Shown: positions 1 to 64,000 of the stretch, piece after piece
Layout: the number at the start of each line of letters is the position of its first letter
Numbering within the stretch: the stretch's first letter is position 1
Source: Methylophilus aquaticus
GTDB lineage: Bacteria > Pseudomonadota > Gammaproteobacteria > Burkholderiales > Methylophilaceae
DNA: 64,000 bases
Assembly (NCBI RefSeq): GCF_030769565.1
Contig: NZ_JAVCAP010000026.1
Coordinates: forward strand, 1-64,000
Reading direction: 5' to 3'
The notes under the pieces: generated by a model
Seen by the model: only the letters and a program-made list of their open reading frames with translations
Told to the model about the DNA's origin: nothing
Database searches by the model: none
Program-made: the position numbers and the translations under genes

Positions 1-1
1 G

Positions 2-115
2 ATTGGTGCAGTGATGCGCAAGCTGGTGCATTTGATTTACGGGGTGATTAAATCAGGCAAACCTTTTGATGCGGAAATTCCTCTCAAGGGACTTGCAATT
101 CAAGACGGTATCTGA
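2..115 (+). mobile_element. IS110-family transposase, C-terminal end only
   Basis: An open frame runs in from the left edge and stops with TGA at 113-115. Its 37 residues contain VMRKLVHLIYGVIKSGKPFD and end in FQDGI-like IQDGI. That is the usual tail of IS110/IS116/IS902 transposases, which are DEDD-type recombinases guided by a bridge RNA. Only the last part of the element lies in the window, so completeness cannot be judged. The IS end must lie a little after 115. It overlaps the 3' end of the opposite-strand gene ending at 84, so the insertion probably cut that gene. Confidence 0.75.
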
Positions 116-662
116 CCCCCTCAGTCAGCGGCGTGAGCGAGGCGCTGGCTTGTAAGCGCACCGGCTGTAACAATGCTGCTGCGCTGGCAGGCGTGCTCAT
201 GCCAGGCGTGATCGATTTAACCTGGCTGTAGACTTCATTGGTGTTGCAGATGAGCACGGTATCTGTGCAAAACCAGGTGGTACTCAGGTCCAGCGTTTGA
301 GGCGCGTTCAACAAGCCTCCGCTGGCAGTGGCGCTCGCTTCAACGCGCAGCAGGTTGCGCTGCGCATCTGGCAACACAGAGACCCCTGGGTCGTTGATTG
401 AAATAAGTTGCTGGCCATTCAGCGTGAGCGTCATGCTGCCACTGCTGAATGTCCCCAGCCGGTCGTTCTGCAGACGAAAGTTTGCCGTTGCCGCATCAAA
501 AGACAGTAATTGATCTAAGCCCTGGCTAAAGTCGGCCACTTCGCTGAATGACAGGCGCATATTGGTAGCAATCTCGCTGGCGCCAGCCTGTGCTGATGTC
601 AGCAGGGCGAGTCCCAGCGTGATGGCTTTCATGACAGGGCTAAAGCATTCGGATGTATTCAT
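84..662 (-). CDS. Exported hypothetical protein, probably 3'-truncated by the IS110 element
   Basis: The frame encodes 192 residues with an N-terminal signal peptide (MNTSECFSPVMKAITLGLALLTSAQAGA region). The mature part is Ser/Thr/Leu-rich and beta-prone, with one Cys pair near residues 131 and 138 (WFCTDTVLIC). No family was recognised. ATG at 662 is preceded by AAGGAAAT, a good ribosome binding site. The last ten or so codons (from RYRLELQVP) are antisense to the transposase tail, so the natural C terminus is probably lost. The gene has its own promoter region with a C5/G5 palindrome about 75 bp upstream. It is likely co-regulated with the secretin island. Confidence 0.6.
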   Translation of the reverse strand: MNTSECFSPVMKAITLGLALLTSAQAGASEIATNMRLSFSEVADFSQGLDQLLSFDAATANFRLQNDRLGTFSSGSMTLTLNGQQLISINDPGVSVLPDAQRNLLRVEASATASGGLLNAPQTLDLSTTWFCTDTVLICNTNEVYSQVKSITPGMSTPASAAALLQPVRLQASASLTPLTEGVRYRLELQVP

Positions 663-710
663 TTACATTTCCTTGGCTAGAAAGTGACTTGCAGGTTGTG
701 GATAATGAGT

Positions 711-758
711 AGCGTAGAGGATTCTGAACCAGACGTGCACCCCCTAAACAGGGGGTGC
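711..758 (-). promoter_or_regulatory. C5/G5 palindrome site 1 with -10-like hexamer
   Basis: An 8-bp-arm inverted repeat (GCACCCCC, 6-nt spacer TAAACA, GGGGGTGC) lies at 737-758. Read toward the gene starting at 662, a -10-like TACGCT (716 to 711) begins 23 nt after the C5/G5 core. The same spacing is seen at three other sites in the island. It is therefore a candidate activator site overlapping the -35 region. Confidence 0.55.
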
Positions 759-824
759 TGGGCGCCTATAATGCTGCGCGATTGAATTTGCTTGCCAATC
801 CCGGCAACAATGCGAGGTGGGAAC

Positions 825-1199
825 TCAATTATTTCTGATCTTGCTGCCACGTATCTCGGTGTCTTGCGTGGTCTTGACATCAAATACGGTACCATTCAAG
901 GTGACTCTGCCATTTTTTGACAATTCCAGACTGGATTTACCCACTTTCAGCGTTAATTTATCCAGTGCCGAGAGGGTGATTTCTTTGTCCGTACGCGTAT
1001 CCGTATCCTCGCTGGAGGCATTCTGGTTGAGCAACGATTTAATGATCAACAATTCTTTTTCGAGCGCATTGACTTTATTCTGCAAGGCGATGATTTGTGC
1101 CGAGTTTTCTGCCAATGCAGGCATGGATGCAGAAAAAATACTGCCAGCCACTAAATAAAGTGCGACAGAAACTACGTTATACGATTTAAATATTTGCAT
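825..1199 (-). CDS. Exported coiled-coil / spike-like beta-helix protein
   Basis: The protein has about 124 residues from ATG at 1199; a TTG at 1217 in the same frame is an alternative start. A signal peptide (VALYLVAGSIFSASMPALA) is followed by a short coiled coil (AQIIALQNKVNALEKELLIIK). The C-terminal half alternates hydrophobic and polar residues (LDKLTLKVGKSSLELSKNG, then VTLNGTVFDVKTTQDTEIRG). That pattern resembles the beta-helix tips of VgrG and phage gp5 spikes. The start overlaps the end of the secretin gene by 14 bp, indicating translational coupling. The spike resemblance is by pattern only, and the function is unknown. Confidence 0.65.
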   Translation of the reverse strand: MQIFKSYNVVSVALYLVAGSIFSASMPALAENSAQIIALQNKVNALEKELLIIKSLLNQNASSEDTDTRTDKEITLSALDKLTLKVGKSSLELSKNGRVTLNGTVFDVKTTQDTEIRGSKIRNN

Positions 1200-2907
1200 G
1201 GTGTTCGATGCTCTCAAGCAATACTTTCTTCAAGGTTTCATCTTCCAGCCCGCGCACATGGGCATCACCATAGGCAGCCCGAGTGAACTGTGGCATGCGT
1301 GCAATCCTTTTCATTAACGTTTCATTGCCGATTGCAGGTTCAATCACGGAGTCCCACAATTCCATGAGTTTTCTGGTCGCAGGTGAGTGATCTACTGTTT
1401 TTGCAAAACTGCTCGGCATTGAAGGGGTCACCAGAATAATAGCCGAGCGTGCTCTTCTGGCAGTTGTTTTGTTGGAGAACAGATATTTGACTACAGGAAC
1501 ATCTCCCAGTAGCGGTGTTCTGGATTGTGCATTGTCACCGACTGATTCGGTCAGTCCACTCAAAATCAATGTTTCGCCAAATTTGACATCTGCGGTGGCG
1601 GATAGTGTCTGCTTGAAGGTGCCGACCGCCTGGGTAAATGTACCGGCATTGGTATCGCTCAAAAAGCTACGGTCCACTTCAAGTTGGAAGCGTGCGCCAT
1701 CTTTGCGTATTTCTGCAGGCAGAATTTTGAGTGAAACGCCGACATCGATTTTTTCTATCTGTGCAGATTGAATCCCGGCGACATTCACATTGAGCTGGTC
1801 GCCTATAAAGAATCTGGATGGCTGCCCGACAAACGCGGTGAGGCTGGGACGGGCAATGGCATCATAATAACGGTCACCACGGTTAAAAATATTCAGGTTA
1901 TAGGTGACGTCGGGGATGGTGATGTTGCGGGTAATGGTCCTGGTGGAAGTGCTGAGGTCATCAAGGCCCGTTTCTTTATTCAGTGCGGACACCTGATTGC
2001 GGTTATAGCCAAAAGTTGCCTGCAACCCATCCAGTAAATTCACACCTGTGCGGCTGGTGTCACGTTTGTCTGAAAGGATGACAGTCACATCCACAGTCAG
2101 TTGTTTGGGCAGCCCTGCTGCGATCACCACCGGCGCATTGGCGGATTCTCCCTCAGTGAAAGGCTGCTCTTCTTCATTCATGGCCAGTTGTGGTTGACTG
2201 TCTACATAGGCTGTCCGCATGAGGTTGTGGGTGCGCTGGCTGAGCCATCGTTTTTCTGCTTCGCTCGCCATGGCTGGTTTGAGCGCCAGCGCCTGTTGCA
2301 GTTGTGGCTGATTGCCCTGCGCTGCGAGCGATAAGGCCAGCATGCGCCAGCCTATGACCGACTCTGGCTGCAAACTGAGCGCGCGCCTGGCAGCATGCTC
2401 GGCCAGCAACACATTGCCAGAAGCATAAGCCGAACCCGCCAAGCCTTCAAACACAAATACATTGTCCGGATCAGCCAGCGCGGCCGCTGAAAAATGTTCG
2501 AGTGCCTGGTGCGCGTTTTGCCGCTGCATGGCGACCACGCCCGCCAGGTAATTCGGCCACATATCCTGCCCGGAAAACTGGCGCGACGCATTATAGCCAG
2601 AACTGGCCAACTCCAGCGATGCCGCATCGCCTTGGGAGTGGTAGCACAGACCCAGCAACATATGGGCTGTGGCTGATTTTGGATTTTCCAACACCCACTC
2701 CTCGGCGAGTTTTTTAGCTGTTTCCGGTTGACCCTGTCTGAGGGCGTCAACCACAGCATCTTGCTTGGGCTGTAGAGCGTTAGCGGAGAATTGCGTCTGT
2801 TTTGGTACGGCGACTGCAGCGTGTCTCGGCATATCGGCGCATCCGCTCATACAGCAGAGTGTGAGCGTCACTGTCAGTGGTAAGCGTTTGAGCGAAGGTG
2901 GGTTCAT
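1186..2907 (-). CDS. TPR-containing lipoprotein with secretin domain
   Basis: The protein has 573 residues. A lipoprotein signal ends in the lipobox MSGC (Cys23), so outer-membrane anchoring is expected. Residues of about 45-230 form TPR-like helical repeats (AHMLLGLCYHSQGD, VFVFEGLAGSAYASGN). From about 265 to 500 there is a secretin core, with the hallmark stretch LLGDVPVVKYLFSNKTTARR followed by SAIILVTPSMP, as in the C-terminal part of GspD/PilQ-type secretins. ATG at 2907 has an AGGAAC site. Secretins form large gated outer-membrane channels. No inner-membrane platform, ATPase or pseudopilin is visible nearby, so this may serve a simpler export system or use partners elsewhere. Fusing TPRs to the secretin on one lipoprotein is unusual. 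Confidence 0.85.
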   Translation of the reverse strand: MNPPSLKRLPLTVTLTLCCMSGCADMPRHAAVAVPKQTQFSANALQPKQDAVVDALRQGQPETAKKLAEEWVLENPKSATAHMLLGLCYHSQGDAASLELASSGYNASRQFSGQDMWPNYLAGVVAMQRQNAHQALEHFSAAALADPDNVFVFEGLAGSAYASGNVLLAEHAARRALSLQPESVIGWRMLALSLAAQGNQPQLQQALALKPAMASEAEKRWLSQRTHNLMRTAYVDSQPQLAMNEEEQPFTEGESANAPVVIAAGLPKQLTVDVTVILSDKRDTSRTGVNLLDGLQATFGYNRNQVSALNKETGLDDLSTSTRTITRNITIPDVTYNLNIFNRGDRYYDAIARPSLTAFVGQPSRFFIGDQLNVNVAGIQSAQIEKIDVGVSLKILPAEIRKDGARFQLEVDRSFLSDTNAGTFTQAVGTFKQTLSATADVKFGETLILSGLTESVGDNAQSRTPLLGDVPVVKYLFSNKTTARRARSAIILVTPSMPSSFAKTVDHSPATRKLMELWDSVIEPAIGNETLMKRIARMPQFTRAAYGDAHVRGLEDETLKKVLLESIEHHANI

Positions 2908-2989
2908 TCGAGTTCCTGTCGTGCGTTTTTACGAATAGAGTGTCATGTCTGATGGCAGCATAGGTGGGTAATCATCTGCATGCTCAATA

Positions 2990-3526
2990 TTACTCACGGC
3001 AAATATACAAGTCTGGCCTGCCGGCTTTGAGCCAAAACGGGGCGGGGTCCGCTCTTCTTGAACAGCATTGATTGGTGTCGTTTTTATGCACCCCTGCTGT
3101 GGCGGGTGCGCAGTAGTCATTGAACACCACATTGCCTGTGGTATTAGCTTTTTTGCTATCCACATTACGTCGCCAGTTATACCCCCATACAAAGCGGCTG
3201 ACCGCGCGATTCCACTCTGCCCGGCATTCACTGGTGGCGGGTGAGCCGCCACACCATTCGCCATTGGGATGATCGGCACAGCAAGGGTCATGCGTCATGC
3301 TGCCGCCACTGACCTGGCATACGGTATCTTTTCTTGCACCCGGCAGGTTGGGCAGGCAGGTGGCCACGCTGCCTAGGGGGCCGCCAGCAAAGGTGCCACA
3401 GCCCTGGCCCACGGCGCCAAAGCAATATTCAGTGGCCAATGCAGGTGCCGCTGCCAACAAGGCAGTGCTGAACACATATAAACCAAACAAGGTTTTTAGG
3501 GGGTGTACGATCGAAGCTTTCATCAT
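2990..3526 (-). CDS. Exported cysteine-rich hypothetical protein
   Basis: The protein has 178 residues with a clear signal peptide (LYVFSTALLAAAPALA). The mature part has about a dozen cysteines, including the pairs DPCCAD and NQCCSR and an N-terminal YCFGAVGQGCGTF. This predicts a compact disulfide-bonded periplasmic or secreted protein. Two ATGs in tandem (3526, 3523) follow AAAGGAAAAC; the first was chosen. It lies between the secretin and the 144-residue exported protein in the same orientation, and so probably in the same operon. No family was recognised. Confidence 0.65.
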   Translation of the reverse strand: MMKASIVHPLKTLFGLYVFSTALLAAAPALATEYCFGAVGQGCGTFAGGPLGSVATCLPNLPGARKDTVCQVSGGSMTHDPCCADHPNGEWCGGSPATSECRAEWNRAVSRFVWGYNWRRNVDSKKANTTGNVVFNDYCAPATAGVHKNDTNQCCSRRADPAPFWLKAGRPDLYICRE

Positions 3527-3550
3527 GTTTTCCTTTAGCCTTTGGATAGG

Positions 3551-3985
3551 TTATTTAACGCGACGGACGATTTTTCCGTCTTCGGATTGCAAGGTATTGG
3601 CATCTATCTGGCGGATTTTTGCCATCATGACTGTATTGCTTTTATCCATTTCCGGATCTGCCTTGAGCACTTCAAGCTTGAGCGTAAAAGTATCTTTGTC
3701 CGCATCACTGACACCATAGCGGCCATTAGCCGTATTTTTGGTCTGGCCAAACAGCTTGCTGCTTAAACGCGTGCTGTAAGTGCCATTGGGGTTAAACTCA
3801 ATAGTCGTGGTTTCGATATCTCCTGATTCTTTGTCTGGGGTGCTGATGCTCCATGCCCCTGTCAGCTGTTTCAACACCGTTGCTTCATTGCCCGCCCATG
3901 CGGGGGTGGATAAGCCTGTCAGAAATAGGCAGAAAACTGCGAACTTGCGCTCGGTATACAAGGCCGATAACCATTGACTACGCAT
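3551..3985 (-). CDS. Exported lipocalin-sized hypothetical protein
   Basis: There are 144 residues from ATG at 3985, which is preceded by AGGAGAATTTCA, a strong ribosome binding site. The longer frame to 4024 lacks one. A signal peptide (FAVFCLFLTGLSTPAWA) is followed by a single domain opening LTGAWSIS, with an FNPNGTYSTR strand and NGRYGVSDADKDTFTLKLEV. That layout is typical of small lipocalin-like or META-like beta-barrels which measure a GxW start. Ligand and role are unknown. It sits in the minus-strand run of the secretin island. Confidence 0.65.
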   Translation of the reverse strand: MRSQWLSALYTERKFAVFCLFLTGLSTPAWAGNEATVLKQLTGAWSISTPDKESGDIETTTIEFNPNGTYSTRLSSKLFGQTKNTANGRYGVSDADKDTFTLKLEVLKADPEMDKSNTVMMAKIRQIDANTLQSEDGKIVRRVK

Positions 3986-4028
3986 TGAAATTCTCCTGAG
4001 TTGGGATGGGTTGATATGGAGCATGTGT

Positions 4029-6437
4029 TTATTTCACCGTTGATTTGACGGCATCAGTATTGACCTGACCATTGCGTTTGATCTGGCGGTTGATGGCCGC
4101 CCCTTTGGCTGCGGCGCCATTGATCCGGGTGCCGCCAGCAGGCACGGGTGCCGGGCCCACGCCACCCAGTGGACTATGCGGATCTTGCGGCGTGGCAGGC
4201 GCACTGCTCTCGGTCGGGCCTTTGGCACCACCGTTGCCGCGCAAATGTAACTCTTTGAGGTCGCGGTCGGTGGCGACCACATTGCCTTTGCCCAAGGGAT
4301 TCGGATTGGTGACCCCGCCGCCCAAACGCATATTCAGTGCCCGTTCTGCATTGGCTTTTTCTTCAGGCGTCAGCAGTGTAGGTGCGCCGCCTTTGCCGTC
4401 ACGGTTAGGGCCAGCTGCCCCACCAAAACGGGCTAGATCCAGCCCGCGCTGTTGTCGACGTGCCTCCTGATTGCCGATGCGGCCCCCTGTTCTGGCTGCT
4501 AGTTGCGTTGAATCTCCACCACCGATATCCATAGGGTTGGGTGTCGAGCTGGACTGTTTGCTCTCCTCTGACTTGGCTGCTTCAGAGTCGTCTGCGGCGG
4601 CTTCTTCGGCAGGGGGGGGGTCCTCAGATTTTTTGTCATCATCACCGTTGTCGTCGTCATTGTCGGTGTCATCATCATCGTCCTTGCCGTCGCCATCTTT
4701 ATCATTGCTGGATTGATTATTGTTGTTGCCATTGTTGTTATTGCTGGATGCATTGGAACTGCTGCGAGTGGTAGACGTAGATGTGGTGGCACTGGTTTTT
4801 TGTTTGTTACCATGGGTGTCACTGGCCCAAGTGCCGGTGGTTTGGGTTTCGGTGGTACTGTTCACTTTGCCGCTACTGTCTCGGGTGACAGAGACAGTGT
4901 TAGATTCATAGGTGCCATCGGCAAAATAGGTGGTGGTGGTTCTCGAGTTGCCGTCTGCACTTTGTACGCCGCCGCCATCATCCCCGACTTTGACATGGCC
5001 GCCATTCGGGCTAATCAGAATCTCGTCTGCAGGTGAGGTGACGCTGGAAGATGGATTGTTGGAAGGTTGTGCACCATGCCCTGGCGTATCTGTTTTTTCC
5101 GAAGCGGGTTGCTGGCTGGTTGGTGCTTGTGCACTCGCTGGTGAGTTGAACTCTGAATCTTCTAAAATCGGCGCTTGAGGCCCATGCTGTTGGTCATTGA
5201 GTGGTGCGCTGGATGCTGGTGCTGCTGCATCGTTACCTGGATTCGTGGTTGGTTGTTTGCCTGTGGTGGGTTGGCCTGCATTCGTGCTGCCCCCATCGCC
5301 CGCTGCCAGGCGTGCTGAGGCGACATCTTCTCTGACTTGGCTACCGCCCACGCCAGCATGTTGAGACCTCACTATTCCAGTGCCCACTTTTGCTGTCCCG
5401 GCCCCACTGCTTGTCCCTGAGCCACCGCCACCACCAGCTTCCACCTTGGCAGAGACGCTGCGACCTATTGCCGTTGACCCGGCAGCCCCTTGCGTAAATG
5501 CCGCGCCGCCCAGCTTGTCCTTGCTGATTTTGGCGGCGGCTGCCAGTCTGGCCTTGGCCGCGGCTCTGGCCGCTGCGGCTGCTTTCTGAGCATTGAGTTC
5601 AGCCTGTAGTTTCTCCTGCTCTTTCGCCATGCGTGCCAGTCTGTCGCCCAACTTTTCCCCTGGCTTGGCTGGAGGAAAGCTTTTATCCAGTACTTTGTGT
5701 GCGCCGTCTTCCATCACTTTTCGGGCATCCTCATCATTGACCACACCAAGTTTGGCGCCTTCTTCAACAGCATCTTGCACTTCTTTCCCATTCGGGTCGC
5801 CACCCACGGTCACAAGCGCCGCTTGAATTTTTGCAAGGTTTACAAATACATCTCTTGCCTTCGGCACTTTATCGGCAGGCAACAGTTTGGTCACATTTTT
5901 GCCAAACACTTCATCTATGGCTGCTTTACCCACCTCTTCATTCGCTGTGTCTTTGGGTTTTTCGCTACGACTGATTTTGTCGATCACGTCTTTCCTCACC
6001 TTGGGATCAACCGATACCAGATCAAGATGAGCAGCGGCATCGGTGATTTGTTCCAGTTTTGTTTTGGCGTCTGTTGTTTTGGCAGGGTCTGTAGACTCGG
6101 TAGCAATTTTGCTGGCAATGTCAGGCCTGATCTCCAAGCTCTCCAGACCGTCTTTGATAAAGTCCTGTTGCAATGTTGCGGCATCACTGGCAGCGGAGAG
6201 CGGCGTCTGCTTGTCGGCTTGTGCGTCGTTGTCTTGCTGGTCTCTGGTTTTTTCCCCCTTGCCTTGGTCTCTGCTACTTTTTTGCGCGCGGCGTTCATTT
6301 GTTTTTTTTGCAGCAGCCTCTTCTGCCATTTGGGCTCTGTTGATGCGTTGCTGTCGTGGCGTATTTTCATCTGCCTGACTGGCGGGTATCGTCAGCGCAC
6401 CAATAAGAAAAGCCAATATTAAATTGTTCTGTTGCAT
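4029..6437 (-). CDS. Large exported low-complexity Gly/Ser/Asp-rich protein
   Basis: There are 802 residues from ATG at 6437, with AAAGGAT upstream; the frame extends to 6485 without a better site. After a signal peptide (LILAFLIGALTIPASQA) comes a charged Ala/Lys helical region of about 300 residues. A Gly/Ser/Thr/Asn-rich linker follows, then a highly acidic segment (DKDGDGKDDDDDTDNDDD) like the Ca-binding DxDxDG loops of thrombospondin type-3 repeats. The tail is Pro/Gly/Arg-rich. This composition fits a secreted structural, adhesin-like or matrix protein. It is the first gene of a run that continues through the secretin gene, and it has palindrome site 2 upstream. No homologous family was recognised. 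Confidence 0.7.
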   Translation of the reverse strand: MQQNNLILAFLIGALTIPASQADENTPRQQRINRAQMAEEAAAKKTNERRAQKSSRDQGKGEKTRDQQDNDAQADKQTPLSAASDAATLQQDFIKDGLESLEIRPDIASKIATESTDPAKTTDAKTKLEQITDAAAHLDLVSVDPKVRKDVIDKISRSEKPKDTANEEVGKAAIDEVFGKNVTKLLPADKVPKARDVFVNLAKIQAALVTVGGDPNGKEVQDAVEEGAKLGVVNDEDARKVMEDGAHKVLDKSFPPAKPGEKLGDRLARMAKEQEKLQAELNAQKAAAAARAAAKARLAAAAKISKDKLGGAAFTQGAAGSTAIGRSVSAKVEAGGGGGSGTSSGAGTAKVGTGIVRSQHAGVGGSQVREDVASARLAAGDGGSTNAGQPTTGKQPTTNPGNDAAAPASSAPLNDQQHGPQAPILEDSEFNSPASAQAPTSQQPASEKTDTPGHGAQPSNNPSSSVTSPADEILISPNGGHVKVGDDGGGVQSADGNSRTTTTYFADGTYESNTVSVTRDSSGKVNSTTETQTTGTWASDTHGNKQKTSATTSTSTTRSSSNASSNNNNGNNNNQSSNDKDGDGKDDDDDTDNDDDNGDDDKKSEDPPPAEEAAADDSEAAKSEESKQSSSTPNPMDIGGGDSTQLAARTGGRIGNQEARRQQRGLDLARFGGAAGPNRDGKGGAPTLLTPEEKANAERALNMRLGGGVTNPNPLGKGNVVATDRDLKELHLRGNGGAKGPTESSAPATPQDPHSPLGGVGPAPVPAGGTRINGAAAKGAAINRQIKRNGQVNTDAVKSTVK
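4612..4620 (-). repeat. Nine-base G/C homopolymer inside the low-complexity gene
   Basis: A run of nine G on the plus strand (nine C on the coding strand) encodes the three prolines of EDPPPAEE. Tracts of this length can slip and switch a reading frame on or off. Here the frame is intact through the tract. Confidence 0.5.
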
Positions 6438-6519
6438 GCAATATCCTTTTAAATACCCGCAAGACCCCATCCATATGGGGCGCAACCCGCGCTAAGTTAG
6501 CTCATGATTAGTGAAACCC

Positions 6520-6564
6520 ATGATAGGTGGATTGCGCGTGATTGTGACCCCCCTGAACTGGGGG
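6520..6564 (-). promoter_or_regulatory. C5/G5 palindrome site 2 with -10-like hexamer
   Basis: C6-TGAACT-G5 occupies 6548-6564. On the minus strand TATCAT (6525 to 6520) begins 22 nt after the G-run, matching the spacing of the other sites. It lies 112 bp upstream of the low-complexity protein's start. Confidence 0.55.
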
Positions 6565-6571
6565 TGCAGTG

Positions 6572-8065
6572 CTATGGGTTCACCGGCAAATCATTGTCAT
6601 TCTCGCGGCTGCCTTCATGCACCTGATGCTGGCTATCTACCCGAATCGTCAATGGCCTGGGGTCTAAAAGCGACTCAGCAGGGCGGGGGTCTGTCAGCAG
6701 GCACTGGTTGGCATCATTGTTGTTGGGCTGCCTTGGGTCAGGCATGAGTTTGACTTTGATTTTGCTTGGTCGGCCAGGCCAGTTGTTAAAACTCACCAGA
6801 CCACGTGCCGGTATGCTGTTTACTGCGACCGTATGAAACGGCAGGTTGGGGTTGTTGCCATTGATCAGGCTGACGCTAAACCTCTGATTGATGTCAGCAT
6901 CGCTAGCATTGGTCACCATCCAGATGATGGCAGGCACATCCACTTCTTTTTCTTGCTGCTTGATGAGTCCGACACACAAGGCCTGATCGAGTACCACGGG
7001 GCTGGCTTCGGCATTGATTTTGCGGATAAACAGTGTTGGCGTGTTGATATTAGGCAGCAAGTTGACTTCTACGGGTGTAGAGACACGTGTGCCGCCGCCA
7101 GGATTGCCCGTGCCGGTCGTCGTGCCGCTGCTCACACCGCTACGGTTGCCACCAGAGGTCGCGCTTGACGTACAGCCGCTACTTCCAGACGCACAACTGG
7201 CCCAGACATGGATGGTTGGCCAACCAAAACGCGCGTTGATGGGGGGTGTGCCTTTGCTAAAAGTGAATATATCGGCGGTATCCAGCTCAAATTGCTGGCT
7301 GCTGTTGCGCAGATTAAATTCCACGGTCATTTTGTCAAATACCGGCCCTGTTTCCCGACTCAGGATGTTGACCTCAGGTGGGAGCTGCGCATTGGCTTGC
7401 AAGGTGGACAAGGTTTGGCCAACACTGTCTTTGACCGCTGTGTTGATCTGACTGGCGGTCGATTGAATACGTTGGCGGTTGGTCGTGGCACCAGTCGTTG
7501 GTTGGCTGTTGAAGCCTGGCTTGACACTCACGCCACTCAAGCCATAACCAGTAATTTCAACGGTCTTGCTTTGGCCTGCGTTGATGCTGCGGATGTGTTG
7601 CTCTGGGCTCAAGCCGAATGTGCCGTCCTTGATCGTGACGTTAACATAATCGACATCCCTGCCAGCGAAAGCCGGACGCTCCATTTTGATACGCATGGTG
7701 CCAGGGCCGCGGATATTTTTTAACTCAAGCAATAGATAGCCTTCGCGGCTGCCGCGCTTGGGCGGCACTTTCTCATAACCGCCCAGACTGATGTTCTCTG
7801 AATACTTGTTATCTGCACCTTTGTCGGTGACGGTGATAGAGGCTGTCGGGCCGGAGACAATGGTGAGCTTGTCGGTAATATCTAGCCAGTCGCCACGTAC
7901 CCCGAGGTAGCAACCAAGCATGTATTTGCCACTGTAACAGTCGCCTCCATTGAGCGCGTTTAAATAAAACTCGCGCATGGCGGCTTGGGCGGTGGTGACT
8001 TGCATGACCAGCAAGCAGGCAATGACATACGCAACATTGCGGCTAAACTCCAGAGATTTTTTCAT
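6572..8065 (-). CDS. Exported Ig-like/CARDB-like hypothetical protein
   Basis: There are 497 residues from ATG at 8065, which has AAGGAAA upstream; the frame open to 8188 overlaps the previous gene. A signal peptide (VAYVIACLLVMQVTTAQA) is followed by beta-rich domains. Segments such as RSINAGQSKTVEITGYGLSG and a C-terminal NQRFSVSLINGNNPNLPFHT suggest CARDB/Ig-like folds. A Gly/Ser/Thr linker lies near residues 310-335. Four Cys near HVWASCASGSSGC and elsewhere could form disulfides. It follows the 326-residue exported protein by 47 bp and shares its promoter. A surface or periplasmic structural role is inferred; no enzyme motif is visible. Confidence 0.65.
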   Translation of the reverse strand: MKKSLEFSRNVAYVIACLLVMQVTTAQAAMREFYLNALNGGDCYSGKYMLGCYLGVRGDWLDITDKLTIVSGPTASITVTDKGADNKYSENISLGGYEKVPPKRGSREGYLLLELKNIRGPGTMRIKMERPAFAGRDVDYVNVTIKDGTFGLSPEQHIRSINAGQSKTVEITGYGLSGVSVKPGFNSQPTTGATTNRQRIQSTASQINTAVKDSVGQTLSTLQANAQLPPEVNILSRETGPVFDKMTVEFNLRNSSQQFELDTADIFTFSKGTPPINARFGWPTIHVWASCASGSSGCTSSATSGGNRSGVSSGTTTGTGNPGGGTRVSTPVEVNLLPNINTPTLFIRKINAEASPVVLDQALCVGLIKQQEKEVDVPAIIWMVTNASDADINQRFSVSLINGNNPNLPFHTVAVNSIPARGLVSFNNWPGRPSKIKVKLMPDPRQPNNNDANQCLLTDPRPAESLLDPRPLTIRVDSQHQVHEGSRENDNDLPVNP

Positions 8066-8112
8066 GACTTTCCTTGATGAAAAAGGCGGGCAGGATGTGA
8101 ATGGAGGGCCAA

Positions 8113-9093
8113 CTATCGCAATGGGTCTGACAGTTGAATCAATTTGGCCGTTGAGCATAAATCGCCAGAAATATAGGCGTATTGGCACTGCATACCATCT
8201 GTCTCTACGTTAGGTCTTTGGTATGGCGAAGGCGCCCTGAACACCAAGTGCACATTCACATCCCCTTTTCTTTGCACCACAAAGGTCACCATCGGGGTGT
8301 TGTTAAGCAGAATGACCTTACCATTGAGGCGTCCATATTTTTCTTGAAACACGTTCTCTTCTCGAGCCGCCTCTTTGGTCTGTGTGGAGGCTGGCGTTTG
8401 GTTAGCCCAGCCAAAGAAATCATCGCGCGACGCATTGTTGAGATTGATGCTTTTTGGTAATGCATTGAGCTGTGCTTTTAATTTGAAGCCGACTGCCAAA
8501 CCACTGGCATCCAGAGCAGGCTCTTTTGTGATATTGGTCATTTTGTAGGCCAGATTTTTAAATTTAAAAGGTCTGGACGTTGTAATGAAGTGGTTGGTGA
8601 ACCCGTAAATCGAGGCGTAGAGTGTGTGGACTGTGTCGCGGTCGAACTGGGGTGCAGGCACCAGCTTGAACTTTAGCGTATTGTCACCTGTGGAGGGCTC
8701 GGATTGAATGCTGCCGCCCCTGTCCGGCATCAGTATGCTTTTCCATGGCAGGTTACGTTGGATCTGGTTTGCATTTTGGGAGGGAGAGTTACTGACTTGC
8801 AGTCTGTATACGCAGCCGGAAGGAATCGGCTCGGCGAGTGTATACACCAAATCAATGGTCTCTCCTTGTAACGCCATGAGGGTACGCATATCCATTTCTG
8901 ACCCTGCATTTGCAGTATGCGGTTTGGCTGGCACTTGCGGATTGGCGATTTCTAAGCGTCTGATGGCAGGCAGTTGGGGCTCGTTATCGCCAAGGCCCGG
9001 GCATGCTTGCGCTAGCGTCGTACTGAGCAGGCTTGCACATAAAGTAAGTCCCGGTAGCCATGTTGAATATGTAGCGAGCGTGTGCGTTTTCAT
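8113..9093 (-). CDS. Exported hypothetical protein
   Basis: The protein has 326 residues. ATG at 9093 follows AAAGGGATGT. A signal peptide (LTLCASLLSTTLAQA) precedes a mature protein beginning CPGLGDNEPQLPAIRRLEI. The rest is beta-rich with few Cys and no recognised catalytic motif. It is the first gene of a two-gene unit with the CARDB-like protein, and palindrome site 3 lies about 119 bp upstream of its start. Its size and context suggest a partner of the other exported island proteins. The family is unknown. Confidence 0.65.
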   Translation of the reverse strand: MKTHTLATYSTWLPGLTLCASLLSTTLAQACPGLGDNEPQLPAIRRLEIANPQVPAKPHTANAGSEMDMRTLMALQGETIDLVYTLAEPIPSGCVYRLQVSNSPSQNANQIQRNLPWKSILMPDRGGSIQSEPSTGDNTLKFKLVPAPQFDRDTVHTLYASIYGFTNHFITTSRPFKFKNLAYKMTNITKEPALDASGLAVGFKLKAQLNALPKSINLNNASRDDFFGWANQTPASTQTKEAAREENVFQEKYGRLNGKVILLNNTPMVTFVVQRKGDVNVHLVFRAPSPYQRPNVETDGMQCQYAYISGDLCSTAKLIQLSDPLR

Positions 9094-9183
9094 ACATCCC
9101 TTTCATTGGCAGATAAACAAAGGTGAAATCACGCCATGGATGCTGGATGTTGCTATCCAATCGCACGTTTCAACCGTGATGTC

Positions 9184-9231
9184 ATCGTAATCTGACTTTG
9201 TTGCGACGTCTCCCCCCTGAACTCGGGGGGG
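9184..9231 (-). promoter_or_regulatory. C5/G5 palindrome site 3 with -10-like hexamer
   Basis: C6-TGAACTC-G7 at 9212-9231 is followed on the minus strand by TACGAT (9189 to 9184) after 22 nt. Its architecture matches sites 1, 2 and 4. Confidence 0.55.
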
Positions 9232-9275
9232 CAATGATTGGGGAAAAGCTTGGTTGGATCGCCTGCTTTCAGATG

Positions 9276-11168
9276 TCAGCAGGGGGGGTATGAAATGGAT
9301 GACTGGGGGAGGGTGATGCAGAGCCTGAGGCCACCATGGATGCTGGGCCCAACCTGGACTTCTCCACCGAGCAAAGCGGCGCGTTTTTGAATGTTGCCCA
9401 GACCACGTCCTTTGGATTTGTCAGTGTCGGGCTGCAAACCAATGCCATTGTCCTCAATCAATAATGCTATGTGGTGTGCGGTTGGCTGCAAGGTGATATT
9501 GACTGCACTCGCCTCGGCATGGCGAATGACATTAGAAATGGCCTCGCGAATAATACGCCCCAGATTGAGTGCTTGTGGTTGCGTCAGGTGTAATCGGTCA
9601 TCATTGAGCTGGTTATCCCAGTGCAGTTGAATCTGCACGTCACTCAGGCGTTTGTCGCACTCAATCCTGAAATCGGCCATGGCATCGTTAAACGGTACGC
9701 TGTCTGCCCCCGCACGAGAAACTACATCTCGCAGGTCTTGCAGAGCTGATCGCGCCAGTTCGGCATTGTTGCTGTCTTGCGCGCGGTAGACCAGGGTGAG
9801 CAGTTTGGCGCCAAGGTCATCATGCAGGTCCTGATAAATGCGCTCGCGTTCTTCCAGTGTCGCTTGCTCTTTGAGGATGGATTGCAGTTGCTGAAAGTTG
9901 TGATTGAGTTCTTCGTGCTTGCTTACCACGCGTTGCTCCAGCTCCTGGTTAAGTTGCTCGTAATTGTTAAGTACACCCACATAACGTGAGGTCATCATTA
10001 ATCCTACAATTAAAAACAGCATGGGCGCCGAGAACTGCATCAGATATTCTTCTCCACTCACCAACCAGTGGTTGAACCCGGGAATATTGTTGTGTATCAG
10101 CCAGTCATGAAAGGCAAACAGCAGAATAATGCTGAGTGTCGTCAGCAGCAGTTTTGCGTCTTTATTGTGCTGTATGAAGCTGGCTCGGGCCAACAAAGCT
10201 AAGCCGAATATCACGACTATCATGGTGGTCAGGTGCCAAAAGTCGGTGAGGTTCATAAAATAAGCTGCAGGGGTTAACAGCAGGCTAAGTGGCGATAAAA
10301 TCAGCATGCCCCATAGCAGTTGATTAAACCGGTGCAGGCGGATGCCGACAAAGTCGAGCAAGGAAATCAGCCATAAGGCGGCAATCGCCTGAAAGCTGGC
10401 ATTAACGAACAGCTCCCAGAGGGCGGTCGGTAATGGCGCAGTGATGATGTAAAAGTTGAGCGATTGTAAGGCCCAGACAAAGGCGGCCAGCCCAAACAGG
10501 CCATACGCCGTATCCTGCTTTCTGCGCCACCACAGGCTCAGCATCAGCAGGCCGATACCCACAATCAGCAGGCTTGAGGTTTGGTTAAGGGTCGTGCGGA
10601 CAAATTTGGCCTGCTCATAGCGGGGTTGAATGTGTTGCAACAAGTTGATTTCAGGCGGATACAGCATGCCTTGTGAACCTTGCGGGGCAATCACCCGGAT
10701 GAACAGGGTGTTGCCCCGAGGTTTGAGGGTGGTCGGTGGAATCATGAATAGTAGCGGCCTGTTCCAGTGGCGGGCGATGGGTTCATCAAATGCGCCACCG
10801 GAGCCGATTTTCGTGCCGTTCAGGTAGGCTTCTGCGTTCAGGCTGAGCCGGGAAAGATACAGCGCATAAATTTCCTGTGCATTAAGCTGCGGGTAATCAA
10901 ATTCCATCCGATACCAAGCTGTGCCGTGCGTGTCCGGATGACGGATTTTCCACAAATCCGGCAGTGTGACGGGGGTCCATGGCGCAGAGGCTTCGGGGGC
11001 GCGGTTGCCTGCGCTTTGTACAAATTCGGCCTGCATGATTCTCAAGCCGTTGGCTTCCAGCTTTGTATCAGCCCGGCAGGCAGTCATCGCCAGCAGCATG
11101 CCCAGCAGGCAGGTGGCAAGCATGCTTGCCAAGATTGTCCGAAAACGAGCCATATGCGCGCGTTGCAT
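9276..11168 (-). CDS. 7TMR-DISM-type sensor histidine kinase (NarX/HisKA_3 type)
   Basis: The protein has 630 residues. The N-terminal membrane signal carries a lipobox-like AMTAC (Cys31). A periplasmic jelly-roll domain (about 80-165; TAWYRMEFDYP, AEAYLNGTKIGSGG) resembles the sugar-binding-like domains of 7TMR sensors. About seven transmembrane helices follow (200-400), then a coiled coil. The HisKA_3 dimerisation box has phosphoacceptor His449 in YQDLHDDLGAKL, and the HATPase domain has REAISNVIRHA and EDNGIGL. The start overlaps the upstream gene's stop as TAATG, so the two are translationally coupled. The divergent NarL-type regulator at 12551-13183 is the obvious partner. The signal sensed is unknown. 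Confidence 0.9.
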   Translation of the reverse strand: MQRAHMARFRTILASMLATCLLGMLLAMTACRADTKLEANGLRIMQAEFVQSAGNRAPEASAPWTPVTLPDLWKIRHPDTHGTAWYRMEFDYPQLNAQEIYALYLSRLSLNAEAYLNGTKIGSGGAFDEPIARHWNRPLLFMIPPTTLKPRGNTLFIRVIAPQGSQGMLYPPEINLLQHIQPRYEQAKFVRTTLNQTSSLLIVGIGLLMLSLWWRRKQDTAYGLFGLAAFVWALQSLNFYIITAPLPTALWELFVNASFQAIAALWLISLLDFVGIRLHRFNQLLWGMLILSPLSLLLTPAAYFMNLTDFWHLTTMIVVIFGLALLARASFIQHNKDAKLLLTTLSIILLFAFHDWLIHNNIPGFNHWLVSGEEYLMQFSAPMLFLIVGLMMTSRYVGVLNNYEQLNQELEQRVVSKHEELNHNFQQLQSILKEQATLEERERIYQDLHDDLGAKLLTLVYRAQDSNNAELARSALQDLRDVVSRAGADSVPFNDAMADFRIECDKRLSDVQIQLHWDNQLNDDRLHLTQPQALNLGRIIREAISNVIRHAEASAVNITLQPTAHHIALLIEDNGIGLQPDTDKSKGRGLGNIQKRAALLGGEVQVGPSIHGGLRLCITLPQSSISYPPC

Positions 11169-12436
11169 TATTTGAACAGTGTCATTACCTGCAGGTAGAT
11201 ATCCTGCACATCTACAAAGTTACGGCCCGCAAAGGTGTCTTGTATTTCCAGTTTGACAATGAGGGGCAAGGGCAGTTTGCCTTGCTGCCACGCCTGTATG
11301 CCGCTCCATGCCGCGCTAATGCGGTATTGGTCTGCCCGGGTGTAGGTGTTGGTTTCCAGACTGTCAGTATTCGTCCCCAGGCTGGAGTGATAGGCATCCG
11401 CCTTTTTTTCATAACGATGCCAGGTGCCGGCAAATCGCCAGTTTGACCAGCGATACCCAAGCTCAATATCCGCCTCGTAATAATCGCCCAGATCTCGGTG
11501 CAGGGTTTGTTTGCTGCTGGCCAGCGCGAGTAACTGGCCCTGGCCGGGCACGCGCATGCGGGCTTTGTCCGAGGTTTGCCAGTTGTAATCGGCCAGCAGA
11601 CGCAGGTCAACATTCCCCCCCAAATCACGAAAGTACTCAAATCTGCTGCGCACATCATTGCTGCCATCCCCTAACGGGGTATCCAGCAAGTCATCCGGAT
11701 CATCTTTCCTGGCTACGCCGAGGCGCAGCCCCAGTCCGATAATCAGGCTTTCGCCTGGCGACTTCAATGCGCGCCACAATACGCCGAGCGTCGGGTCACT
11801 GAAGCCTTCGGTGCGGTTGTCCTTGATGGCTTTGTACTGATAGCCGAATGCCGGGTTGGTCAGAATATCCTGCACACCTGCAGTGCTCATCGGCGCAATA
11901 CCGCCGCCCGCCGGGGCAAAAGGAAAGTTGCCTGCACCTATCGCCTGGCTGGCGTCAAAGCCCGGGTTAAATCCGACATTGCCACCATCCACTGCAAACG
12001 TGGCCTTGGTATACGAAAACGCATAAGGGATGATCGCGCCAATGGTCAGGTCCGGCGTCAGCCCATAGCCGATGGTCAGCGTGCTGATCTGGTTGCTTGT
12101 TTTGGTCTTGAAGCGCGTGTTGCCCAGAGAGGCACCCGCACCCAGCAATGATAACGCCGGAAAAATGCCGGCGTCTAAATTCACTGCGTTAAAGCTGTCG
12201 CCCAGTGCGATGCGGTGGCCATTGTCATCGTAACGTGCATCGTACTGGTTGCTGCGCTGCTCAAGCCGGATGGCCCAGCTACTGTCCGGGGCCATGGTAT
12301 CCAGGCCGAAATAGGAGGCTGTAGGCAGGCTGTCTGTCGCATGCGCAGTTGCGGCCATTGACAGGCAACAGGCACCGAGCACCTTCAGTGTTAAGGCGCG
12401 TATATTGATAGGCGTGCAGGGCAGTTGGTTTAGCAT
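11168..12436 (-). CDS. Outer-membrane beta-barrel protein
   Basis: The protein has 422 residues with a signal peptide (VLGACCLSMAATAHA). The mature sequence is rich in alternating amphipathic strands (TSNQISTLTIGYGLTPDLTI, DYYEADIELGYRWSNWRFAG). It ends in an aromatic-containing strand, DIYLQVMTLF, typical of BamA-inserted barrels. It resembles transporters of the MetA-pathway/phenol family in length and pattern, but the assignment is tentative. It shares a TAATG junction with the kinase gene, so sensor and barrel are made together. Its start lies only 27 bp from palindrome site 4. Confidence 0.7.
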   Translation of the reverse strand: MLNQLPCTPINIRALTLKVLGACCLSMAATAHATDSLPTASYFGLDTMAPDSSWAIRLEQRSNQYDARYDDNGHRIALGDSFNAVNLDAGIFPALSLLGAGASLGNTRFKTKTSNQISTLTIGYGLTPDLTIGAIIPYAFSYTKATFAVDGGNVGFNPGFDASQAIGAGNFPFAPAGGGIAPMSTAGVQDILTNPAFGYQYKAIKDNRTEGFSDPTLGVLWRALKSPGESLIIGLGLRLGVARKDDPDDLLDTPLGDGSNDVRSRFEYFRDLGGNVDLRLLADYNWQTSDKARMRVPGQGQLLALASSKQTLHRDLGDYYEADIELGYRWSNWRFAGTWHRYEKKADAYHSSLGTNTDSLETNTYTRADQYRISAAWSGIQAWQQGKLPLPLIVKLEIQDTFAGRNFVDVQDIYLQVMTLFK

Positions 12437-12463
12437 CCGCTGGCAGAGGTTCTTTTAAGTTAT

Positions 12464-12507
12464 CCCCCTGTTTGCGGGGGTGAATTCATTTTAAATTCGT
12501 TTATAGT
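12464..12507 (+). promoter_or_regulatory. C5/G5 palindrome site 4 in the divergent promoter
   Basis: C5-TGTTTGC-G5 lies at 12464-12480, between the divergently transcribed barrel/kinase operon and the response regulator gene. Toward the regulator, TATAGT (12502-12507) begins 21 nt after the G-run, the same geometry as the other sites. This suggests autoregulation. Confidence 0.6.
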
Positions 12508-12550
12508 CTCAGTATATTTTTATTCTCATGCATGCGCATCGCGCACACTT

Positions 12551-13183
12551 ATGAAAACTGCATTTATTCTTGAAGATACACCTGAGTCGCACGTGTGGTT
12601 GTCAGAGGTGTTGCAGATGAGCTTTCCTGATATTGCAATCATCTCTGCACATAATATCGCGCAAGCCATCAGTCTGGTGGCTGCCAGTGCGCCGCTGGAT
12701 ATTGCACTTATCGATTTAAGTTTACCAGATGGTAGCGGGATTACGGTGATTGAATGGTTTAATCGCCACTCTCCGCACACAATTTGCGTAGTTGCCAGCA
12801 TTTTCGATGATGATAACCATATTTTTCCGGCATTGCGGGCGGGGGCGCATGGTTATTTGCTGAAAGATCAACCGCAGGCGGCGATTGTGCAGGCGCTGAA
12901 TGGCATTGTGACCGGCCAGCCGCCATTGTCTCCCGCCATTGCCAGAAAAATGCTGCGCCATTTTCATGCGCCTTACAATGTGCCCACACGCGAGTTGTTA
13001 ACCGAGCGTGAAAAAGAAGTGCTGTCCATCATCGCCAAGGGCATGACCATGGCCGAAACCGCCAATATGCTCGGCCTCAAACGCAACACCATTGCTGGCT
13101 ATGTCAAAGAAATTTATCGCAAGCTCAATGTCTCTTCGCGTGCCGAAGCGGCCATCAGTGCCCAACAAATGGGCCTGATCTGA
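12551..13183 (+). CDS. NarL/FixJ-family response regulator
   Basis: The protein has 210 residues. The receiver domain has the acidic pair Glu8/Asp9, phosphoacceptor Asp55 (LIDLSLPDGSG), a Ser/Thr-position Ser in VVASIF, and Lys in LLKDQPQ. A LuxR-type helix-turn-helix follows at about 145-205 (LLTEREKEVLSIIAKGM, then NTIAGYVKEIYRKLNV). It is divergent from the barrel/kinase operon and presumably phosphorylated by that kinase. LuxR-type regulators bind short inverted repeats as dimers. The C5/G5 palindromes in front of all four island transcription units, including its own, are the best candidate targets. Confidence 0.9.
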   Translation: MKTAFILEDTPESHVWLSEVLQMSFPDIAIISAHNIAQAISLVAASAPLDIALIDLSLPDGSGITVIEWFNRHSPHTICVVASIFDDDNHIFPALRAGAHGYLLKDQPQAAIVQALNGIVTGQPPLSPAIARKMLRHFHAPYNVPTRELLTEREKEVLSIIAKGMTMAETANMLGLKRNTIAGYVKEIYRKLNVSSRAEAAISAQQMGLI

Positions 13184-13313
13184 AGTCGTCCTAACTGCTT
13201 GGGTCGACAGTCCTGAATGCATAGCTATTCACTCACTGCGTTGCCGGGTGCATCCGCGAATATTTTTAGCGATGTATAATCAAGGCCAACTGTTAAAAAA
13301 GAGAAGGCTACCC

Positions 13314-14330
13314 ATGCATCATCAAACACTTAAGTGGGGCATCCTCGGTGCTGCCCGCGTGAATGAGCGCCTGTTACCTGCCATCGTAGAGGCCAGCAAC
13401 GCACAATTGGTCGCCATCGCCAGCCGTCGTCCCGGGGCTGCCAAAGCCACCCTGGGCAAGTATGCGTCTGATGCCGCTGATGTCACGTGCTACGACGATA
13501 TGGACAGTCTAATCACCGATGGCAATGTTGAAGCCATCTATTGCCCGATGGCGAATGAGGAGCATGCCGAGTGGGCGCTGAAGGCGATTGCGGCGGGTAA
13601 GCATGTGCTGATTGAAAAGCCGATGACCACATGCCTGGCAGATATCGACAAGATTGAAGCCGCTGCCAAAGCCAAAGGTGTGACCGTGATGGAAGGGTTT
13701 ATGTACCGCTTTCATCCGCAGCATGCCAAGGTTAAAGCGCTGGTAGACAGTGGCCTGATTGGCGATGTGCTGTCCTGCCGCGCCAGTTTTTCTTTCCTGA
13801 TGGCGCCTGCCCGTATGTACCGCATCAACCGCGATATGGCGCATGGCGGCGGTGCCATGTGGGATATCGGCCCGTATGCCATTCACGCTTTGCGCTGGTG
13901 TTTTGGCGGGGGCGATGCGCCTGCCGAGCCGGTCAATGCCATGGCGTATGGCAAGCTGAATGAGCATGGCGCCGATGTGGTCGCCAGTGGTGTGCTCGAT
14001 TTTGGGCCAGATGCACAAGGCCGCGCGCGTTTTGGCCATTTTGATGTGAGTTTCGAGCGTGGCAGAAAAGCAGAGTATGAGCTGATTGGCGATAAAGGCT
14101 GGATCAAGTGCCATAATATGTGGGCGTATCCGGGCGATGACCCGGTGATCAGCTGGGAGGCGGGAGGTAAAGCAGAAACCATTGTGTTACCCAAGGCCAA
14201 TCACTTCAACCTCGAGATCGAGCATTTCAGTAAGTGCGTGCTGGGTGGCAAAGCCCCCTTGCTGACGTTTGACGATGCGCGCGGCAATTGCAAGGCGATT
14301 GAAGCAGTGATTGCGGCGTTAAAGCGCTAA
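13314..14330 (+). CDS. Gfo/Idh/MocA-family NAD(P)-dependent oxidoreductase
   Basis: There are 338 residues from ATG at 13314, which follows GAGAAGG; the frame opens earlier without a site. An N-terminal Rossmann fold (WGILGAARVNERLLPAI) is followed by the family signature EKPMTT at the active-site Lys, and MWDIGPYAIHALRW in the C-terminal beta-sheet domain. Members oxidise or reduce sugars, inositols or related polyols, or trans-dihydrodiols; the substrate cannot be read from the sequence. The gene stands alone between the island and a strong terminator. A TATAAT at 13274-13279 may be its -10 box. Confidence 0.88.
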   Translation: MHHQTLKWGILGAARVNERLLPAIVEASNAQLVAIASRRPGAAKATLGKYASDAADVTCYDDMDSLITDGNVEAIYCPMANEEHAEWALKAIAAGKHVLIEKPMTTCLADIDKIEAAAKAKGVTVMEGFMYRFHPQHAKVKALVDSGLIGDVLSCRASFSFLMAPARMYRINRDMAHGGGAMWDIGPYAIHALRWCFGGGDAPAEPVNAMAYGKLNEHGADVVASGVLDFGPDAQGRARFGHFDVSFERGRKAEYELIGDKGWIKCHNMWAYPGDDPVISWEAGGKAETIVLPKANHFNLEIEHFSKCVLGGKAPLLTFDDARGNCKAIEAVIAALKR

Positions 14331-14357
14331 TTTGTGCAATAAAAAATGGATGCCCGA

Positions 14358-14383
14358 AGGATGCCCCGGCATCCTTTTTTTAT
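14358..14383 (+). terminator. Rho-independent terminator after the Gfo/Idh/MocA gene
   Basis: The stem AGGATGC/GCATCCT with loop CCCG is followed directly by a run of seven T. The following 220 bp to the aminotransferase gene hold nothing I recognise. Confidence 0.85.
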
Positions 14384-14606
14384 TAAGTCCCGCTTTTAGC
14401 CATCTGTTGCACTTAACTTTACCTGTCAAGGAAGCTACCCTTGCATTCCATGACAGTAAGAATTCCTTCTTCTTTAAAGTGGCTTATCAACAGACATCTA
14501 AGGCTGCTATCCGAAATAACCAGATTAGAAAATGCGCATCGTCACTTACACGCTTTGCCGTAACTGTCCGTTGAAAGTAAAAGCGTATTGTCAGAGTAAG
14601 GTGTTG

Positions 14607-15824
14607 CTAAGCTGGCAAACTGAACTCTCTCAGTTCTTGCGGATTCTGGCCTGAGGATGGCGCAACCATCATTCTAGATAAACTTTTTATGATTGAATCA
14701 ATCGTCGCTTCACTCGATACAAAGCTTGGGAGCAGTCTTATAGTTTTATCACGGGTGACATTTAAAAATAGTCTTTCGTATCTGATGGCTTCCACCATGA
14801 GCTCTTTGGCTGAATGATTCAGTTCAATACCTATCATCAAGCCCAATCCACGAATTTCCTTAATTTGTGAATGGTTGCTGAAGGTCGATTTGAGTGCTTT
14901 GAGCATGTATGCACCTAAAGACTCAGATCGGTGTATCAACCCCCCTGATTGAATAATGTCGAGAACAGTATATGCCACTCTACAGGCCAGTGGATTACCT
15001 CCAAAGGTGGAGCCGTATGCTCCTGGAGATAGCAGCTTTGCAGCGATACCTTTTGCTAAACATGCCCCTATTGGGATGCCATTACCTAAGGCTTTGGCTA
15101 ATGTAACGACATCAGGGATGATATATTCATGCTGATATGCGAACCATTTGCCCGTCCGTCCAATACCCGTCTGAATTTCATCCAGTATCAACAACCATTC
15201 CTGCTGATTACAGACTTCGCGTAAACCCAAAAGATACCCAGGATCGAATATCCTGATACCGCCTTCACCTTGAATGGGTTCTACAAAGATTGCAACAATG
15301 TCGCTTCTTTCGGTTGCTAGTTGTTGGATTGATAACAAATCATTAAATGGCACTCTGATGAAGCCGGTGATATGTGGCTCGAATTCAAATCCAGTACCGA
15401 TCGAAGCATTGTAACTAGCCGCGTTAGTCGCAAATGTCCTGCCATGAAATGCATTGTCCATGACAATGACCATAGGCTTTTCAATTCCACGTTTGATCCC
15501 ATGGGTACGTGCAATCTTCAAGGCAACTTCATTTGCCTCACAGCCTGAATTGCAGATGAAGGCATTATCCATGGCACTTAACTCACAAAGCTTTTGCCCC
15601 AGTTTAGATTGCCAATCGATGACAGAAAAATTCGAGGTATGGAGCAGCGTTGAGGCTTGTGCAGAGATTTCCTCCGCAATCACTGGGTGAGCATGGCCTA
15701 AACTCGTTACACCAATTCCAGAGATCGCATCAATGTATTCGACATTGTTGATATCCCATAAACGGTCGCCTTTTCCTTTTTGGAATTTAACCGGAAGACG
15801 ATTGTAAGTATGCATAATATGCAT
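14607..15824 (-). CDS. Class-III PLP aminotransferase (acetylornithine aminotransferase-like)
   Basis: The protein has 405 residues of fold-type I ArgD/omega-aminotransferase type. It has GIGVTSLGHAHP near the N terminus, SGCEANEVALKIAR for phosphate binding, ILDEIQTGIGRTGKWFA, and the PLP lysine in TLAKALGNGIPIGA. ArgD moves an amino group between N-acetylornithine and 2-oxoglutarate. Here, however, the gene is last in an operon with a glutamine amidotransferase, a MOSC protein and a small unknown protein behind a MocR regulator. A different amine substrate is therefore likely. AAAGGACT precedes ATG at 15824. Confidence 0.88.
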   Translation of the reverse strand: MHIMHTYNRLPVKFQKGKGDRLWDINNVEYIDAISGIGVTSLGHAHPVIAEEISAQASTLLHTSNFSVIDWQSKLGQKLCELSAMDNAFICNSGCEANEVALKIARTHGIKRGIEKPMVIVMDNAFHGRTFATNAASYNASIGTGFEFEPHITGFIRVPFNDLLSIQQLATERSDIVAIFVEPIQGEGGIRIFDPGYLLGLREVCNQQEWLLILDEIQTGIGRTGKWFAYQHEYIIPDVVTLAKALGNGIPIGACLAKGIAAKLLSPGAYGSTFGGNPLACRVAYTVLDIIQSGGLIHRSESLGAYMLKALKSTFSNHSQIKEIRGLGLMIGIELNHSAKELMVEAIRYERLFLNVTRDKTIRLLPSFVSSEATIDSIIKSLSRMMVAPSSGQNPQELREFSLPA

Positions 15825-15835
15825 GGATAGTCCTT

Positions 15836-16090
15836 TTAATTCTGCTCTAAAGAATTTACTTCAACAGTGGTGAAAATTGGCTCAACGGCCAATAGTCGAA
15901 TACCACTAGGGCTGGTTTCTAGAATTCTTTTGTCCTCATGGGAAACCTGTAATTCAACTGAATAGCCACTTTGAGTGCTCAGAAGAGATATCATTTCCTT
16001 CATGGCCTCCTTGGCTATAGGCCCATGCATATCGACTTTGCACCAGAAGCGGAAGTTTTTCCAAACAACGATTCTATAGCGTGCGCTCAT
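15836..16090 (-). CDS. Small hypothetical protein in the MocR-linked operon
   Basis: There are 84 residues from ATG at 16090, overlapping the MOSC gene's 3' end by 17 bp; an in-frame start at 16129 is less likely. The protein is soluble, with no signal or Cys pair and a mixed alpha/beta look (ARYRIVVWKNFRFWCKVDMH, EAMKEMISLLSTQSG). No family was recognised. The tight overlap and 11-bp gap to the aminotransferase gene say it is co-translated with them and is real. Confidence 0.6.
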   Translation of the reverse strand: MSARYRIVVWKNFRFWCKVDMHGPIAKEAMKEMISLLSTQSGYSVELQVSHEDKRILETSPSGIRLLAVEPIFTTVEVNSLEQN

Positions 16091-16787
16091 ACGGTACCTG
16101 TCCTGAAAGTCTTCTAGTCCAATCCTCAATTGTTTGTGTAGAAAGTCTCTGTTCGAACAATTTTTTCCATCTTGGTACCAGACGAATAGTCAATACTTCC
16201 TCCAGCTCCTGTTGATCAAGAGGATTGATATACAAAAGTTTAAGCAGCCTTTCTAACGGCCAATTTGGGTAAGGCCTTTGTGTAAGCTCAATACTGTGAC
16301 CAGAGGCAAGTAATCCCGGCTGAAGTACTCTGCAATAGAAACCTGTTCTCATGGTTTTCTGCATGAGATTGGCCAAGCCCGGGATTCTGAATTTTTCATT
16401 TACTTTCCAGCATGGCTGACGTGTTTGGGTAACCTCCAGTTTCACGTTGCCGATCGATAAAACATCGCCGAGGCAGATATTCTTTTCAGTAAGTCCCAAA
16501 GTACTCAGATTCTCACCAAACAATCCATGACTCATAAACCTCGTGGTTGGCCCTCTCAGCTCATCCTTCCATTCCGTGTAATGTTCAAATGGATAGATAT
16601 GTATTGCCTTGTCCAAACCACCATGAACATGAACGTCCGCTTGTTCATCGCCTTCTAGGCCCTCGTAATACACGGCAATCTCATTGCGTACTGAGCTTTT
16701 TGAAATGGCGCTGTATGTTCCTGGACAAATAAATGGTTCGGATTTACCGACGCAGACTGCTTGTATAACTCCAATTAAACTTTCCAT
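16074..16787 (-). CDS. MOSC-domain protein (YiiM-like)
   Basis: The protein has 237 residues. The MOSC core has GLEGDEQADVHVHGGLDKAIH and GLFGENLSTLGL, and the conserved Cys lies in TQTRQPCWKVNEKF. A C-terminal 3-alpha extension (PNWPLERLLKLLYI) places it with YiiM-type proteins. MOSC proteins bind molybdenum cofactor or carry sulfur. YiiM/YcbX relatives reduce N-hydroxylated compounds. It starts inside the end of the amidotransferase gene (13-bp overlap), in an operon with an aminotransferase, so an N-oxygenated or amine substrate is plausible. That is inference only. Confidence 0.85.
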   Translation of the reverse strand: MESLIGVIQAVCVGKSEPFICPGTYSAISKSSVRNEIAVYYEGLEGDEQADVHVHGGLDKAIHIYPFEHYTEWKDELRGPTTRFMSHGLFGENLSTLGLTEKNICLGDVLSIGNVKLEVTQTRQPCWKVNEKFRIPGLANLMQKTMRTGFYCRVLQPGLLASGHSIELTQRPYPNWPLERLLKLLYINPLDQQELEEVLTIRLVPRWKKLFEQRLSTQTIEDWTRRLSGQVPYERTL

Positions 16788-17518
16788 GAGGTATCCTTTT
16801 CAGCCTTGTCCAACCAAGCATTAAAAACCCTTCTAGACGCCTTGGCTAAAGAACTTCCATGAAGTGTATTTAGATTCCTCAAGGTATGCAGGTTTGCACT
16901 TAGTGAATGAAGTTCGGTTGCATGACCAATTAACCATTTTTCAAGAGAGCCTTGATCGAACTCCAGATGGAACTGTAAGCACAAGATGTAATCATCAACA
17001 CTGAATGCCTGATGGGGGCAATGGTCCGTTCCAGCCAATAATTTAGCATTGGGTGGAATAGAAAACTGATCACCATGCCAATGCAATACTTGTGTGGAGT
17101 CATCTATATTCTTCAGTACAGAGTTCGTGCCTTCGAAGGTCAGCTTTAATGGCGAAAAACCAATCTCTTTACCAAGCCTCATGGGCATTACTTCAGCCCC
17201 GTGTGCTTTTGCAATCATCTGAGCCCCAAGGCAAATCCCAAGCATTGGTTTACGTGCGATTAATCTCGCATGGATTAATTCAAATTCTTCAACCAAAAAA
17301 GGGTAGCGCCCAATCTCATAAACACTAATTGGCCCACCCAAAATAACCAGAAGATCTGTTTGGATAACGTCTGGGAGTGTAGGCATTTCGCCGCCAGCCT
17401 CGAAGTAGCGGATATCGTAATTTCTACTAAGCAATATTGGGCCAAGAGTACCTAAGTCCTCGAAGCCGAGATGGCGAATCACAATCGCATCTTTTCTGCG
17501 CATTGCTGAATGGTTCAT
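16775..17518 (-). CDS. Class-I glutamine amidotransferase-like protein
   Basis: The protein has 247 residues with the GATase1 triad: nucleophile Cys in PMLGICLGAQMIA, and the His-x-Glu of LQFHLEFD. ILGGPISVYE forms the oxyanion loop. It has no synthetase domain, like YfeJ/GMP-synthase-like stand-alone amidotransferases, which may hydrolyse gamma-glutamyl amides. It is the first gene of the operon, 138 bp downstream of the MocR gene. Glutamine-derived or gamma-glutamylated amines feeding the operon's aminotransferase would make a coherent route, as in PuuD-like polyamine breakdown. This is inference. Confidence 0.85.
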   Translation of the reverse strand: MNHSAMRRKDAIVIRHLGFEDLGTLGPILLSRNYDIRYFEAGGEMPTLPDVIQTDLLVILGGPISVYEIGRYPFLVEEFELIHARLIARKPMLGICLGAQMIAKAHGAEVMPMRLGKEIGFSPLKLTFEGTNSVLKNIDDSTQVLHWHGDQFSIPPNAKLLAGTDHCPHQAFSVDDYILCLQFHLEFDQGSLEKWLIGHATELHSLSANLHTLRNLNTLHGSSLAKASRRVFNAWLDKAEKDTSWKV

Positions 17519-17627
17519 TTAATCTCTCCTTAACCCGCAGTTGGATTCCGATACACGTCAAAAATATGGCTGATGTAAATGTATTAAAGCGGAGAGGTTT
17601 TGTAGTGAGCCTGTTATGGAAAACGAG

Positions 17628-17652
17628 ATGGTCCAAAGTGTGCTGGACCCAT
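17628..17652. promoter_or_regulatory. Candidate MocR operator A
   Basis: ATGGTCCA (17628-17635) and TGGACCCAT (17644-17652) form a near-perfect inverted repeat with an 8-nt spacer. It lies just after the mocR stop codon and 110-134 bp before the amidotransferase start. The same TGGACCCAT is found on the other side of mocR at 19181-19189. Confidence 0.35.
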
Positions 17653-17656
17653 CAAA

Positions 17657-19084
17657 TTAGTTGGTCAGAATTTCTAATAATCTTTGAAGCAGTATTTCTA
17701 TTTGCCTGTCATCATGGCTGCCAAACCCAAGCCTAATTGCATCAAGGTTATTATCAGAGTCCTCGTAGATGCTGTCTCGATTGAAATGCATGCCTGCCTT
17801 TTTGGCCCTGGCTAAGAGCTCTGCCATAGAAATTGTCTTTAGCAGTTTCAACCAAAAAGCTAAGCCGCCGTTGGGAACACTAAACGAGAATATTTCAGAA
17901 AAGTCTTTGCTTAAAGTATTGGCCAGTCTTTGTCTGCGCTGGTCGTAAATTTTTAATGTTTTCAGGATATGGCGTTTCAGTTCGCCTGTGCCCATTAATT
18001 CCGCAGCGGCCAATTCAGTGACGGGGTTACCTTGCCTGTCAATAATCATTATGTGATCAGCGCACTCGTCAATAAAATCTTCAGGGCCCACGATGTATCC
18101 CACACGCAAACCAGGTGCTAACACCTTTGAAAGGGAGCCAACATAAATGACTGAAGCTTGATCTCGACATGCCAATGGCAATACAGGGTGGAGAGTGTAA
18201 TGGAACTCATGGTCGTAATCGTCTTCAAGCACTTTAAAGCCATGTTTTGCTGCGACGTTTAATAGCTGCAACCGGCGTTCCATACTCATCATCACAGTTG
18301 TCGGAAATTGATGGTGTGGAGTCACATAAATAAATCTAACATCTCGTTGGGTGCATATATGATCTAGCTGATCGATGTTCATTCCGTGCTCATCAGTTTC
18401 GACTGTTATCACTTCTGCGCCACACGCCTGAAAGGCTAGCTTTGCTGGCTGATAACTCAGCCGTTCCATAACCACAGCATCACCTGGTTTAATCAATACC
18501 TTGGCAATCAGAAAGATGCCCATCTGGCTACCGCGAACAATACAAATGTTGTCTGAACTGACGTGCAGGCCTCTCTCCATATTCAGCATGTTGGCAATTG
18601 CTGAGCGAAGCTCATCCGTGCCTAATGGATTGCTGTAACCCAGTCTACTGGAGCGCGCTGTACTGATTAATGCATGTCTGAACGCCCGTGAAATGATTTC
18701 AAATGGAATGAGGCGAGAGTCAGGAACGCCGTCATTAATATTTACCTCGAACAGCTTCTGGGCTTTCGACTTAGGCGCGATGTCGGATTTGTTGAGTTTT
18801 TGAATTTCGGACTGCGGACTTAAAGGCAATCTTTGAGAAACGAAGGTTCCTCGTCTACCTTCTGCTTTGAGCCAGCCTTGTGCAATCAACTCATCGTATG
18901 CGAGGACAACAGTCTTCCGGTTGATTTCGAGTTTTGTCGCTAACTCCCTAGTTCCCGGTAATGCATCTAATGATTTCAGGCGACCTTCTTTGATCTCCGA
19001 AATGATTAAAGCTACAAGTTGCATATAGATTGGAGTGCTTGATGACTCGTCTATTTTGAGTACCAGATCCCAAGGTCTTAACAT
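17657..19084 (-). CDS. MocR-type (GntR HTH plus aminotransferase) transcriptional regulator
   Basis: The protein has 475 residues. A GntR-family winged helix-turn-helix lies at about 12-85 (PIYMQLVALIISEIKEGRL, LPGTRELATKLEINRKTVV). A fold-type I aminotransferase domain follows from about 120 to the end, with VTPHHQFPTTVMMS and the PLP-binding lysine in YVGSLSKVLAPGLRVGY. MocR regulators sense PLP-linked amines (GABA, taurine, pyridoxal) by imine formation. This one is divergent from xoxF and upstream of the amidotransferase/MOSC/aminotransferase operon, so it probably controls that operon and itself. Control of xoxF is possible but unproven. Confidence 0.9.
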   Translation of the reverse strand: MLRPWDLVLKIDESSSTPIYMQLVALIISEIKEGRLKSLDALPGTRELATKLEINRKTVVLAYDELIAQGWLKAEGRRGTFVSQRLPLSPQSEIQKLNKSDIAPKSKAQKLFEVNINDGVPDSRLIPFEIISRAFRHALISTARSSRLGYSNPLGTDELRSAIANMLNMERGLHVSSDNICIVRGSQMGIFLIAKVLIKPGDAVVMERLSYQPAKLAFQACGAEVITVETDEHGMNIDQLDHICTQRDVRFIYVTPHHQFPTTVMMSMERRLQLLNVAAKHGFKVLEDDYDHEFHYTLHPVLPLACRDQASVIYVGSLSKVLAPGLRVGYIVGPEDFIDECADHIMIIDRQGNPVTELAAAELMGTGELKRHILKTLKIYDQRRQRLANTLSKDFSEIFSFSVPNGGLAFWLKLLKTISMAELLARAKKAGMHFNRDSIYEDSDNNLDAIRLGFGSHDDRQIEILLQRLLEILTN

Positions 19085-19121
19085 GCCTCCCTCAATTTCT
19101 CCAGCATCTTGGCTCTAAAGC

Positions 19122-19226
19122 CTGGCTGGTCTTAATTGATAGTTTACATATGGTTTTATGGCCCAGGAGTTTTTTATCATTGGACCCATGAAGATTTGAA
19201 TTCTGGCTGGTTTTCTATTGGATCCA
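19122..19226. promoter_or_regulatory. Candidate MocR operator region B between mocR and xoxF
   Basis: The 231-bp divergent spacer holds a direct repeat CTGGCTGGTYTT (19122-19133, 19203-19214), ATGGCCCA (19158-19165), TGGACCCAT (19181-19189) and TGGATCCA (19219-19226). The 9-mer TGGACCCAT is shared with the site beyond mocR. Promoter boxes are not clear enough to call. Confidence 0.35.
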
Positions 19227-19315
19227 GATAGCTACAGTAAGCGCACTGATTAAATCAGTAAATCCCAGAATACCGGGAGATCTAAAAGCAAGACTATCAC
19301 AAATGGAGATAATCA

Positions 19316-21190
19316 ATGAAAGCTAAATCAACCTTACTGGCAGTCGGGGCACTAGCTAGTGCATTAGGCTTTATTTCAGTTTCGCATGCTGAAACTGATT
19401 TGGAGGCAGCAATGAAGAACCCAAACAACTGGGCCCATCCCCGTGGCCAGTACAATAACCAAGGCTATAGCACCTTAAATCAAATCAACACGACAAACGT
19501 GAAAAATTTGAAGACTCAATGGTCGTTTGCAACGGGTGTTAATCGCGGACATGAAGGTTCACCGGTAGTTGTTGATGGTGTTATGTACATCATCACTGCA
19601 TTTCCAAACAATGTGTATGCGCTAGATCTGAATGATAGCCAGAAGATTCTCTGGTCCTATTTCCCTAAACAAGAACCAGCAGTGCAAGCTGTTTTGTGCT
19701 GTGACAACGTAAACCGTGGTCTGGGTTACGGGCATGGCAATATTTACCTAGTGCAGAATGATGGCATGGTTGTAGCTCTGAATGCTAAAACTGGCGCCAA
19801 AGTTTGGGATCAACGCGTTGTAGATTACAAGGTTGGTGGTACGTTAACTGCAGCTCCGCACGTAATCAAAGATAAAGTAATTGTTGGTTGCTCAGGCGCC
19901 GAGTTCGGTTTGCGTTGCTACATGACAGCATACAACGCTAAAGATGGTTCAATTGCATGGCGTGCCTACAGCACGGGTTCAGATCAAGATGCATTAATTG
20001 GTGAGGGCTTTAACGCTGACAACCCACATTACAGCGCGTTGTCTGTTTACCAAGATGTAAACGGCGGTAACAAAGAAGGCGGTTCATTCAAAGCTTTGAA
20101 GAAAGAGCAACTCCAGTATCCAGAAAAGGATTTGGGCACTAGAACTTGGTTGAAACCACAAGCAATCAAAAATGGTTGGGAGCATGGTGGTGGTTCAATC
20201 TGGGGTTGGTACTCATTCGATCCTAAAACTAACCTAGTCTATTACGGTACTGCCAACCCATCCGTTTGGAACCCGGATGTACGTCCTGGCGACAACAAAT
20301 GGACAATGACTATTTTTGCCCGTGATGTTGATACAGGTATGGCTAAATGGGGTTATCAAAAAACACCTCATGACGAGTGGGATTACGATGGTGTGAACGA
20401 AATTATCTTGTTCGATAAAAACAACAAGACATATGCATGGCACCATGACCGTAATGGTTTTGCATATACCTTTGAAGCAAAGACAGGTACTTTGGTTGTA
20501 GCTGAAAAAGTACATCCATTTGTAAACTGGGCAAGCAAGGTTGATCTTAAAACCGGCATTCCTGACAAACTCGCTTCAGGGTCTACTCACCAAGATTACA
20601 ACGCAAAAGGTATTTGTCCTGCAGCACAAGGTACGAAAGATCAGCAACCCGCAGCTTACTCACCAAGAACCGGTTATATGTATTCTCCACTCAATCACTT
20701 ATGTATGACATATGAGCCAGTTGAGTCCAAATATATTGCAGGTCAACCTTGGGTAGGTGCGACATTAACAATGTTCCCTGGTCCTGATGGCGTAATGGGC
20801 GGTTTTGCTGCCTATAACCCAATGAATGGTAAAAATGTCTGGTACAACAAAGAGAAGTTCTCTACTTGGAGTGGCGCTCTGACATCTGCTGGTGACATTG
20901 TGTTCTACGGAACTTTGGATCGTTGGTTTAAGGCTGTGGATGCTAAGTCCGGTAAAGAGCTTTGGAAAATTCAAGTGGGTTCAGGCGTTGTTGGAAACGC
21001 ATTCACCTATGGTAATAAAGGCAAGCAATACGTAGGCGTTTACTCAGGTATTGGTGGCTGGGCAGGTGTTGCTATGAACCTTGGTATGACGAACGACACT
21101 GACGCCTTGGGCGCTAGTGGTGCTTACAAAGAGTTGACCAAATATAACGCTGCTCCTGGTGGTGGTGCTTTGAATGTTTTCTCTATATAA
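19316..21190 (+). CDS. xoxF: Lanthanide-dependent methanol dehydrogenase XoxF
   Basis: This is a 624-residue periplasmic PQQ quinoprotein that oxidises methanol to formaldehyde (or formate), passing electrons to a cytochrome c. A signal peptide ends at VSHA (25). The eight-bladed propeller has the adjacent-Cys disulfide Cys128-Cys129 in VLCCDNVNRG over PQQ. Expected metal ligands are Glu196, Asn314 and catalytic Asp356, plus Asp358 in WDYDGVNE. That second Asp marks rare-earth XoxF; MxaF has Ala there. No xoxJ or xoxG gene follows within the window. ATG follows TGGAGATAATC. A strong terminator ends the unit. Confidence 0.95.
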   Translation: MKAKSTLLAVGALASALGFISVSHAETDLEAAMKNPNNWAHPRGQYNNQGYSTLNQINTTNVKNLKTQWSFATGVNRGHEGSPVVVDGVMYIITAFPNNVYALDLNDSQKILWSYFPKQEPAVQAVLCCDNVNRGLGYGHGNIYLVQNDGMVVALNAKTGAKVWDQRVVDYKVGGTLTAAPHVIKDKVIVGCSGAEFGLRCYMTAYNAKDGSIAWRAYSTGSDQDALIGEGFNADNPHYSALSVYQDVNGGNKEGGSFKALKKEQLQYPEKDLGTRTWLKPQAIKNGWEHGGGSIWGWYSFDPKTNLVYYGTANPSVWNPDVRPGDNKWTMTIFARDVDTGMAKWGYQKTPHDEWDYDGVNEIILFDKNNKTYAWHHDRNGFAYTFEAKTGTLVVAEKVHPFVNWASKVDLKTGIPDKLASGSTHQDYNAKGICPAAQGTKDQQPAAYSPRTGYMYSPLNHLCMTYEPVESKYIAGQPWVGATLTMFPGPDGVMGGFAAYNPMNGKNVWYNKEKFSTWSGALTSAGDIVFYGTLDRWFKAVDAKSGKELWKIQVGSGVVGNAFTYGNKGKQYVGVYSGIGGWAGVAMNLGMTNDTDALGASGAYKELTKYNAAPGGGALNVFSI

Positions 21191-21220
21191 CCCCTGAATT
21201 GATCTCCAAGGGTTCGTTTT

Positions 21221-21252
21221 CCTCTCTTGCAACAGCAAGAGAGGGTTTTTTA
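21221..21252 (+). terminator. Rho-independent terminator after xoxF
   Basis: The stem CCTCTCTTGC/GCAAGAGAGG with loop AACA is followed by GTTTTTTAT. It is placed about 30 bp after the xoxF stop. Confidence 0.88.
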
Positions 21253-21294
21253 TTAAGTCAGCACGCCGCAAATTGCCTGCGCAGCTATTTATGA

Positions 21295-21846
21295 TCAGAT
21301 TTTTCCGTCCAGGCCCATCTGATAATACTTATGCACAATTTTCTCCTGGTTTTCCAGCAGCCAGTCGATGCTCGGCTCATTGCGCAAAGCTTTCTGGATC
21401 GCCTTGAAGGTTGCCTCACGGTGGATATCAAACAGCGCTTTATGGTCGATTTTTTCCTGTTCCAGAATGGCCGGGCTTAACCATACTGAAACGATAATCC
21501 CCAAATCATTGGCTTTTTCTTTCGGGATGTCGCCGCTACGCACTGCATCGAGCACGCCGTTGGCAATCGCGCCTTGCACGGTCCCCATCAGAATATTGGT
21601 ATAACGCGGGTCTTTCACCGTTACTTTACTCACCATCAGCGTGGCTGGACGCACCATGATGTCGGTGTTCATGATGGCCAGTACGCGGGTATGGCCTTTC
21701 ACCTGGTCACCCAGTAAATTGGCAAACGCGGTGCCCATCGGCCCGTTCATTTCGCCAATCGCCACTTCGGGTTCTGCAGCCGTACCGGGTGGGCCGCCCG
21801 CGACCAATGCTTCACCCACGCGCATAATAATTCGTTCGTCAGACAT
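21295..21846 (-). CDS. Formaldehyde-activating enzyme (Fae) homologue
   Basis: There are 183 residues from ATG at 21846 (AAAGGAG eight bases upstream). It aligns by eye with Fae: the start VGEALVAGGPPG, GPMGTAFANLLGDQVKGHT, ATLMVSKVTVKDPRY, and QGAIANGVLDAVRSGDIPKE. Fae condenses formaldehyde with tetrahydromethanopterin. In canonical Fae a His (His17 of the Methylorubrum enzyme, in a VAHIDL context) acts as catalyst. Here that segment reads EPEVAIGEMNGP with no His. This is therefore probably a paralogue (Fae2/Fae3-like) with altered or formaldehyde-sensing activity. It is divergent from tkt and convergent with xoxF, a clear C1 setting. Confidence 0.8.
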   Translation of the reverse strand: MSDERIIMRVGEALVAGGPPGTAAEPEVAIGEMNGPMGTAFANLLGDQVKGHTRVLAIMNTDIMVRPATLMVSKVTVKDPRYTNILMGTVQGAIANGVLDAVRSGDIPKEKANDLGIIVSVWLSPAILEQEKIDHKALFDIHREATFKAIQKALRNEPSIDWLLENQEKIVHKYYQMGLDGKI

Positions 21847-22122
21847 GTTTTTCAGCTCCTTTGCTATCAATGGTTTTTAACATGGTAGGGGAATTCGTGC
21901 GGCATGGCTACCTGCATACTTTTACAACAGCACATTTTTTGCCACGATGCATAAGGGTACGGCGTGAATTAAATCCCCATTAACCCTTGAAGAAAAACGG
22001 GTTCTAGGGAATAATCTAGCCTTTCCGTAAAAGGGTGGTTTTTGGCCCTTTTTAAAGAATTCAATCAAGGTTTTGCAGTTTTTTATGTAAGACCGCTCGT
22101 TATTTTCATTAGGGAGAAAACA

Positions 22123-24105
22123 ATGGCAACTCGTGTCGACTTGTGCAACGCCATCCGTGCTCTAAGCATGGACGCTGTACAAAAAGCAAACTCCGGTCAC
22201 CCAGGCGCGCCTATGGGTATGGCTGAAATTGCTGAAGTAGTGTGGAACCACAACCTCAGCCACAATCCAAGCAACCCGCAATGGGCTAACCGTGACCGCT
22301 TCGTGTTGTCAAACGGCCATGGCTCCATGCTGATTTACTCCTTGCTGCACCTGACAGGTTACGATGTGTCTATCGACGACATCAAAACTTTCCGTCAATT
22401 GCACTCCAAATGTGCGGGTCACCCTGAGTACAGCTACGCACCAGGCGTTGAAACCACTACGGGTCCATTAGGCCAGGGTATCGCCAACGGCGTGGGTTTC
22501 GCGATGGCTGAAAAGTTGCTGGCTAGCCAGTTCAACAAGCCAGGCCACGACATTGTCGACCACTACACTTATGTGTTCCTGGGCGACGGTTGCATGATGG
22601 AAGGCGTTTCTCACGAAGCTTGCGCACTGGCTGGTACTTGGGGCCTGGGCAAACTGATGGCTTTCTGGGATGACAACGGTATTTCTATCGACGGTCATAT
22701 CGAAGGCTGGTACACAGACGACACCGCTAAACGTTTTGAAGCTTATGGCTGGCACGTTGTATCAGTTGATGGTCACGACCAAGCGGCTATCCAGGCTGCA
22801 GTAGACGCAGCTAAAAAAGTCACTGATAAACCATCACTGATCTGCTGTAAAACCATTATCGGTAAAGGTTCACCAAACAAATCTGGTTCACACGACTGCC
22901 ACGGTTCCGCATTGGGCGAAGCTGAAGTTGCAGCAACCCGTGCTGAAATCGGTTGGGCACACGAGCCATTCGTGATTCCTGCTGACGTATACGCAGGCTG
23001 GGACCAAAAAGCCAAAGGTGCCGAGCGTGAAGCTGCTTGGGATGCTAAATTTGCTGCTTACGCAGCTGCCTACCCAGCAGAAGCTGCTGAATTCAAACGC
23101 CGTATGGCCGGCGAATTGCCAGCTAACTGGAAAGCACTGACCGACGCCATCATCGCTGAAACTAACGAAAAAGCTGAGAAATTGGCTACGCGTCAAGCTT
23201 CACAAAAAGCGATTACTGCGTTGGCGCCAATCTTGCCAGAATTCTTGGGCGGTTCAGCTGACCTGACAGGTTCTAACCTCACAGCAGCTAAAGAGTTCAA
23301 ACACGTGAGCGGTAAAGAGCCAGGCAACTACATCTCTTACGGTGTACGTGAGTTCGGTATGGCTGCGATCATGAACGGTATGGCATTGCACGGTGGCTTG
23401 TTGCCATACGGCGGTACTTTCCACATGTTCTCTGACTACATGAAAAACGGTATGCGTATGTCTGCGTTGATGCATCAACGTGTGGTTTACGTATTGACCC
23501 ATGACTCTATCGGTCAAGGTGAAGACGGTCCTACCCACCAACCAGTAGAAAACACTTCTGGTCTGCGTTTGATTCCTCGTATGGATGTATGGCGTCCAGC
23601 TGACTCTACAGAAACCACCGTTGCTTGGGTGGCTGCAGTAGAGCGCACTGAAGGCCCAACCAGCCTGGTATTAAGCCGTCAAGCAGTGCCAGGCATCAAA
23701 CACGATGCTAAAGACTTCGACTTGATCCGTAAGGGTGGCTACGTGTTCTCTGACGTGGCTGGCGCACAAGTGATCATCATCGCTAACGGTTCCGAGTTGG
23801 ATCTGGCCATTCAAGCAGCTGCTGAATTGAACGCAGCGGGTACTAAAGTGCGTGTGGTTTCCATGCCATCCACCAACGTATTCGACCGTCAAGACCAGGC
23901 ATACAAAGACAGCGTATTGACTCCAGGCGTAAAACGCGTGGCCATTGAAGCTGCTCACCCAGACTTCTGGCGCAAGTATGTTGGTTTAGAAGGTGCTGTT
24001 GTCGGTATCGACACATTCGGTGAGTCTGCTCCAGGCGGCGTACTGTTGAAGCACTTCGGTTTCACAGTTGAAAATGTTGTGAATACCGTAAAAAGCGTTT
24101 TGTAA
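22123..24105 (+). CDS. tkt: Transketolase
   Basis: There are 660 residues from ATG at 22123 with AGGGAGA upstream; the frame continues back to 22042 without a site. It is a thiamine-diphosphate enzyme that moves two-carbon units between sugar phosphates and regenerates ribulose 5-phosphate for the RuMP cycle. It has [11 protein letters not shown] near the N terminus, the ThDP/Mg motif [29 protein letters not shown] in the pyrimidine domain, and [18 protein letters not shown]. The codon usage is very uniform, suggesting high expression. It is probably monocistronic, with a terminator at 24232-24260. Confidence 0.96.
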
Positions 24106-24135
24106 GGATTCACAACATTTCGGCGTAGGCTAACT

Positions 24136-24155
24136 CGCCTTGGATTTCCAAGGCG
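24136..24155. other. Perfect hairpin after tkt without a T-tract
   Basis: CGCCTTGG/CCAAGGCG has an ATTT loop. There is no T-run, so it is not an intrinsic terminator by itself. It may protect the tkt mRNA 3' end. Confidence 0.4.
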
Positions 24156-24231
24156 ATGTTAAGCGAAGCGGCCGAAGCCAAAACGTCCTTGAACAATCTG
24201 TTCTGTAATTTAAAACAGGTTGACCGATAAA

Positions 24232-24260
24232 AACCGCCTCCCAGTGAGGCGGTTTTTTTA
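24232..24260 (+). terminator. Rho-independent terminator of tkt
   Basis: AAACCGCCTC/GAGGCGGTTT with loop CCAGT, followed by a seven-T run. Confidence 0.9.
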
Positions 24261-24356
24261 TGATGATTGACAGATAAACACGCAACGCAAATTGCAATCA
24301 CGTCTCTATCACCCCATTTAATGGTAGTCTGACCACAATTATTAATAGCCCGTATT

Positions 24357-25232
24357 ATGAAAACCCCAAAAAGATTAGAGCCGCTGATTGAAGATGGCGT
24401 GGTAGATGAAGTCATGCGCCAGTTAATGAGCGGCAAAGAAGCCACAGTGTACGTGGTGCGCTGCGGTGAAGAAATTCGCTGCGCCAAGGTGTATAAAGAA
24501 GCCAACAAACGCAGTTTCCGCCAAAGTGTCGATTACACCGAAGGCCGCAAAGTCAAGAGCAGCCGTCAGGCGCGGGCCATGGCCAAAGGCTCAAAATACG
24601 GCAAACAAGCACAAGAAGAAGCCTGGCAAAGCGCTGAGGTCGATGCCCTGTACCGTCTAGCCGCCGCAGGTGTAAGCGTACCCACCCCCTATCAGTTTTA
24701 CGAAGGGGTGTTGATCATGGATTTAGTCACCGACGCCGAAGGCAATGCCGCGCCACGGCTCAACGACGTGGTGTTCACCGCCGAACAAGCCCGCCAGCAC
24801 CACCAGTCGCTGCTCAAAGAAGTTGTGCGCATGCTATGCGCTGGCATCGTCCACGGCGACCTTTCCGAGTTTAATATCCTGCTCAGTGCCCATGGCCCGA
24901 TCATCATCGACTTACCTCAAGCGGTTGATGCCGCAGGTAATAACCACGCCATGAGCATGCTGGAACGCGATGTAGGCAACCTGGCCGATTTTTTTGGTCA
25001 ATTTGCGCCTGAGCTTATCAACACGCACTATGGCAAAGAAATCTGGGCGCTCTACGCAAAAGGTGCCCTCACCCCCGAAACGGTGCTCACTGGCAAATTT
25101 AAACAAGACGATAAACCGGTAGATTTAAAAAGTGTGGTACGCGTGATAGACGCCGTGCGTGAGGATGAAGCCAAAAAGCAAATGCGTTTGGCAGAAGCCA
25201 AAGCAGTGCTGCCCAAGCCTAAACGCTTTTAA
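24357..25232 (+). CDS. RIO-family atypical protein serine kinase
   Basis: The protein has 291 residues. The RIO kinase core is present: GKEATVYVVRCGEEIRCAKV (nucleotide loop with Lys), the catalytic loop GIVHGDLSEFNILL with Asp and Asn, and the metal-binding IIIDLPQAVD. RIO kinases phosphorylate Ser and act in ribosome maturation in archaea and eukaryotes. Bacterial homologues are scattered and poorly studied. The start at 24357 is ATG with no strong ribosome binding site. It is a single gene between the tkt terminator and the hxlR gene, with a Lys/Arg-rich C terminus. Confidence 0.9.
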   Translation: MKTPKRLEPLIEDGVVDEVMRQLMSGKEATVYVVRCGEEIRCAKVYKEANKRSFRQSVDYTEGRKVKSSRQARAMAKGSKYGKQAQEEAWQSAEVDALYRLAAAGVSVPTPYQFYEGVLIMDLVTDAEGNAAPRLNDVVFTAEQARQHHQSLLKEVVRMLCAGIVHGDLSEFNILLSAHGPIIIDLPQAVDAAGNNHAMSMLERDVGNLADFFGQFAPELINTHYGKEIWALYAKGALTPETVLTGKFKQDDKPVDLKSVVRVIDAVREDEAKKQMRLAEAKAVLPKPKRF

Positions 25233-25262
25233 GTACGCTATCTGTTAGTTCCACTATGCGGG

Positions 25263-25670
25263 TTACGCTGACTGATGTTTACGCTCCGCGGAGTGTTGGC
25301 TATGCATGATCTCCGCGAGATTGACTTCTATCCAGTCTGTCAGCGCCTCCACTTTCAGGCTGATGCCTTCGCCTAGCGGCGTCAGCGAGTATTCCACATG
25401 CGGCGGTACAACGGGGTAAGACACCCGTTTTACAAAGCCATCCTGCTCTAATTGTTGCAGCGTTTGGGTGAGCATTTTTTCACTGATCACACCCACTCTG
25501 CGCCGTAGTTCACTGAAGCGTAGTGTCCCGCCCAACAACGCCACCAATACCAATACCCCCCACTGGCTGGTCACGTGCTTCAATATTTCTCGTGAAGGGC
25601 AATCAGGCGAGAGCACTTCTCCGCGTCGCATGGCATTGGCCAATACACCTGTCGTTTCCTCTGTTTTCAT
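25263..25670 (-). CDS. HxlR-family transcriptional regulator
   Basis: The protein has 135 residues. It is a winged helix of the HxlR type: DCPSREILKHVTSQWGVLVL, RFSELRRRVGVISEKMLTQT, and the wing YPVVPPHVEYSLTPLG. A Cys at CPSR near the start of the domain is the redox-sensing position in QorR/YodB-type members. It is divergent from a quinone-reductase-like gene, the same arrangement as ytfH-qorB of enteric bacteria. It likely represses both genes through the palindrome at 25688-25706. Quinones, aldehydes or diamide are the likely inducers, by family knowledge. Confidence 0.88.
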   Translation of the reverse strand: MKTEETTGVLANAMRRGEVLSPDCPSREILKHVTSQWGVLVLVALLGGTLRFSELRRRVGVISEKMLTQTLQQLEQDGFVKRVSYPVVPPHVEYSLTPLGEGISLKVEALTDWIEVNLAEIMHSQHSAERKHQSA

Positions 25671-25687
25671 ACTTACCTTTTTGTGCG

Positions 25688-25706
25688 TACTTACTTTAAG
25701 TAAGTA
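25688..25706. promoter_or_regulatory. HxlR operator palindrome
   Basis: TACTTACTTTAAGTAAGTA is a perfect inverted repeat with 9-bp arms around one central T. It sits in the 88-bp spacer between the divergent hxlR and qorB-like genes. Confidence 0.75.
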
Positions 25707-25758
25707 TAGATGATAACCTGCGCGTTCTCAATTTATTTCATGTGTTGAAAGGGTGTAT

Positions 25759-26607
25759 ATGATTGTTGTTACCGGTGCTACAGGCCAACTGGGTCGTTTA
25801 GTGATTGAACATTTACTCAAAAAAGTGCCTGCAAGCAGCATTGTGGCTGCGGTGCGTCATGTTGAAAAAGCGCAAGACATCGCGGCATTGGGTGTGCAGG
25901 TACGCTTTGCCGATTACAACCAGCCTGAAAGCTGGGATGCAGCATTGTCAGGCGCAGAAAAAGTCTTGTTGATCTCATCAAGCGAAATCGGCTTGCGCGT
26001 CAAGCAGCATCAAGCCGTGATTGAAGCCGCCAAACGTGCAAACGTAAGCTTATTGGCTTACACCAGCCTGTTACGCGCGGATACTTCGTCACTGGGCCTT
26101 GCCGCTGAACACAAGGCGACCGAAGCCGCGATACAAAGCGCTGGTTTGCCATTTGTGATTTTGCGTAATGGTTGGTACACGGAAAACTATGCCGCGGGGA
26201 TACCAGCGGCATTGGCATTGGGCGCAGTGTATGGTGCGGCAGGGCAAGGCAAGATCTCGGCTGCAGCACGCGCTGACTATGCAGAAGCGGCCAGTGTGGT
26301 ACTGACGACGGATCACCACGCAGGCAACGTGTATGCATTGGCAGGTGACACGGCATTTACGCTGGACGAGTTTGCCGCCGAACTCTCACGCCAAACCGGT
26401 AAAGCTATCCCCTACGTAAATCTACCCCAAGCCGAATATAAAAAAGCATTACTCAATGCAGGCTTGCCTGAGCCCATTGCAGAGTTGCTGTCTGATTCGG
26501 ATGCTGGGGTATCAAACGGTCAGTTATTTAATGATGGCAAGCAATTAAGCCAGCTCATTGGTCGGCCAACCACGGCATTAGAGGTGATCATTAAAGCTGC
26601 ATTATAA
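25759..26607 (+). CDS. qorB: NmrA/QorB-like NAD(P)H-binding quinone oxidoreductase
   Basis: There are 282 residues from ATG at 25759 with GAAAGGG upstream; a GTG at 25753 is inside that site. It is an atypical short-chain dehydrogenase with the Rossmann motif VVTGATGQLGRLVIEHL, LLISSSEIGLRVKQH, LLAYTSLLRAD and ILRNGWYTENY, as in E. coli QorB (YtfG). That enzyme reduces quinones with NADPH. Length and order of motifs fit the full family. It is divergent from hxlR with a shared operator and is followed by a hairpin terminator. Confidence 0.85.
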   Translation: MIVVTGATGQLGRLVIEHLLKKVPASSIVAAVRHVEKAQDIAALGVQVRFADYNQPESWDAALSGAEKVLLISSSEIGLRVKQHQAVIEAAKRANVSLLAYTSLLRADTSSLGLAAEHKATEAAIQSAGLPFVILRNGWYTENYAAGIPAALALGAVYGAAGQGKISAAARADYAEAASVVLTTDHHAGNVYALAGDTAFTLDEFAAELSRQTGKAIPYVNLPQAEYKKALLNAGLPEPIAELLSDSDAGVSNGQLFNDGKQLSQLIGRPTTALEVIIKAAL

Positions 26608-26667
26608 AATCACAATAAAACTGTGAATTCAGAAGAGTGATTAAACACCTGATTTATCATCTGCAAG

Positions 26668-26701
26668 CCAACAGCCCGCGAAACCGTGAGCTGTTGGTTT
26701 T
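26668..26701 (+). terminator. Terminator after qorB-like gene
   Basis: CCAACAGC/GCTGTTGG with a 14-nt loop is followed by TTTTA. It is 60 bp after the stop. Confidence 0.6.
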
Positions 26702-26782
26702 ATGTTACTCTGAACTGAATGGCACTAATGCTTGAAATGTTGTTTTGCAAGACTTGACCCTCATGGTTTTGCTTGCTTTTTA

Positions 26783-26819
26783 AAGAAAGGTTTAGTAGAT
26801 GGTAATTAAAACCTTTCTT
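26783..26819 (-). terminator. Terminator of the NYN-NACHT operon
   Basis: A perfect 11-bp stem AAGAAAGGTTT/AAACCTTTCTT lies just beyond the NACHT stop codon. A short weak tail (CTTTCTTTAAAAAG) follows on the minus strand. Confidence 0.5.
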
Positions 26820-26825
26820 ACTGAC

Positions 26826-29093
26826 TTAGAAATTTTGAAGAAATTTCTCGAAAGAGCCTTGTGCTGTGGAAACCGCGTGATTAAGTTTTTCCAATGGTTT
26901 ATTTAATTTAAAACGTCTTTGAAGTGGCCCCCCTCGATTTTCAATTTCCGCCATAATTTCTTTAGACAATAGCTTCGATAAGGATTTATCAATAAAACTT
27001 TTTCCATTCTCACCTAATTTAATCAATATTACTGACTCGCTTATGTGAGTGCTTCTCATGAAGTAACGGAGCAACTTCTCAAAGTGTTTTAGTTCATCAT
27101 CAGAGTCGATATCCATTTCTCCAAAAATAGCATCTTGGGTTAATGTAAGGGCTCCTAGCGACTTTAGTTGCATTTGTACTTCAGTTGGATCCCAAAAGTC
27201 GAGGCTTTGCTCAACTAATCTTAAAGTTTCAACTGTGCAATTATTAAACTCGCAATTATTTATGGATGTAGACTTGAAGAATTTTAGCTGTCCAAAAGTG
27301 CATTCGTTGAAGTGACAGTTAATTAAGGACGTTTCCTCTAAAGAAGTTGGTGAGAAGTAGCAGTTTATAAAGTTAATGTCTGCTAAATTTTTATCTTTTA
27401 GAATGTCAGCTGCAAAGGTTAAGTTCTTAATATCAAGCGGGCCAAGACTTTGTTTATTAATTAGCCTAATTATTAAATTGGCGCAATTTTCATGTGTATA
27501 CGAAGCTTGTCCATCAAGAGCGGCAACATCAAGAAAAAACTTTGTTATTGATAAGTAATCAGAAGCATCTTTACGACTAATTGCGTGTAAAAATGCCTCT
27601 TGGCTCTGCTCAGGGAGAATTCCTTTTCTCAGAAGACCCAGGGCTTCATTTTTTGCTCGATCATTTAATGAACTTATTTGAGCTGCAAAACCCTCTCCTA
27701 AGAAAAATAACCTAAACTCATCATGATCAAACTCTACAGCGGATTGTGCATTGGTTGAAGAAACTAGCAATGCGTGGCCTCTTAACCTTTCTCTAATTTG
27801 TTTTGTCTGAAATGGTGTTTTTTTGGTCGTCTCACAATAATAGTCAGATGTAAATTCAAGTAGCTCTCTTTTTAGATAGTCAACTCTCGCCTCCCACATA
27901 CTTACGGCAATGAGTGAAAGCAACTCACAATGCTCGTCAGTTGTCAGTAATGGAATGCCCACATCACCGGATCTATCGATCCACTTTTCTGTGGCTTCTC
28001 TTTCTATAATTCCTTTAACAAAAACCGAGAAGTAATCGCCTCCTGAACCTTGTAGCCGGTCCAGAAAAGATTCTAAGGTTCTGCTCTCAGTAGCAATATC
28101 AATTAACTTATTTACAAGCACAGGTCTTGTTAGAAGAGAGTGATCGATCCCCAATCGATTACTCACTCTCTCATATATCTCATTGTGATTCGTGATATTT
28201 CTTTTTTTGCAATACTCAATAAACTGTTCTTTTTCCCACCTACAAAGCTCTACTTTGCCAAAGCCGACAGCAAATGAGCTAATAGAGTCAAAAAGCTTTT
28301 CTTGCATTTTCAAATTTTCAAATTCGAAGTAAGCTTTTCTTGCCGCAATTACTAAAGCGCCGGTCGAGTTCAATGCTGCAACAAGAATACCCATTGCTGA
28401 TAAAGCCTCACCTGAACTATTTTCAACAAACATTTCTTCAAAACCGTCGAACACTGGCACAATGACTCCCATTCGAACGAGTGCCAGAAAAGAGTTGTAA
28501 TATAAGAATGGAAATCTATATCGATTTTGCAATGCACCTACAGTTATGTCATCGAATCTTAGGAAGTGTCTGCCGCCAAGAGGAATAGGTACTAATAGCC
28601 ACTCAGCTTCATTTCTCGAAAATTTCTCTGCTTGTTGCCTTGCCATTTCATTAATTAAGGAGGTTTTACCTTCTCCGGCGTCACTTGTTATGTACAAAAC
28701 AGATGTTTCAAAGGGACTACGATTTCCTAGAGCTTGAAATGTACTATTCAAGGCATCTGATGTTGGAGTGCTAGTTTCAACTGCCGAGGACTCTAAAGAC
28801 TGTAAAACTCTAGCAATTGGAGATACGAAGTTTGGGGTAGGCTTTATGTTTTCTTTGAGTCTTGAAGCAAGTAACTGTAGATTTGCAAGCCGCTTTATTA
28901 TCCATTGAGTGGCATCTACGAAGATTCCTGTATTTCCTTCATCAACAAAAATATTTCCAAAGTTTTTTGCTGTAATTGTTATCTCTACAATCTCCCCATT
29001 TAGAGAAAACATAATGTTGTTTCTCTCGAACAGAGTTTCTGATCCAGGGTCAGAAAAGGTTGAAATGAGCGATTTAAAGTCATCTATAAGCAT
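26826..29093 (-). CDS. NACHT-like STAND ATPase with C-terminal pentapeptide-like repeats (candidate defence protein)
   Basis: The protein has 755 residues. The P-loop ITSDAGEGKTSL (Lys143, Thr144), Walker B VPVFDGFEEMF (Asp216, Glu219/220) and sensor-type VIAARKAYF (Arg252) give a NACHT-type NTPase. The DGF-E-E form is typical of NLR-like proteins. A helical region follows. Around 560-630 come pentapeptide-like units (NLADINFINCYF, LINCHFNECTFGQLKFF, NNCEFNNC), and then a Lys-rich tail. The N-terminal 120 residues are unrecognised. The gene is much more AT-rich than its surroundings. It follows the NYN nuclease gene by 2 bp, so nuclease and STAND sensor form a likely anti-phage pair. Confidence 0.8.
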   Translation of the reverse strand: MLIDDFKSLISTFSDPGSETLFERNNIMFSLNGEIVEITITAKNFGNIFVDEGNTGIFVDATQWIIKRLANLQLLASRLKENIKPTPNFVSPIARVLQSLESSAVETSTPTSDALNSTFQALGNRSPFETSVLYITSDAGEGKTSLINEMARQQAEKFSRNEAEWLLVPIPLGGRHFLRFDDITVGALQNRYRFPFLYYNSFLALVRMGVIVPVFDGFEEMFVENSSGEALSAMGILVAALNSTGALVIAARKAYFEFENLKMQEKLFDSISSFAVGFGKVELCRWEKEQFIEYCKKRNITNHNEIYERVSNRLGIDHSLLTRPVLVNKLIDIATESRTLESFLDRLQGSGGDYFSVFVKGIIEREATEKWIDRSGDVGIPLLTTDEHCELLSLIAVSMWEARVDYLKRELLEFTSDYYCETTKKTPFQTKQIRERLRGHALLVSSTNAQSAVEFDHDEFRLFFLGEGFAAQISSLNDRAKNEALGLLRKGILPEQSQEAFLHAISRKDASDYLSITKFFLDVAALDGQASYTHENCANLIIRLINKQSLGPLDIKNLTFAADILKDKNLADINFINCYFSPTSLEETSLINCHFNECTFGQLKFFKSTSINNCEFNNCTVETLRLVEQSLDFWDPTEVQMQLKSLGALTLTQDAIFGEMDIDSDDELKHFEKLLRYFMRSTHISESVILIKLGENGKSFIDKSLSKLLSKEIMAEIENRGGPLQRRFKLNKPLEKLNHAVSTAQGSFEKFLQNF

Positions 29094-29095
29094 GA

Positions 29096-29830
29096 TTACA
29101 ATTCCAATTCAGTTAAGCGTGTACCAATTCCCGTTTGTTGTTGTATTTGTAGTCGGTGTTTGGGGTGAAGTCTGTAAATTTGAGAACCATTTAATAGGGC
29201 TGTACGTATTGGTGGCAAGAAATCGTCATCATTGCTTACTAGCATAATATGGATATTACTATTACTTTGGGAAGCATAAATCAAATCACATGTCAGCATT
29301 GTGTCTACAATTTTCTGCTCATGTCTGTAAACTAATTCGCAGCTAGTAGTGCTGCATGTATCAATAGGGCACTTATTTTTTTGGAGGAGTTTTTTTGCCA
29401 AATGAAGAATGCACGATGAATTAGTGCAGCCCACATCTAGAGGTTTAGCAAAACGAATATTACTTGGAACCGCCTTTTTTCTAAATGTATTGAATAGGTG
29501 GTGGCTGGGTTCTTGATACAAAGCAAAAGCAAGCTCAGCATTTGTTCTAAATTGAATCAATCTACCTTCTGATAAAGGTATTTTGATTATTGCAGGGAAC
29601 TCTTCCTGGATACGAATTGATACGTCTTGTGCCAAGTGCGTCATCAAGGCTTCTTCATACCAACCGCCATATATGCGAACCTCACATGTTCCTAAAGTTG
29701 CAGAAATGGATTTTGGAAGGTGTGAAAGTGCTTTAGTGATAAGACTTAGTATTCCTGATCGCTTGTGATCATCACTAAGATTGTCGTAATCCACTAATAT
29801 TAATACGCTGAAGGTGTCATCTGAGACCAA
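29096..29830 (-). CDS. NYN-domain (PIN-like) nuclease, partner of the NACHT ATPase
   Basis: The protein has 244 residues. The NYN pattern is VLILVDYDNLSDD (Asp14, Asp16, Asn17), a central KIVDTMLTCDLIYAS helix, and IMLVSNDDDFLPPIRTAL with Asp201-203, giving the acidic metal site of PIN/FLAP-fold ribonucleases. A Cys-rich insert (GCTNSSC, CPIDTCSTTSC) could hold a metal. No ATG fits: the frame opens with TTG at 29830 after GGATAAC, so the start is uncertain. It is the first gene of a two-gene, AT-rich operon. By context it may be the toxic effector released or activated by the NACHT protein. Confidence 0.78.
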   Translation of the reverse strand: MVSDDTFSVLILVDYDNLSDDHKRSGILSLITKALSHLPKSISATLGTCEVRIYGGWYEEALMTHLAQDVSIRIQEEFPAIIKIPLSEGRLIQFRTNAELAFALYQEPSHHLFNTFRKKAVPSNIRFAKPLDVGCTNSSCILHLAKKLLQKNKCPIDTCSTTSCELVYRHEQKIVDTMLTCDLIYASQSNSNIHIMLVSNDDDFLPPIRTALLNGSQIYRLHPKHRLQIQQQTGIGTRLTELEL

Positions 29831-30098
29831 TTAGTTATCCATTCACTTTAATGTTTTGTGATTTGTAGTGAAGACCATGCACAATTATTGAATATGCCTA
29901 ATCTAACATAATTAAATGAAGCACACTAAATTGTTCGTTTGACTTGAGATCGAAGACTCACAGCGTGTAAAAGCATGGGGTCGGGTCTAGCTATGTAGCA
30001 TTTTGAATGCTTTATTTAACTCAGCTTATGCAGTCATTGCGGCCAATCTTCTATTTTTAAGCTTTGATGCGCTCAAAATGCTTGGTGTTTAGCAACAT

Positions 30099-30406
30099 TT
30101 ATAAACGGTCACGCAACCGTGCCACAATATCCATTTTTTCGTGCAATATGGCCAAAATAATTGCAGAGCATTGGTTTGCGGCACACAAAATACATAATGT
30201 TTGCCAGCAAGCGCCACCCGTAAATTTGGCAAAATATCATGGCAAGTTTTATAGCTGCTCATACCACTGGCAAGACGGGTAGCGGTGTTCTCAATTTCTG
30301 CTACATACGCCATACACTGCTTTTCGCCTCATTCAGCGCGGGTGTAGCGCACAATCGCCCTTAAATCAGCCTCTGCACTTTTGGTGAGCACATAAGCTGG
30401 CTTCAA
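30099..30406 (-). pseudogene. parE-family toxin, dead by nonsense and frameshift
   Basis: From a TTG at 30406, overlapping the antitoxin stop, the frame reads KPAYVLTKSAEADLRAIVRY and then TRAE, followed by TGA where family members have Trp (EWGE). It then continues GEKQ, AYVAEIENTATRLASG, and LRVALAGKHYVFCVPQTNAL. One base is missing after NAL. In the shifted frame AIILAILHEKMDIVARLR completes the ParE C terminus. Two independent lesions show that the toxin is inactive. Total length (308 bp) equals a full parE minus one base. Confidence 0.8.
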
Positions 30407-30654
30407 CGGTTAGCACTCGCTTGCACTTCATCTTGCACAATCTCGGTGATGCTTAGAGTAGAAACATCGCCACGGTTAGCTTCGCTCAAGCGTTGTAGTA
30501 GCAAGTTTTGCAAATCCGCCAAGCCTTGTGCATCGTCCGCTTGGGGAAATAAACGCTCTAAGGCATATTGTTTAATCGATTTACCTTGCAAAGCCGCAAT
30601 CGCTTTTAAGGTTTGGTGCTGTTGCTCATTGATGTCTATGGTTAATCTGCTCAT
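30403..30654 (-). CDS. ParD-like antitoxin
   Basis: There are 83 residues from ATG at 30654, which follows AAGAGG; the frame extends to 30681 without a site. SRLTIDINEQQHQTLKAIAA with KSIKQYALERL is a ribbon-helix-helix DNA-binding unit, and the acidic C-terminal tail is typical of toxin-binding ParD antitoxins. The toxin gene directly downstream is a pseudogene, so this is an orphan antitoxin. Its retention could be neutral, or it could protect against a parE-like toxin elsewhere. Confidence 0.75.
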   Translation of the reverse strand: MSRLTIDINEQQHQTLKAIAALQGKSIKQYALERLFPQADDAQGLADLQNLLLQRLSEANRGDVSTLSITEIVQDEVQASANR

Positions 30655-30794
30655 CGCAAACCTCTTGAAATATTCACACAATCACACATTAGCACAAATG
30701 TGGGTTTGTTAAAATCGTAAAAAAATAATTTGGATCAGAGTAAATTTAACTGTATTCACCAAATTTTATTGTGGGTGATAAGAGAGCCCCTCAT

Positions 30795-30968
30795 TTAGCA
30801 GTCAACCTGTGGCAGCTCATGCGCTTTTGAAGATTTAGCCAAACGCAAAAAATAAGCAACCTGCTCGACCCATTGCAACCGCTCTAATGGGGTTAATGCC
30901 ATAAAGGCACGCAAGCGTTCTTCACTGACATGGTAAGTTCTTTCGGCTGGATTAAAGGGCGCGTTCAT
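30795..30968 (-). CDS. 57-residue hypothetical protein
   Basis: The short open frame runs from ATG at 30968 (NAPFNPAERTYHVSEERL, RAFMALTPLERLQWVEQVAY, then FLRLAKSSKAHELPQVDC). LTPLERLQWVEQ is a pattern I associate with small proteins next to nucleotidyltransferase-like toxin-antitoxin genes; this is from memory, not a search. The ATG overlaps the stop of the upstream gene remnant as ATGA, the usual junction of a two-gene unit. Composition and junction argue it is or was a real gene. Confidence 0.55.
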   Translation of the reverse strand: MNAPFNPAERTYHVSEERLRAFMALTPLERLQWVEQVAYFLRLAKSSKAHELPQVDC

Positions 30969-31075
30969 AGTGATTTTATTTTCTCTAAATGCTCAATATC
31001 ACTCAGGTCTATTGGGCGGGCGGCAGCACGTTTCATTGAGTAGTGGGGGTAGCCGAGAATAAAATTAAACTGGAT
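30965..31075 (-). pseudogene. 3' remnant of an unrecognised gene upstream of the 57-residue protein
   Basis: After an in-frame stop at 31076-31078, the frame reads FNFILGYPHYSMKRAAARPI followed by DLSDIEHLEKIKSL and ends at 30965 with an ATGA junction. It looks like the C terminus of a larger protein (GxPHYS-KRAAARPID resembles nucleotidyltransferase-type tails). The rest has been replaced by the brnA 3' end. Confidence 0.4.
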
Positions 31076-31343
31076 TCACTTTCTTTAAGGCTTCATTAAT
31101 CCGTGTCTGCCAGCCTGATCCAGTCGCTTTAAATTTTTCCACCACATCATTATCCAGCCGAATATGTACCAGTGTTTTACGGCTACCTATCGGTCGCCCA
31201 CGCATTTTTTTAAACTGGGCATCACTGACTTCAACTGTGTCTGGGTCGGCTAAGATTCCGGCATTGATGCGTGCTTCTTCTGCAGCATCTGGCAGTTCAA
31301 GTTCCAGGTCATTCACTTTTAATGTTTTTGCGGGTTTCGACAT
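31065..31343 (-). CDS. brnA: BrnA antitoxin
   Basis: The protein has 92 residues. The C-terminal ribbon-helix-helix has GRPIGSRKTLVHIRLDNDVV and FKATGSGWQTRINEALKK, the BrnA family signature. BrnA neutralises BrnT and represses the operon. The start lies inside the 3' end of brnT (35-bp overlap), so the pair is translationally coupled in the usual toxin-first order. The last bases overlap an older gene remnant, suggesting integration into a toxin-antitoxin hot spot. Confidence 0.88.
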   Translation of the reverse strand: MSKPAKTLKVNDLELELPDAAEEARINAGILADPDTVEVSDAQFKKMRGRPIGSRKTLVHIRLDNDVVEKFKATGSGWQTRINEALKKVNPV

Positions 31344-31596
31344 ATCTTTTGACCTCTCTGATATTTGCTTTTCGCAAGCTAATCACATGGATATTTTCAT
31401 TCCGCTCAGTATAGACAATGCAATATAAACGCTTCGCAATCGGGGCAAAACCTATCAAACGCATTTCGCCATAGTCATGGCGTTCATCCTCGGCAACAAT
31501 CAATAAATCCCAATCCAACAGTCGGGCCGCCTCTAATGCGATACCGTGCTTTTGCAAATTGGTGATATTTTTGTTTTGCGAGTAACTAAGCTTCAT
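31309..31596 (-). CDS. brnT: BrnT ribonuclease toxin
   Basis: The protein has 95 residues of the DUF497/BrnT family: NKNITNLQKHGIALEAARLL, DERHDYGEMRLIGFAPIAKR, IVYTERNENIHVISLRKANI. The family is a RelE-like ribonuclease that blocks translation. Catalytic-type residues (Lys/His near the N terminus, RKA Arg/Lys near the end) are kept, so it looks active. ATG at 31596 stands two bases from a perfect 18-bp palindrome and has no ribosome binding site. The mRNA may therefore be leaderless or weakly translated. Confidence 0.88.
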   Translation of the reverse strand: MKLSYSQNKNITNLQKHGIALEAARLLDWDLLIVAEDERHDYGEMRLIGFAPIAKRLYCIVYTERNENIHVISLRKANIREVKRYVETRKNIKSE

Positions 31597-31597
31597 A

Positions 31598-31615
31598 TTA
31601 TTGTAATTACAATAA
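31598..31615. promoter_or_regulatory. BrnA operator palindrome
   Basis: TTATTGTAATTACAATAA is a perfect 18-bp palindrome immediately upstream of the brnT start codon, as expected for autoregulation by the BrnT-BrnA complex. Confidence 0.65.
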
Positions 31616-31765
31616 ATAATTAGTCAATGTTGGATTTGTGTGACCATAACATATGTTAATTAATGTTTTGTAAAACATTTTGTTAAGCGACGTACTAAAC
31701 CAATTCCATAAGTACTACTCTCAAATATAATCCTTACTTAACTCTAAAAATTCTCAGGTAAATCC

Positions 31766-34372
31766 ATGCGAACCGAAAACGCTGTTGCACCAAAAACTAT
31801 CTACCTTAAAGACTACACGCCTGCCCCTTATTTGGCGCAGCAGGTGAATTTGAGTTTTAACCTGTTGCCGGGTAAAACCATCGTCACTTCTATCGTGCGC
31901 TATGTGAAAAACCCGGCCGGGGTGTCGGATGATTTGGTGCTGGATGGCGAGGAGCAAAGCATTGTGTCGGTGGCCATCGATGGCCTGCCGTTTACTGGCT
32001 ATACGCTGGCCGATGGGCAGATGACGATTGCCAATCCGGGCAAGGAATTTTCTTTAACCATCGTCAGTGAAATCAACCCGGAGGCGAATACGGCGCTGGA
32101 AGGGTTGTATCAATCTCAAGGCACGTATTGCACACAGTGCGAGGCTGAAGGCTTCAGACGTATTACGTATTGCCAGGATAGGCCGGATGTATTGAGCGTG
32201 TTTACCGTGCGCATAGAGGCGGATGCCGAGGCGTATCCGGTCATGTTGTCGAACGGCAATTTGCAGGATGAAGGTAGTTTGCCAGATGGCAGGCATTACC
32301 GTGTCTGGCATGACCCGTTCCCCAAACCTTGCTATCTGTTTGCGCTGGTGGCGGGTGACTTGGTCCGCGTGGCGGATACGTTTACCACCATGACGGGCCG
32401 CAAGGTGGATTTGCATATTTATGTGCGGGCAGGAGATGAGAGCCAATGTAGCCATGCCATGGCGTCGCTGAAAAAATCGATGCAATGGGATGAAGAAGTG
32501 TATGGCCGCGAGTATCAGCTGGAGCTGTTCAATATTGTGGCGGTGAGCGACTTTAATATGGGCGCGATGGAAAACACCTCGCTTAACGTGTTTAACACTG
32601 CGCTGGTGCTGGCGCATCAGGAAACCGCGACCGATAGCGACTTTATGAGTGTGGAAGGCGTGATCGGCCACGAGTATTTCCACAACTGGACCGGTAACCG
32701 CGTGACTTGTCGTGACTGGTTCCAGCTGTCACTCAAAGAAGGGTTTACCGTGTTCCGCGACCAGGAGTTCAGCGCCGATATGAATTCGCGTGCGGTGTTG
32801 CGCATTGACGATGTGAATGGCCTGCGCCGCTTGCAGTTCCCCGAAGATGGTAGCCCGCTGGCGCACTCGGTGCAGCCTGACCAGTTTATTGAAATCAGCA
32901 ACTTTTACACTAAAACCATTTATGAAAAAGGCGCAGAGCTGATTCGCATGCAGCATACTTTGCTCGGCGCCGCGAACTTTCGCAAGGCGACTGATTTGTA
33001 TTTTGACCGTTTTGATGGTCAGGCGGTGACCTGTGATGACTTTGTGCAGTGCATGGCCGAGGCTTCAGGCCGGGATATGACGCAGTTTTTCAGGTGGTAT
33101 AAACAGGCGGGCACGCCGACCCTGGTCGCCAGCAGCCACTACGACGCGGCGCAGCAACGCTATACGCTCAGCTTTACACAATCGCAGCCGGACACACCGG
33201 GGCAAACGGACAAGCAGCCTTTGCATATGCCGATAGCGGTGGGCTTGCTGGCAGCCGACGGCACTGAGATTGTGCCGACACAAGTGCTTGAAATGACGGA
33301 ACGTGCGCAGTCTTTCACTTTTGATGGCATCGCTGCCAAACCGGTGCCTTCGATCTTGCGTGGCTTTTCGGCGCCGGTGAAGCTGGAGACGGATTTAAGT
33401 GACGATGACCTGCGTTTATTGCAGGTGCATGACACCGATGGCTTTAACAAGTGGGAGGCTGGACAAACGCTGGCGTTGCGGACCATACAGCGTGTGATGG
33501 CTGATCCGCAGGCGGATATCAGCCAGTTTATTGCGGATGTGGGCACCTTGATTGAGCAGGGCCTTGGCGGTCAGGGCGATAAAGCCTTGCTGGCGCGGGC
33601 GTTGAGTTTGCCCATGATAGGTGTGATTGGCCAATATCTGCCGGTGATTGACCCGGCAGCCATTGATGCGGCGCGCACCAGCATCCTTACCCAGCTCAAG
33701 CGTACGCACAAAGAGCGTTTGGAGGCCTTGTATGCGGCAAACCGCGGTACCGGCGCATTTGAAATTACGCCGCAGGCCATGGGCCGTCGCGCCTTGCAGG
33801 AGGCGGTGCTGGATATCCTCACCGTGACCAATGGCACCGGCTGTGCTGCGCGCGCCAAGGCGCATTATGATGCTGCCGACAATATGACAGACCGCGTGAC
33901 TGCGCTGGCGAGTTTGACTGACAGCACACAGCCTGAGCGCGCCGCTGCGTTTGCTGATTTTTATACACGCTTCAAGGCGTATCCGCTGGTCATCGACAAG
34001 TGGTTCTCCTTGCAGGCTTTATCTAAACGCGCGCAGATTTTTGACGACATTGCCATGTTGCGCCAGCATCCGGATTTTAATATCAAAAATCCTAATCGCG
34101 TGCGTTCACTGTATACCGCATTTGCCATTAATAACCCGGTCAAGTTTCATGACCCCAGCGGTCAGGGCTACGCCTTTTTGCGTGATGCGATTATCGAATT
34201 GAATGCCATTAATCCACAAATGGCGGCACGCATGGTGACGCCGCTGCGTGAATGGAAACGCTATGCTCCCGCTTTGCAGGTGCAGATGAAGGCGGCGCTC
34301 GAAGCAGTGCTGACCACCCCGGATTTATCGAACGATGTGTTTGAAGTAGTGAGCAAAAGTTTGAATGGTTAG
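31766..34372 (+). CDS. pepN: Aminopeptidase N (M1 family)
   Basis: The protein has 868 residues. It is a cytosolic zinc aminopeptidase that trims N-terminal residues in peptide turnover. It has GAMEN at 266-270 (substrate binding), the zinc site HEYFHNWTGNR at 302 with Glu325 in LKEGFTVF, and YEKGAELIRM further on. The alpha/alpha PepN-type C-terminal domain (DUF3458-like) fills the rest, giving the expected bacterial PepN length. ATG follows AGGTAAATCC. It is a single gene, convergent with msrA, and marks the return to core genome after the defence island. Confidence 0.95.
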   Translation: MRTENAVAPKTIYLKDYTPAPYLAQQVNLSFNLLPGKTIVTSIVRYVKNPAGVSDDLVLDGEEQSIVSVAIDGLPFTGYTLADGQMTIANPGKEFSLTIVSEINPEANTALEGLYQSQGTYCTQCEAEGFRRITYCQDRPDVLSVFTVRIEADAEAYPVMLSNGNLQDEGSLPDGRHYRVWHDPFPKPCYLFALVAGDLVRVADTFTTMTGRKVDLHIYVRAGDESQCSHAMASLKKSMQWDEEVYGREYQLELFNIVAVSDFNMGAMENTSLNVFNTALVLAHQETATDSDFMSVEGVIGHEYFHNWTGNRVTCRDWFQLSLKEGFTVFRDQEFSADMNSRAVLRIDDVNGLRRLQFPEDGSPLAHSVQPDQFIEISNFYTKTIYEKGAELIRMQHTLLGAANFRKATDLYFDRFDGQAVTCDDFVQCMAEASGRDMTQFFRWYKQAGTPTLVASSHYDAAQQRYTLSFTQSQPDTPGQTDKQPLHMPIAVGLLAADGTEIVPTQVLEMTERAQSFTFDGIAAKPVPSILRGFSAPVKLETDLSDDDLRLLQVHDTDGFNKWEAGQTLALRTIQRVMADPQADISQFIADVGTLIEQGLGGQGDKALLARALSLPMIGVIGQYLPVIDPAAIDAARTSILTQLKRTHKERLEALYAANRGTGAFEITPQAMGRRALQEAVLDILTVTNGTGCAARAKAHYDAADNMTDRVTALASLTDSTQPERAAAFADFYTRFKAYPLVIDKWFSLQALSKRAQIFDDIAMLRQHPDFNIKNPNRVRSLYTAFAINNPVKFHDPSGQGYAFLRDAIIELNAINPQMAARMVTPLREWKRYAPALQVQMKAALEAVLTTPDLSNDVFEVVSKSLNG

Positions 34373-34389
34373 CACATGATGTGCTGCTG

Positions 34390-34427
34390 CTGCATGCATA
34401 CGGCTTTCAAGCGCCGCGTGCATGCAG
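34390..34427. terminator. Hairpin between convergent pepN and msrA
   Basis: CTGCATGCATACGGC pairs with GCCGCGTGCATGCAG (13 of 15) around an 8-nt loop. It has no T-run. It is placed where a shared terminator would be expected. Confidence 0.4.
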
Positions 34428-34454
34428 TACAACATTGAGAGGACCACGCCAGAG

Positions 34455-34964
34455 TTACATGCCACGGTCCTGCGGTAATATCCATTCTGGTCGCAGCCGG
34501 TGACAGGTGTAGCCGGTCGGATAACGCAGCAGGTAATCCTGATGCTCAGGTTCTGCCACCCAAAAGTCGCTGGCGGGCACCAGTTCGGTGACCACTTTGC
34601 CGGGCCAGATGCCGGAAGCGTCCATCTCGGCAATGAGTTGTGCCGCCGTCTGATTTTGAGCCTCGTTTAAATAAAAAATCGCCGATCGATAGGAGGGTCC
34701 AAGGTCATTGCCCTGTCGTTTGGGGGTGGTCGGATCGTGGATCTGAAAGAAAAAAACCAGCAATGTTCTAAAACTGGTTTGTGAGGGGTCAAACACGATT
34801 TCGATGGCTTCGGCATGGTTGCCATGGTGCTTATAAGTCGCATTGGGCACTTCGCCACCGGTATAACCGACGCGGCTGCTGATCACGCCGGGCAATGCGC
34901 GAATCAGATCCTGCATGCCCCAAAAACAGCCGCCAGCCAGGATGGCTTTTTGTTCTGCCTGCAT
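34455..34964 (-). CDS. msrA: Peptide methionine (S)-S-oxide reductase MsrA
   Basis: The protein has 169 residues. The catalytic Cys lies in the signature [30 protein letters not shown] and [16 protein letters not shown] are conserved MsrA blocks. A second Cys in [12 protein letters not shown] can act as resolving residue. It repairs oxidised methionine using thioredoxin. GGAGAAAT precedes the ATG at 34964. It is convergent with pepN and divergent from gap. Confidence 0.95.
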
Positions 34965-35125
34965 GTTTATTTCTCCTTTGTGCGGGTATGCGCATCCATC
35001 TTGATGCTGAAAAATGCTTTTTATAGTTTGTCGCTTATCAAATCAAACACTTACAGTGTGTCCAGTCTATCGTGTTTAGGTTAAAATGCTGAGTTTTAGT
35101 TCTATTGTATTCTTTGGGGAGGAAT

Positions 35126-36127
35126 ATGGCAGTCAAGTTGGGGATTAACGGGTTTGGACGTATCGGTCGCATGGTGTTACGTGCAGTGGTTCAAGAAGCC
35201 GAGTTCAAGAATATTGAAGTGGTTGCCATCAATAGTTCGTATGACATCGAGTACATGATGTACATGCTGAAATATGACTCTGTACATGGTCGATTCCAAG
35301 GCACGGTTGAAGCTGATAACGGCTGTCTGGTGGTCAATGGCAAACGCATTCACCTCACCGCAGAACGCGATCCCAACAACATTGACTGGACTAAGGGCGG
35401 TGCGGATATTGTGGTGGAATCCACCGGCGCATTTTTAACCCAGGAAAGCTGTCAGCCACACCTCAACCGCGGCGCGAAAAAAATCGTGCAATCTGCCCCC
35501 GGCAAAGATGACACCCCGATGTTTGTGTATGGTGTGAACCATGAAGATTATGCCGGTGAGGCGATTATTTCGGCGGCTTCTTGTACCACCAACGGTCTGG
35601 CACCTTTGGCCAAGGTGTTGCATGACAGTTTTGGTGTTAAACGTGGCCTGATGACCACGATTCATGCGACCACTGCTTCACAACTGACGGTGGATGGCAC
35701 CTCCAAAAAAGACTGGCGCGGCGGCCGTAGCGTCTTCGAAAATATTATTCCTTCCAGCACCGGGGCTGCCAAAGCCGTCGGTAAAGTGATTCCGGCGTTG
35801 AATAAAAAGCTGACCGGCATGGCCATGCGCGTGCCTTCTGCAGATGTGTCCGTGGTTGACCTGACTGTAGAGCTCAGCACAGAAACAACCTATGAAGCCA
35901 TCTGCGAGGCCATGAAAAAGGCTTCTACAGGTGCTTTAAAAGGCGTACTGGATTACACTGATGACAAAGTGGTTTCTACCGACTTTCGCAGCAGTCCTGC
36001 CGCCAGCGTGTTTGATGCCGGTGCCGGGATTATGCTGGACCCGACCTTTGTGAAGGTGGTGGGCTGGTATGACAACGAATACGGCTACACCTGCAACCTG
36101 TTGCGTCTGGTGCAACATATTGCTTGA
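35126..36127 (+). CDS. gap: Glyceraldehyde-3-phosphate dehydrogenase, first paralogue
   Basis: There are 333 residues from ATG at 35126 after GGGGAGGA. It has the Rossmann motif [14 protein letters not shown], catalytic Cys153 in [11 protein letters not shown] (Gly replaces the usual Cys at N-C-L), [14 protein letters not shown] and the C-terminal [11 protein letters not shown]. The residue after VAIN that normally is Asp and favours NAD is Ser (VAINSSYD), as in NADP-preferring GapB types. It is upstream of pgk (83 bp), so both act in the trunk of glycolysis/gluconeogenesis that serves the RuMP cycle. Confidence 0.94.
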
Positions 36128-36210
36128 TGACAGACGGGGCTAGATGCCCCGTTTGCATATCCATTCAGATTTCTTTTTAAGCGGTGATCACCGCTCTACG
36201 GAGTTCGTGT

Positions 36211-37404
36211 ATGAAATTTATCAAAATGACCGATCTTGATCTGCGCGGCAAGCGGGTGTTTATTCGTGCTGACCTGAATGTGCCGGTAAAAGAAGGCAAG
36301 GTGACTTCTGATGCGCGTATTGTTGCCAGCATGCCGACCATCGAGTTTGCCTTGAAGGCAGGTGCCAAGGTGATGGTGACTTCGCATCTGGGGCGTCCGG
36401 AAGAGGGTGTCTATTCTGAAGAAAACTCCCTCAAGCCGGTGGCCGATGTGATGAGCCGTTTACTCGGCAAGCCGGTGCGCCTGGTGAAAAACTGGCTGGC
36501 GCCTAACGCACCGGCGGATAGCCTGACCGTTGAAGATGGTCAGCTCATTTTGCTGGAGAACTGTCGCTTTAACGTTGGCGAAAAGAAAAACGACGATGCA
36601 CTGGCGCAAAAATATGCTGCCCTCTGCGATGTGTTTGTGATGGATGCCTTTGGCACCGCACACCGAGCCGAAGCTTCTACGCATGGTATTGCCAAATTTG
36701 CCCCTGTGGCCTGTGCCGGTATTTTGCTGACGCAGGAACTGGAGGCCTTGAGCAAGGCCTTGCTGGCCCCGGCGAGACCGCTGGTGGCCATTGTGGGCGG
36801 CTCCAAGGTCTCCACCAAGCTGACCGTGCTGGAAAGCCTGTCGGATAAAGTGGACCAGCTGGTAGTGGGTGGCGGTATTGCCAATACCTTCCTCAAGGCA
36901 GATGGCCATGAAATCGGCAAGTCATTATGTGAAAATGACCTGATCGATACTGCACGCTGCCTGATGGGAAAAATGTCAGCGCGCGGGGCTTGCGTGCCGA
37001 TTGCCAAAGATGTGGTGGTAGGCAAGCAGTTTGATGCGAATGAGCCTGCCGTGAAAAAATCAGCGGATGCCGTGGCAGCGGATGACATGATTTTTGATAT
37101 TGGTGCGCAATCAGCGGCCGAGCTGGTGGATATCATCATGAAAGCCGGCACTGTGGTGTGGAACGGCCCAGTGGGCGTGTTTGAATTTGACCAGTTTGGG
37201 GATGGCACTAAAACCATTGCCAAAGCCATTGCCGAAACCAAGGCCTTTACGCTGGCTGGCGGTGGTGACACCATTGCTGCGATTCAAAAATACGATATTT
37301 ACGACAAGGTTTCGTATATTTCTACTGCTGGCGGGGCTTTTCTCGAGTTTCTGGAAGGTAAAACATTGCCGGCAGTGGCTATTCTGGAGCAGCGCGCCGG
37401 TTAG
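36211..37404 (+). CDS. pgk: Phosphoglycerate kinase
   Basis: There are 397 residues from ATG at 36211 (ACGGAG upstream). It has the N-terminal [25 protein letters not shown] and [13 protein letters not shown], and the nucleotide domain [19 protein letters not shown] and [15 protein letters not shown], all complete. It interconverts 1,3-bisphosphoglycerate and 3-phosphoglycerate with ATP. It follows gap in the same operon-like arrangement. Confidence 0.96.
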
Positions 37405-37443
37405 GCGGATACTTGAGGTTTGCCTGGCTTCCTGCTCAGTGCT

Positions 37444-38460
37444 TCATGCTGTGAGCGGGGCAGTCAGCCGATGATGTTTGTCGTACACCTCTACCCGGTT
37501 ACGGCCCTGTTTTTTTGCAACATACAGGGCTTTATCCGCCTGTTCGATCAGTAAATTGCCATCTTCACTGAAGTTGAGCCATTGGCTTTGCGGTTGTGTT
37601 GGTTTGGATGCCTGTGAAGCGTGGGCACCCAATGAAGCGATGCCTATGCTTACGGTCATCAGGCGATGCTCGGCAAAGCGAATATTCAAATCCATTACCT
37701 TCTGCCGTATGCGCTCACCAATCTTGATGGCTTCCTGGGAGGTGGTTTGCCCGAGGACCAGCACGAACTCTTCGCCACCATAGCGTGCAGCCAGATCGCC
37801 TGGGCGATTGGTATACTTTTTGAGAATATCCGCGATTTGCTTCAGGCATTCATCCCCTGCGGCATGGCCCATGCTGTCGTTCAGCAATTTGAAATGATCT
37901 GCATCTATCATCATGATGCTCAGGCCGGACTGGTGGCGAATGGCCCGCGACCATTCGTCGCGCAAAAACAGTTCCAGCCGACGCCGGTTGGACAGGCCGG
38001 TCAGCGGATCCATCATGCTGAGTGCTGAGATTTCAAGCTCTGCCTGTTTGTGCACGGTAATGTTGGTCAGTGACACCAGGAAGCAGGGTGTGCTTGCTTG
38101 CGCGTCCTGCAACTGTGTGTCCTTCATCGGGCAAATGTCCAAGGTGAGCCACGTCGGCTGATGCATGGGGGTGTGACAAAGATAGTCGGTTTTGAAGTGA
38201 CCGGTTTCGCCATTCAGCACTTGCTGGATGCCTTGCAGAATCTGGGGCTGGTTGGTGTCTTCGTTGGCCTGGCAAATCTCCAGATAAGAGACGTTGGTCC
38301 AGTCTGCCTCTGCGGGCAGGCCATAATACACGCCAAAGTTTTGCCAGGCACGGTTCACATAGAGAATGCGACTCTCTTGATCGATCACTGCAATTTGCAG
38401 CGAGAGCGTCTCTAAAATGCCTGTCAATAAGTGTGCGGGCAGCTTCAACAAGTGATCCAA
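37444..38460 (-). CDS. PAS-GGEEF diguanylate cyclase
   Basis: The protein has 338 residues. An N-terminal PAS domain (IAVIDQESRILYVNRAWQNF, GETGHFKTDYLCHTP) is followed by a GGEEF domain with DPLTGLSNRRRLELFL, the active site ARYGGEEFVLVLG, and the tail ADKALYVAKKQGRN. It should make cyclic di-GMP in response to a cytosolic ligand or redox signal. No I-site RxxD is visible at the usual place. No ATG fits: the frame opens with TTG at 38460, and an ATG 20 bp upstream is in another frame. The start is uncertain. It lies antisense between pgk and the second gap gene. Confidence 0.88.
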   Translation of the reverse strand: MDHLLKLPAHLLTGILETLSLQIAVIDQESRILYVNRAWQNFGVYYGLPAEADWTNVSYLEICQANEDTNQPQILQGIQQVLNGETGHFKTDYLCHTPMHQPTWLTLDICPMKDTQLQDAQASTPCFLVSLTNITVHKQAELEISALSMMDPLTGLSNRRRLELFLRDEWSRAIRHQSGLSIMMIDADHFKLLNDSMGHAAGDECLKQIADILKKYTNRPGDLAARYGGEEFVLVLGQTTSQEAIKIGERIRQKVMDLNIRFAEHRLMTVSIGIASLGAHASQASKPTQPQSQWLNFSEDGNLLIEQADKALYVAKKQGRNRVEVYDKHHRLTAPLTA

Positions 38461-38631
38461 TAGGCGTTGATATCAATCATGAAATTTTTCTTTTGGTGGT
38501 GTGAATATCGTCCCCTATGCTTATTCTATTCAAGCGCAGCCTTGCTGTCTAATACCATTATCAAAAAAATATTGCAAGGCTAGCATTAAACTTGCTTGTA
38601 TAAGCATCAGTAACGTCGCTAGGAGGCAACG

Positions 38632-39693
38632 ATGGGTATTCGCGTGGGGATAAATGGCTTTGGCCGGATTGGTCGCATGGTATTGCGGGCCGCATTAAAT
38701 CAGGCGGAATTCAAGGATATGGAAGTGGTGGCCATCAACGGCATCGAGGAGCCAGAGCATATGCTGTATATGCTCAAATACGACTCTGTGCACGGAAGAT
38801 TGGCATACGATGCACATTTAGAGGGCAATGCGCTGGTGGTGGATGGCAAGCCGATCCGCTTGACCGCGCACAGCAATCCAGCCGAGATTGACTGGGCCGC
38901 GGTTGAAGTGGATGTTGTGGTGGAATGCACCGGTGTGTTTTTGACACAGGAAAGCTGCGCTGCCCATATTGCCGGGGGCGCGCGTATTGTGGTGCAGTCA
39001 GCACCGGGGAAGGACGATACACCGATGTATGTGTATGGCGTCAATCACTACCATTACCATGGCGAGGAAATCGTTTCCGCGGCTTCTTGTACAACGAACG
39101 GCTTGGCCCCAATGGTGAAAGTGTTGCATGATCATTTTGGCATCAAGCGCGGACTGATGACCACCATTCATGCTGCAACGGCCACGCAAAAAACCGTAGA
39201 TGGTACGTCGAAAAAAGACTGGCGCGGCGGCCGGGGCGTGTTTGACAACATTATTCCTTCAAGTACGGGTGCTGCCAAAGCGGTGGGCAAGGTGATTCCG
39301 GCGCTGAATAAAAAGCTGACGGGCATGGCCATGCGTATTCCATCTGCCGATGTCTCGGTGGTGGATTTAACGGTGGAACTACAACAAAAAACCACTTATG
39401 ACGATATTTGTGCTGTCATGAAATACGCAGCCGAACGTGATTTAAAAGGCGTGCTGGCCTACACCGATGAGCAGGTGGTTTCCAGTGACTTCAGGGGTTA
39501 TCCGGCCGCCAGTGTGTTTGATGCCAAGGCCGGGATAATGCTGGACCCGACCTTTGTGAAGCTGATCGGCTGGTATGACAATGAATACGGCTACACCTGT
39601 AATTTGCTGCGGTTAACACGCTACGTGGCCTATGCCAAGCTGTCCATGACGGAGATACCGGAGCCTCCTGAAGCTGTAGCACAAGCGGCTTGA
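38632..39693 (+). CDS. Glyceraldehyde-3-phosphate dehydrogenase, second paralogue
   Basis: There are 353 residues from ATG at 38632 after AGGAGGCAAC. It is highly similar along its length to the paralogue 3.5 kb upstream, with the same catalytic Cys153 in [11 protein letters not shown] and the same KKDWRGGR and [14 protein letters not shown] blocks. The NAD-selecting Asp position is Gly here (VAINGIEE, not Ser as in the first copy). A 20-residue C-terminal tail ([18 protein letters not shown]) is extra. It looks like a local duplication with a specialised cofactor preference or direction, followed by purC. Confidence 0.92.
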
Positions 39694-39786
39694 TGACAGA
39701 CCGTTGTCAGGCTGGCTGACAAAGTATTCGCCTGCGCGGGTGCGGCGCTTTATAATACCGCTTTTATTATTGTAGTGATGCTTGCC

Positions 39787-40686
39787 ATGACCGCACCCTT
39801 GCTGGAAACCTCGATTCAAAGCCTGAAAAAACTGCATCAGGGCAAAGTCCGCGATATTTACGATATCGACGCACAGACCATGTTGCTTGTCAGCACTGAC
39901 CGCCTGAGTGCTTTTGATGTGATTTTGCCTACCGGCATTCCACACAAAGGCGCCATGTTGACGCAAATGGCCAATTTCTGGTTTGAGCAACTGGCCGATG
40001 TGGTGCCAAATCATCTCACCGGTATTGCCCCGGAAAGCGTAGTGGCCCCGGATGAAGTCGCGCAGGTGCGTGGCCGTGCAGTGGTGGTGAAGAAGTTGAA
40101 AGCATTGCCGCTCGAAGCAATTGTGCGTGGCTACTTGGTGGGCAGTGGCTGGAAAGAGTACCAAGCCAAAGGGACTGTGTGTGATATTCAGCTGCCAGCC
40201 GGATTGCAACTCGCGCAACAACTGCCCCAGCCTTTATTTACCCCCTCCAGTAAAGCCGCCGTGGGTGAACACGACGAAAACATCAGCGTGGCGCAAGTCG
40301 AGGCGCTGATTGGCAAAGACCTGACTGCCAAAGTCGAAAAAACAGCGATAGCGCTGTATACCCGTGCCGCAGAATATGCGCGCACCAAGGGCATTATCAT
40401 CGCCGACACTAAATTTGAATTTGGCGTGGATGAGCATGGCGTGCTGCATGTGATGGATGAAGTATTGACGCCGGATTCCTCACGTTTCTGGCCTGCAGAT
40501 CAATATCAGATAGGCAGTAATCCCCCCAGTTATGACAAGCAGTTTGTGCGTGACTGGCTGGAAAGCTGCGACTGGGACAAAACACCGCCTGGACCTGTAT
40601 TGCCGCCGGACATTGCAAAGCGTACCTCTGACAAGTATATGGAAGCGTTTGCCAAGCTGACCGGACGTATTTTGCAGGTGGAATAG
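39787..40686 (+). CDS. purC: Phosphoribosylaminoimidazole-succinocarboxamide synthase
   Basis: There are about 299 residues from ATG at 39787. The upstream starts at 39775 and 39778 are less like the family, and none has a good ribosome binding site. It has [15 protein letters not shown] at the ATP site, [34 protein letters not shown] and [13 protein letters not shown]. It is the long bacterial PurC form. It joins aspartate to CAIR in purine synthesis. It ends 24 bp before the YkvA-like gene. Confidence 0.95.
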
Positions 40687-40709
40687 GCCTGGCGAATACT
40701 GGAGATCCG

Positions 40710-40985
40710 TTGCGTTTTCGTGCACAACTGGCCGCGCTGGCGGCCAGATTCAAACAGGAGCTGGTATTTTACCGTGCCTTGCTCGCACATCCGGATACGC
40801 CATGGCTGGCAAAAGCCTTGTTGTGGCTGGCACTGGGCTATTTAGTATTGCCCTTTGACTTGATTCCCGATTTTATTCCGGTCATTGGCCAGATTGATGA
40901 GTTGGTGATTTTGCCTTTGCTAGTCTATCTGGCGCTAAAAGTAACCCCAATAGCCGTACGACAATCCTGTCGTGCACAGATATAG
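40710..40985 (+). CDS. YkvA/DUF1232 small membrane protein
   Basis: The protein has 91 residues starting with TTG at 40710, with GGAG eight bases upstream. The DUF1232 hallmark is DTPWLAKALLWLALGYLVLP followed by FDLIPDFIPVIGQIDELVIL, giving two hydrophobic helices. It is a small integral membrane protein of unknown function. It follows purC closely and may be co-transcribed. Confidence 0.8.
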   Translation: MRFRAQLAALAARFKQELVFYRALLAHPDTPWLAKALLWLALGYLVLPFDLIPDFIPVIGQIDELVILPLLVYLALKVTPIAVRQSCRAQI

Positions 40986-41266
40986 TAACCTTTAATCAAA
41001 ATTTTCTGCTAAGCGATTTAATATCGCACGCGAACGTCAACTTATCCATTTTTCGGTTGCGTTGTGTAGATTTTCTGTCCGTAGAGCGGCTACTGACACA
41101 AAATCTGCCGAATTTATACATTAAACAATAGGGCGTTGTTGTTTCAAGCGCTAATGAAAAATACAGATCAAATTAAAAATAAAGCAATTCATGCTTTTAT
41201 TTGCCATCAACACGCCACATTCTTCGCCTATAATGGCGGTTTTTTCGTTGAGATAGGTTTAACACG

Positions 41267-41815
41267 ATGTCTTTGAATTTGGTGCCAAGTGGTAGAGATT
41301 TGCCCCACGACTTTAACGTCATCATCGAGATTCCAGCTAATGGTGATCCGGTCAAGTATGAAGTTGACAAGGAAAGTGGTGCATTGTTTGTGGATCGCTT
41401 TATGGGAACCTCCATGCAGTATCCATGCAATTATGGTTACATTCCGCACACGCTGGGTGATGATGGAGACCCTGTGGATGTATTGGTTATTACTCCTGTG
41501 CCGTTGTTGCCAGGGGTTGTGGTACGTTGCCGCGCACTCGGTATGCTCAAAATGACAGATGAGGCCGGTGGTGATGCCAAGGTGTTGGCTGTGCCAGTTG
41601 AGAAAGTTTGTGGATTGTATGCTTATCAAAGAACATTGAGTGATGTCTCTCCGTGGCGTCTGGATATGATTGCGCATTTCTTTGAGCATTACAAAGATTT
41701 GGATAAAGGCAAATGGGTAAAAATCGAAGGCTGGGTAGGCATCGATGATGCGCACAAAGAAATCACTGATGGTGTAATTCGTTACAATGATGCCGAAGTC
41801 AAGCCGGCGTTCTGA
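41267..41815 (+). CDS. ppa: Inorganic pyrophosphatase (family I)
   Basis: The protein has 182 residues with the family-I signature [11 protein letters not shown], the start [20 protein letters not shown], and [16 protein letters not shown]-type substrate residues. It is soluble and Mg-dependent, hydrolysing PPi made in biosynthesis. It converges with the membrane H+-pyrophosphatase gene across a bidirectional terminator. The cell therefore has both a wasteful and an energy-conserving route for PPi side by side. Confidence 0.95.
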
Positions 41816-41831
41816 GCGATCGTAGCAGCAT

Positions 41832-41859
41832 AAAAAAGTCGGCATTTGCCGACTTTTTT
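41832..41859. terminator. Bidirectional terminator between ppa and hppA
   Basis: AAAAAAGTCGGC/GCCGACTTTTTT with an ATTT loop has an A-run on one side and a T-run on the other, so it works for both convergent genes. Confidence 0.88.
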
Positions 41860-41882
41860 ATATTCAGTAGCTATTAAAATGT

Positions 41883-43913
41883 TTAATGCAATAGTGGCAC
41901 GATTAGCAAGGCCACAATGTTGATGATTTTAATCAGCGGGTTGACTGCCGGGCCTGCAGTGTCCTTATACGGGTCACCCACAGTGTCGCCGGTTACGGCC
42001 GCCTTGTGGGCGTCCGAGCCTTTGCCGCCGTGATGGCCGTCTTCAATATATTTTTTTGCATTGTCCCATGCGCCACCCCCGGTACACATGGAAATGGCGA
42101 CAAACAAGCCGGTCACAATAGTGCCCATCAGCAAGCCGCCCAGTGCAATCGGGCCTAGAAAAATGCCGACTAAAATAGGTGCAGCCACCGGCAGTAAGGA
42201 TGGAATCATCATTTCCTTGATCGCTGCTGTGGTGAGCATGTCGACGGCTTTGCCATATTCCGGTTTGGCGGTGCCTTCCATAATGCCTTTGATTTCACGG
42301 AATTGGCGTCGAACCTCTTCGACCACACTGCTGGCCGCGCGGCCAACCGCTTCCATGGCCATGGCGGCAAACAGATAAGGAATCAATCCGCCAATAAACA
42401 GGCCGATGATCACTTTTGGGTCGCTGAGGTCAAAGCTGGCGGTAATGCCTGCGCTCTCAAGTTTGTGGGTGTAGTCGGCGAACAACACCAGTGATGCGAG
42501 GCCCGCTGAACCAATAGCATATCCTTTGGTTACGGCTTTGGTGGTGTTGCCAACTGCATCCAGGGGGTCGGTCACATCGCGCACGCTGCTGGGCAGTTCT
42601 GCCATTTCGGCAATGCCGCCCGCGTTGTCAGTAATCGGGCCATAGGCATCCAGTGCCACAATAATGCCCGCCATGCTCAGCATCGCCATTGCGGCAATCG
42701 CTACACCGTATAACCCTGCCAGATGGTAGGCGACAAAGATCGCCAGGCACACCGAGAGTACTGGTAAGGCGGTCGACTTCATCGAAACACCAATCCCGGC
42801 GATAATGTTAGTGGCATGGCCGGTAGTGGAGGCTTGCGCGACATGTTTGACCGGTGCATAGTCAGTGCCTGTGTAGTATTCAGTGATCCAGACCAGGGCT
42901 GCAGTCAAGACCAGACCCACCGCACAGGCTCCAAATAGAGCATTGCTGGAAACGGTCACCTCGCTGTGGGTGTAACCCTGTGGGAACACCGCCTGTGTTA
43001 CAAAGTAGAACGCGATGAGTGATAGCACGCCTGCTACTGCCAGGCCTTTGTAGAGTGCGGGCATCACGTTTTTCATCCCCGGCGAAGCTTTGACAAAGAA
43101 ACAGCCAATAATGGAGGCGATGATAGACACCGCCCCCAGTAGTAACGGATAAATGACCCCATTGGTGCCGGCTTCTGTTGCCATCAGCCCTCCCAGTACC
43201 ATGGTAGCAATCAGTGTTACGGCATAGGTTTCAAACAGGTCAGCAGCCATACCGGCACAATCGCCGACATTATCGCCCACATTGTCGGCAATCACCGCCG
43301 GATTGCGTGGGTCGTCCTCAGGAATACCAGCTTCGACCTTGCCTACCAGATCTGCTCCAACGTCTGCTCCTTTGGTGAAAATGCCGCCCCCTAATCGTGC
43401 AAATATTGAAATCAGCGAGGAGCCAAATGCCAGCCCGATCAGCGGATTCAAGTCGGTGGCTTGCTCTGCACCCAGATAGATATAAAAGCCGGTGACGCCC
43501 AGCAAGCCCAGCCCCACCACCAGCATGCCCGTAATGGCCCCGCCTTTAAAGGCGACATCCAAGGCTGCGCCAATACCATTGGTCGCGGCTTGTGCAGTGC
43601 GAACATTGGCCTTGACCGAGACATTCATGCCGATAAAACCACAAGCCCCTGACAGTACGGCGCCAATGACAAAGCCGATAGCTGTTTGCAGGCTTAAGAA
43701 AACGCCAATTAAAATAGCCAGAATCACGCCGACCAGTGCAATGGTTTTGTATTGTCGGGACAGGTAGGCGGCTGCGCCTTGTTGAATGGCCCCCGCAATT
43801 TCCTGCATACGTGCATTACCTGCGGGTAATCCTGAAATCCACTTGCTCATTACTACGCCATATAGCACTGCCAACACTGCTGCGCCGATGGCTAACATTA
43901 ATGCGACTGACAT
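41883..43913 (-). CDS. hppA: K+-independent H+-translocating membrane pyrophosphatase
   Basis: The protein has 676 residues with about 15-16 membrane helices. The PPi site includes [20 protein letters not shown] and [19 protein letters not shown], and later [10 protein letters not shown]. Lys in [17 protein letters not shown] marks the K+-independent H+-pumping class (K+-dependent enzymes have Ala). It pumps protons with PPi energy, useful for a C1-grower whose pathways make PPi. ATG at 43913 follows AGGAG. Confidence 0.95.
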
Positions 43914-44092
43914 GACTTCTCCTGTTCCTGATGAAACTTCGTTAAACGTAATGATTGCTCGCCTCCCCTGTTACCTTGGTTCCTTTCACGCAATGTAGTT
44001 GTAAATAAAATGTAACAGGTTGGTGCATTATTGCACTATTAAAGTGCGTCTACAAGTTGTCAGGAACTGGCGCTTGCAGTGTTCATCAGCGC

Positions 44093-44533
44093 TTAGCGCT
44101 GATGGCGAATGAACTGTCGCAAGGCGGCTTGTAACGCCGGGTTTTCGATGTGCTCTGCACAGCTTTCCAGTGTGCTAAGTGCTTGGCTGGATGGTGGCTT
44201 GATGTGTTTACGTTTGACTGGCGCAGGAGATTTTACTTGCACTTTGACCTTAATTGCGTTAAGGTTTAAGCCTTTGATTTGCCTTGATTTTTGGCAAATT
44301 TCCTGAGTTTTTGCCAGAAGAGATGGGCTGAGCAGCCTGATTCTGTTGGCAATAGCGCCCGAGTAAGCGCCTATGATGAGTGCTCCCTGGTCAATGCCGA
44401 TGACCTGCGAATGCGCAGAAAATTCCGGTGCTGCCAGTGACCATAGCTGTTGCAGACGCTGATGGTGTTCAGCCTCTTGCAACAAAGGCTTGAGGCCGCT
44501 GTGGTTATTGAACACTTGATTGATTTTGAACAT
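44093..44533 (-). CDS. dciA: DciA-like (DUF721) protein
   Basis: There are about 146 residues from ATG at 44533; ATG at 44548 is an alternative. The DUF721 core is LWSLAAPEFSAHSQVIGIDQ, then GALIIGAYSGAIANRIRLLS. The tail is basic and disordered. DciA loads the replicative helicase DnaB in bacteria lacking DnaC. It is divergent from the M23 peptidase gene upstream of secA, the arrangement common in Beta- and Gammaproteobacteria. Confidence 0.75.
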   Translation of the reverse strand: MFKINQVFNNHSGLKPLLQEAEHHQRLQQLWSLAAPEFSAHSQVIGIDQGALIIGAYSGAIANRIRLLSPSLLAKTQEICQKSRQIKGLNLNAIKVKVQVKSPAPVKRKHIKPPSSQALSTLESCAEHIENPALQAALRQFIRHQR

Positions 44534-44615
44534 AGAGGCATTCCGCATTAAGCCATTCTATTTTACATCATGGCACGCGCGAGAAGATGCCGGTGAATAA
44601 CGAGAGTTTTGTCGC

Positions 44616-45518
44616 ATGATTAATATCATTATTGTGTCTGAAAAAATGGCCAAGCCCAAAACCCTGGGCTTGCTGGAAAGTATTGCTTTGTTGCTGGGAC
44701 TGATTGTGTTGCCAGTGGTATTAACCCTGTTGTTTATTACGCCGCAACAGGTGATCAAGTCTCAGGGAGTTAAAGCCATGTTGCCGCCCCATTTGCGCGG
44801 GGCCATGTTATCGACTCAAAACCATTTGGATGCGTATGCCAAACAGATTGGCGAGTTGCAAGCGCGAATTTTACGTCTGGATGCACAAAATCAGCGGTTA
44901 TCCAAACTGGCGGGTATCAAGTCAGGGGCTGAACCCATCAGCCAGCGCACACCTGTGAATGAGTTGCTTGGACAAGGGGGGCCGCTGGTGAAAGACAGCC
45001 CGTTGTCTGAAGAGGATTTAAAGTCCACGATTGAAAAAATGGCTGCAGATCTTGATTTGCGAGATGAGTATCAGGGCAAGCTTGAAGCCAAATTGCTGTT
45101 GAAAAGTGTGCTGCGTGAAATGCTGCCCAACAGCAGCCCGGTGGAGGTGGCTTACAGTTCTTCGAGTTATGGCTGGCGGATTGATCCCATGAGCGGACAC
45201 CGCGCTTTTCATGAGGGGCTGGACTTTCCGGCGGCCGTGGGTACGCCAGTGTTTGCTGCAGCAGACGGGATTGTGACCATGGCAACACAGACGCCAGACT
45301 ACGGTAATTTGTTGAAGATTGATCATGGCTCAGGTTTGGAAACCCGTTATGCCCACAACTCCAGTTTGCTGGTAAAACCTGGAGAACGTGTCATGAAAGG
45401 CCAGAAAATTGCCCTGATTGGCAGTACTGGCCGCTCCACTGGGCCGCACTTGCATTATGAAATTCGCCTGAATGGTAATCCGCTTGATCCGCGTGAGTAT
45501 CTCAGGAACCATTCCTGA
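44616..45518 (+). CDS. M23-family peptidase (LytM domain), membrane-anchored
   Basis: The protein has 300 residues. One N-terminal transmembrane helix (GLLESIALLLGLIVLPVVL) is followed by a periplasmic coiled coil (QIGELQARILRLDAQNQRLS). The C-terminal LytM domain has the zinc ligands in HRAFHEGLDFPAAVG and GPHLHYEIRLNG. All ligands are present, so it is likely an active peptidoglycan endopeptidase acting at the cell envelope. It lies directly upstream of secA, a conserved neighbourhood. Confidence 0.9.
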   Translation: MINIIIVSEKMAKPKTLGLLESIALLLGLIVLPVVLTLLFITPQQVIKSQGVKAMLPPHLRGAMLSTQNHLDAYAKQIGELQARILRLDAQNQRLSKLAGIKSGAEPISQRTPVNELLGQGGPLVKDSPLSEEDLKSTIEKMAADLDLRDEYQGKLEAKLLLKSVLREMLPNSSPVEVAYSSSSYGWRIDPMSGHRAFHEGLDFPAAVGTPVFAAADGIVTMATQTPDYGNLLKIDHGSGLETRYAHNSSLLVKPGERVMKGQKIALIGSTGRSTGPHLHYEIRLNGNPLDPREYLRNHS

Positions 45519-45643
45519 TGTTGGTTCTCTATTGCCAGAATTCTGTTAGTACAATGCAATAATCGAGACAATCGCCCTCTATATCTTATACAATCTCAGT
45601 TTATTTTCAATCTAACCCGCTTGCGCGGAAATCGGTGTGACTC

Positions 45644-48370
45644 ATGTTAGCCTCGTTGTTTAAAAAATTATTTGGCAGTCGTAATGAACGGCTGGTCAAG
45701 CAGTATCTGCAAATCGTCAAGCAAGTCAATGCGTTGGAACCCGAAATTCAAACGCTGACAGATGAGCAATTGCGTGGAAAAACTGAGGAGTTCAAGCAAC
45801 GTTACGCACAAGGCGAAAGCCTGGATAAATTGTTGCCAGAGGCCTTTGCCGTGGTACGTGAAGGCAGTAAACGTGCCTTGGGCATGCGCCATTTTGACGT
45901 GCAACTGATTGGTGGCATGGTGCTGAATGCGGGCAAAATTGCCGAGATGCGTACCGGTGAGGGCAAAACGCTGGTGGCAACATTGCCCACGTACCTGAAT
46001 GCGCTGACCGGCAAAGGCGTGCATGTGGTAACGGTTAACGATTATTTGGCCAAACGTGACGCCGAGTGGATGGGGAAACTCTACAACTTTCTGGGTTTGA
46101 CGGTAGGCATTAACCTGTCACAAATGACACACGATGCGAAACAGGCCGCCTATGCGGCGGACATTACCTACGGTACCAATAACGAATTCGGCTTTGACTA
46201 CTTGCGTGACAATATGGTGTTCAGCAAGGAAGAGCGTGTACAGCGCACCCTCAACTATGCACTGGTGGATGAAGTTGACTCGATTCTGATTGATGAAGCG
46301 CGTACCCCGCTGATTATTTCCGGCCAGGCCGAACATAGCGTGGATTTGTATGGTGCAATTAACGAAGTCGCCAAGCAATTAACGCGTCAAACTGCAGAAG
46401 ACGGCGAAGGCGATTTCTGGGTCGATGAAAAAGCACAAAGTGTGACCATGAGCGAAATTGGTCACGAGCATGCCGAGCAGTTGCTGGAGCAGAGCGGTAT
46501 GTTACCTGCCGGTTCTAGCTTGTATGAGCCTGCCAATATTACGTTGGTGCATCATTTATACGCTTCATTGCGTGCGCAAAACCTGTACCACCGTGACCAG
46601 CATTATGTGGTGCGCAATGGTGAAATCGTCATTGTCGATGAATTTTCTGGCCGCATGATGCCGGGCCGTCGCTGGTCAGATGGATTGCATCAGGCGGTAG
46701 AGGCAAAAGAAGGCGTAGCCATCCAGAAAGAAAACCAGACACTGGCTTCCATCACTTTCCAGAACTATTTCCGCATGTATAACAAGCTGAGCGGGATGAC
46801 CGGAACAGCGGATACTGAAGCATACGAATTTAACCAGATTTACGGCCTTGAAACCGTGGTGATCCCGACACATCGTGCTGTTCAGCGTGTGGATGCGATG
46901 GACAAGGTTTATCGTACCGGCATGGAAAAATACAAAGCGGTCATTGAGGATATTAAAGAGTGTCAGGCCAAGGGTCAGCCTGTGCTGGTGGGCACCACCT
47001 CGATTGAAAACTCCGAACTGATTTCGAATTTGCTGACACAGGCTAAATTGGAGCATCAGGTACTCAATGCCAAGCAGCATGAACGCGAAGCGACCATTGT
47101 GGCAGAAGCCGGACGTCCAGGCATGATCACTATTGCCACCAATATGGCCGGTCGCGGCACGGATATTGTACTGGGTGGGAATCCGGAGAGTGATATCCAC
47201 GGCATTCGTCATGATGACAGCCTGAGTGATACTGAAAAAGAGACCGAAATTGCACAGTTGCAGGCCGAATGGCAACAGCGCCATGATGTAGTGTTAGCTG
47301 CTGGTGGTTTGCATATTATCGGTACCGAGCGTCACGAGTCTCGCCGCGTAGACAACCAGTTGCGTGGGCGTTCCGGGCGTCAGGGTGATCCTGGCTCGAG
47401 CCGTTTCTACCTGTCGCTTGAAGACCAGTTATTGCGTATTTTCTCAGGCGAGCGTGTAGCTGCGATTATGACCCGCCTCAATATGCCGGAGGGCGAAGCC
47501 ATTGAGCATGCCATGGTGACGCGTGCGATTGAAAATGCGCAGCGCAAGGTTGAAGGCCGCAACTTTGATATCCGCAAGCAATTGCTGGAATATGATGATG
47601 TTTCGAATGACCAGCGCAAAGTGATTTACGAGCAGCGCAATGATTTACTTGAATCCGTCGATGTTGGCCAAACCATACGCGCCATGCGTGAGGATGTGGT
47701 GAACAGTCTTTTCAACACCTATGTGCCCCCAGGCAGCGTGGAAGAACAGTGGGACATTGCCGGTTTGGAGCAAGCCTTGCTGGCAGATACCGGCATGACC
47801 TTGCCCGTGGGCGAGTGGCTGGAAGGTAATCCTGATTTGCATGAAGAAACTCTGCGTGCACGTATTCTGGATAGTGCCAATGAAAGTTATGCGGGCAAAG
47901 AGATGATGGCTGGCAATGAGAATATGCGCAATTTTGAACGCGCTGTCATGTTGCAAAGCCTGGATAACCACTGGCGGGAACATCTAGCCGCGCTTGATCA
48001 TTTGCGTCAGGGTATTCATTTGCGCTCTTATGCACAGAAGAATCCGAAGCAGGAATACAAGCGCGAAGCATTTGAGCTGTTTGAGTCATTGCTCAATACA
48101 GTGAAAAGTGAAGTGACCCGCATCACAATGCTGGTACAGGTACGCTCACGCGAAGAGCTGGAAGAAGAGGAGCGCCGTGCCGAAGAGGCCATGCGTGCTG
48201 CTGATGTCGGAAATGTTCAATATCAGCACACGGATTATGATAGTGCATTGGGAAATACTGCTGAGCCTGAAGCACTCAATATGCCTGAAGGTGTACGTGT
48301 AGGCCGTAACGATCCTTGTCCATGTGGCTCTGGCAAGCGTTACAAAAATTGCCATGGCGCTTTAAATTAA
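45644..48370 (+). CDS. secA: Preprotein translocase ATPase SecA
   Basis: The protein has 908 residues. It is the motor of the SecYEG export channel. Walker A is [19 protein letters not shown]-like [20 protein letters not shown], then [16 protein letters not shown] and [18 protein letters not shown]. The C-terminal zinc SEC-C motif is [18 protein letters not shown]. It is full length. It must export the many signal-peptide proteins seen in this window. Confidence 0.97.
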
Positions 48371-48401
48371 TCGCATATTGTCAGACTCTGATGGAGTGAA
48401 A

Positions 48402-48584
48402 ATGAGTGAAGAAGAAGTACAATCCCCTTGCATTGGTGTTTGCACCATAGATGAGGCGAATGGTTTTTGCCAAGGCTGTTTTCGCACACTAGAAGAGATT
48501 CAAGGGTGGTGGGACTTTGATAACGTGAAAAAAGCCGAGGTGGTCAATATGGCTACGCAGAGAGAAACAGCTGCTTTTGATTAA
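48402..48584 (+). CDS. DUF1289 small Cys protein
   Basis: There are 60 residues from ATG at 48402 with TGGAGTG upstream. It has the DUF1289 signature PCIGVCTIDEANGFCQGCFR, then TLEEIQGWWDF. Four Cys probably bind an iron-sulfur cluster or zinc. Function is unknown in the family. It follows secA by 31 bp and ends at a strong shared terminator. Confidence 0.85.
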   Translation: MSEEEVQSPCIGVCTIDEANGFCQGCFRTLEEIQGWWDFDNVKKAEVVNMATQRETAAFD

Positions 48585-48600
48585 TTCAAAAGTAACGCAC

Positions 48601-48636
48601 AATAATAAAGCCGGTCAATTGACCGGCTTTATTATT
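48601..48636. terminator. Bidirectional terminator between DUF1289 gene and marR
   Basis: A perfect 16-bp stem AATAATAAAGCCGGTC/GACCGGCTTTATTATT with loop AATT serves both convergent genes. Confidence 0.85.
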
Positions 48637-48644
48637 GATGCTGC

Positions 48645-49112
48645 TTACATGTCGGCCAGGGGCTGCGTGGCCAGACTATTGTTCTCGGCATCAAGCTTGG
48701 CGATCACCAGGTTAAGTGATGCTTGCAAGGTTGCTAAATCGGCTTGCGATAGATCTGCCAGCACTTGTGGCAGGATGCCATCTACAGGTTGTGGTGCTTT
48801 TGCCAGAATGGCTTTACCGGCCTCAGTGACCATTAGCCCGACTTTACGCTGATCTTCAGATAGCCGTTGTTTAGCGACTAACTGTTTTTTTACCAGTTTT
48901 TCCACTAGTAAACTACAGGTGGATTGATGAATCGCCATGTTCTCTGCCAGTCTGGAGACCCCCAGTTCAGGGCGATTGGCAATTTCGTTGAGTAACCACA
49001 GCTGAGAGCCCGAGATGCCGCAGGCAACCTCAATTTCTCTAAAATGCTGTTTGATTGTGCCAAAAATAATCCGGAATTGTTTTAATACAGATTTTGCCTG
49101 AGAGTTCTGCAT
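48645..49112 (-). CDS. MarR-family transcriptional regulator
   Basis: The protein has 155 residues with a MarR winged helix: GISGSQLWLLNEIANRPELG, VSRLAENMAIHQSTCSLLVE, and the wing LSEDQRKVGLMVTEAGKAIL. It probably represses its own or nearby genes in response to small phenolic or metabolic ligands. The target is not evident: the next gene upstream is on the plus side of the window in the hvf operon, whose transcription ends toward it. Confidence 0.88.
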   Translation of the reverse strand: MQNSQAKSVLKQFRIIFGTIKQHFREIEVACGISGSQLWLLNEIANRPELGVSRLAENMAIHQSTCSLLVEKLVKKQLVAKQRLSEDQRKVGLMVTEAGKAILAKAPQPVDGILPQVLADLSQADLATLQASLNLVIAKLDAENNSLATQPLADM

Positions 49113-49371
49113 GACAGTGAATAATTGTAATGGTGTATGTATATTCTACCAGCTTCTATCACAGTTATATTTGCGTTCTAATGTACGATACACAAAATAT
49201 TATCGTCATATTCCAAAGTCTTTCATTGTTGCGTCTGTTTAGTCAGCCTCAGTACAATAAATTCGGCTAGACGTAGACCAGAAACCCCTATTTCCGCCAT
49301 AGCTTGCCTTTTGCCAAGACATAAATGGGCATGGCATGCATGGATATAAGCTCGATGATGGGGGGTAACAT

Positions 49372-50124
49372 TTATTGCGAAGCCGTCGCCGATACTGCGC
49401 CTTGTTGTTGCAAGGAAGCAATGGCTTGCAGACCGAATTGCATGACGATTTCAGGATGTGGATGTTGTAATTGTTGGGCGATGATCTGCAAGGCGGATGC
49501 TGTCGTGTGTGCTTGCGCTTGCAGTAGTTGCAATAATTGATAGGTGACCTGATTGAGTTGAATAAACGTGACCTTGGATGCCGTATTGGTAAACAAGCAC
49601 AGATAGGTCGGCATCTTGTCCGTGGGCGCGTGTTTTTTGGAAAGCAGATGAACCGGGTAGTCATAAGCAAGCAAGGCATGGGCAGGATTCAACAGTAGTC
49701 TGCTTGAAAGCAATGCGTCGTCGGCAACGATTTCAGCCTGCCTGCCCGACCAGGACGACAAATTGCTCACGTAAAGTTCTGTCCACTCATAGTGCGCCAG
49801 TTGGGCACTGAAAGGGGGCAAGGCATAGGCATCAAGGTCAATGCTTTGCAAAAAGTTTACAAACGCCAGAGGGATTTTCCTAAACAAAGGGCTATCAAAA
49901 TGGTGTTGTGCAAAGCAAAGCCGTACCAGCCTTTTAAACTTCCGTTTGCCCAATATCTGGTGCAATACCGGAAAGCAGGCACTTACACTCGCCATAAAGT
50001 TGTTGAACACAATTTCCCGGTAAACGGCCATGCGCTTGTCAGCAACCCCTGCTGGTTTGCGCGTATTGCGCGGGTCACGAATATGGGCAGTGAAGTCCGC
50101 CTGGTATTGTTGAAAGGCCAGCAT
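49372..50124 (-). CDS. hvfC: HvfC/DUF2063 partner protein of the MNIO enzyme
   Basis: There are 250 residues from ATG at 50124, whose TAATG overlaps the stop of hvfB; the frame open to 50283 is overlap. The DUF2063 N-terminal domain has LAFQQYQADFTAHIRDPRNT, RMAVYREIVFNNFMASVSAC and FPVLHQILGKRKFKRLVRLC. Such proteins bind the precursor peptide and deliver it to the DUF692 iron oxidase. The spacing and order match hvfABC operons. There is no DoxX-like hvfD after it. Confidence 0.88.
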   Translation of the reverse strand: MLAFQQYQADFTAHIRDPRNTRKPAGVADKRMAVYREIVFNNFMASVSACFPVLHQILGKRKFKRLVRLCFAQHHFDSPLFRKIPLAFVNFLQSIDLDAYALPPFSAQLAHYEWTELYVSNLSSWSGRQAEIVADDALLSSRLLLNPAHALLAYDYPVHLLSKKHAPTDKMPTYLCLFTNTASKVTFIQLNQVTYQLLQLLQAQAHTTASALQIIAQQLQHPHPEIVMQFGLQAIASLQQQGAVSATASQ

Positions 50125-50990
50125 TAGGTTGCCTTGTCCGTGTGGCTTGCCGCCAACTGCTGGTAAGCATGTATCTGATCGACTTCCTGCATCACCACCT
50201 TTAAAGCGGGAATATGACTGTCGCGTTCGAGCAGGGTAGGGAAGTTGCCTAGTGTCTGATACGCATGGGCGAGCAGCTGCCACACAGGTGTAATAATCGC
50301 TTCGCCGTGGGTGTCTACCAGCAAGTTGGGCGCCACTTGCAAGTGACCGGCCATATGCCCATAGACGATGCGCTCGGCAGGCATCTGATTTAAAAAGGCA
50401 TAGGCGTCAAAGCCAAAATTCACGCTGTTGACATAGACATTGTTGATATCGAGATGCAAATTGCAATCGGCTTCACTCAGCACAGCATTGATAAAGCTGA
50501 CTTCATCCATTTCACTGATCGGTGCTTGCACATAAAAAGAGGTGTTTTCAACGGCAATCCGCTGTTCGAGGATGTCTTGTGTCTGCCGGATCCGTTGCGC
50601 CACATAATGCACTGCTTCTTCGGTAAACGGGATCGGCAGCAGGTCATACATATAGCCATGGCTGGCATCACTGCAATAGCTCAAATGCTCGGTATATATT
50701 GGAATTTCAAAGTCGCTCAGAAATTGTTTAAGCTGACTCAGGAATGCTACATTGAGCGGGTCAGGCCCGCCCAGTGACAAACACAAGCCATGGCAGGCCA
50801 TAGGATAGCGCTGGGCAAACCATTCCAGTTCGACGGCATATTTACCGCCAGCCCCTATCCAGTTTTCAGGGGCAATTTCAACAAATTGCAAATATTCCAG
50901 CAGGGCAGTGCCATGCTGCTGTTTGAGTTGGGGGATCAGTTCGCGCTTGAGCCCCAGCCCTGCACCGCGAATCTCCTGCAAGCTTGCCAT
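50124..50990 (-). CDS. hvfB: HvfB/DUF692 multinuclear non-heme iron oxidase (MNIO)
   Basis: The protein has 288 residues of the TIM-barrel DUF692 type, with metal ligands in the motifs ACHGLCLSLGG, YTEHLSYCSD, IAVENTSFYV, LHLDINNVYVNS, VYGHMAGH and DTHGE. MNIO enzymes modify Cys in ribosomal peptides to thiooxazole or oxazolone/thioamide groups that bind copper. The likely substrate is the adjacent KEGSC-repeat peptide. It starts 22 bp after hvfA and is coupled to hvfC. Confidence 0.92.
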   Translation of the reverse strand: MASLQEIRGAGLGLKRELIPQLKQQHGTALLEYLQFVEIAPENWIGAGGKYAVELEWFAQRYPMACHGLCLSLGGPDPLNVAFLSQLKQFLSDFEIPIYTEHLSYCSDASHGYMYDLLPIPFTEEAVHYVAQRIRQTQDILEQRIAVENTSFYVQAPISEMDEVSFINAVLSEADCNLHLDINNVYVNSVNFGFDAYAFLNQMPAERIVYGHMAGHLQVAPNLLVDTHGEAIITPVWQLLAHAYQTLGNFPTLLERDSHIPALKVVMQEVDQIHAYQQLAASHTDKAT

Positions 50991-51011
50991 AGCGAGTGTG
51001 CCAACAAGTAG

Positions 51012-51353
51012 TTACTTGCTGGCGTGGCAAGAGCCTTCTTTCATTTTCTCGGCTGAGCAGGCACCTTCTTTCATCTTTTCAGCAGAACAGCTGCCTTCTT
51101 TAGCTTTGTCATGATGGCAAGAGCCTTCCTTCATTTTCTCGGCTGAACAGCTACCTTCTTTCATTTTTTTCTTGTGGGCGCCGCATTTGCCAGCGCTGCA
51201 TTTGCCGTCTTTGGCTTTTTCGGCATCGGCTACCTGATAGCCCTGCCCCAGTGTTTTTAATGCAAACGGATTTTCTGCTGCGTGCAGGGCCGCTGTGCCC
51301 ACAGAGAGTGCGATGGCACTGGATAAGGTCATTGCGAGTGTATTGGTTTTCAT
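51012..51353 (-). CDS. hvfA: HvfA-like MNIO-modified precursor peptide with five EG(S/A)C cores
   Basis: The protein has 113 residues. A signal peptide (MTLSSAIALSVGTAALHAA) is followed by a leader region and a Cys/Lys core. Cys lie at 52 and 57, then 69, 79, 89, 99 and 109, exactly ten residues apart, each in EGSC or EGAC within the repeat AEKMKEGSCS. The HvfA/oxazolin family carries EGKC-type motifs that MNIO enzymes convert to copper-binding heterocycles. An AAAGGAAGC site precedes ATG at 51353. It should be exported and bind or sequester metal. Five cores of identical spacing make a clean substrate. Confidence 0.88.
   Translation of the reverse strand: MKTNTLAMTLSSAIALSVGTAALHAAENPFALKTLGQGYQVADAEKAKDGKCSAGKCGAHKKKMKEGSCSAEKMKEGSCHHDKAKEGSCSAEKMKEGACSAEKMKEGSCHASK
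51024..51164 (-). repeat. 30-bp tandem repeats coding the HvfA cores
   Basis: Five units of about 30 bp encode AEKMKEGSC-type segments, one of them varied to HDKAKEGSC. Only a few bases differ between units. Confidence 0.8.
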
Positions 51354-51390
51354 GAAAGCTTCCTTTAATAAATAATTAAAAAGTTGGATT

Positions 51391-51639
51391 TTACGCTTCT
51401 GTGTCCAATCGTTTTGTAATCCGATCTCTGGCTACCTGTGGCAGCGTAATGTCTGTGCGCGTGATTTCTTGCTGCTGCCAGCGCGACATCTGCTGGCGTA
51501 TCAGTTTAAGCTGTTGCGTAAACCTGCGACAGTACACACATATCCATAGATGTATGCGCACAGCCATCCGTTCACGCCAAGTCAACCGGCGGTCAAGCGA
51601 TTGCGACACCAGTAAGCTGGTTTGTTTGCAATTCAACAT
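51391..51639 (-). CDS. Zinc-finger anti-sigma factor (zf-HC2)
   Basis: The protein has 82 residues. The putative zinc motif His-x3-Cys-x2-Cys lies in RIHLWICVYCRRFTQ, with an N-terminal Cys in MLNCKQTSLLVSQSLDRRLT, the layout of HC2-type anti-sigma factors. It has no membrane helix, so it is a soluble redox- or metal-responsive type. It is encoded 16 bp after the ECF sigma gene and before hvfA, so it should control that sigma factor. Confidence 0.8.
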   Translation of the reverse strand: MLNCKQTSLLVSQSLDRRLTWRERMAVRIHLWICVYCRRFTQQLKLIRQQMSRWQQQEITRTDITLPQVARDRITKRLDTEA

Positions 51640-51655
51640 GTCGTTTTCACCCTCT

Positions 51656-52198
51656 TCACCAATGCATTTCCAGACATTTTCGCAGCCCCATCCTGGCCCG
51701 ATATAACATTACCCAAGCATTGGTCGTGGTAATTTCCAGTACCTTACAAATTTCGTCATTTTCCATTTCGTCCACATCGCGCATGGCAAAAATGGCGGCC
51801 AGTTTTTGTGGCAGACGATCCATGCATTGCTGCAATATCTTTAAAAATTGCTTTTGTTGCAAGGCATCCTGTGGCACATCCCATGCCTGAGGCTTTTCTG
51901 CCCAATGTCCCGTTTCATCAAAAAACTCGTCCATGTTTGCATCCTCATCGATCATCAATTGCGAGGCAGGGGTTTCTCGAACCTGCTTACGCATGCAGTC
52001 GATGATTTTGTGTTTCAGGATACCGGTGAGCCAGGTGCGCGCACTCGACTGTTCAGAAAAGTTAGGATTTTTAATGGCCGCGAGCAGCGTTTCCTGTACG
52101 ACATCTTCTGCTTGGTGTTGGTCGCGCAAACGCGCCAGCGCAAAACGGTAAAGATAGTCGCCGTGTTCGTTGAGCCAGTCATGCGGGTTGGTTTTCAT
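51656..52198 (-). CDS. ECF-type RNA polymerase sigma factor
   Basis: There are 180 residues from ATG at 52198; the frame continues to 52267 with poorer starts. The sigma-2 region is YLYRFALARLRDQHQAEDVV, then QETLLAAIKN, and the sigma-4 region is LPQKLAAIFAMRDVDEMEND, then TTTNAWVMLYRARMGLRKCL. It is first in the sigma/anti-sigma/hvfABC operon. It is probably released by the zinc-finger anti-sigma under copper or oxidative stress and drives the operon. Confidence 0.9.
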   Translation of the reverse strand: MKTNPHDWLNEHGDYLYRFALARLRDQHQAEDVVQETLLAAIKNPNFSEQSSARTWLTGILKHKIIDCMRKQVRETPASQLMIDEDANMDEFFDETGHWAEKPQAWDVPQDALQQKQFLKILQQCMDRLPQKLAAIFAMRDVDEMENDEICKVLEITTTNAWVMLYRARMGLRKCLEMHW

Positions 52199-52270
52199 GC
52201 TGGCTATTGAAGCACAGTTTGCAGAGAGACGGAACATGTGCGTGCTTGATATTTGACATGCGGACACCGC

Positions 52271-52393
52271 TATTCATTCAAGTTGCTCAGCTAGCCTTGG
52301 CGCAATTAAAAAATTTAGACGTCGCATACAGTTGATATGTAAGGAGAAATTTTGTATGAGCTACGACGTGGCGCAACGGAATTTGAATGAATA
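52271..52393. repeat. Imperfect inverted-repeat element in the 390-bp spacer
   Basis: The terminal repeats TATTCATTCAA (52271-52281) and TTGAATGAATA (52383-52393) match perfectly. Just inside, GTTGC/GCAAC also pairs. The interior has GACGT and GGCGCAA on both arms. It could be a small MITE-like insertion or a structured RNA. I see no other gene between 52199 and 52588. Confidence 0.4.
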
Positions 52394-52588
52394 GAACTGC
52401 CTATACCTTGCTTGCCAGCATACATATATTTAAATATTTTTATCACTGAAGTTTCCGAACTTGGTGTTTGCAGCAAATCCATTAGCCAATGCTTAAGGCG
52501 ATGGTGAACTGCTTAATTAGAAAGTTTTCCAAGTGAGCAGCAAGCTGCGAGATAATCAGGTACATATTATAGAATATTCAGGCAAAAC

Positions 52589-53656
52589 ATGATTAACACT
52601 AACCAGATTGCACGCATCGCCCTGATTGCCTTATTGATTGTGGGCTGTGTTTTTGTATTACATCCATTTTTAGCGGCACTGTTGTTTGCTGCTGTGATCT
52701 GTGTGTTTACCTGGCCGCTATATCATCGTATGTGGTTAGCACTGGGCAAGCGTGATGCACTGGCTGCCGTCACCATGACCTTGTTCCTGCTGCTGTCCTT
52801 GATCCTGCCTATGGCCTATCTTGCTGTAAACCTTGCCGATTCGGCCAGTCTGTTGCTGGATGAGGCGCGCGAGATAGTGCAGCAACTGCCACCGCATGCG
52901 CCACAATGGTTGGAGAACCTGCCTGTGGTTGGTAAACAGCTTGCCGAATCATGGCAGCGTGCCTTTGCCAGTCACGACGAACTGATGCGACTGACCAGCC
53001 AGTATGCCGATCCTTTGCGCAAGGCTATGTTGCGTGCTGTGCAATTGGTCATGGGTGGTTTTCTGCAATTAGTCCTGGTGGTATTTATTGCCTTCTTTTT
53101 CTATCGAGATGGCACCAGATTGGCAAAAGGTATCATGGCCATGGTGAACAGGCTGGGCGGGGCTCTGGGGGAAGAGATGCTGCAACTATCCTGCATGACA
53201 GTCAAAGGCGTGATGCTGGGTATTTTTGGTACCGCGTTGGCGCAATCGACAGTGGCGCTGTTTGGTTTTTGGCTTGCAGGAGCACCAATGCCACTGTTGT
53301 TGGCGTTGGCAACCTTTTTTCTGTCAGTGGTGCCTGTCGGGCCGCCTTTGATCTGGGGCGGCGCGGCACTATGGCTGTTCAAACAGGGAGATCAAGGCTG
53401 GGCAATCTTTTTAGGCTTCTATGGTTTGCTGGCGATCAGCAGTGTGGACAATATTATCAAGCCAATTCTCATCAGCCACTCTTCACATTTGCCCATGTTG
53501 CTGGTGGTGTTAGGCGTGTTGGGTGGCGCACTTGCGTTTGGTTTTATTGGCATTTTTCTAGGGCCAACCTTGTTAGCGGTGGGGTTGACGCTTGTTTCGC
53601 ACTGGGTAGCGTTACAAAACAAACGTGCAGATGAGGCGGTGATTGCGTCGAGCTAA
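52589..53656 (+). CDS. AI-2E/PerM-family permease
   Basis: The protein has 355 residues with eight predicted membrane helices of the AI-2E transporter (UPF0118/PerM) family. It has an N-terminal helix pair (IALIALLIVGCVFVLHPFLA), the central VFIAFFFYRDGTRLAKGI, FFLSVVPVGPPLIWGGAALW, and SVDNIIKPILISHSSHLPML in the conserved D-N-I-x-K-P motif. Substrates of the family range from AI-2 to Na+/H+. It stands alone between the hvf region and DUF1841. Confidence 0.88.
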   Translation: MINTNQIARIALIALLIVGCVFVLHPFLAALLFAAVICVFTWPLYHRMWLALGKRDALAAVTMTLFLLLSLILPMAYLAVNLADSASLLLDEAREIVQQLPPHAPQWLENLPVVGKQLAESWQRAFASHDELMRLTSQYADPLRKAMLRAVQLVMGGFLQLVLVVFIAFFFYRDGTRLAKGIMAMVNRLGGALGEEMLQLSCMTVKGVMLGIFGTALAQSTVALFGFWLAGAPMPLLLALATFFLSVVPVGPPLIWGGAALWLFKQGDQGWAIFLGFYGLLAISSVDNIIKPILISHSSHLPMLLVVLGVLGGALAFGFIGIFLGPTLLAVGLTLVSHWVALQNKRADEAVIASS

Positions 53657-53701
53657 CAGGTTCTGCGCTTGCCCAGCCACTTCTGGTAACAACTGGCTTT
53701 T

Positions 53702-54151
53702 CTATTTGTTTGACGCGATGCCTGCACGCTGATCTATCAGCTGCAGATAATGCGCTGCATCCATGCCAGTCTGGTTACGTTGCGCCAGCCAGATCGTTTC
53801 TGCCAGACATTCCAGCAAGGCATGTTGCGCTGCGTGTTCTTCCTGATATTTTGTACACAGTTTTCCATAAGCCTGTGTAATGCCAATAGGCTGATTGATG
53901 CTGATTTGCTCCTGGATGGAGAGATGCAGGCTCATATGCAAGAAGGGGTTGGTTTCACCCATTTCAGGGTAGTAGGCTTGCTGCAAATAGTGTTCAGGTT
54001 GATCCAGAATGGCATGATATTCCGGGTGCATATGCATGATGCCCACGGCCATTTTTTCCAGGTCAGTAAGCGCTTGCTGTTGATTAAACTTTGTCCAGGA
54101 CTCAAAGAAAAACTGACGCACTTCGTCACGACTGGGGTTGAATAAGGCCAT
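53702..54151 (-). CDS. DUF1841 protein
   Basis: The protein has 149 residues. It has the DUF1841 blocks MALFNPSRDEVRQFFFESW, MAVGIMHMHPEYHAILD and NPFLHMSLHLSIQEQISINQ, full length for the family. It is a conserved cytosolic protein of unknown function common in Beta- and Gammaproteobacteria. It lies 2 bp after nth, so it closes the rsx-nth operon. Confidence 0.88.
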   Translation of the reverse strand: MALFNPSRDEVRQFFFESWTKFNQQQALTDLEKMAVGIMHMHPEYHAILDQPEHYLQQAYYPEMGETNPFLHMSLHLSIQEQISINQPIGITQAYGKLCTKYQEEHAAQHALLECLAETIWLAQRNQTGMDAAHYLQLIDQRAGIASNK

Positions 54152-54153
54152 CG

Positions 54154-54813
54154 TTATTGCTCCGCCGGAGGCTGAACCGGGGTGATGCGTTTGTCATGAA
54201 ATTCACACAAATCGGCAATGCAGCATTCACCACATTTTGGCGCGCGAGCCGTACAAGTGTAACGGCCATGCAAAATCAGCAGATGGTGTGCGTCTTTTAA
54301 AAATTGTTTGGGCGTGGTGTTTAAAAAGCGTTGCTCGACTTCGAACACGTTTTTGCCTTGGGCCAGTTTGGTGCGATTGCCGACGCGAAACAAATGGGTA
54401 TCGACCGCAATAGTGGGTTGTCCGAAGGCGGTGTTTAAAATCACATTGGCAGTCTTGCGGCCTACGCCTGCTAGCGCTTCCAGCGCCTTGCGGTTATCAG
54501 GCACACCGCCACCATGCAAAGTGAGTAATTGCTCACAACACTTGCGAACGTTTTGTGCTTTGGCATGGTAAAGGCCGATGGTTTTGATATAACTCTCCAG
54601 TCCTTCCAGCCCCACATCGAGAATGGCTTGCGGCGTATTGGCCACCTTGAACAGTTTGCGGGTGGCGATGTTGACGCCTTTATCGGTGGCTTGAGCTGAC
54701 AAAATGACGGCAATCAGTAGCTCGAACGTCGAGTTGTGTTCCAGTTCAGTGGTCGGGTTTGGGATGGCGGCCGCCAGCCGCTCAAAAATCGCCAGCCGTT
54801 TTTGTGCGTTCAT
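54154..54813 (-). CDS. nth: Endonuclease III (DNA glycosylase/AP lyase)
   Basis: There are 219 residues from ATG at 54813; the longer frame overlaps rsxE. The helix-hairpin-helix is LEALAGVGRKTANVIL with catalytic Lys, the catalytic Asp is in AVDTHLFRVGNRT, and the C-terminal four-Cys 4Fe-4S loop is CTARAPKCGECCIADLC. It excises oxidised pyrimidines. Linkage after rsxE is as in E. coli rsxABCDGE-nth. Confidence 0.95.
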   Translation of the reverse strand: MNAQKRLAIFERLAAAIPNPTTELEHNSTFELLIAVILSAQATDKGVNIATRKLFKVANTPQAILDVGLEGLESYIKTIGLYHAKAQNVRKCCEQLLTLHGGGVPDNRKALEALAGVGRKTANVILNTAFGQPTIAVDTHLFRVGNRTKLAQGKNVFEVEQRFLNTTPKQFLKDAHHLLILHGRYTCTARAPKCGECCIADLCEFHDKRITPVQPPAEQ

Positions 54814-54836
54814 GATGGTTTGGTATTTCTGGTTGG

Positions 54837-55520
54837 CTAGTGTGCTGGTTTGGCTGCTGCCGTGCTCGCCGAGTGGTTGGGCGATTGGCTGCGGCGAATT
54901 TCTGCCCAGTTGCGCAAGGCAATCAGGCAACCTAGTCCGATAAATGCGCCGGGAGGCAAAATGGCCAGCAGAAAGCCATGATAGTCTGGCACCAGATGCA
55001 GGACATAAGGGGCAAAGTTCGGGCCCAATGCCAGATCGACACCTGAGAATACGGTGCCTTTACCCACCAGTTCGCGCATGCCGCCTAAAATGGCCAGCAC
55101 CATGGTTAGGCCTAGGCCCATCATCAGGCCATCCCAAATTGCCGGTGCAGGCGTATTTTTGGCAGCAAATGACTCTACCCGCGCCAGTACAATGCAGTTG
55201 ACCACAATCAATGGAATGAAAATGCCCAGTACTTTGTGCAGGGGCTCGGCAAAACCATGGATGGTCAGGTCTATCATGGTGACAAGTGCTGCGATCACCA
55301 GAATAAAAACGGGCACACGAATTTCATCCGGTACAAATTTACGGACTGGCGAAACAGCCCCATTGGCACAGGCCATCACCAGCGCTGTGGCCAAGCCGAG
55401 GCTGACGCCATTCACCACGCTGGTAGTCACGGCCAAGGTCGGGCACAAGCCCAGCAGTTGCACCACGCCGGGGTTTTGTTTCCATAATCCGTTAAGGCTG
55501 ATTTCTTTAAACTGACTCAT
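54837..55520 (-). CDS. rsxE: Electron transport complex subunit RsxE/RnfE
   Basis: The protein has 227 residues and six membrane helices. VVQLLGLCPTLAVTTSVVNG has the Cys-containing half-helix of RnfA/E, followed by FIPLIVVNCIVLARVESFAA. Its start overlaps the rsxG stop (ATGA). It is part of the membrane complex that moves electrons between NADH and ferredoxin-like carriers, and in E. coli reduces SoxR. Confidence 0.95.
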   Translation of the reverse strand: MSQFKEISLNGLWKQNPGVVQLLGLCPTLAVTTSVVNGVSLGLATALVMACANGAVSPVRKFVPDEIRVPVFILVIAALVTMIDLTIHGFAEPLHKVLGIFIPLIVVNCIVLARVESFAAKNTPAPAIWDGLMMGLGLTMVLAILGGMRELVGKGTVFSGVDLALGPNFAPYVLHLVPDYHGFLLAILPPGAFIGLGCLIALRNWAEIRRSQSPNHSASTAAAKPAH

Positions 55521-56167
55521 GAGGTGTGCTCCTGTTCTGACGCTGCAACGGGTGCAAATAAGGTTTGCCGGTGGTTTTGTACATAGTGCAATGCGCGCCC
55601 GACCGCGCCGATCACTGCGCGCGGCGTAATGGTGGCTCCGGCCCGGTAATCAAAATCGCCACCGTCTTTTTGGACTTGCCATTGCCCCAGTGGTTTTTGC
55701 GACAGCGACAAACCATCAAACAGAGTAATCCAGCGGTCTTTGGCAATATCAATATAATCACCCAGCCCGGGGGTTTCTTTATGCGAAAGCACGCGTACCC
55801 CGGCCAGGCTACCATCAGCTTTGACAGCGATCAGCAGTTTGATATCACCGGCATAGCCATCATGGGCCGTGGCTTCCAGAATCACAGCACTGGCTTCGCC
55901 ATGCAGGCGGGCAATGTTGGCAATCAATGGTTGCGTGTTGCCCAGTAGCAGGTCTGGCGGCAGGGTCACGGTATCATGCAGCAAGTCGTTATCAAACAGG
56001 CTGTCAGGCACAATTTGCTGGAACAGTTGCATGCGGGCCTGGGCTTCGCTTTCCGCGATAGGGGCGAGTGTGAGCGTGTATACCACGCTCATCAGCAAGG
56101 TGAACGCCGCAGCAAACCCCATCAGGGTCAAGGCGGTGTTGCGGGCATGTTTTAAAATATCGTTCAT
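55517..56167 (-). CDS. rsxG: Electron transport complex subunit RsxG/RnfG (FMN-bearing)
   Basis: The protein has 216 residues. An N-terminal membrane helix is followed by a periplasmic FMN-binding domain, with the covalent FMN site AGATITPRAVIGAV (flavinylated Thr) and KADGSLAGVRVLSHKETPGL. It sits between rsxD and rsxE with a 4-bp overlap. Confidence 0.94.
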   Translation of the reverse strand: MNDILKHARNTALTLMGFAAAFTLLMSVVYTLTLAPIAESEAQARMQLFQQIVPDSLFDNDLLHDTVTLPPDLLLGNTQPLIANIARLHGEASAVILEATAHDGYAGDIKLLIAVKADGSLAGVRVLSHKETPGLGDYIDIAKDRWITLFDGLSLSQKPLGQWQVQKDGGDFDYRAGATITPRAVIGAVGRALHYVQNHRQTLFAPVAASEQEHTS

Positions 56168-56200
56168 ATGTTTGCAGTATTTGTTCAGGTTGGTGCGCTG

Positions 56201-57220
56201 TTATTTACTATGACCAAACACACGAGGCTGGGTATGCGCATCAATCAATGGCACGGCAATGTTCATAATTAATACTGCAAATGCCATACCATCGGGAAAC
56301 CCGCCATACACACGGATAAAATAAGTCAGTAGCGCAACGCCTCCGGCAAACCAGAATTTTCCCCTGGGTGTGGTGGGGCCGCTGACCGGATCAGTGATGA
56401 TGAAAAAAGCCCCCAGCATGCTGGCACCTGCAAACAGATGCAGCAGAGGCGAGGCATGCTGTTGCGGATCGTGTAGCCAGAATGCAGCTGAAATAATGGC
56501 CATCACGCTAAAGAAAGCCACTGGTAAGTGCCAGGTGATTATACGTTGTTGCCACAAATATAAACCGCCAAGCAAATAGGCCAAGGCCACCGACTGGTTA
56601 CCGATACCAGCCAGGCTTCCAAACATGGGGGCCTGGGTAATGGTGTCGACTTGATGGTGCAGGCGTAATTGCGTTTTCAAATAGTCGAGTGGTGTGGCCG
56701 AGGTCACGGCATCCAGATCCAGCCCGTTTGGTAACAGGCCTGAGAAAATATACTGACATTGTTCGGCAAAGCTTAAAGGATGTTGCGTCAGGCTCAGCGC
56801 GGCTGGCCATTTGGTCATCAGTACCGGGAACGAAATCAGCAATACGGCATACCCTACCATAGCCGGGTTGAACGGGTTGTAACCCAGGCCACCATAGAGT
56901 TGTTTGGCAAACACGATCGCAAATGCGGTGCCTACGACAATCAGCCACCATGGTGTCAGTGGCGGGATAGCCAGTGCAAGTAACCATGCCGTGATGACCG
57001 CGCTGTAATCCGACAGAAACGGCCGCAAAGGCCGCTGGCAGAGTTTGAGTAACAAGCCTTCAGTGGCGATGGCGGTCACTGTGGCCAAGGTGAGTGTGAT
57101 CAGAATACCTCCGCCAAATAACCAGACATAGGTGATGATGGCGGGTAGCAGGGCCAGCAGCACCTTGAGCATTATGGTACTGACAGAGGGTGCATCCGAA
57201 ATATAGGGCGAGCGATTCAC
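56201..57220 (-). CDS. rsxD: Electron transport complex subunit RsxD/RnfD
   Basis: There are about 339 residues. A GTG at 57220 has AAAGGAA at ideal spacing, one base after the rsxC stop. The ATG at 57238 (six codons earlier) has none. It has about nine or ten membrane helices, SPYISDAPSVSTIMLKVLLA at the N terminus, the covalent FMN site DAVTSATPLDYLKT, and FIITDPVSGPTTPRGKFWFA. Confidence 0.93.
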   Translation of the reverse strand: MNRSPYISDAPSVSTIMLKVLLALLPAIITYVWLFGGGILITLTLATVTAIATEGLLLKLCQRPLRPFLSDYSAVITAWLLALAIPPLTPWWLIVVGTAFAIVFAKQLYGGLGYNPFNPAMVGYAVLLISFPVLMTKWPAALSLTQHPLSFAEQCQYIFSGLLPNGLDLDAVTSATPLDYLKTQLRLHHQVDTITQAPMFGSLAGIGNQSVALAYLLGGLYLWQQRIITWHLPVAFFSVMAIISAAFWLHDPQQHASPLLHLFAGASMLGAFFIITDPVSGPTTPRGKFWFAGGVALLTYFIRVYGGFPDGMAFAVLIMNIAVPLIDAHTQPRVFGHSK

Positions 57221-57221
57221 A

Positions 57222-59288
57222 TTATTCCTTTGCATCATCCGTGTTGCCAGCCGTTGCGGCTATTTTTGCGGCCTCGGCAGCCGCTTTTGCTGCTTTGGCC
57301 CGTGCAATCGCAGCTGCAATTTTGGCTTGTTTTTCCTGGTCAGCACTGGCCGTGGTGGTCAATTGAGGTGCTGCTAATTCCGAGACGTTCTTGCTCGCTT
57401 CGGCAGCGGCTTTTGCCGCTCTGGCACGGGCAATGGCGGGATCAGTCTTGGCCTGTTTTTCCGGGTCGACAACTGCGCTTGTCGCACTGGTCGCTGAATG
57501 ACCCGTCTGGGCAGCCGCTTTGGCTGCTTTGGCTTTTGCAATGGCTGCTGCAATTTTGGCTTGTTTGTCGGCATCTTGCATAGCCGGGCTGTCAGCTTCT
57601 GATAAACCAACCGCCGCACGCCGTGCATCAATGTCTGCGATTTCCTGCTGCACGCTGGCACTGGGCGCAGCCATATTTTTTGGTGCTTCACCTGTCGCGG
57701 CTTGTGCCTCTTTTTGCGCTTTGGCACGGGCAATGGCGGCGGCAATAGCAGCTTTTTTGGCTTCGTCCGCCGTAGCCCCCGTTTGTGCCTGGTCACTGTC
57801 AGCGGCGGCGACCATTTTTTCAGCTGCTTTTTTCGCACCCTGCGCACGTTCCGCGTGTTTTTGTGCACGCTCTTGTTTTTCACGTTCTATGCGCGCCAGT
57901 CTGGCCTCATTACGTTCACGCGCCAGATCAGCGGCTTCTTTGGCTTTGTCAGTCGCGATGATTTCGCTCTTGGCATAGCGATAATATTGCACCAGTGGAA
58001 TATGGCTGGGGCAGACATAGCTGCATGCACCGCATTCGATACAATCGAACAAATCGTAATCGCGCGCTTTTTCAAAATTATCCGACTTGGCAAACCAGTA
58101 TAGTTCTTGTGGTTGCAGGCTGACCGGGCAGGCATCGGCACAGCGGGTGCAGCGTATGCAAGGCATGGCAGGTGGTGCCGAAGGGAACAGTCCGGGCGAC
58201 GCGGCGATAATGCAGTTGGACGCTTTGGTCACGGGTACATTGGCATCAGGTAGATCGAACCCCATCATCGGGCCGCCCATGATGTAGTGGCTGGTATCCG
58301 TTCCGACACCGCCGGCAGCGGCAAGCAGGTGGCTGACGGGTGTGCCAAACAGCACTTCAAAGTTTTGTGGTTGTGCGACATTGCCGGTGATCGTCACGAT
58401 ACGGCTGATAGACGGTTCACCATGGTCAAAATAGCGGTGTAATGCCAGCATTGTGGCTACATTAAATACTTGTATGCCCTCTTGCGTGGAGCGTTTGTCA
58501 TGCGCAATCTCTTGTCCCAGCAGCAAATATACCAAGCGCCTGGCATCGCCACTTGGATACAGGGTGGGTACTATTTTAACCTGAATGTCGGTATTCTTGA
58601 CCGCTTCTTGCATGGCGGCAATCGCTAGTGGCTTGTTGTCCTCTATGCCAATGACCACCTTTTCGGCAGACATCAGGTGTTGGGCAATTAGCACGCCTTG
58701 CACAATCCCATCGGCGCGTTCGCGCATCAGCATGTCATCACAGCTGATATAAGGCTCGCACTCGGCGGCATTGATCACCAGCGTGTGAATATTGCTTTTG
58801 CCGTCGGTACGTAGTTTGATTTGCGTGGGGAAGGTTGCCCCGCCCATGCCGACGATACCCGAGCCAGTCAGGCTTTGTATCAGGGCGCTGCGTTCGGTAT
58901 TACGCCAGTCCTGTCCTGTGTGCGCCACCCATGCATCTTTGCCATCCGGTTGCAGACGGATGCAGTAATCAGGCAGGCTGGAGGGATGCGGAATCACCGC
59001 CTCTTCAATGGCGACGATGGTGCCCGAGGTCGGTGCGTGAATAGCGGCCGAGACCGCGCCTTCCGCTTCGGCCAATAACTGGCCTTTCAACACATGCTCC
59101 CCCACCTGTATTTTTACTTTAGGCAAATGGCCGACATGCTGGCGTAAGGGTAATGTCAGTAGTGCAGGCAGTGTGACGTCGGCAATCGGTGCTTGCGTGG
59201 AGGAGGATTTATTTCCGGGCGGATGCACGCCGCCGTGGAATTTAAAAATGCCATTGAGTTTTTGTGTGAATTGAATAATCGCGTTCAT
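57222..59288 (-). CDS. rsxC: Electron transport complex subunit RsxC/RnfC with long Ala/Lys-rich tail
   Basis: The protein has 688 residues. The NADH/FMN-binding N-terminal part has GGVHPPGNKSSSTQ and GIVGMGGATFPTQIKL. Two 4Fe-4S motifs follow (CIRCTRCADACPVS, CIECGACSYVCPSHIP). The C-terminal 230 residues are four near-repeats of a module such as KQAKIAAAIAKAKAAKAAA separated by linkers, as in the expanded RsxC of enterobacteria. It accepts electrons from NADH and passes them to the complex. Confidence 0.94.
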   Translation of the reverse strand: MNAIIQFTQKLNGIFKFHGGVHPPGNKSSSTQAPIADVTLPALLTLPLRQHVGHLPKVKIQVGEHVLKGQLLAEAEGAVSAAIHAPTSGTIVAIEEAVIPHPSSLPDYCIRLQPDGKDAWVAHTGQDWRNTERSALIQSLTGSGIVGMGGATFPTQIKLRTDGKSNIHTLVINAAECEPYISCDDMLMRERADGIVQGVLIAQHLMSAEKVVIGIEDNKPLAIAAMQEAVKNTDIQVKIVPTLYPSGDARRLVYLLLGQEIAHDKRSTQEGIQVFNVATMLALHRYFDHGEPSISRIVTITGNVAQPQNFEVLFGTPVSHLLAAAGGVGTDTSHYIMGGPMMGFDLPDANVPVTKASNCIIAASPGLFPSAPPAMPCIRCTRCADACPVSLQPQELYWFAKSDNFEKARDYDLFDCIECGACSYVCPSHIPLVQYYRYAKSEIIATDKAKEAADLARERNEARLARIEREKQERAQKHAERAQGAKKAAEKMVAAADSDQAQTGATADEAKKAAIAAAIARAKAQKEAQAATGEAPKNMAAPSASVQQEIADIDARRAAVGLSEADSPAMQDADKQAKIAAAIAKAKAAKAAAQTGHSATSATSAVVDPEKQAKTDPAIARARAAKAAAEASKNVSELAAPQLTTTASADQEKQAKIAAAIARAKAAKAAAEAAKIAATAGNTDDAKE

Positions 59289-59300
59289 ATAACGATGCTC

Positions 59301-59852
59301 TTATCCCTGATGAGCGACCGGCACAATCGGAATGGTAGGGTATTTCCATTTCCAGTTTTCGGGTGTTTCAGCTACTGGTGTCATGCTGATGCAGTCTACC
59401 GGGCAAGGCGCGACACACAACTCGCAGCCGGTACATTCGCTGCTGATAATAGTGTGCATATGTTTGGCCGCGCCCAAAATGGCATCGACCGGGCAGGCCT
59501 GTATGCATAAGGTGCAACCAATGCAGGTGTTTTCGTCAATAAACGCCACTGACTTGGGTTTGGGTTCGCCATTGAGGGGTTTGTATTCAACGCCAAGCAA
59601 ATCGGCCAGCGCTCGCACACCAGCATCACCGCCGGGCGGGCATTGGTTGATATCGGCTTCGCCATGCGCAATGGCGGTGGCATAGGGTTTGCACCCGGGG
59701 TAGCCACATTGACCACATTGTGTTTGTGGCAGAATAGCATCAATTTTGGCAATCAGTGGGTCGCCATCGACTTTGAATTTTAGTGCCGCGTAGCCGAGTA
59801 ACAGTCCAAGCGCGATGGCAAGGCCCAGCATAATAGAGAGAGCAGTCAACAT
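59301..59852 (-). CDS. rsxB: Electron transport complex subunit RsxB/RnfB
   Basis: The protein has 183 residues. An N-terminal anchor ([20 protein letters not shown]) is followed by the Fe-S motif [13 protein letters not shown] and two 4Fe-4S motifs ([36 protein letters not shown]). It links the FMN subunits with soluble ferredoxin. It ends 12 bp before rsxC. Confidence 0.95.
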
Positions 59853-59867
59853 GCGATGAGTCAGTCC

Positions 59868-60452
59868 TTACACTCTGTCCAATCCAGCAAACCCCATGAA
59901 GGCCAGGCTCATGAGCGCGGCGGTCACCATGGCGATGGCCGAGCCCTTGAATGGCGCAGGCACATCTGCTGCATCCAGCCGTTCACGCATGGAGGCAAAT
60001 AAAATTAATACCAGAGAAAATCCCAGTGCCCCCCCTAAACCATACAAGCCGGATTCAACAAAACTGTGGCTGGCTTGTGCATTGAGCAGTGGCACGCCTA
60101 ATACCGCGCAATTAGTGGTGATGAGCGGCAGATAAATGCCTAGCATCTGATAGAGTAATGGAAAGCTCTTTTCCATGATCATTTCGGTCAGTTGTACTAC
60201 GCCTGCAATCACCACAATAAAAGACAATGTGCGCAAGTAAATGACGTCGTTGGGTTCCAGCAGGTAGTGGTTAATCGCCCAACTGGTCATTGAGCCAAGC
60301 GTGAGCACAAATGCGGTGGCCGCTGCCATGCCAATCGAAGCTTCCAGCTTTTTGGAAACCCCCATAAAGGGGCACAAGCCAAGAATTTTGACCAGCACGA
60401 TATTGTTGACCAGCACAGTGCTGATTAAAATCAGAATGTAATTGTTTGTCAT
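59868..60452 (-). CDS. rsxA: Electron transport complex subunit RsxA/RnfA
   Basis: The protein has 194 residues and six membrane helices. It has [20 protein letters not shown] with the conserved half-helix Cys, and [20 protein letters not shown] with the second, as in RnfA. It is the first gene of the operon; the 279-bp region upstream to dapA holds its promoter and that of dapA in opposite directions. Confidence 0.95.
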
Positions 60453-60731
60453 CTCAAGTTCGGTTCCTCAACAAGCTGTCATCGTGAGGGGTGGCGCAAA
60501 GCATTATTATAGCGCAATCCGTTAAGTCCCGAAGGGTGTCGCGTCGTTGTGCGTGCTGAGAATCGAGCTGCTGACGCATTGCAAAATGCAGATCTATTGA
60601 GAATTTGTGGCCAACTGTTGCGTGATGTTTTGGACTTTGCCTAAACTGAGGTGTCTACTTGCTGTGCTTCTTTGGCTTTCGTGCACGGAATCGGTTAAAA
60701 TATTCGCTTTCCAATATTAAATGGTCGAAGT

Positions 60732-61610
60732 ATGTTGACGGGCAGTTTGGTAGCAATAGTCACCCCCATGTTTGATGATGGTCGTTTAGATCTCGAAGCC
60801 CTTAAAAAGCTGATTGATTTTCATGTGGATGCAGGTACCGATGGCATTGTCGTTGTGGGCACTACCGGTGAATCTCCCACTGTGGATGTCAATGAGCATT
60901 GTCTGCTGATTAAAACCACCGTTGAGCACGTTGCCAAGCGTGTGTCAGTGATAGCCGGTACAGGTGCCAACTCGACTGCTGAAGCGATCGAACTTACAGC
61001 CAAAGCTAAATATCTGGGTGCTGATGCCTGCCTTCTGGTGGCTCCTTACTATAACAAGCCTTCGCAGGAAGGCCTGTATCAACACTTTAAAGCAGTGGCT
61101 GAAGCAGTGGACATTCCGCAGATTCTCTATAACGTGCCTGGGCGCACCGGTTGCGATCTGAACAATGATACTGTGCTGCGGTTGGCCCAAGTGCGCAATA
61201 TTGTGGGCATCAAGGATGCCACTGGTGGTATTGAGCGCGGAACCGATCTGTTGTTGCGATCGCCTGCAGGATTTGCTGTGTATAGTGGTGACGATGCGAC
61301 TGCGATGGCCCTCATGTTGCTGGGAGGTAAAGGCGTGATTTCCGTAACCGCCAATGTTGCCCCAAAACTGATGCACGAAATGTGTGTTGCTGCCATGCAA
61401 GGTAATTTGGATGAGGCGCGTGCTGCCAATGCCAAACTGTTTGGATTGCACCAGAAGTTATTTGTCGAAGCCAATCCTATTCCGGTGAAGTGGGTGTTAC
61501 AACAAATGGGGATGATTGCTGCCGGGATTCGTTTGCCTCTGGTCAATTTATCCTCCCAATATCATGAAGTACTACGTGCCGCGATGAAGCAGGCAGGTAT
61601 TGCATCTTAA
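60732..61610 (+). CDS. dapA: 4-hydroxy-tetrahydrodipicolinate synthase
   Basis: The protein has 292 residues. The TIM barrel has [14 protein letters not shown], the Tyr of [11 protein letters not shown], and the Schiff-base Lys of [10 protein letters not shown]. It condenses pyruvate with aspartate semialdehyde in lysine and cell-wall synthesis. It is followed by bamC after 8 bp, the arrangement also found in E. coli. Confidence 0.96.
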
Positions 61611-61618
61611 TCAGGAAA

Positions 61619-62890
61619 ATGAAAAACATGGGTAATTCTGTATTACGTTGTGGCGCGCTATTTTTAATAGTCACTGTGTTGGCTGGCTGCGATTCGATTC
61701 CTTTTATCGATAATACCTCTGACTACAAAGGCGCTGGTCGCTCCAAACCGCTAGAAGTGCCGCCAGATTTGACAGCTGTCAGAACCAGCAGTACTTACAA
61801 TGTGCCTGGCAGTACCAGCTATTCTGCCTATAGCCAGAATCAGGAGGCGGTTGAGCAAAATGGCCCGCAACCAGTGCTGGCTGATGTGAAGAATGTGCGT
61901 ATGGTTAAAGCGGGTTCGCAGCGCTGGTTGGTGGTCAATGCGCCTGCCGAGAAAGTCTGGCCGATTGTGCGCGAGTTCTGGCTGGATCAAGGTTTTGCTG
62001 TGCGTGTTGAAAATCCCGAGGTCGGTGTGATGGAAACCGAATGGCTGGAAGCGGATGCCATTAAGGTGAAAGAGGATAAGCGTGGTTACGGTGAAAAATT
62101 TGATGCCTGGATGGACAAACTGTCTGGCCTGGCTGACCGTCGTAAATTCCGTACGCGGTTGGAGCGTGGTGAAAAAGAAGGCACGACCGAGATTTATATG
62201 ACGCATCGTACGGTGGCGGGTGCGCCAGATGATGGCAAGAACGTAATCAATACGCAACTGGGTCGAATCGAAACAGGTTACCGTGTGGATGCCGACAAGA
62301 AAAACACAGCTGGTCAGGAGTTTGATGCTGACCTTGATGCTGAATTGTTGCGTCGCATGATGGTGAAACTGGGGCTGGATGAACAGAAAGCAGAACAGGT
62401 GGTGGCGCAGGCAGCCTCGGATAAGCGTGCTGAAGTGATCAAGGAAAAAGACCAGAGCGTGACACTTAAATTGAACGAGCCATTTGATCGTGCATGGCGC
62501 CGTGTTGGCTTGGCTTTGGACAGAATCGGATTTGTCACTGAAGATAAAAACCGTTCTGAGGGGATATTTTATGTGCGTTATGCAGATACTGAGGCCGACG
62601 ATCCGATCAAGAAGAAAAAAGGCTTGTTGGATCGCCTGAAGTTCTGGGGCGGTGAGGATGAGGAAGAGAAAGCGGCTGCCAAGGACGACTCCTCAAAGTC
62701 TATGGGTGACAAGCTTAAGTTCTGGAAAGGCTCGGCAGACGGGGATAAGTCCAGTAAGCAATATCAGATTCAGGTGCTGGAAAATGCGGATGATACTTCA
62801 GATGTGTACGTATTGACGAAAGAAAATAAGCGTAATACCACCACAACTGCTAACCGTATTATCTCGTTGATGTATGAGCAGCTTAAATAA
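61619..62890 (+). CDS. bamC: Outer-membrane assembly lipoprotein BamC
   Basis: There are 423 residues from ATG at 61619 (AGGAAA upstream). Lipobox LAGCDS is followed by the BamC hallmark disordered N-terminal stretch (GAGRSKPLEVPPDLTAV) and two helix-grip domains (RWLVVNAPAEKVWPIVREFW; TLKLNEPFDRAWRRVGLALD). A Lys/Glu-rich insertion near residue 320 is longer than in E. coli. It helps BamA fold outer-membrane proteins such as the barrel at 11168-12436. Confidence 0.88.
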   Translation: MKNMGNSVLRCGALFLIVTVLAGCDSIPFIDNTSDYKGAGRSKPLEVPPDLTAVRTSSTYNVPGSTSYSAYSQNQEAVEQNGPQPVLADVKNVRMVKAGSQRWLVVNAPAEKVWPIVREFWLDQGFAVRVENPEVGVMETEWLEADAIKVKEDKRGYGEKFDAWMDKLSGLADRRKFRTRLERGEKEGTTEIYMTHRTVAGAPDDGKNVINTQLGRIETGYRVDADKKNTAGQEFDADLDAELLRRMMVKLGLDEQKAEQVVAQAASDKRAEVIKEKDQSVTLKLNEPFDRAWRRVGLALDRIGFVTEDKNRSEGIFYVRYADTEADDPIKKKKGLLDRLKFWGGEDEEEKAAAKDDSSKSMGDKLKFWKGSADGDKSSKQYQIQVLENADDTSDVYVLTKENKRNTTTTANRIISLMYEQLK

Positions 62891-62899
62891 ACTCCTGGC

Positions 62900-63676
62900 G
62901 TGCGCATAATGCAATTCGCGTCGTTGGGGAGTGGCAGTGCAGGAAATGCCACTGTAGTAGAAGCCGGGGAAACCCGGCTTTTGCTCGATTGTGGCTTCAG
63001 TGTCAAAGAGACCGTGTTACGTTTGGCACGCCTGGCATTGGATCCTGAGCAATTGACAGGCATCGTCGTCACGCATGAACATGATGACCATGCCCGCGGT
63101 GCCTTTAAACTGGCCGCACGCTACCAGATTCCTGTATGGCTGACACATGGCAGTTACAGTATGTGCGAGCGCTACTTTGCCAACCAGCCGGTGAATGTGC
63201 ATATCATCGATGCGCATACTGCATTTTCAATTCAGGATATCGAGGTTCATCCTTACCCGGTTCCGCATGATGCCCGTGAGCCTGCGCAATTTGTCTTTGG
63301 TGATGGTGAGCGCAAACTTGGCATATTGACAGATGTGGGTAGTGTGACGCCGCATATCATCCACATGCTTCAGCGCTGCGATGGTTTACTGCTGGAGTGT
63401 AATCATGATCTGGATATGTTGCGCACTGGACCTTACGCTTACGCCCTTAAAAAGCGGGTAGGGGGACGATTGGGGCACCTTGATAACCAGACCAGTGCCA
63501 AGTTGCTGCAACAACTGGATAATTCGAGGCTCAAGCATGTGGTGGCAGCACACCTGAGCGAGAAAAATAATACGCCTGCGTTGGCAAAGCAGGCGTTAAG
63601 TCAGGCACTCTCCTGTGATCCGGAGTGGATCGAAATCGCTGCGCAGGATGATGGCCTTGCCTGGCGCATGCTTTAG
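62900..63676 (+). CDS. Metallo-beta-lactamase-fold hydrolase (YycJ/VicX-like)
   Basis: There are 258 residues from GTG at 62900; ATG at 62909 is possible. The zinc motif is VVTHEHDDHARG, and the other ligands are in LLLECNHDLDMLR and AAHLSEKNNTPA. It has LLLDCGFSVKETVLRLARLA at the N terminus. The family is the single-domain MBL hydrolases near dapA/bamC in Betaproteobacteria, probably nucleases. The substrate is unknown. Confidence 0.88.
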   Translation: MRIMQFASLGSGSAGNATVVEAGETRLLLDCGFSVKETVLRLARLALDPEQLTGIVVTHEHDDHARGAFKLAARYQIPVWLTHGSYSMCERYFANQPVNVHIIDAHTAFSIQDIEVHPYPVPHDAREPAQFVFGDGERKLGILTDVGSVTPHIIHMLQRCDGLLLECNHDLDMLRTGPYAYALKKRVGGRLGHLDNQTSAKLLQQLDNSRLKHVVAAHLSEKNNTPALAKQALSQALSCDPEWIEIAAQDDGLAWRML

Positions 63677-63689
63677 CCCGTAGAATCAG

Positions 63690-64000
63690 TTAATCCTCTA
63701 GCACTTGGATTTGTTCGGACAATCGAATCATGCGTTCAACCGGCGTGACCCATACAATGCCATCACCAATATTGCCAGTATGGCCGACTTCTACAATCAC
63801 CTGTAATATGCCCTCCACCAGTTCATCGGGCACCACCATAAAGAGGTAAGCCTTGGGGCTGTAGTCTGTCAGTTCCTCACGCACACCGCCGACGCTGGGT
63901 TTTTGCAAGTGATGCCCGCACCCATCCACCTTGCTGACTGTCATGCCGGGAAAGCCTTTAATGTTACGCAAGGCCGAGCGTATTTTTGGCAACCGGCTGG
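63690..64000 (-). CDS. P-II-like regulatory protein, N terminus cut by the window end
   Basis: About 100 residues are visible, with no true start: the frame continues past 64000, and a TTG at 63992 would skip the first beta strand. It has LPKIRSALRNIKGFPGMTVS and KVDGCGHH, then a shortened T-loop (REELTDYSPKAY), MVVPDELVEGILQVIVEVGH, and the nucleotide-binding GNIGDGIVWVTPVERMIRLS. The usual T-loop Tyr of GlnB (RGAEY) is not present, so this is a P-II-like relative, not classical GlnB/GlnK. Confidence 0.75.
   Translation of the reverse strand, partial: SRLPKIRSALRNIKGFPGMTVSKVDGCGHHLQKPSVGGVREELTDYSPKAYLFMVVPDELVEGILQVIVEVGHTGNIGDGIVWVTPVERMIRLSEQIQVLED

Follow-up and report, generated by a model that had tools for sequence, protein, structure and literature searches.

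A NYN nuclease gene coupled to a NACHT-type ATPase gene: a probable undescribed anti-phage device in Methylophilus aquaticus and other bacteria

Introduction

Bacterial NACHT defence proteins, as far as the accessible text of their description goes, carry an effector fused at the N terminus or, in clade 14, one that is not discernible, and one of them, bNACHT25 of clade 6, uses a nuclease effector (PMC12169576). Nucleases of the NYN family have been described in another setting, where the CRISPR-associated NYN ribonuclease of a B. fragilis type III system is a Mn2+-dependent RNase (PMC11346440). PrrC is a latent anticodon nuclease within the EcoprrI restriction-modification (R-M) operon, held in a complex until T4 infects (PMC3874165), and a PIN RNase and a NACHT NTPase in one polypeptide are mentioned for the vWA-MoxR conflict systems in the portion of that survey at hand (PMC7159879). 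Validated systems with NACHT and PIN domains also feature in the accessible part of the DefensePredictor study, and the gene pair described here may overlap one of them (PMC13092281).

That pair lies in a stretch of 64,000 nucleotides from Methylophilus aquaticus (contig NZ_JAVCAP010000026.1, positions 1 to 64,000), hereafter the window, and joins a NYN nuclease to a NACHT-type ATPase in two adjacent genes. A sequence-only reading had proposed it as a candidate anti-phage system. Our comparative analysis supports that candidacy, so far as sequences can, through the co-occurrence of the two genes, the absence of a described equivalent in the sources searched, and a defensive context both in relatives and in the genus of the window. 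We conclude that the pair is probably an undescribed anti-phage device, whose sensor, similar in build to animal immune receptors, would turn on an RNA-cutting enzyme encoded by the other gene.

Organization of the Gene Pair

Both genes lie on the minus strand. The upstream gene (29096..29830) is an open reading frame of 244 aa with a TTG start for a NYN-domain (PIN-like) predicted ribonuclease, the predicted effector; the downstream gene (26826..29093) is an open reading frame of 755 aa with an ATG start for a NACHT/STAND ATPase, the predicted sensor and switch. The open reading frames confirm that only 2 bp (29094..29095, minus strand) separate the NYN stop from the ATPase start, which suggests translational coupling. 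Across 35 measured junctions, which include two pairs with identical sequences, the gap is 2 bp in 14 and ranges from -11 to +12. The pair is as AT-rich as had been claimed, with a GC content of 37-38% in positions 27001-30000 against about 50% further out, and a promoter and terminator scan revealed nothing distinctive (5 promoter-like sites, shuffle mean 9.9). Toxin-antitoxin genes had been said to flank the pair. They do so on one side, where a lone ParD-like antitoxin gene (30403-30681) and BrnT/BrnA genes (31065-31596) are found, but the gene on the opposite side encodes an NmrA-type oxidoreductase.

The NYN Nuclease

Assignment of the smaller protein to the NYN family is carried by its relatives: 25 of 27 aligned members match Pfam NYN at E <= 0.01 (best 1.6e-8), and the window protein matches it at E 5.6e-4, which for this protein alone falls short of the Pfam cut-off. 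Its structure model (pLDDT 88.3) yielded no Foldseek match in the PDB at E <= 1e-3, and a profile search of PDB sequences returned nothing relevant. Four aspartates, D14, D176, D201 and D203, are present in 27/27 aligned members. Asp14 (29789..29791, minus strand) is a predicted metal-binding catalytic residue together with D176 and D201, and the B. fragilis NYN RNase has the counterparts of these three in D13, D118 and D143; its D118-D143 step equals the D176-D201 step (25), and its D13A mutant is reported as inactive in the text available (PMC11346440). The Cys-rich insert noticed earlier is real, a zinc-finger-like element at residues 135-159 (29354..29428, minus strand) with the pattern C135-x4-C140-x13-C154-x4-C159. 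C135, C140 and C154 occur in every one of the 27 aligned members and C159 in 21; a script detects the motif in 25, and the remaining two (L010, L029) display it by eye. The insert may confer substrate specificity or contact the ATPase.

The NACHT-Type ATPase

Walker A (SDAGEGKTS, residues 137-145; 28659..28685, minus strand) and Walker B (VFDGFEEM, residues 214-221; 28431..28454, minus strand) are readily recognized in the larger protein, with G140, E141, G142, K143 and T144 of the former and D216, G217, F218, E219 and E220 of the latter retained in 37/37 members. The NACHT Walker B consensus is DGxDE-like, and the ATPase here reads DGFEE. Compared with the PDB by Foldseek, the structure model (pLDDT 85.6) gave 108 matches at E <= 1e-3, led by the animal NLRs NLRC4 (best, E 1.7e-11), NOD2, NLRP2 and NLRP3. 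The earlier label of "NACHT-like" thus stands as regards fold but not as a Pfam match, for the Pfam scan of the family members found no NACHT domain; the assignment as NACHT rests on the modelled fold and the motifs.

The N-terminal domain, residues 1-125 (28719..29093, minus strand), is modelled as strands and helices (block pLDDT 81-94) and, as the sequence-only reading had suspected, belongs to no recognized family: Pfam, NCBIfam and PADLOC hold no match to it, and no known effector domain was found there with them. We propose that this domain may be an adaptor for the NYN protein, although its distances follow those of NYN (r = 0.77) no better than do those of the NACHT module (r = 0.84). 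A profile of the domain gave a weak match only, at E 0.21, to the distant member L099, whose partner is a NYN protein, and against four RelA/SpoT-partnered proteins it found nothing in the N terminus and one match elsewhere (E 6.6).

Towards the other end, pentapeptide-like repeats could be corroborated at residues about 551-635 (27189..27443, minus strand; Pentapeptide_4 E 3.5e-7), with the domain scan placing them at 559-624, and are detected by Pfam in 32 of 37 members. Among four blocks compared, the one that holds them, 481-640, diverges most, and the region is proposed to be a sensor or scaffold. It is followed by a C-terminal helical region (residues 665-755; 26829..27101, minus strand), defined from the secondary structure of the model, with R676 and F678 in 37/37 aligned members. 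A profile search of PDB sequences with the ATPase retrieved pentapeptide-type proteins only, and its matches to the SV2 luminal domain and to Qnr/MfpA were set aside as products of these same repeats.

Two Genes as One Evolutionary Unit

The pair occurs in many bacterial groups. In a genome scan, a NYN frame lies beside the ATPase in 33 of 36 loci, two of which (L028 and L029) carry identical proteins; the other three comprise a NYN fragment, a locus cut by a contig end, and a genome with the two genes on separate contigs. Among phylum samples, nine ATPase loci were recovered, all with NYN upstream, though four of the nine are proteins already among the 36 and only five are new, so that these samples are weaker as an independent check. 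The reverse search gave a similar picture: three full-length NYN matches in 398 genomes of the phylum of the window (its own included) all adjoin an ATPase, although the two beyond that of the window have as neighbours the very ATPases of L017 and L018. In four more of these genomes the matches were short and C-terminal (E 7e-7 to 7e-8), and we take them as other NYN families. Distance matrices of the two proteins correlate with r = 0.86 over 25 loci, a value reached in 0/2000 permutations, and with r = 0.82 and 0.73 within two subgroups.

At L034, the locus with the two genes apart, the ATPase lacks an adjacent NYN gene, and a single NYN frame of that genome lies among housekeeping genes on a different contig. 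This partly resolves the locus as a counter-example to pairing; many loci are MAG contigs, and mis-binning of a contig is possible. The two genes occur together with one explained exception among the testable loci. On these comparative grounds the NACHT-type ATPase and NYN are shown to be an evolutionary unit with intact predicted active-site residues, and their pairing characterizes the family and is no coincidence.

A tightly coupled pair with toxin-antitoxin genes nearby might itself be a toxin-antitoxin-like device, in which a growth-inhibiting NYN RNase is checked by the ATPase for the maintenance of mobile DNA rather than for phage sensing. NYN and PIN nucleases are commonly toxins, but a 755-aa ATPase of NLR fold would be an unusual antitoxin. 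Moreover, G538, the genome with the two genes apart, keeps both intact on different contigs, which an addiction pair would not need, and a distantly similar sensor is paired with a RelA/SpoT-domain gene instead. We consider this explanation improbable.

Genomic Surroundings and Mobility

Multiple features of the surroundings point to defence, namely a hotspot, type I R-M operons and prophages. The site of the window pair is a defence hotspot in its genus, the tkt-pepN interval: 14 such intervals were found, and of the nine run through PADLOC, seven hold a matching gene. The same site in relatives held the pair in 0 of 16 regions. Elsewhere, five loci outside type I R-M operons adjoin other defence genes, SIR2 genes among them: L027, L030 and L036 have a type IIG gene next to the pair, L022 has Gabija, and the neighbour in L023 is an NsnA-like GmrSD gene. 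A nameable defence neighbour occurs at only 9 of 36 genome loci (31 of which had their neighbours scanned), and no CRISPR genes came to notice in the neighbourhoods that were scanned or inspected.

A further arrangement is found in L007, L008, L015 and L021, where a type I R-M operon on the same strand holds the pair, with hsdS on one side of it and hsdR on the other; in L008, L015 and L021 the hsdS stop and the start of the NYN frame are no more than a few bp apart. In light of the precedent of PrrC in the EcoprrI operon, as the available text presents it (PMC3874165), it is conceivable that what the pair monitors is a type I R-M enzyme and not the phage itself, the ATPase silencing NYN until phage anti-restriction proteins disturb the complex. 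However, only 4 of 36 loci are so arranged, and the eight proteins scanned around the window pair include no hsd product. The genome of the window does have two genes for type I specificity subunits, on contigs other than that of the pair, so a guard acting in trans is possible; type I R-M systems are widespread, with 9 of 14 control genomes positive, and their presence in this genome consequently says little. As an account of the pair as a whole, a restriction guard seems to us unlikely.

Several loci, e.g., L042, L024 and L034, have by eye ordinary housekeeping neighbours only, as would befit a pathway of RNA maintenance or stress with no defence role, in which NYN would be a processing enzyme that the ATPase brings together in response to stress; the CRISPR-associated NYN protein has indeed been proposed to trim crRNA, according to the text available (PMC11346440). 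Such a pathway is at odds with the patchy presence of the pair (2/246, 7/296 and 3/398 genomes, each count including the genome on which its sample was centred), with the absence of full-length copies from 148 relatives, and with the kinds of place in which it is found (a defence hotspot, R-M operons, prophages). We regard it as very improbable.

Carriage in prophages is seen in five IMG/VR contigs, and Pseudomonas sp. GM41 (L009) is one host with a homologous pair in a prophage. Protein searches for the ATPase found none in 50,697 phage records and none in 72,556 plasmid records save one distant relative, and evidence of mobility therefore rests on the IMG/VR prophage calls and the patchy distribution. 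A DNA search of E. coli genomes with one relative, L006, likewise gave no close copy. The lack of close copies in the phage, plasmid and E. coli searches may explain why screens that draw on such sequences have missed the pair.

A Proposed Mechanism

The explanation that we favour, and hold to be rather likely, is that NYN and the ATPase form a two-gene anti-phage system of the abortive-infection type, in which the sensor is of NLR type and the effector is an RNase acting in trans. At rest, the ATPase would be a monomer in the ADP state. Infection would be reported by the pentapeptide and C-terminal parts, or by some host complex under guard, for instance a type I R-M enzyme, upon which the NACHT module would exchange nucleotide and assemble in the manner of NLRs and bacterial NACHT proteins. 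The 120-residue N-terminal domain, standing in place of a fused effector, would then recruit or cluster the separate NYN protein, and clustered NYN would cut RNA via metal ions bound by D14, D176 and D201, bringing growth or phage expression to a stop. With NYN in a second gene, one can test directly whether a bacterial NLR recruits its effector, the likely output being an RNase, and the siting in type I R-M operons suggests that NACHT sensors can guard restriction enzymes.

Comparison with Known Systems

A parallel in layout is a gene pair on Enterobacterales plasmids (L101-L104), in which a NACHT-pentapeptide protein is likewise tightly coupled to a separate second gene. That second gene, however, lies downstream and encodes an enzyme of a different family (RelA/SpoT), and the sequence similarity is weak (tblastn 2e-6), with none detected in the N-terminal domain. 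One tentative interpretation, which we think possible but doubtful, is that the pair belongs, as one branch, to a superfamily of in-trans NLRs not yet described, which would share a NACHT-pentapeptide sensor whose N-terminal domain docks exchangeable, free-standing effectors (the NYN RNase in this pair, a RelA/SpoT-type enzyme on the plasmids), with some branches guarding type I restriction enzymes. Such a superfamily, if real, would be the bacterial counterpart of animal inflammasomes, in which receptor and executioner are separate and joined by an adaptor domain.

No named system with these two proteins was found in PADLOC, Pfam, NCBIfam, PHROGs and the literature searched, in agreement with the sequence-only reading, which had pointed to no described type of this arrangement. 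No model of the PADLOC library of 2023 fits either protein (for the ATPase, 0 families at E up to 10), PHROGs gave weak matches nearly all of unknown function, and the accessible parts of PMC8547433 and PMC13414232 do not describe the pair. HalA of Hailong, whose partner is the nucleotidyltransferase HalB, matches residues 553-654 only, at 36.5 bits against a cut-off of 250; because the match is limited to the pentapeptide part, and the partner here is NYN, membership of Hailong was rejected.

As far as the available descriptions allow, bacterial NACHT defence proteins share with this ATPase a central NACHT-type STAND ATPase and a C-terminal sensor-like region, but in the present pair the effector, NYN, has a gene to itself, the ATPase begins with a domain that falls in no known family, and Pfam finds no NCH1 domain. 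The AVAST/Avs proteins are also STAND ATPases expected to assemble on sensing infection, in the text accessed (PMC9122126), whereas the ATPase here matches no PADLOC model and has, by Pfam, neither a fused nuclease nor TPR repeats. The CRISPR-associated NYN ribonuclease of B. fragilis is of the same family and has an identical aspartate triad (PMC11346440, in part), and the C4 insert and the ATPase partner set the present protein apart from it. With PrrC and RloC the pair shares an RNase-plus-ATPase logic and, in 4 of 36 loci though not in the window, embedding in type I R-M operons (PMC3874165; PMC2610378, both in part); theirs is an ATPase and nuclease in one protein, and here NACHT and NYN are in two. 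Finally, no vWA or MoxR genes were noticed near the pair, and the PIN-NACHT of the vWA-MoxR systems, in the portion of its description at hand, is a fused module, in contrast to the stand-alone two-gene unit described here.

The pair in the window

The candidate anti-phage pair lies on the minus strand, with the NYN-domain gene (29096-29830; 244 aa, TTG start) first and the ATPase gene (26826-29093; 755 aa) following after a 2-bp gap. The sequence-only reading had proposed such a NYN gene joined by a 2-bp gap to a NACHT-like ATPase gene, and the open reading frames, fold and motifs bear this out, as does the GC content of the pair's stretch (37-38% vs. about 50% further out) for its description as AT-rich. 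The toxin-antitoxin genes said to flank the pair are present upstream, where a lone ParD-like antitoxin gene and a BrnT/BrnA pair precede pepN (named from sequence), but not downstream, where an NmrA-type oxidoreductase gene and an HxlR regulator gene are found. No recognised toxin gene adjoins the ParD-type antitoxin gene (30403-30681). A second low-GC stretch (43-47%) spans 15001-21000.

No PADLOC model matched the ATPase, and the sole PADLOC match of the NYN protein was HEC-09 (E 0.014). Against NCBIfam the ATPase gave weak matches, the best to HalA and the next to Qnr, both over the pentapeptide part, and PHROGs returned weak matches at most. A NYN-NACHT gene pair is likewise not described among the literature matches listed, which cover open papers without supplementary tables, so that within these collections we found no known system with the same two proteins.

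The two genes as a unit

A first scan of viral contigs gave four loci, and a genome scan with a five-sequence alignment gave 36 loci with 35 distinct ATPases. A NYN frame is present in 33 of these 36, on the opposite strand in L038 and in two pieces in L025; elsewhere, L040 has a NYN fragment directly upstream of the ATPase, L035 begins at its own contig end, and L034 has no NYN within 3 kb upstream of the ATPase. The genome of L034, a Cloacimonetes MAG (G538), holds a single ATPase on contig C85 (L034/L100) and a NYN frame on contig C15 (L090), both open, a natural hint that the two proteins may act in trans. Among five IMG/VR contigs, NYN stands beside the ATPase in four (in one as two split frames), while the fifth starts at the ATPase; the ATPases of L044 and L009 are identical. 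In two phylum samples, 2 of 246 genomes and 7 of 296 genomes carried the ATPase (the centre genome counted in each), with NYN upstream at all nine loci, one of them cut by a contig end. Four of the nine were proteins of the first scan; the five new ones, at 27-60% identity to earlier ones, all agree with the pairing. Viewed from the other gene, 3 of 398 genomes sampled in the window's phylum, its own among them, contain full-length NYN, each time adjoined by the ATPase; the ATPases in the two besides the window's own match those of L017 and L018 without a difference across 498 residues. Of 35 junctions measured, 14 are 2 bp long (range -11 to +12), and for 25 loci the distance matrices of NYN and ATPase show a correlation of r = 0.86 (0.82 and 0.73 in two subgroups). 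From these sequence comparisons the two genes are judged to form a unit, and the co-occurrence that had been proposed as a check is found both in the genome scan and in the new loci.

One divergent ATPase (L099), which matches the family profile at E 3e-67 and shares 27% identity with the closest relative known, also has a NYN gene (E 1e-23) ahead of it, so the pairing seems to predate the core family. NYN or ATPase reading frames are broken or split in L006 (4286-4998), L098, L025 and L040, through either real decay or assembly error.

Features of the two proteins

Pfam NYN matches 25 of 27 NYN members, and D14, D176, D201 and D203 are present in all 27. In a Bacteroides fragilis CRISPR-associated NYN protein, the active site comprises D13, D118 and D143, and a D13A mutant is dead (PMC11346440); the step from second to third Asp is 25 residues there and in the window NYN, and 23-26 across the window family. 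From its conserved residues the NYN protein is predicted to be active. A C-x4-C-x13-C-x4-C insert, the Cys-rich element already remarked upon, separates the N-terminal NYN motifs from the C-terminal ones. A script recovered it, exactly or with slight variation, in 25 of 27 rows, and the alignment displays it in the two that the script missed (L010, L029). The NYN model is confident (pLDDT 88.3) and had no Foldseek match in the PDB at E <= 1e-3.

The ATPase model (mean pLDDT 85.6, pTM 0.61, alignment of 37 rows) matched 108 PDB chains at E <= 1e-3, led by NLRC4, NOD2, NLRP2, NLRP3 and NAIP5 (best E 1.7e-11), with low TM scores of about 0.2-0.4 that make for a poor whole-chain overlay on NLRs. 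Walker A (G140-T144) and Walker B (D216-E220) are invariant in 37/37 members. Pfam nSTAND_NTPase5 matches 6/37 and Pfam NACHT 0/37; the NACHT assignment therefore rests on fold and motifs, by which the predicted protein is NLR-like and of NACHT type. It comprises an N-terminal domain of no known family (residues 1-125), the NACHT module, pentapeptide repeats (residues about 551-635), which were anticipated and are matched by Pentapeptide_4 in 32/37 members, and a C-terminal helical part. Of four blocks compared, 481-640 is the most divergent (mean distance 1.87) and 126-480 the least (0.73), a pattern that would be expected from C-terminal sensing.

Genomic setting and distribution

In the window's genus, pepN was found in 19 of 22 genomes (own included), and 12 kb upstream of it was taken from 16. 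A transketolase gene lies 1.8-9.0 kb from pepN in 14 of the 16 regions, with variable content between. Ten proteins from 9 of the 14 intervals were scanned with PADLOC, and matches came from seven of the nine intervals: Old/AriA-like ATPases (L072, L073, L084), a HEC-04-like ATPase (L079), a GmrSD-type protein (L076), a type VI reverse transcriptase (L078) and, adjoining a HEPN gene, a PDC-M34A gene (L075). Neither gene of the pair occurs in any of the 16 regions at E <= 1e-5. The window site (24105-31766; cf. the genus regions L071-L084) is a variable island, a hotspot whose defence genes differ by species. For the proteins of L071 9703-10836 and L081 1256-2059, neither Pfam nor PADLOC gave a match at the thresholds applied; they are possible undescribed defence genes.

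Across the wider family, PADLOC was run on 107 chosen neighbouring ORFs (31 of the 36 genome loci plus viral contigs) and on ten singly, with the 25 commonest families listed per scan. Among the matches listed, 9 of 36 loci have a named defence neighbour, a raw count rather than an enrichment over random loci. Type IIG enzymes adjoin the pair in three loci (L027, L030, L036), GajA and GajB in L022 and an NsnA-like, GmrSD-type gene in L023; the one protein matching Dsr1 is the SIR2 protein of L030, assigned by eye from its motif. Outside this count stand a pAgo-model match beside L016 (E 1e-15) and two unassigned PDC-S11 matches. Pairing, defence neighbours and hotspot siting together support the earlier proposal of a candidate defence system.

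In four loci (L007, L008, L015, L021) the pair stands on one strand between hsdS and hsdR, NYN first, with hsdM ahead of hsdS in three of them; in L007 and L008 one to three extra frames separate the ATPase gene from hsdR. The PADLOC matches listed include four type I restriction and four specificity subunits (L008 and L015 were scanned singly). This siting resembles that of PrrC, an anticodon nuclease that is latent and lies within the EcoprrI operon (PMC3874165), and makes the guarding of a type I restriction enzyme the leading alternative trigger to direct sensing. Guarding in trans would be possible in the window's genome, where two type I specificity genes lie on contigs other than the pair's, though such genes are common.

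In the tree, the 32 grouped ATPase rows span ten phylum-level groups, some phyla scattered and others clustered. Pseudomonadota need five changes, at least four forced by starred branches; many of the rows come from MAGs, which may contain binning errors. The window ATPase groups with L003, L005, L006, L009 and L011 (95% SH-aLRT). The first three of these are contigs from IMG/VR, the ATPase of L009 also occurs on an IMG/VR contig, and in L011 a frame resembling an integrase is visible by eye. In a set of 149 relatives that includes the window's genome itself, the only match besides its own was a weak one of 55 residues, in a single genome. Protein searches with the ATPase gave no match in phage records and nothing close in plasmids; NYN, searched in plasmids alone of these two record sets, had no match there, and a DNA search of E. 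coli genomes with L006 as sole query gave none either.

Proposed mechanism and comparison with known systems

Most likely, the pair is an NLR-type sensor that would assemble on infection and recruit a free NYN RNase. By analogy with bNACHT proteins (PMC12169576) and animal NLRs, infection would be sensed by the ATPase, which would then assemble; residues 1-125 may recruit NYN, and the recruited NYN is predicted from its Asp triad to cut as an RNase.

A Pantoea plasmid carries a distant relative of the ATPase (tblastn E 2e-6), whose gene is immediately followed by a RelA/SpoT-domain gene (Pantoea ananatis pEA320; L101 2590-5596, with the NACHT-pentapeptide protein). Relatives of this ATPase occur in six plasmid records, and in all four opened (L101-L104) a RelA/SpoT partner follows at a distance of -1 to 2 bp; NACHT is the annotation of one of these proteins. 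Their similarity to the window family is weak and confined to the NACHT and pentapeptide parts, with none in the N-terminal domain. On these Enterobacterales plasmids NACHT again forms part of a two-gene arrangement, with a different effector, and effectors may therefore be exchangeable across NACHT pairs. PMC7159879 mentions a PIN-NACHT combination within a single polypeptide. Judged by its predicted proteins, the pair described here is of the bacterial NLR/STAND kind, and what is new is the placement of the putative effector in a second gene.
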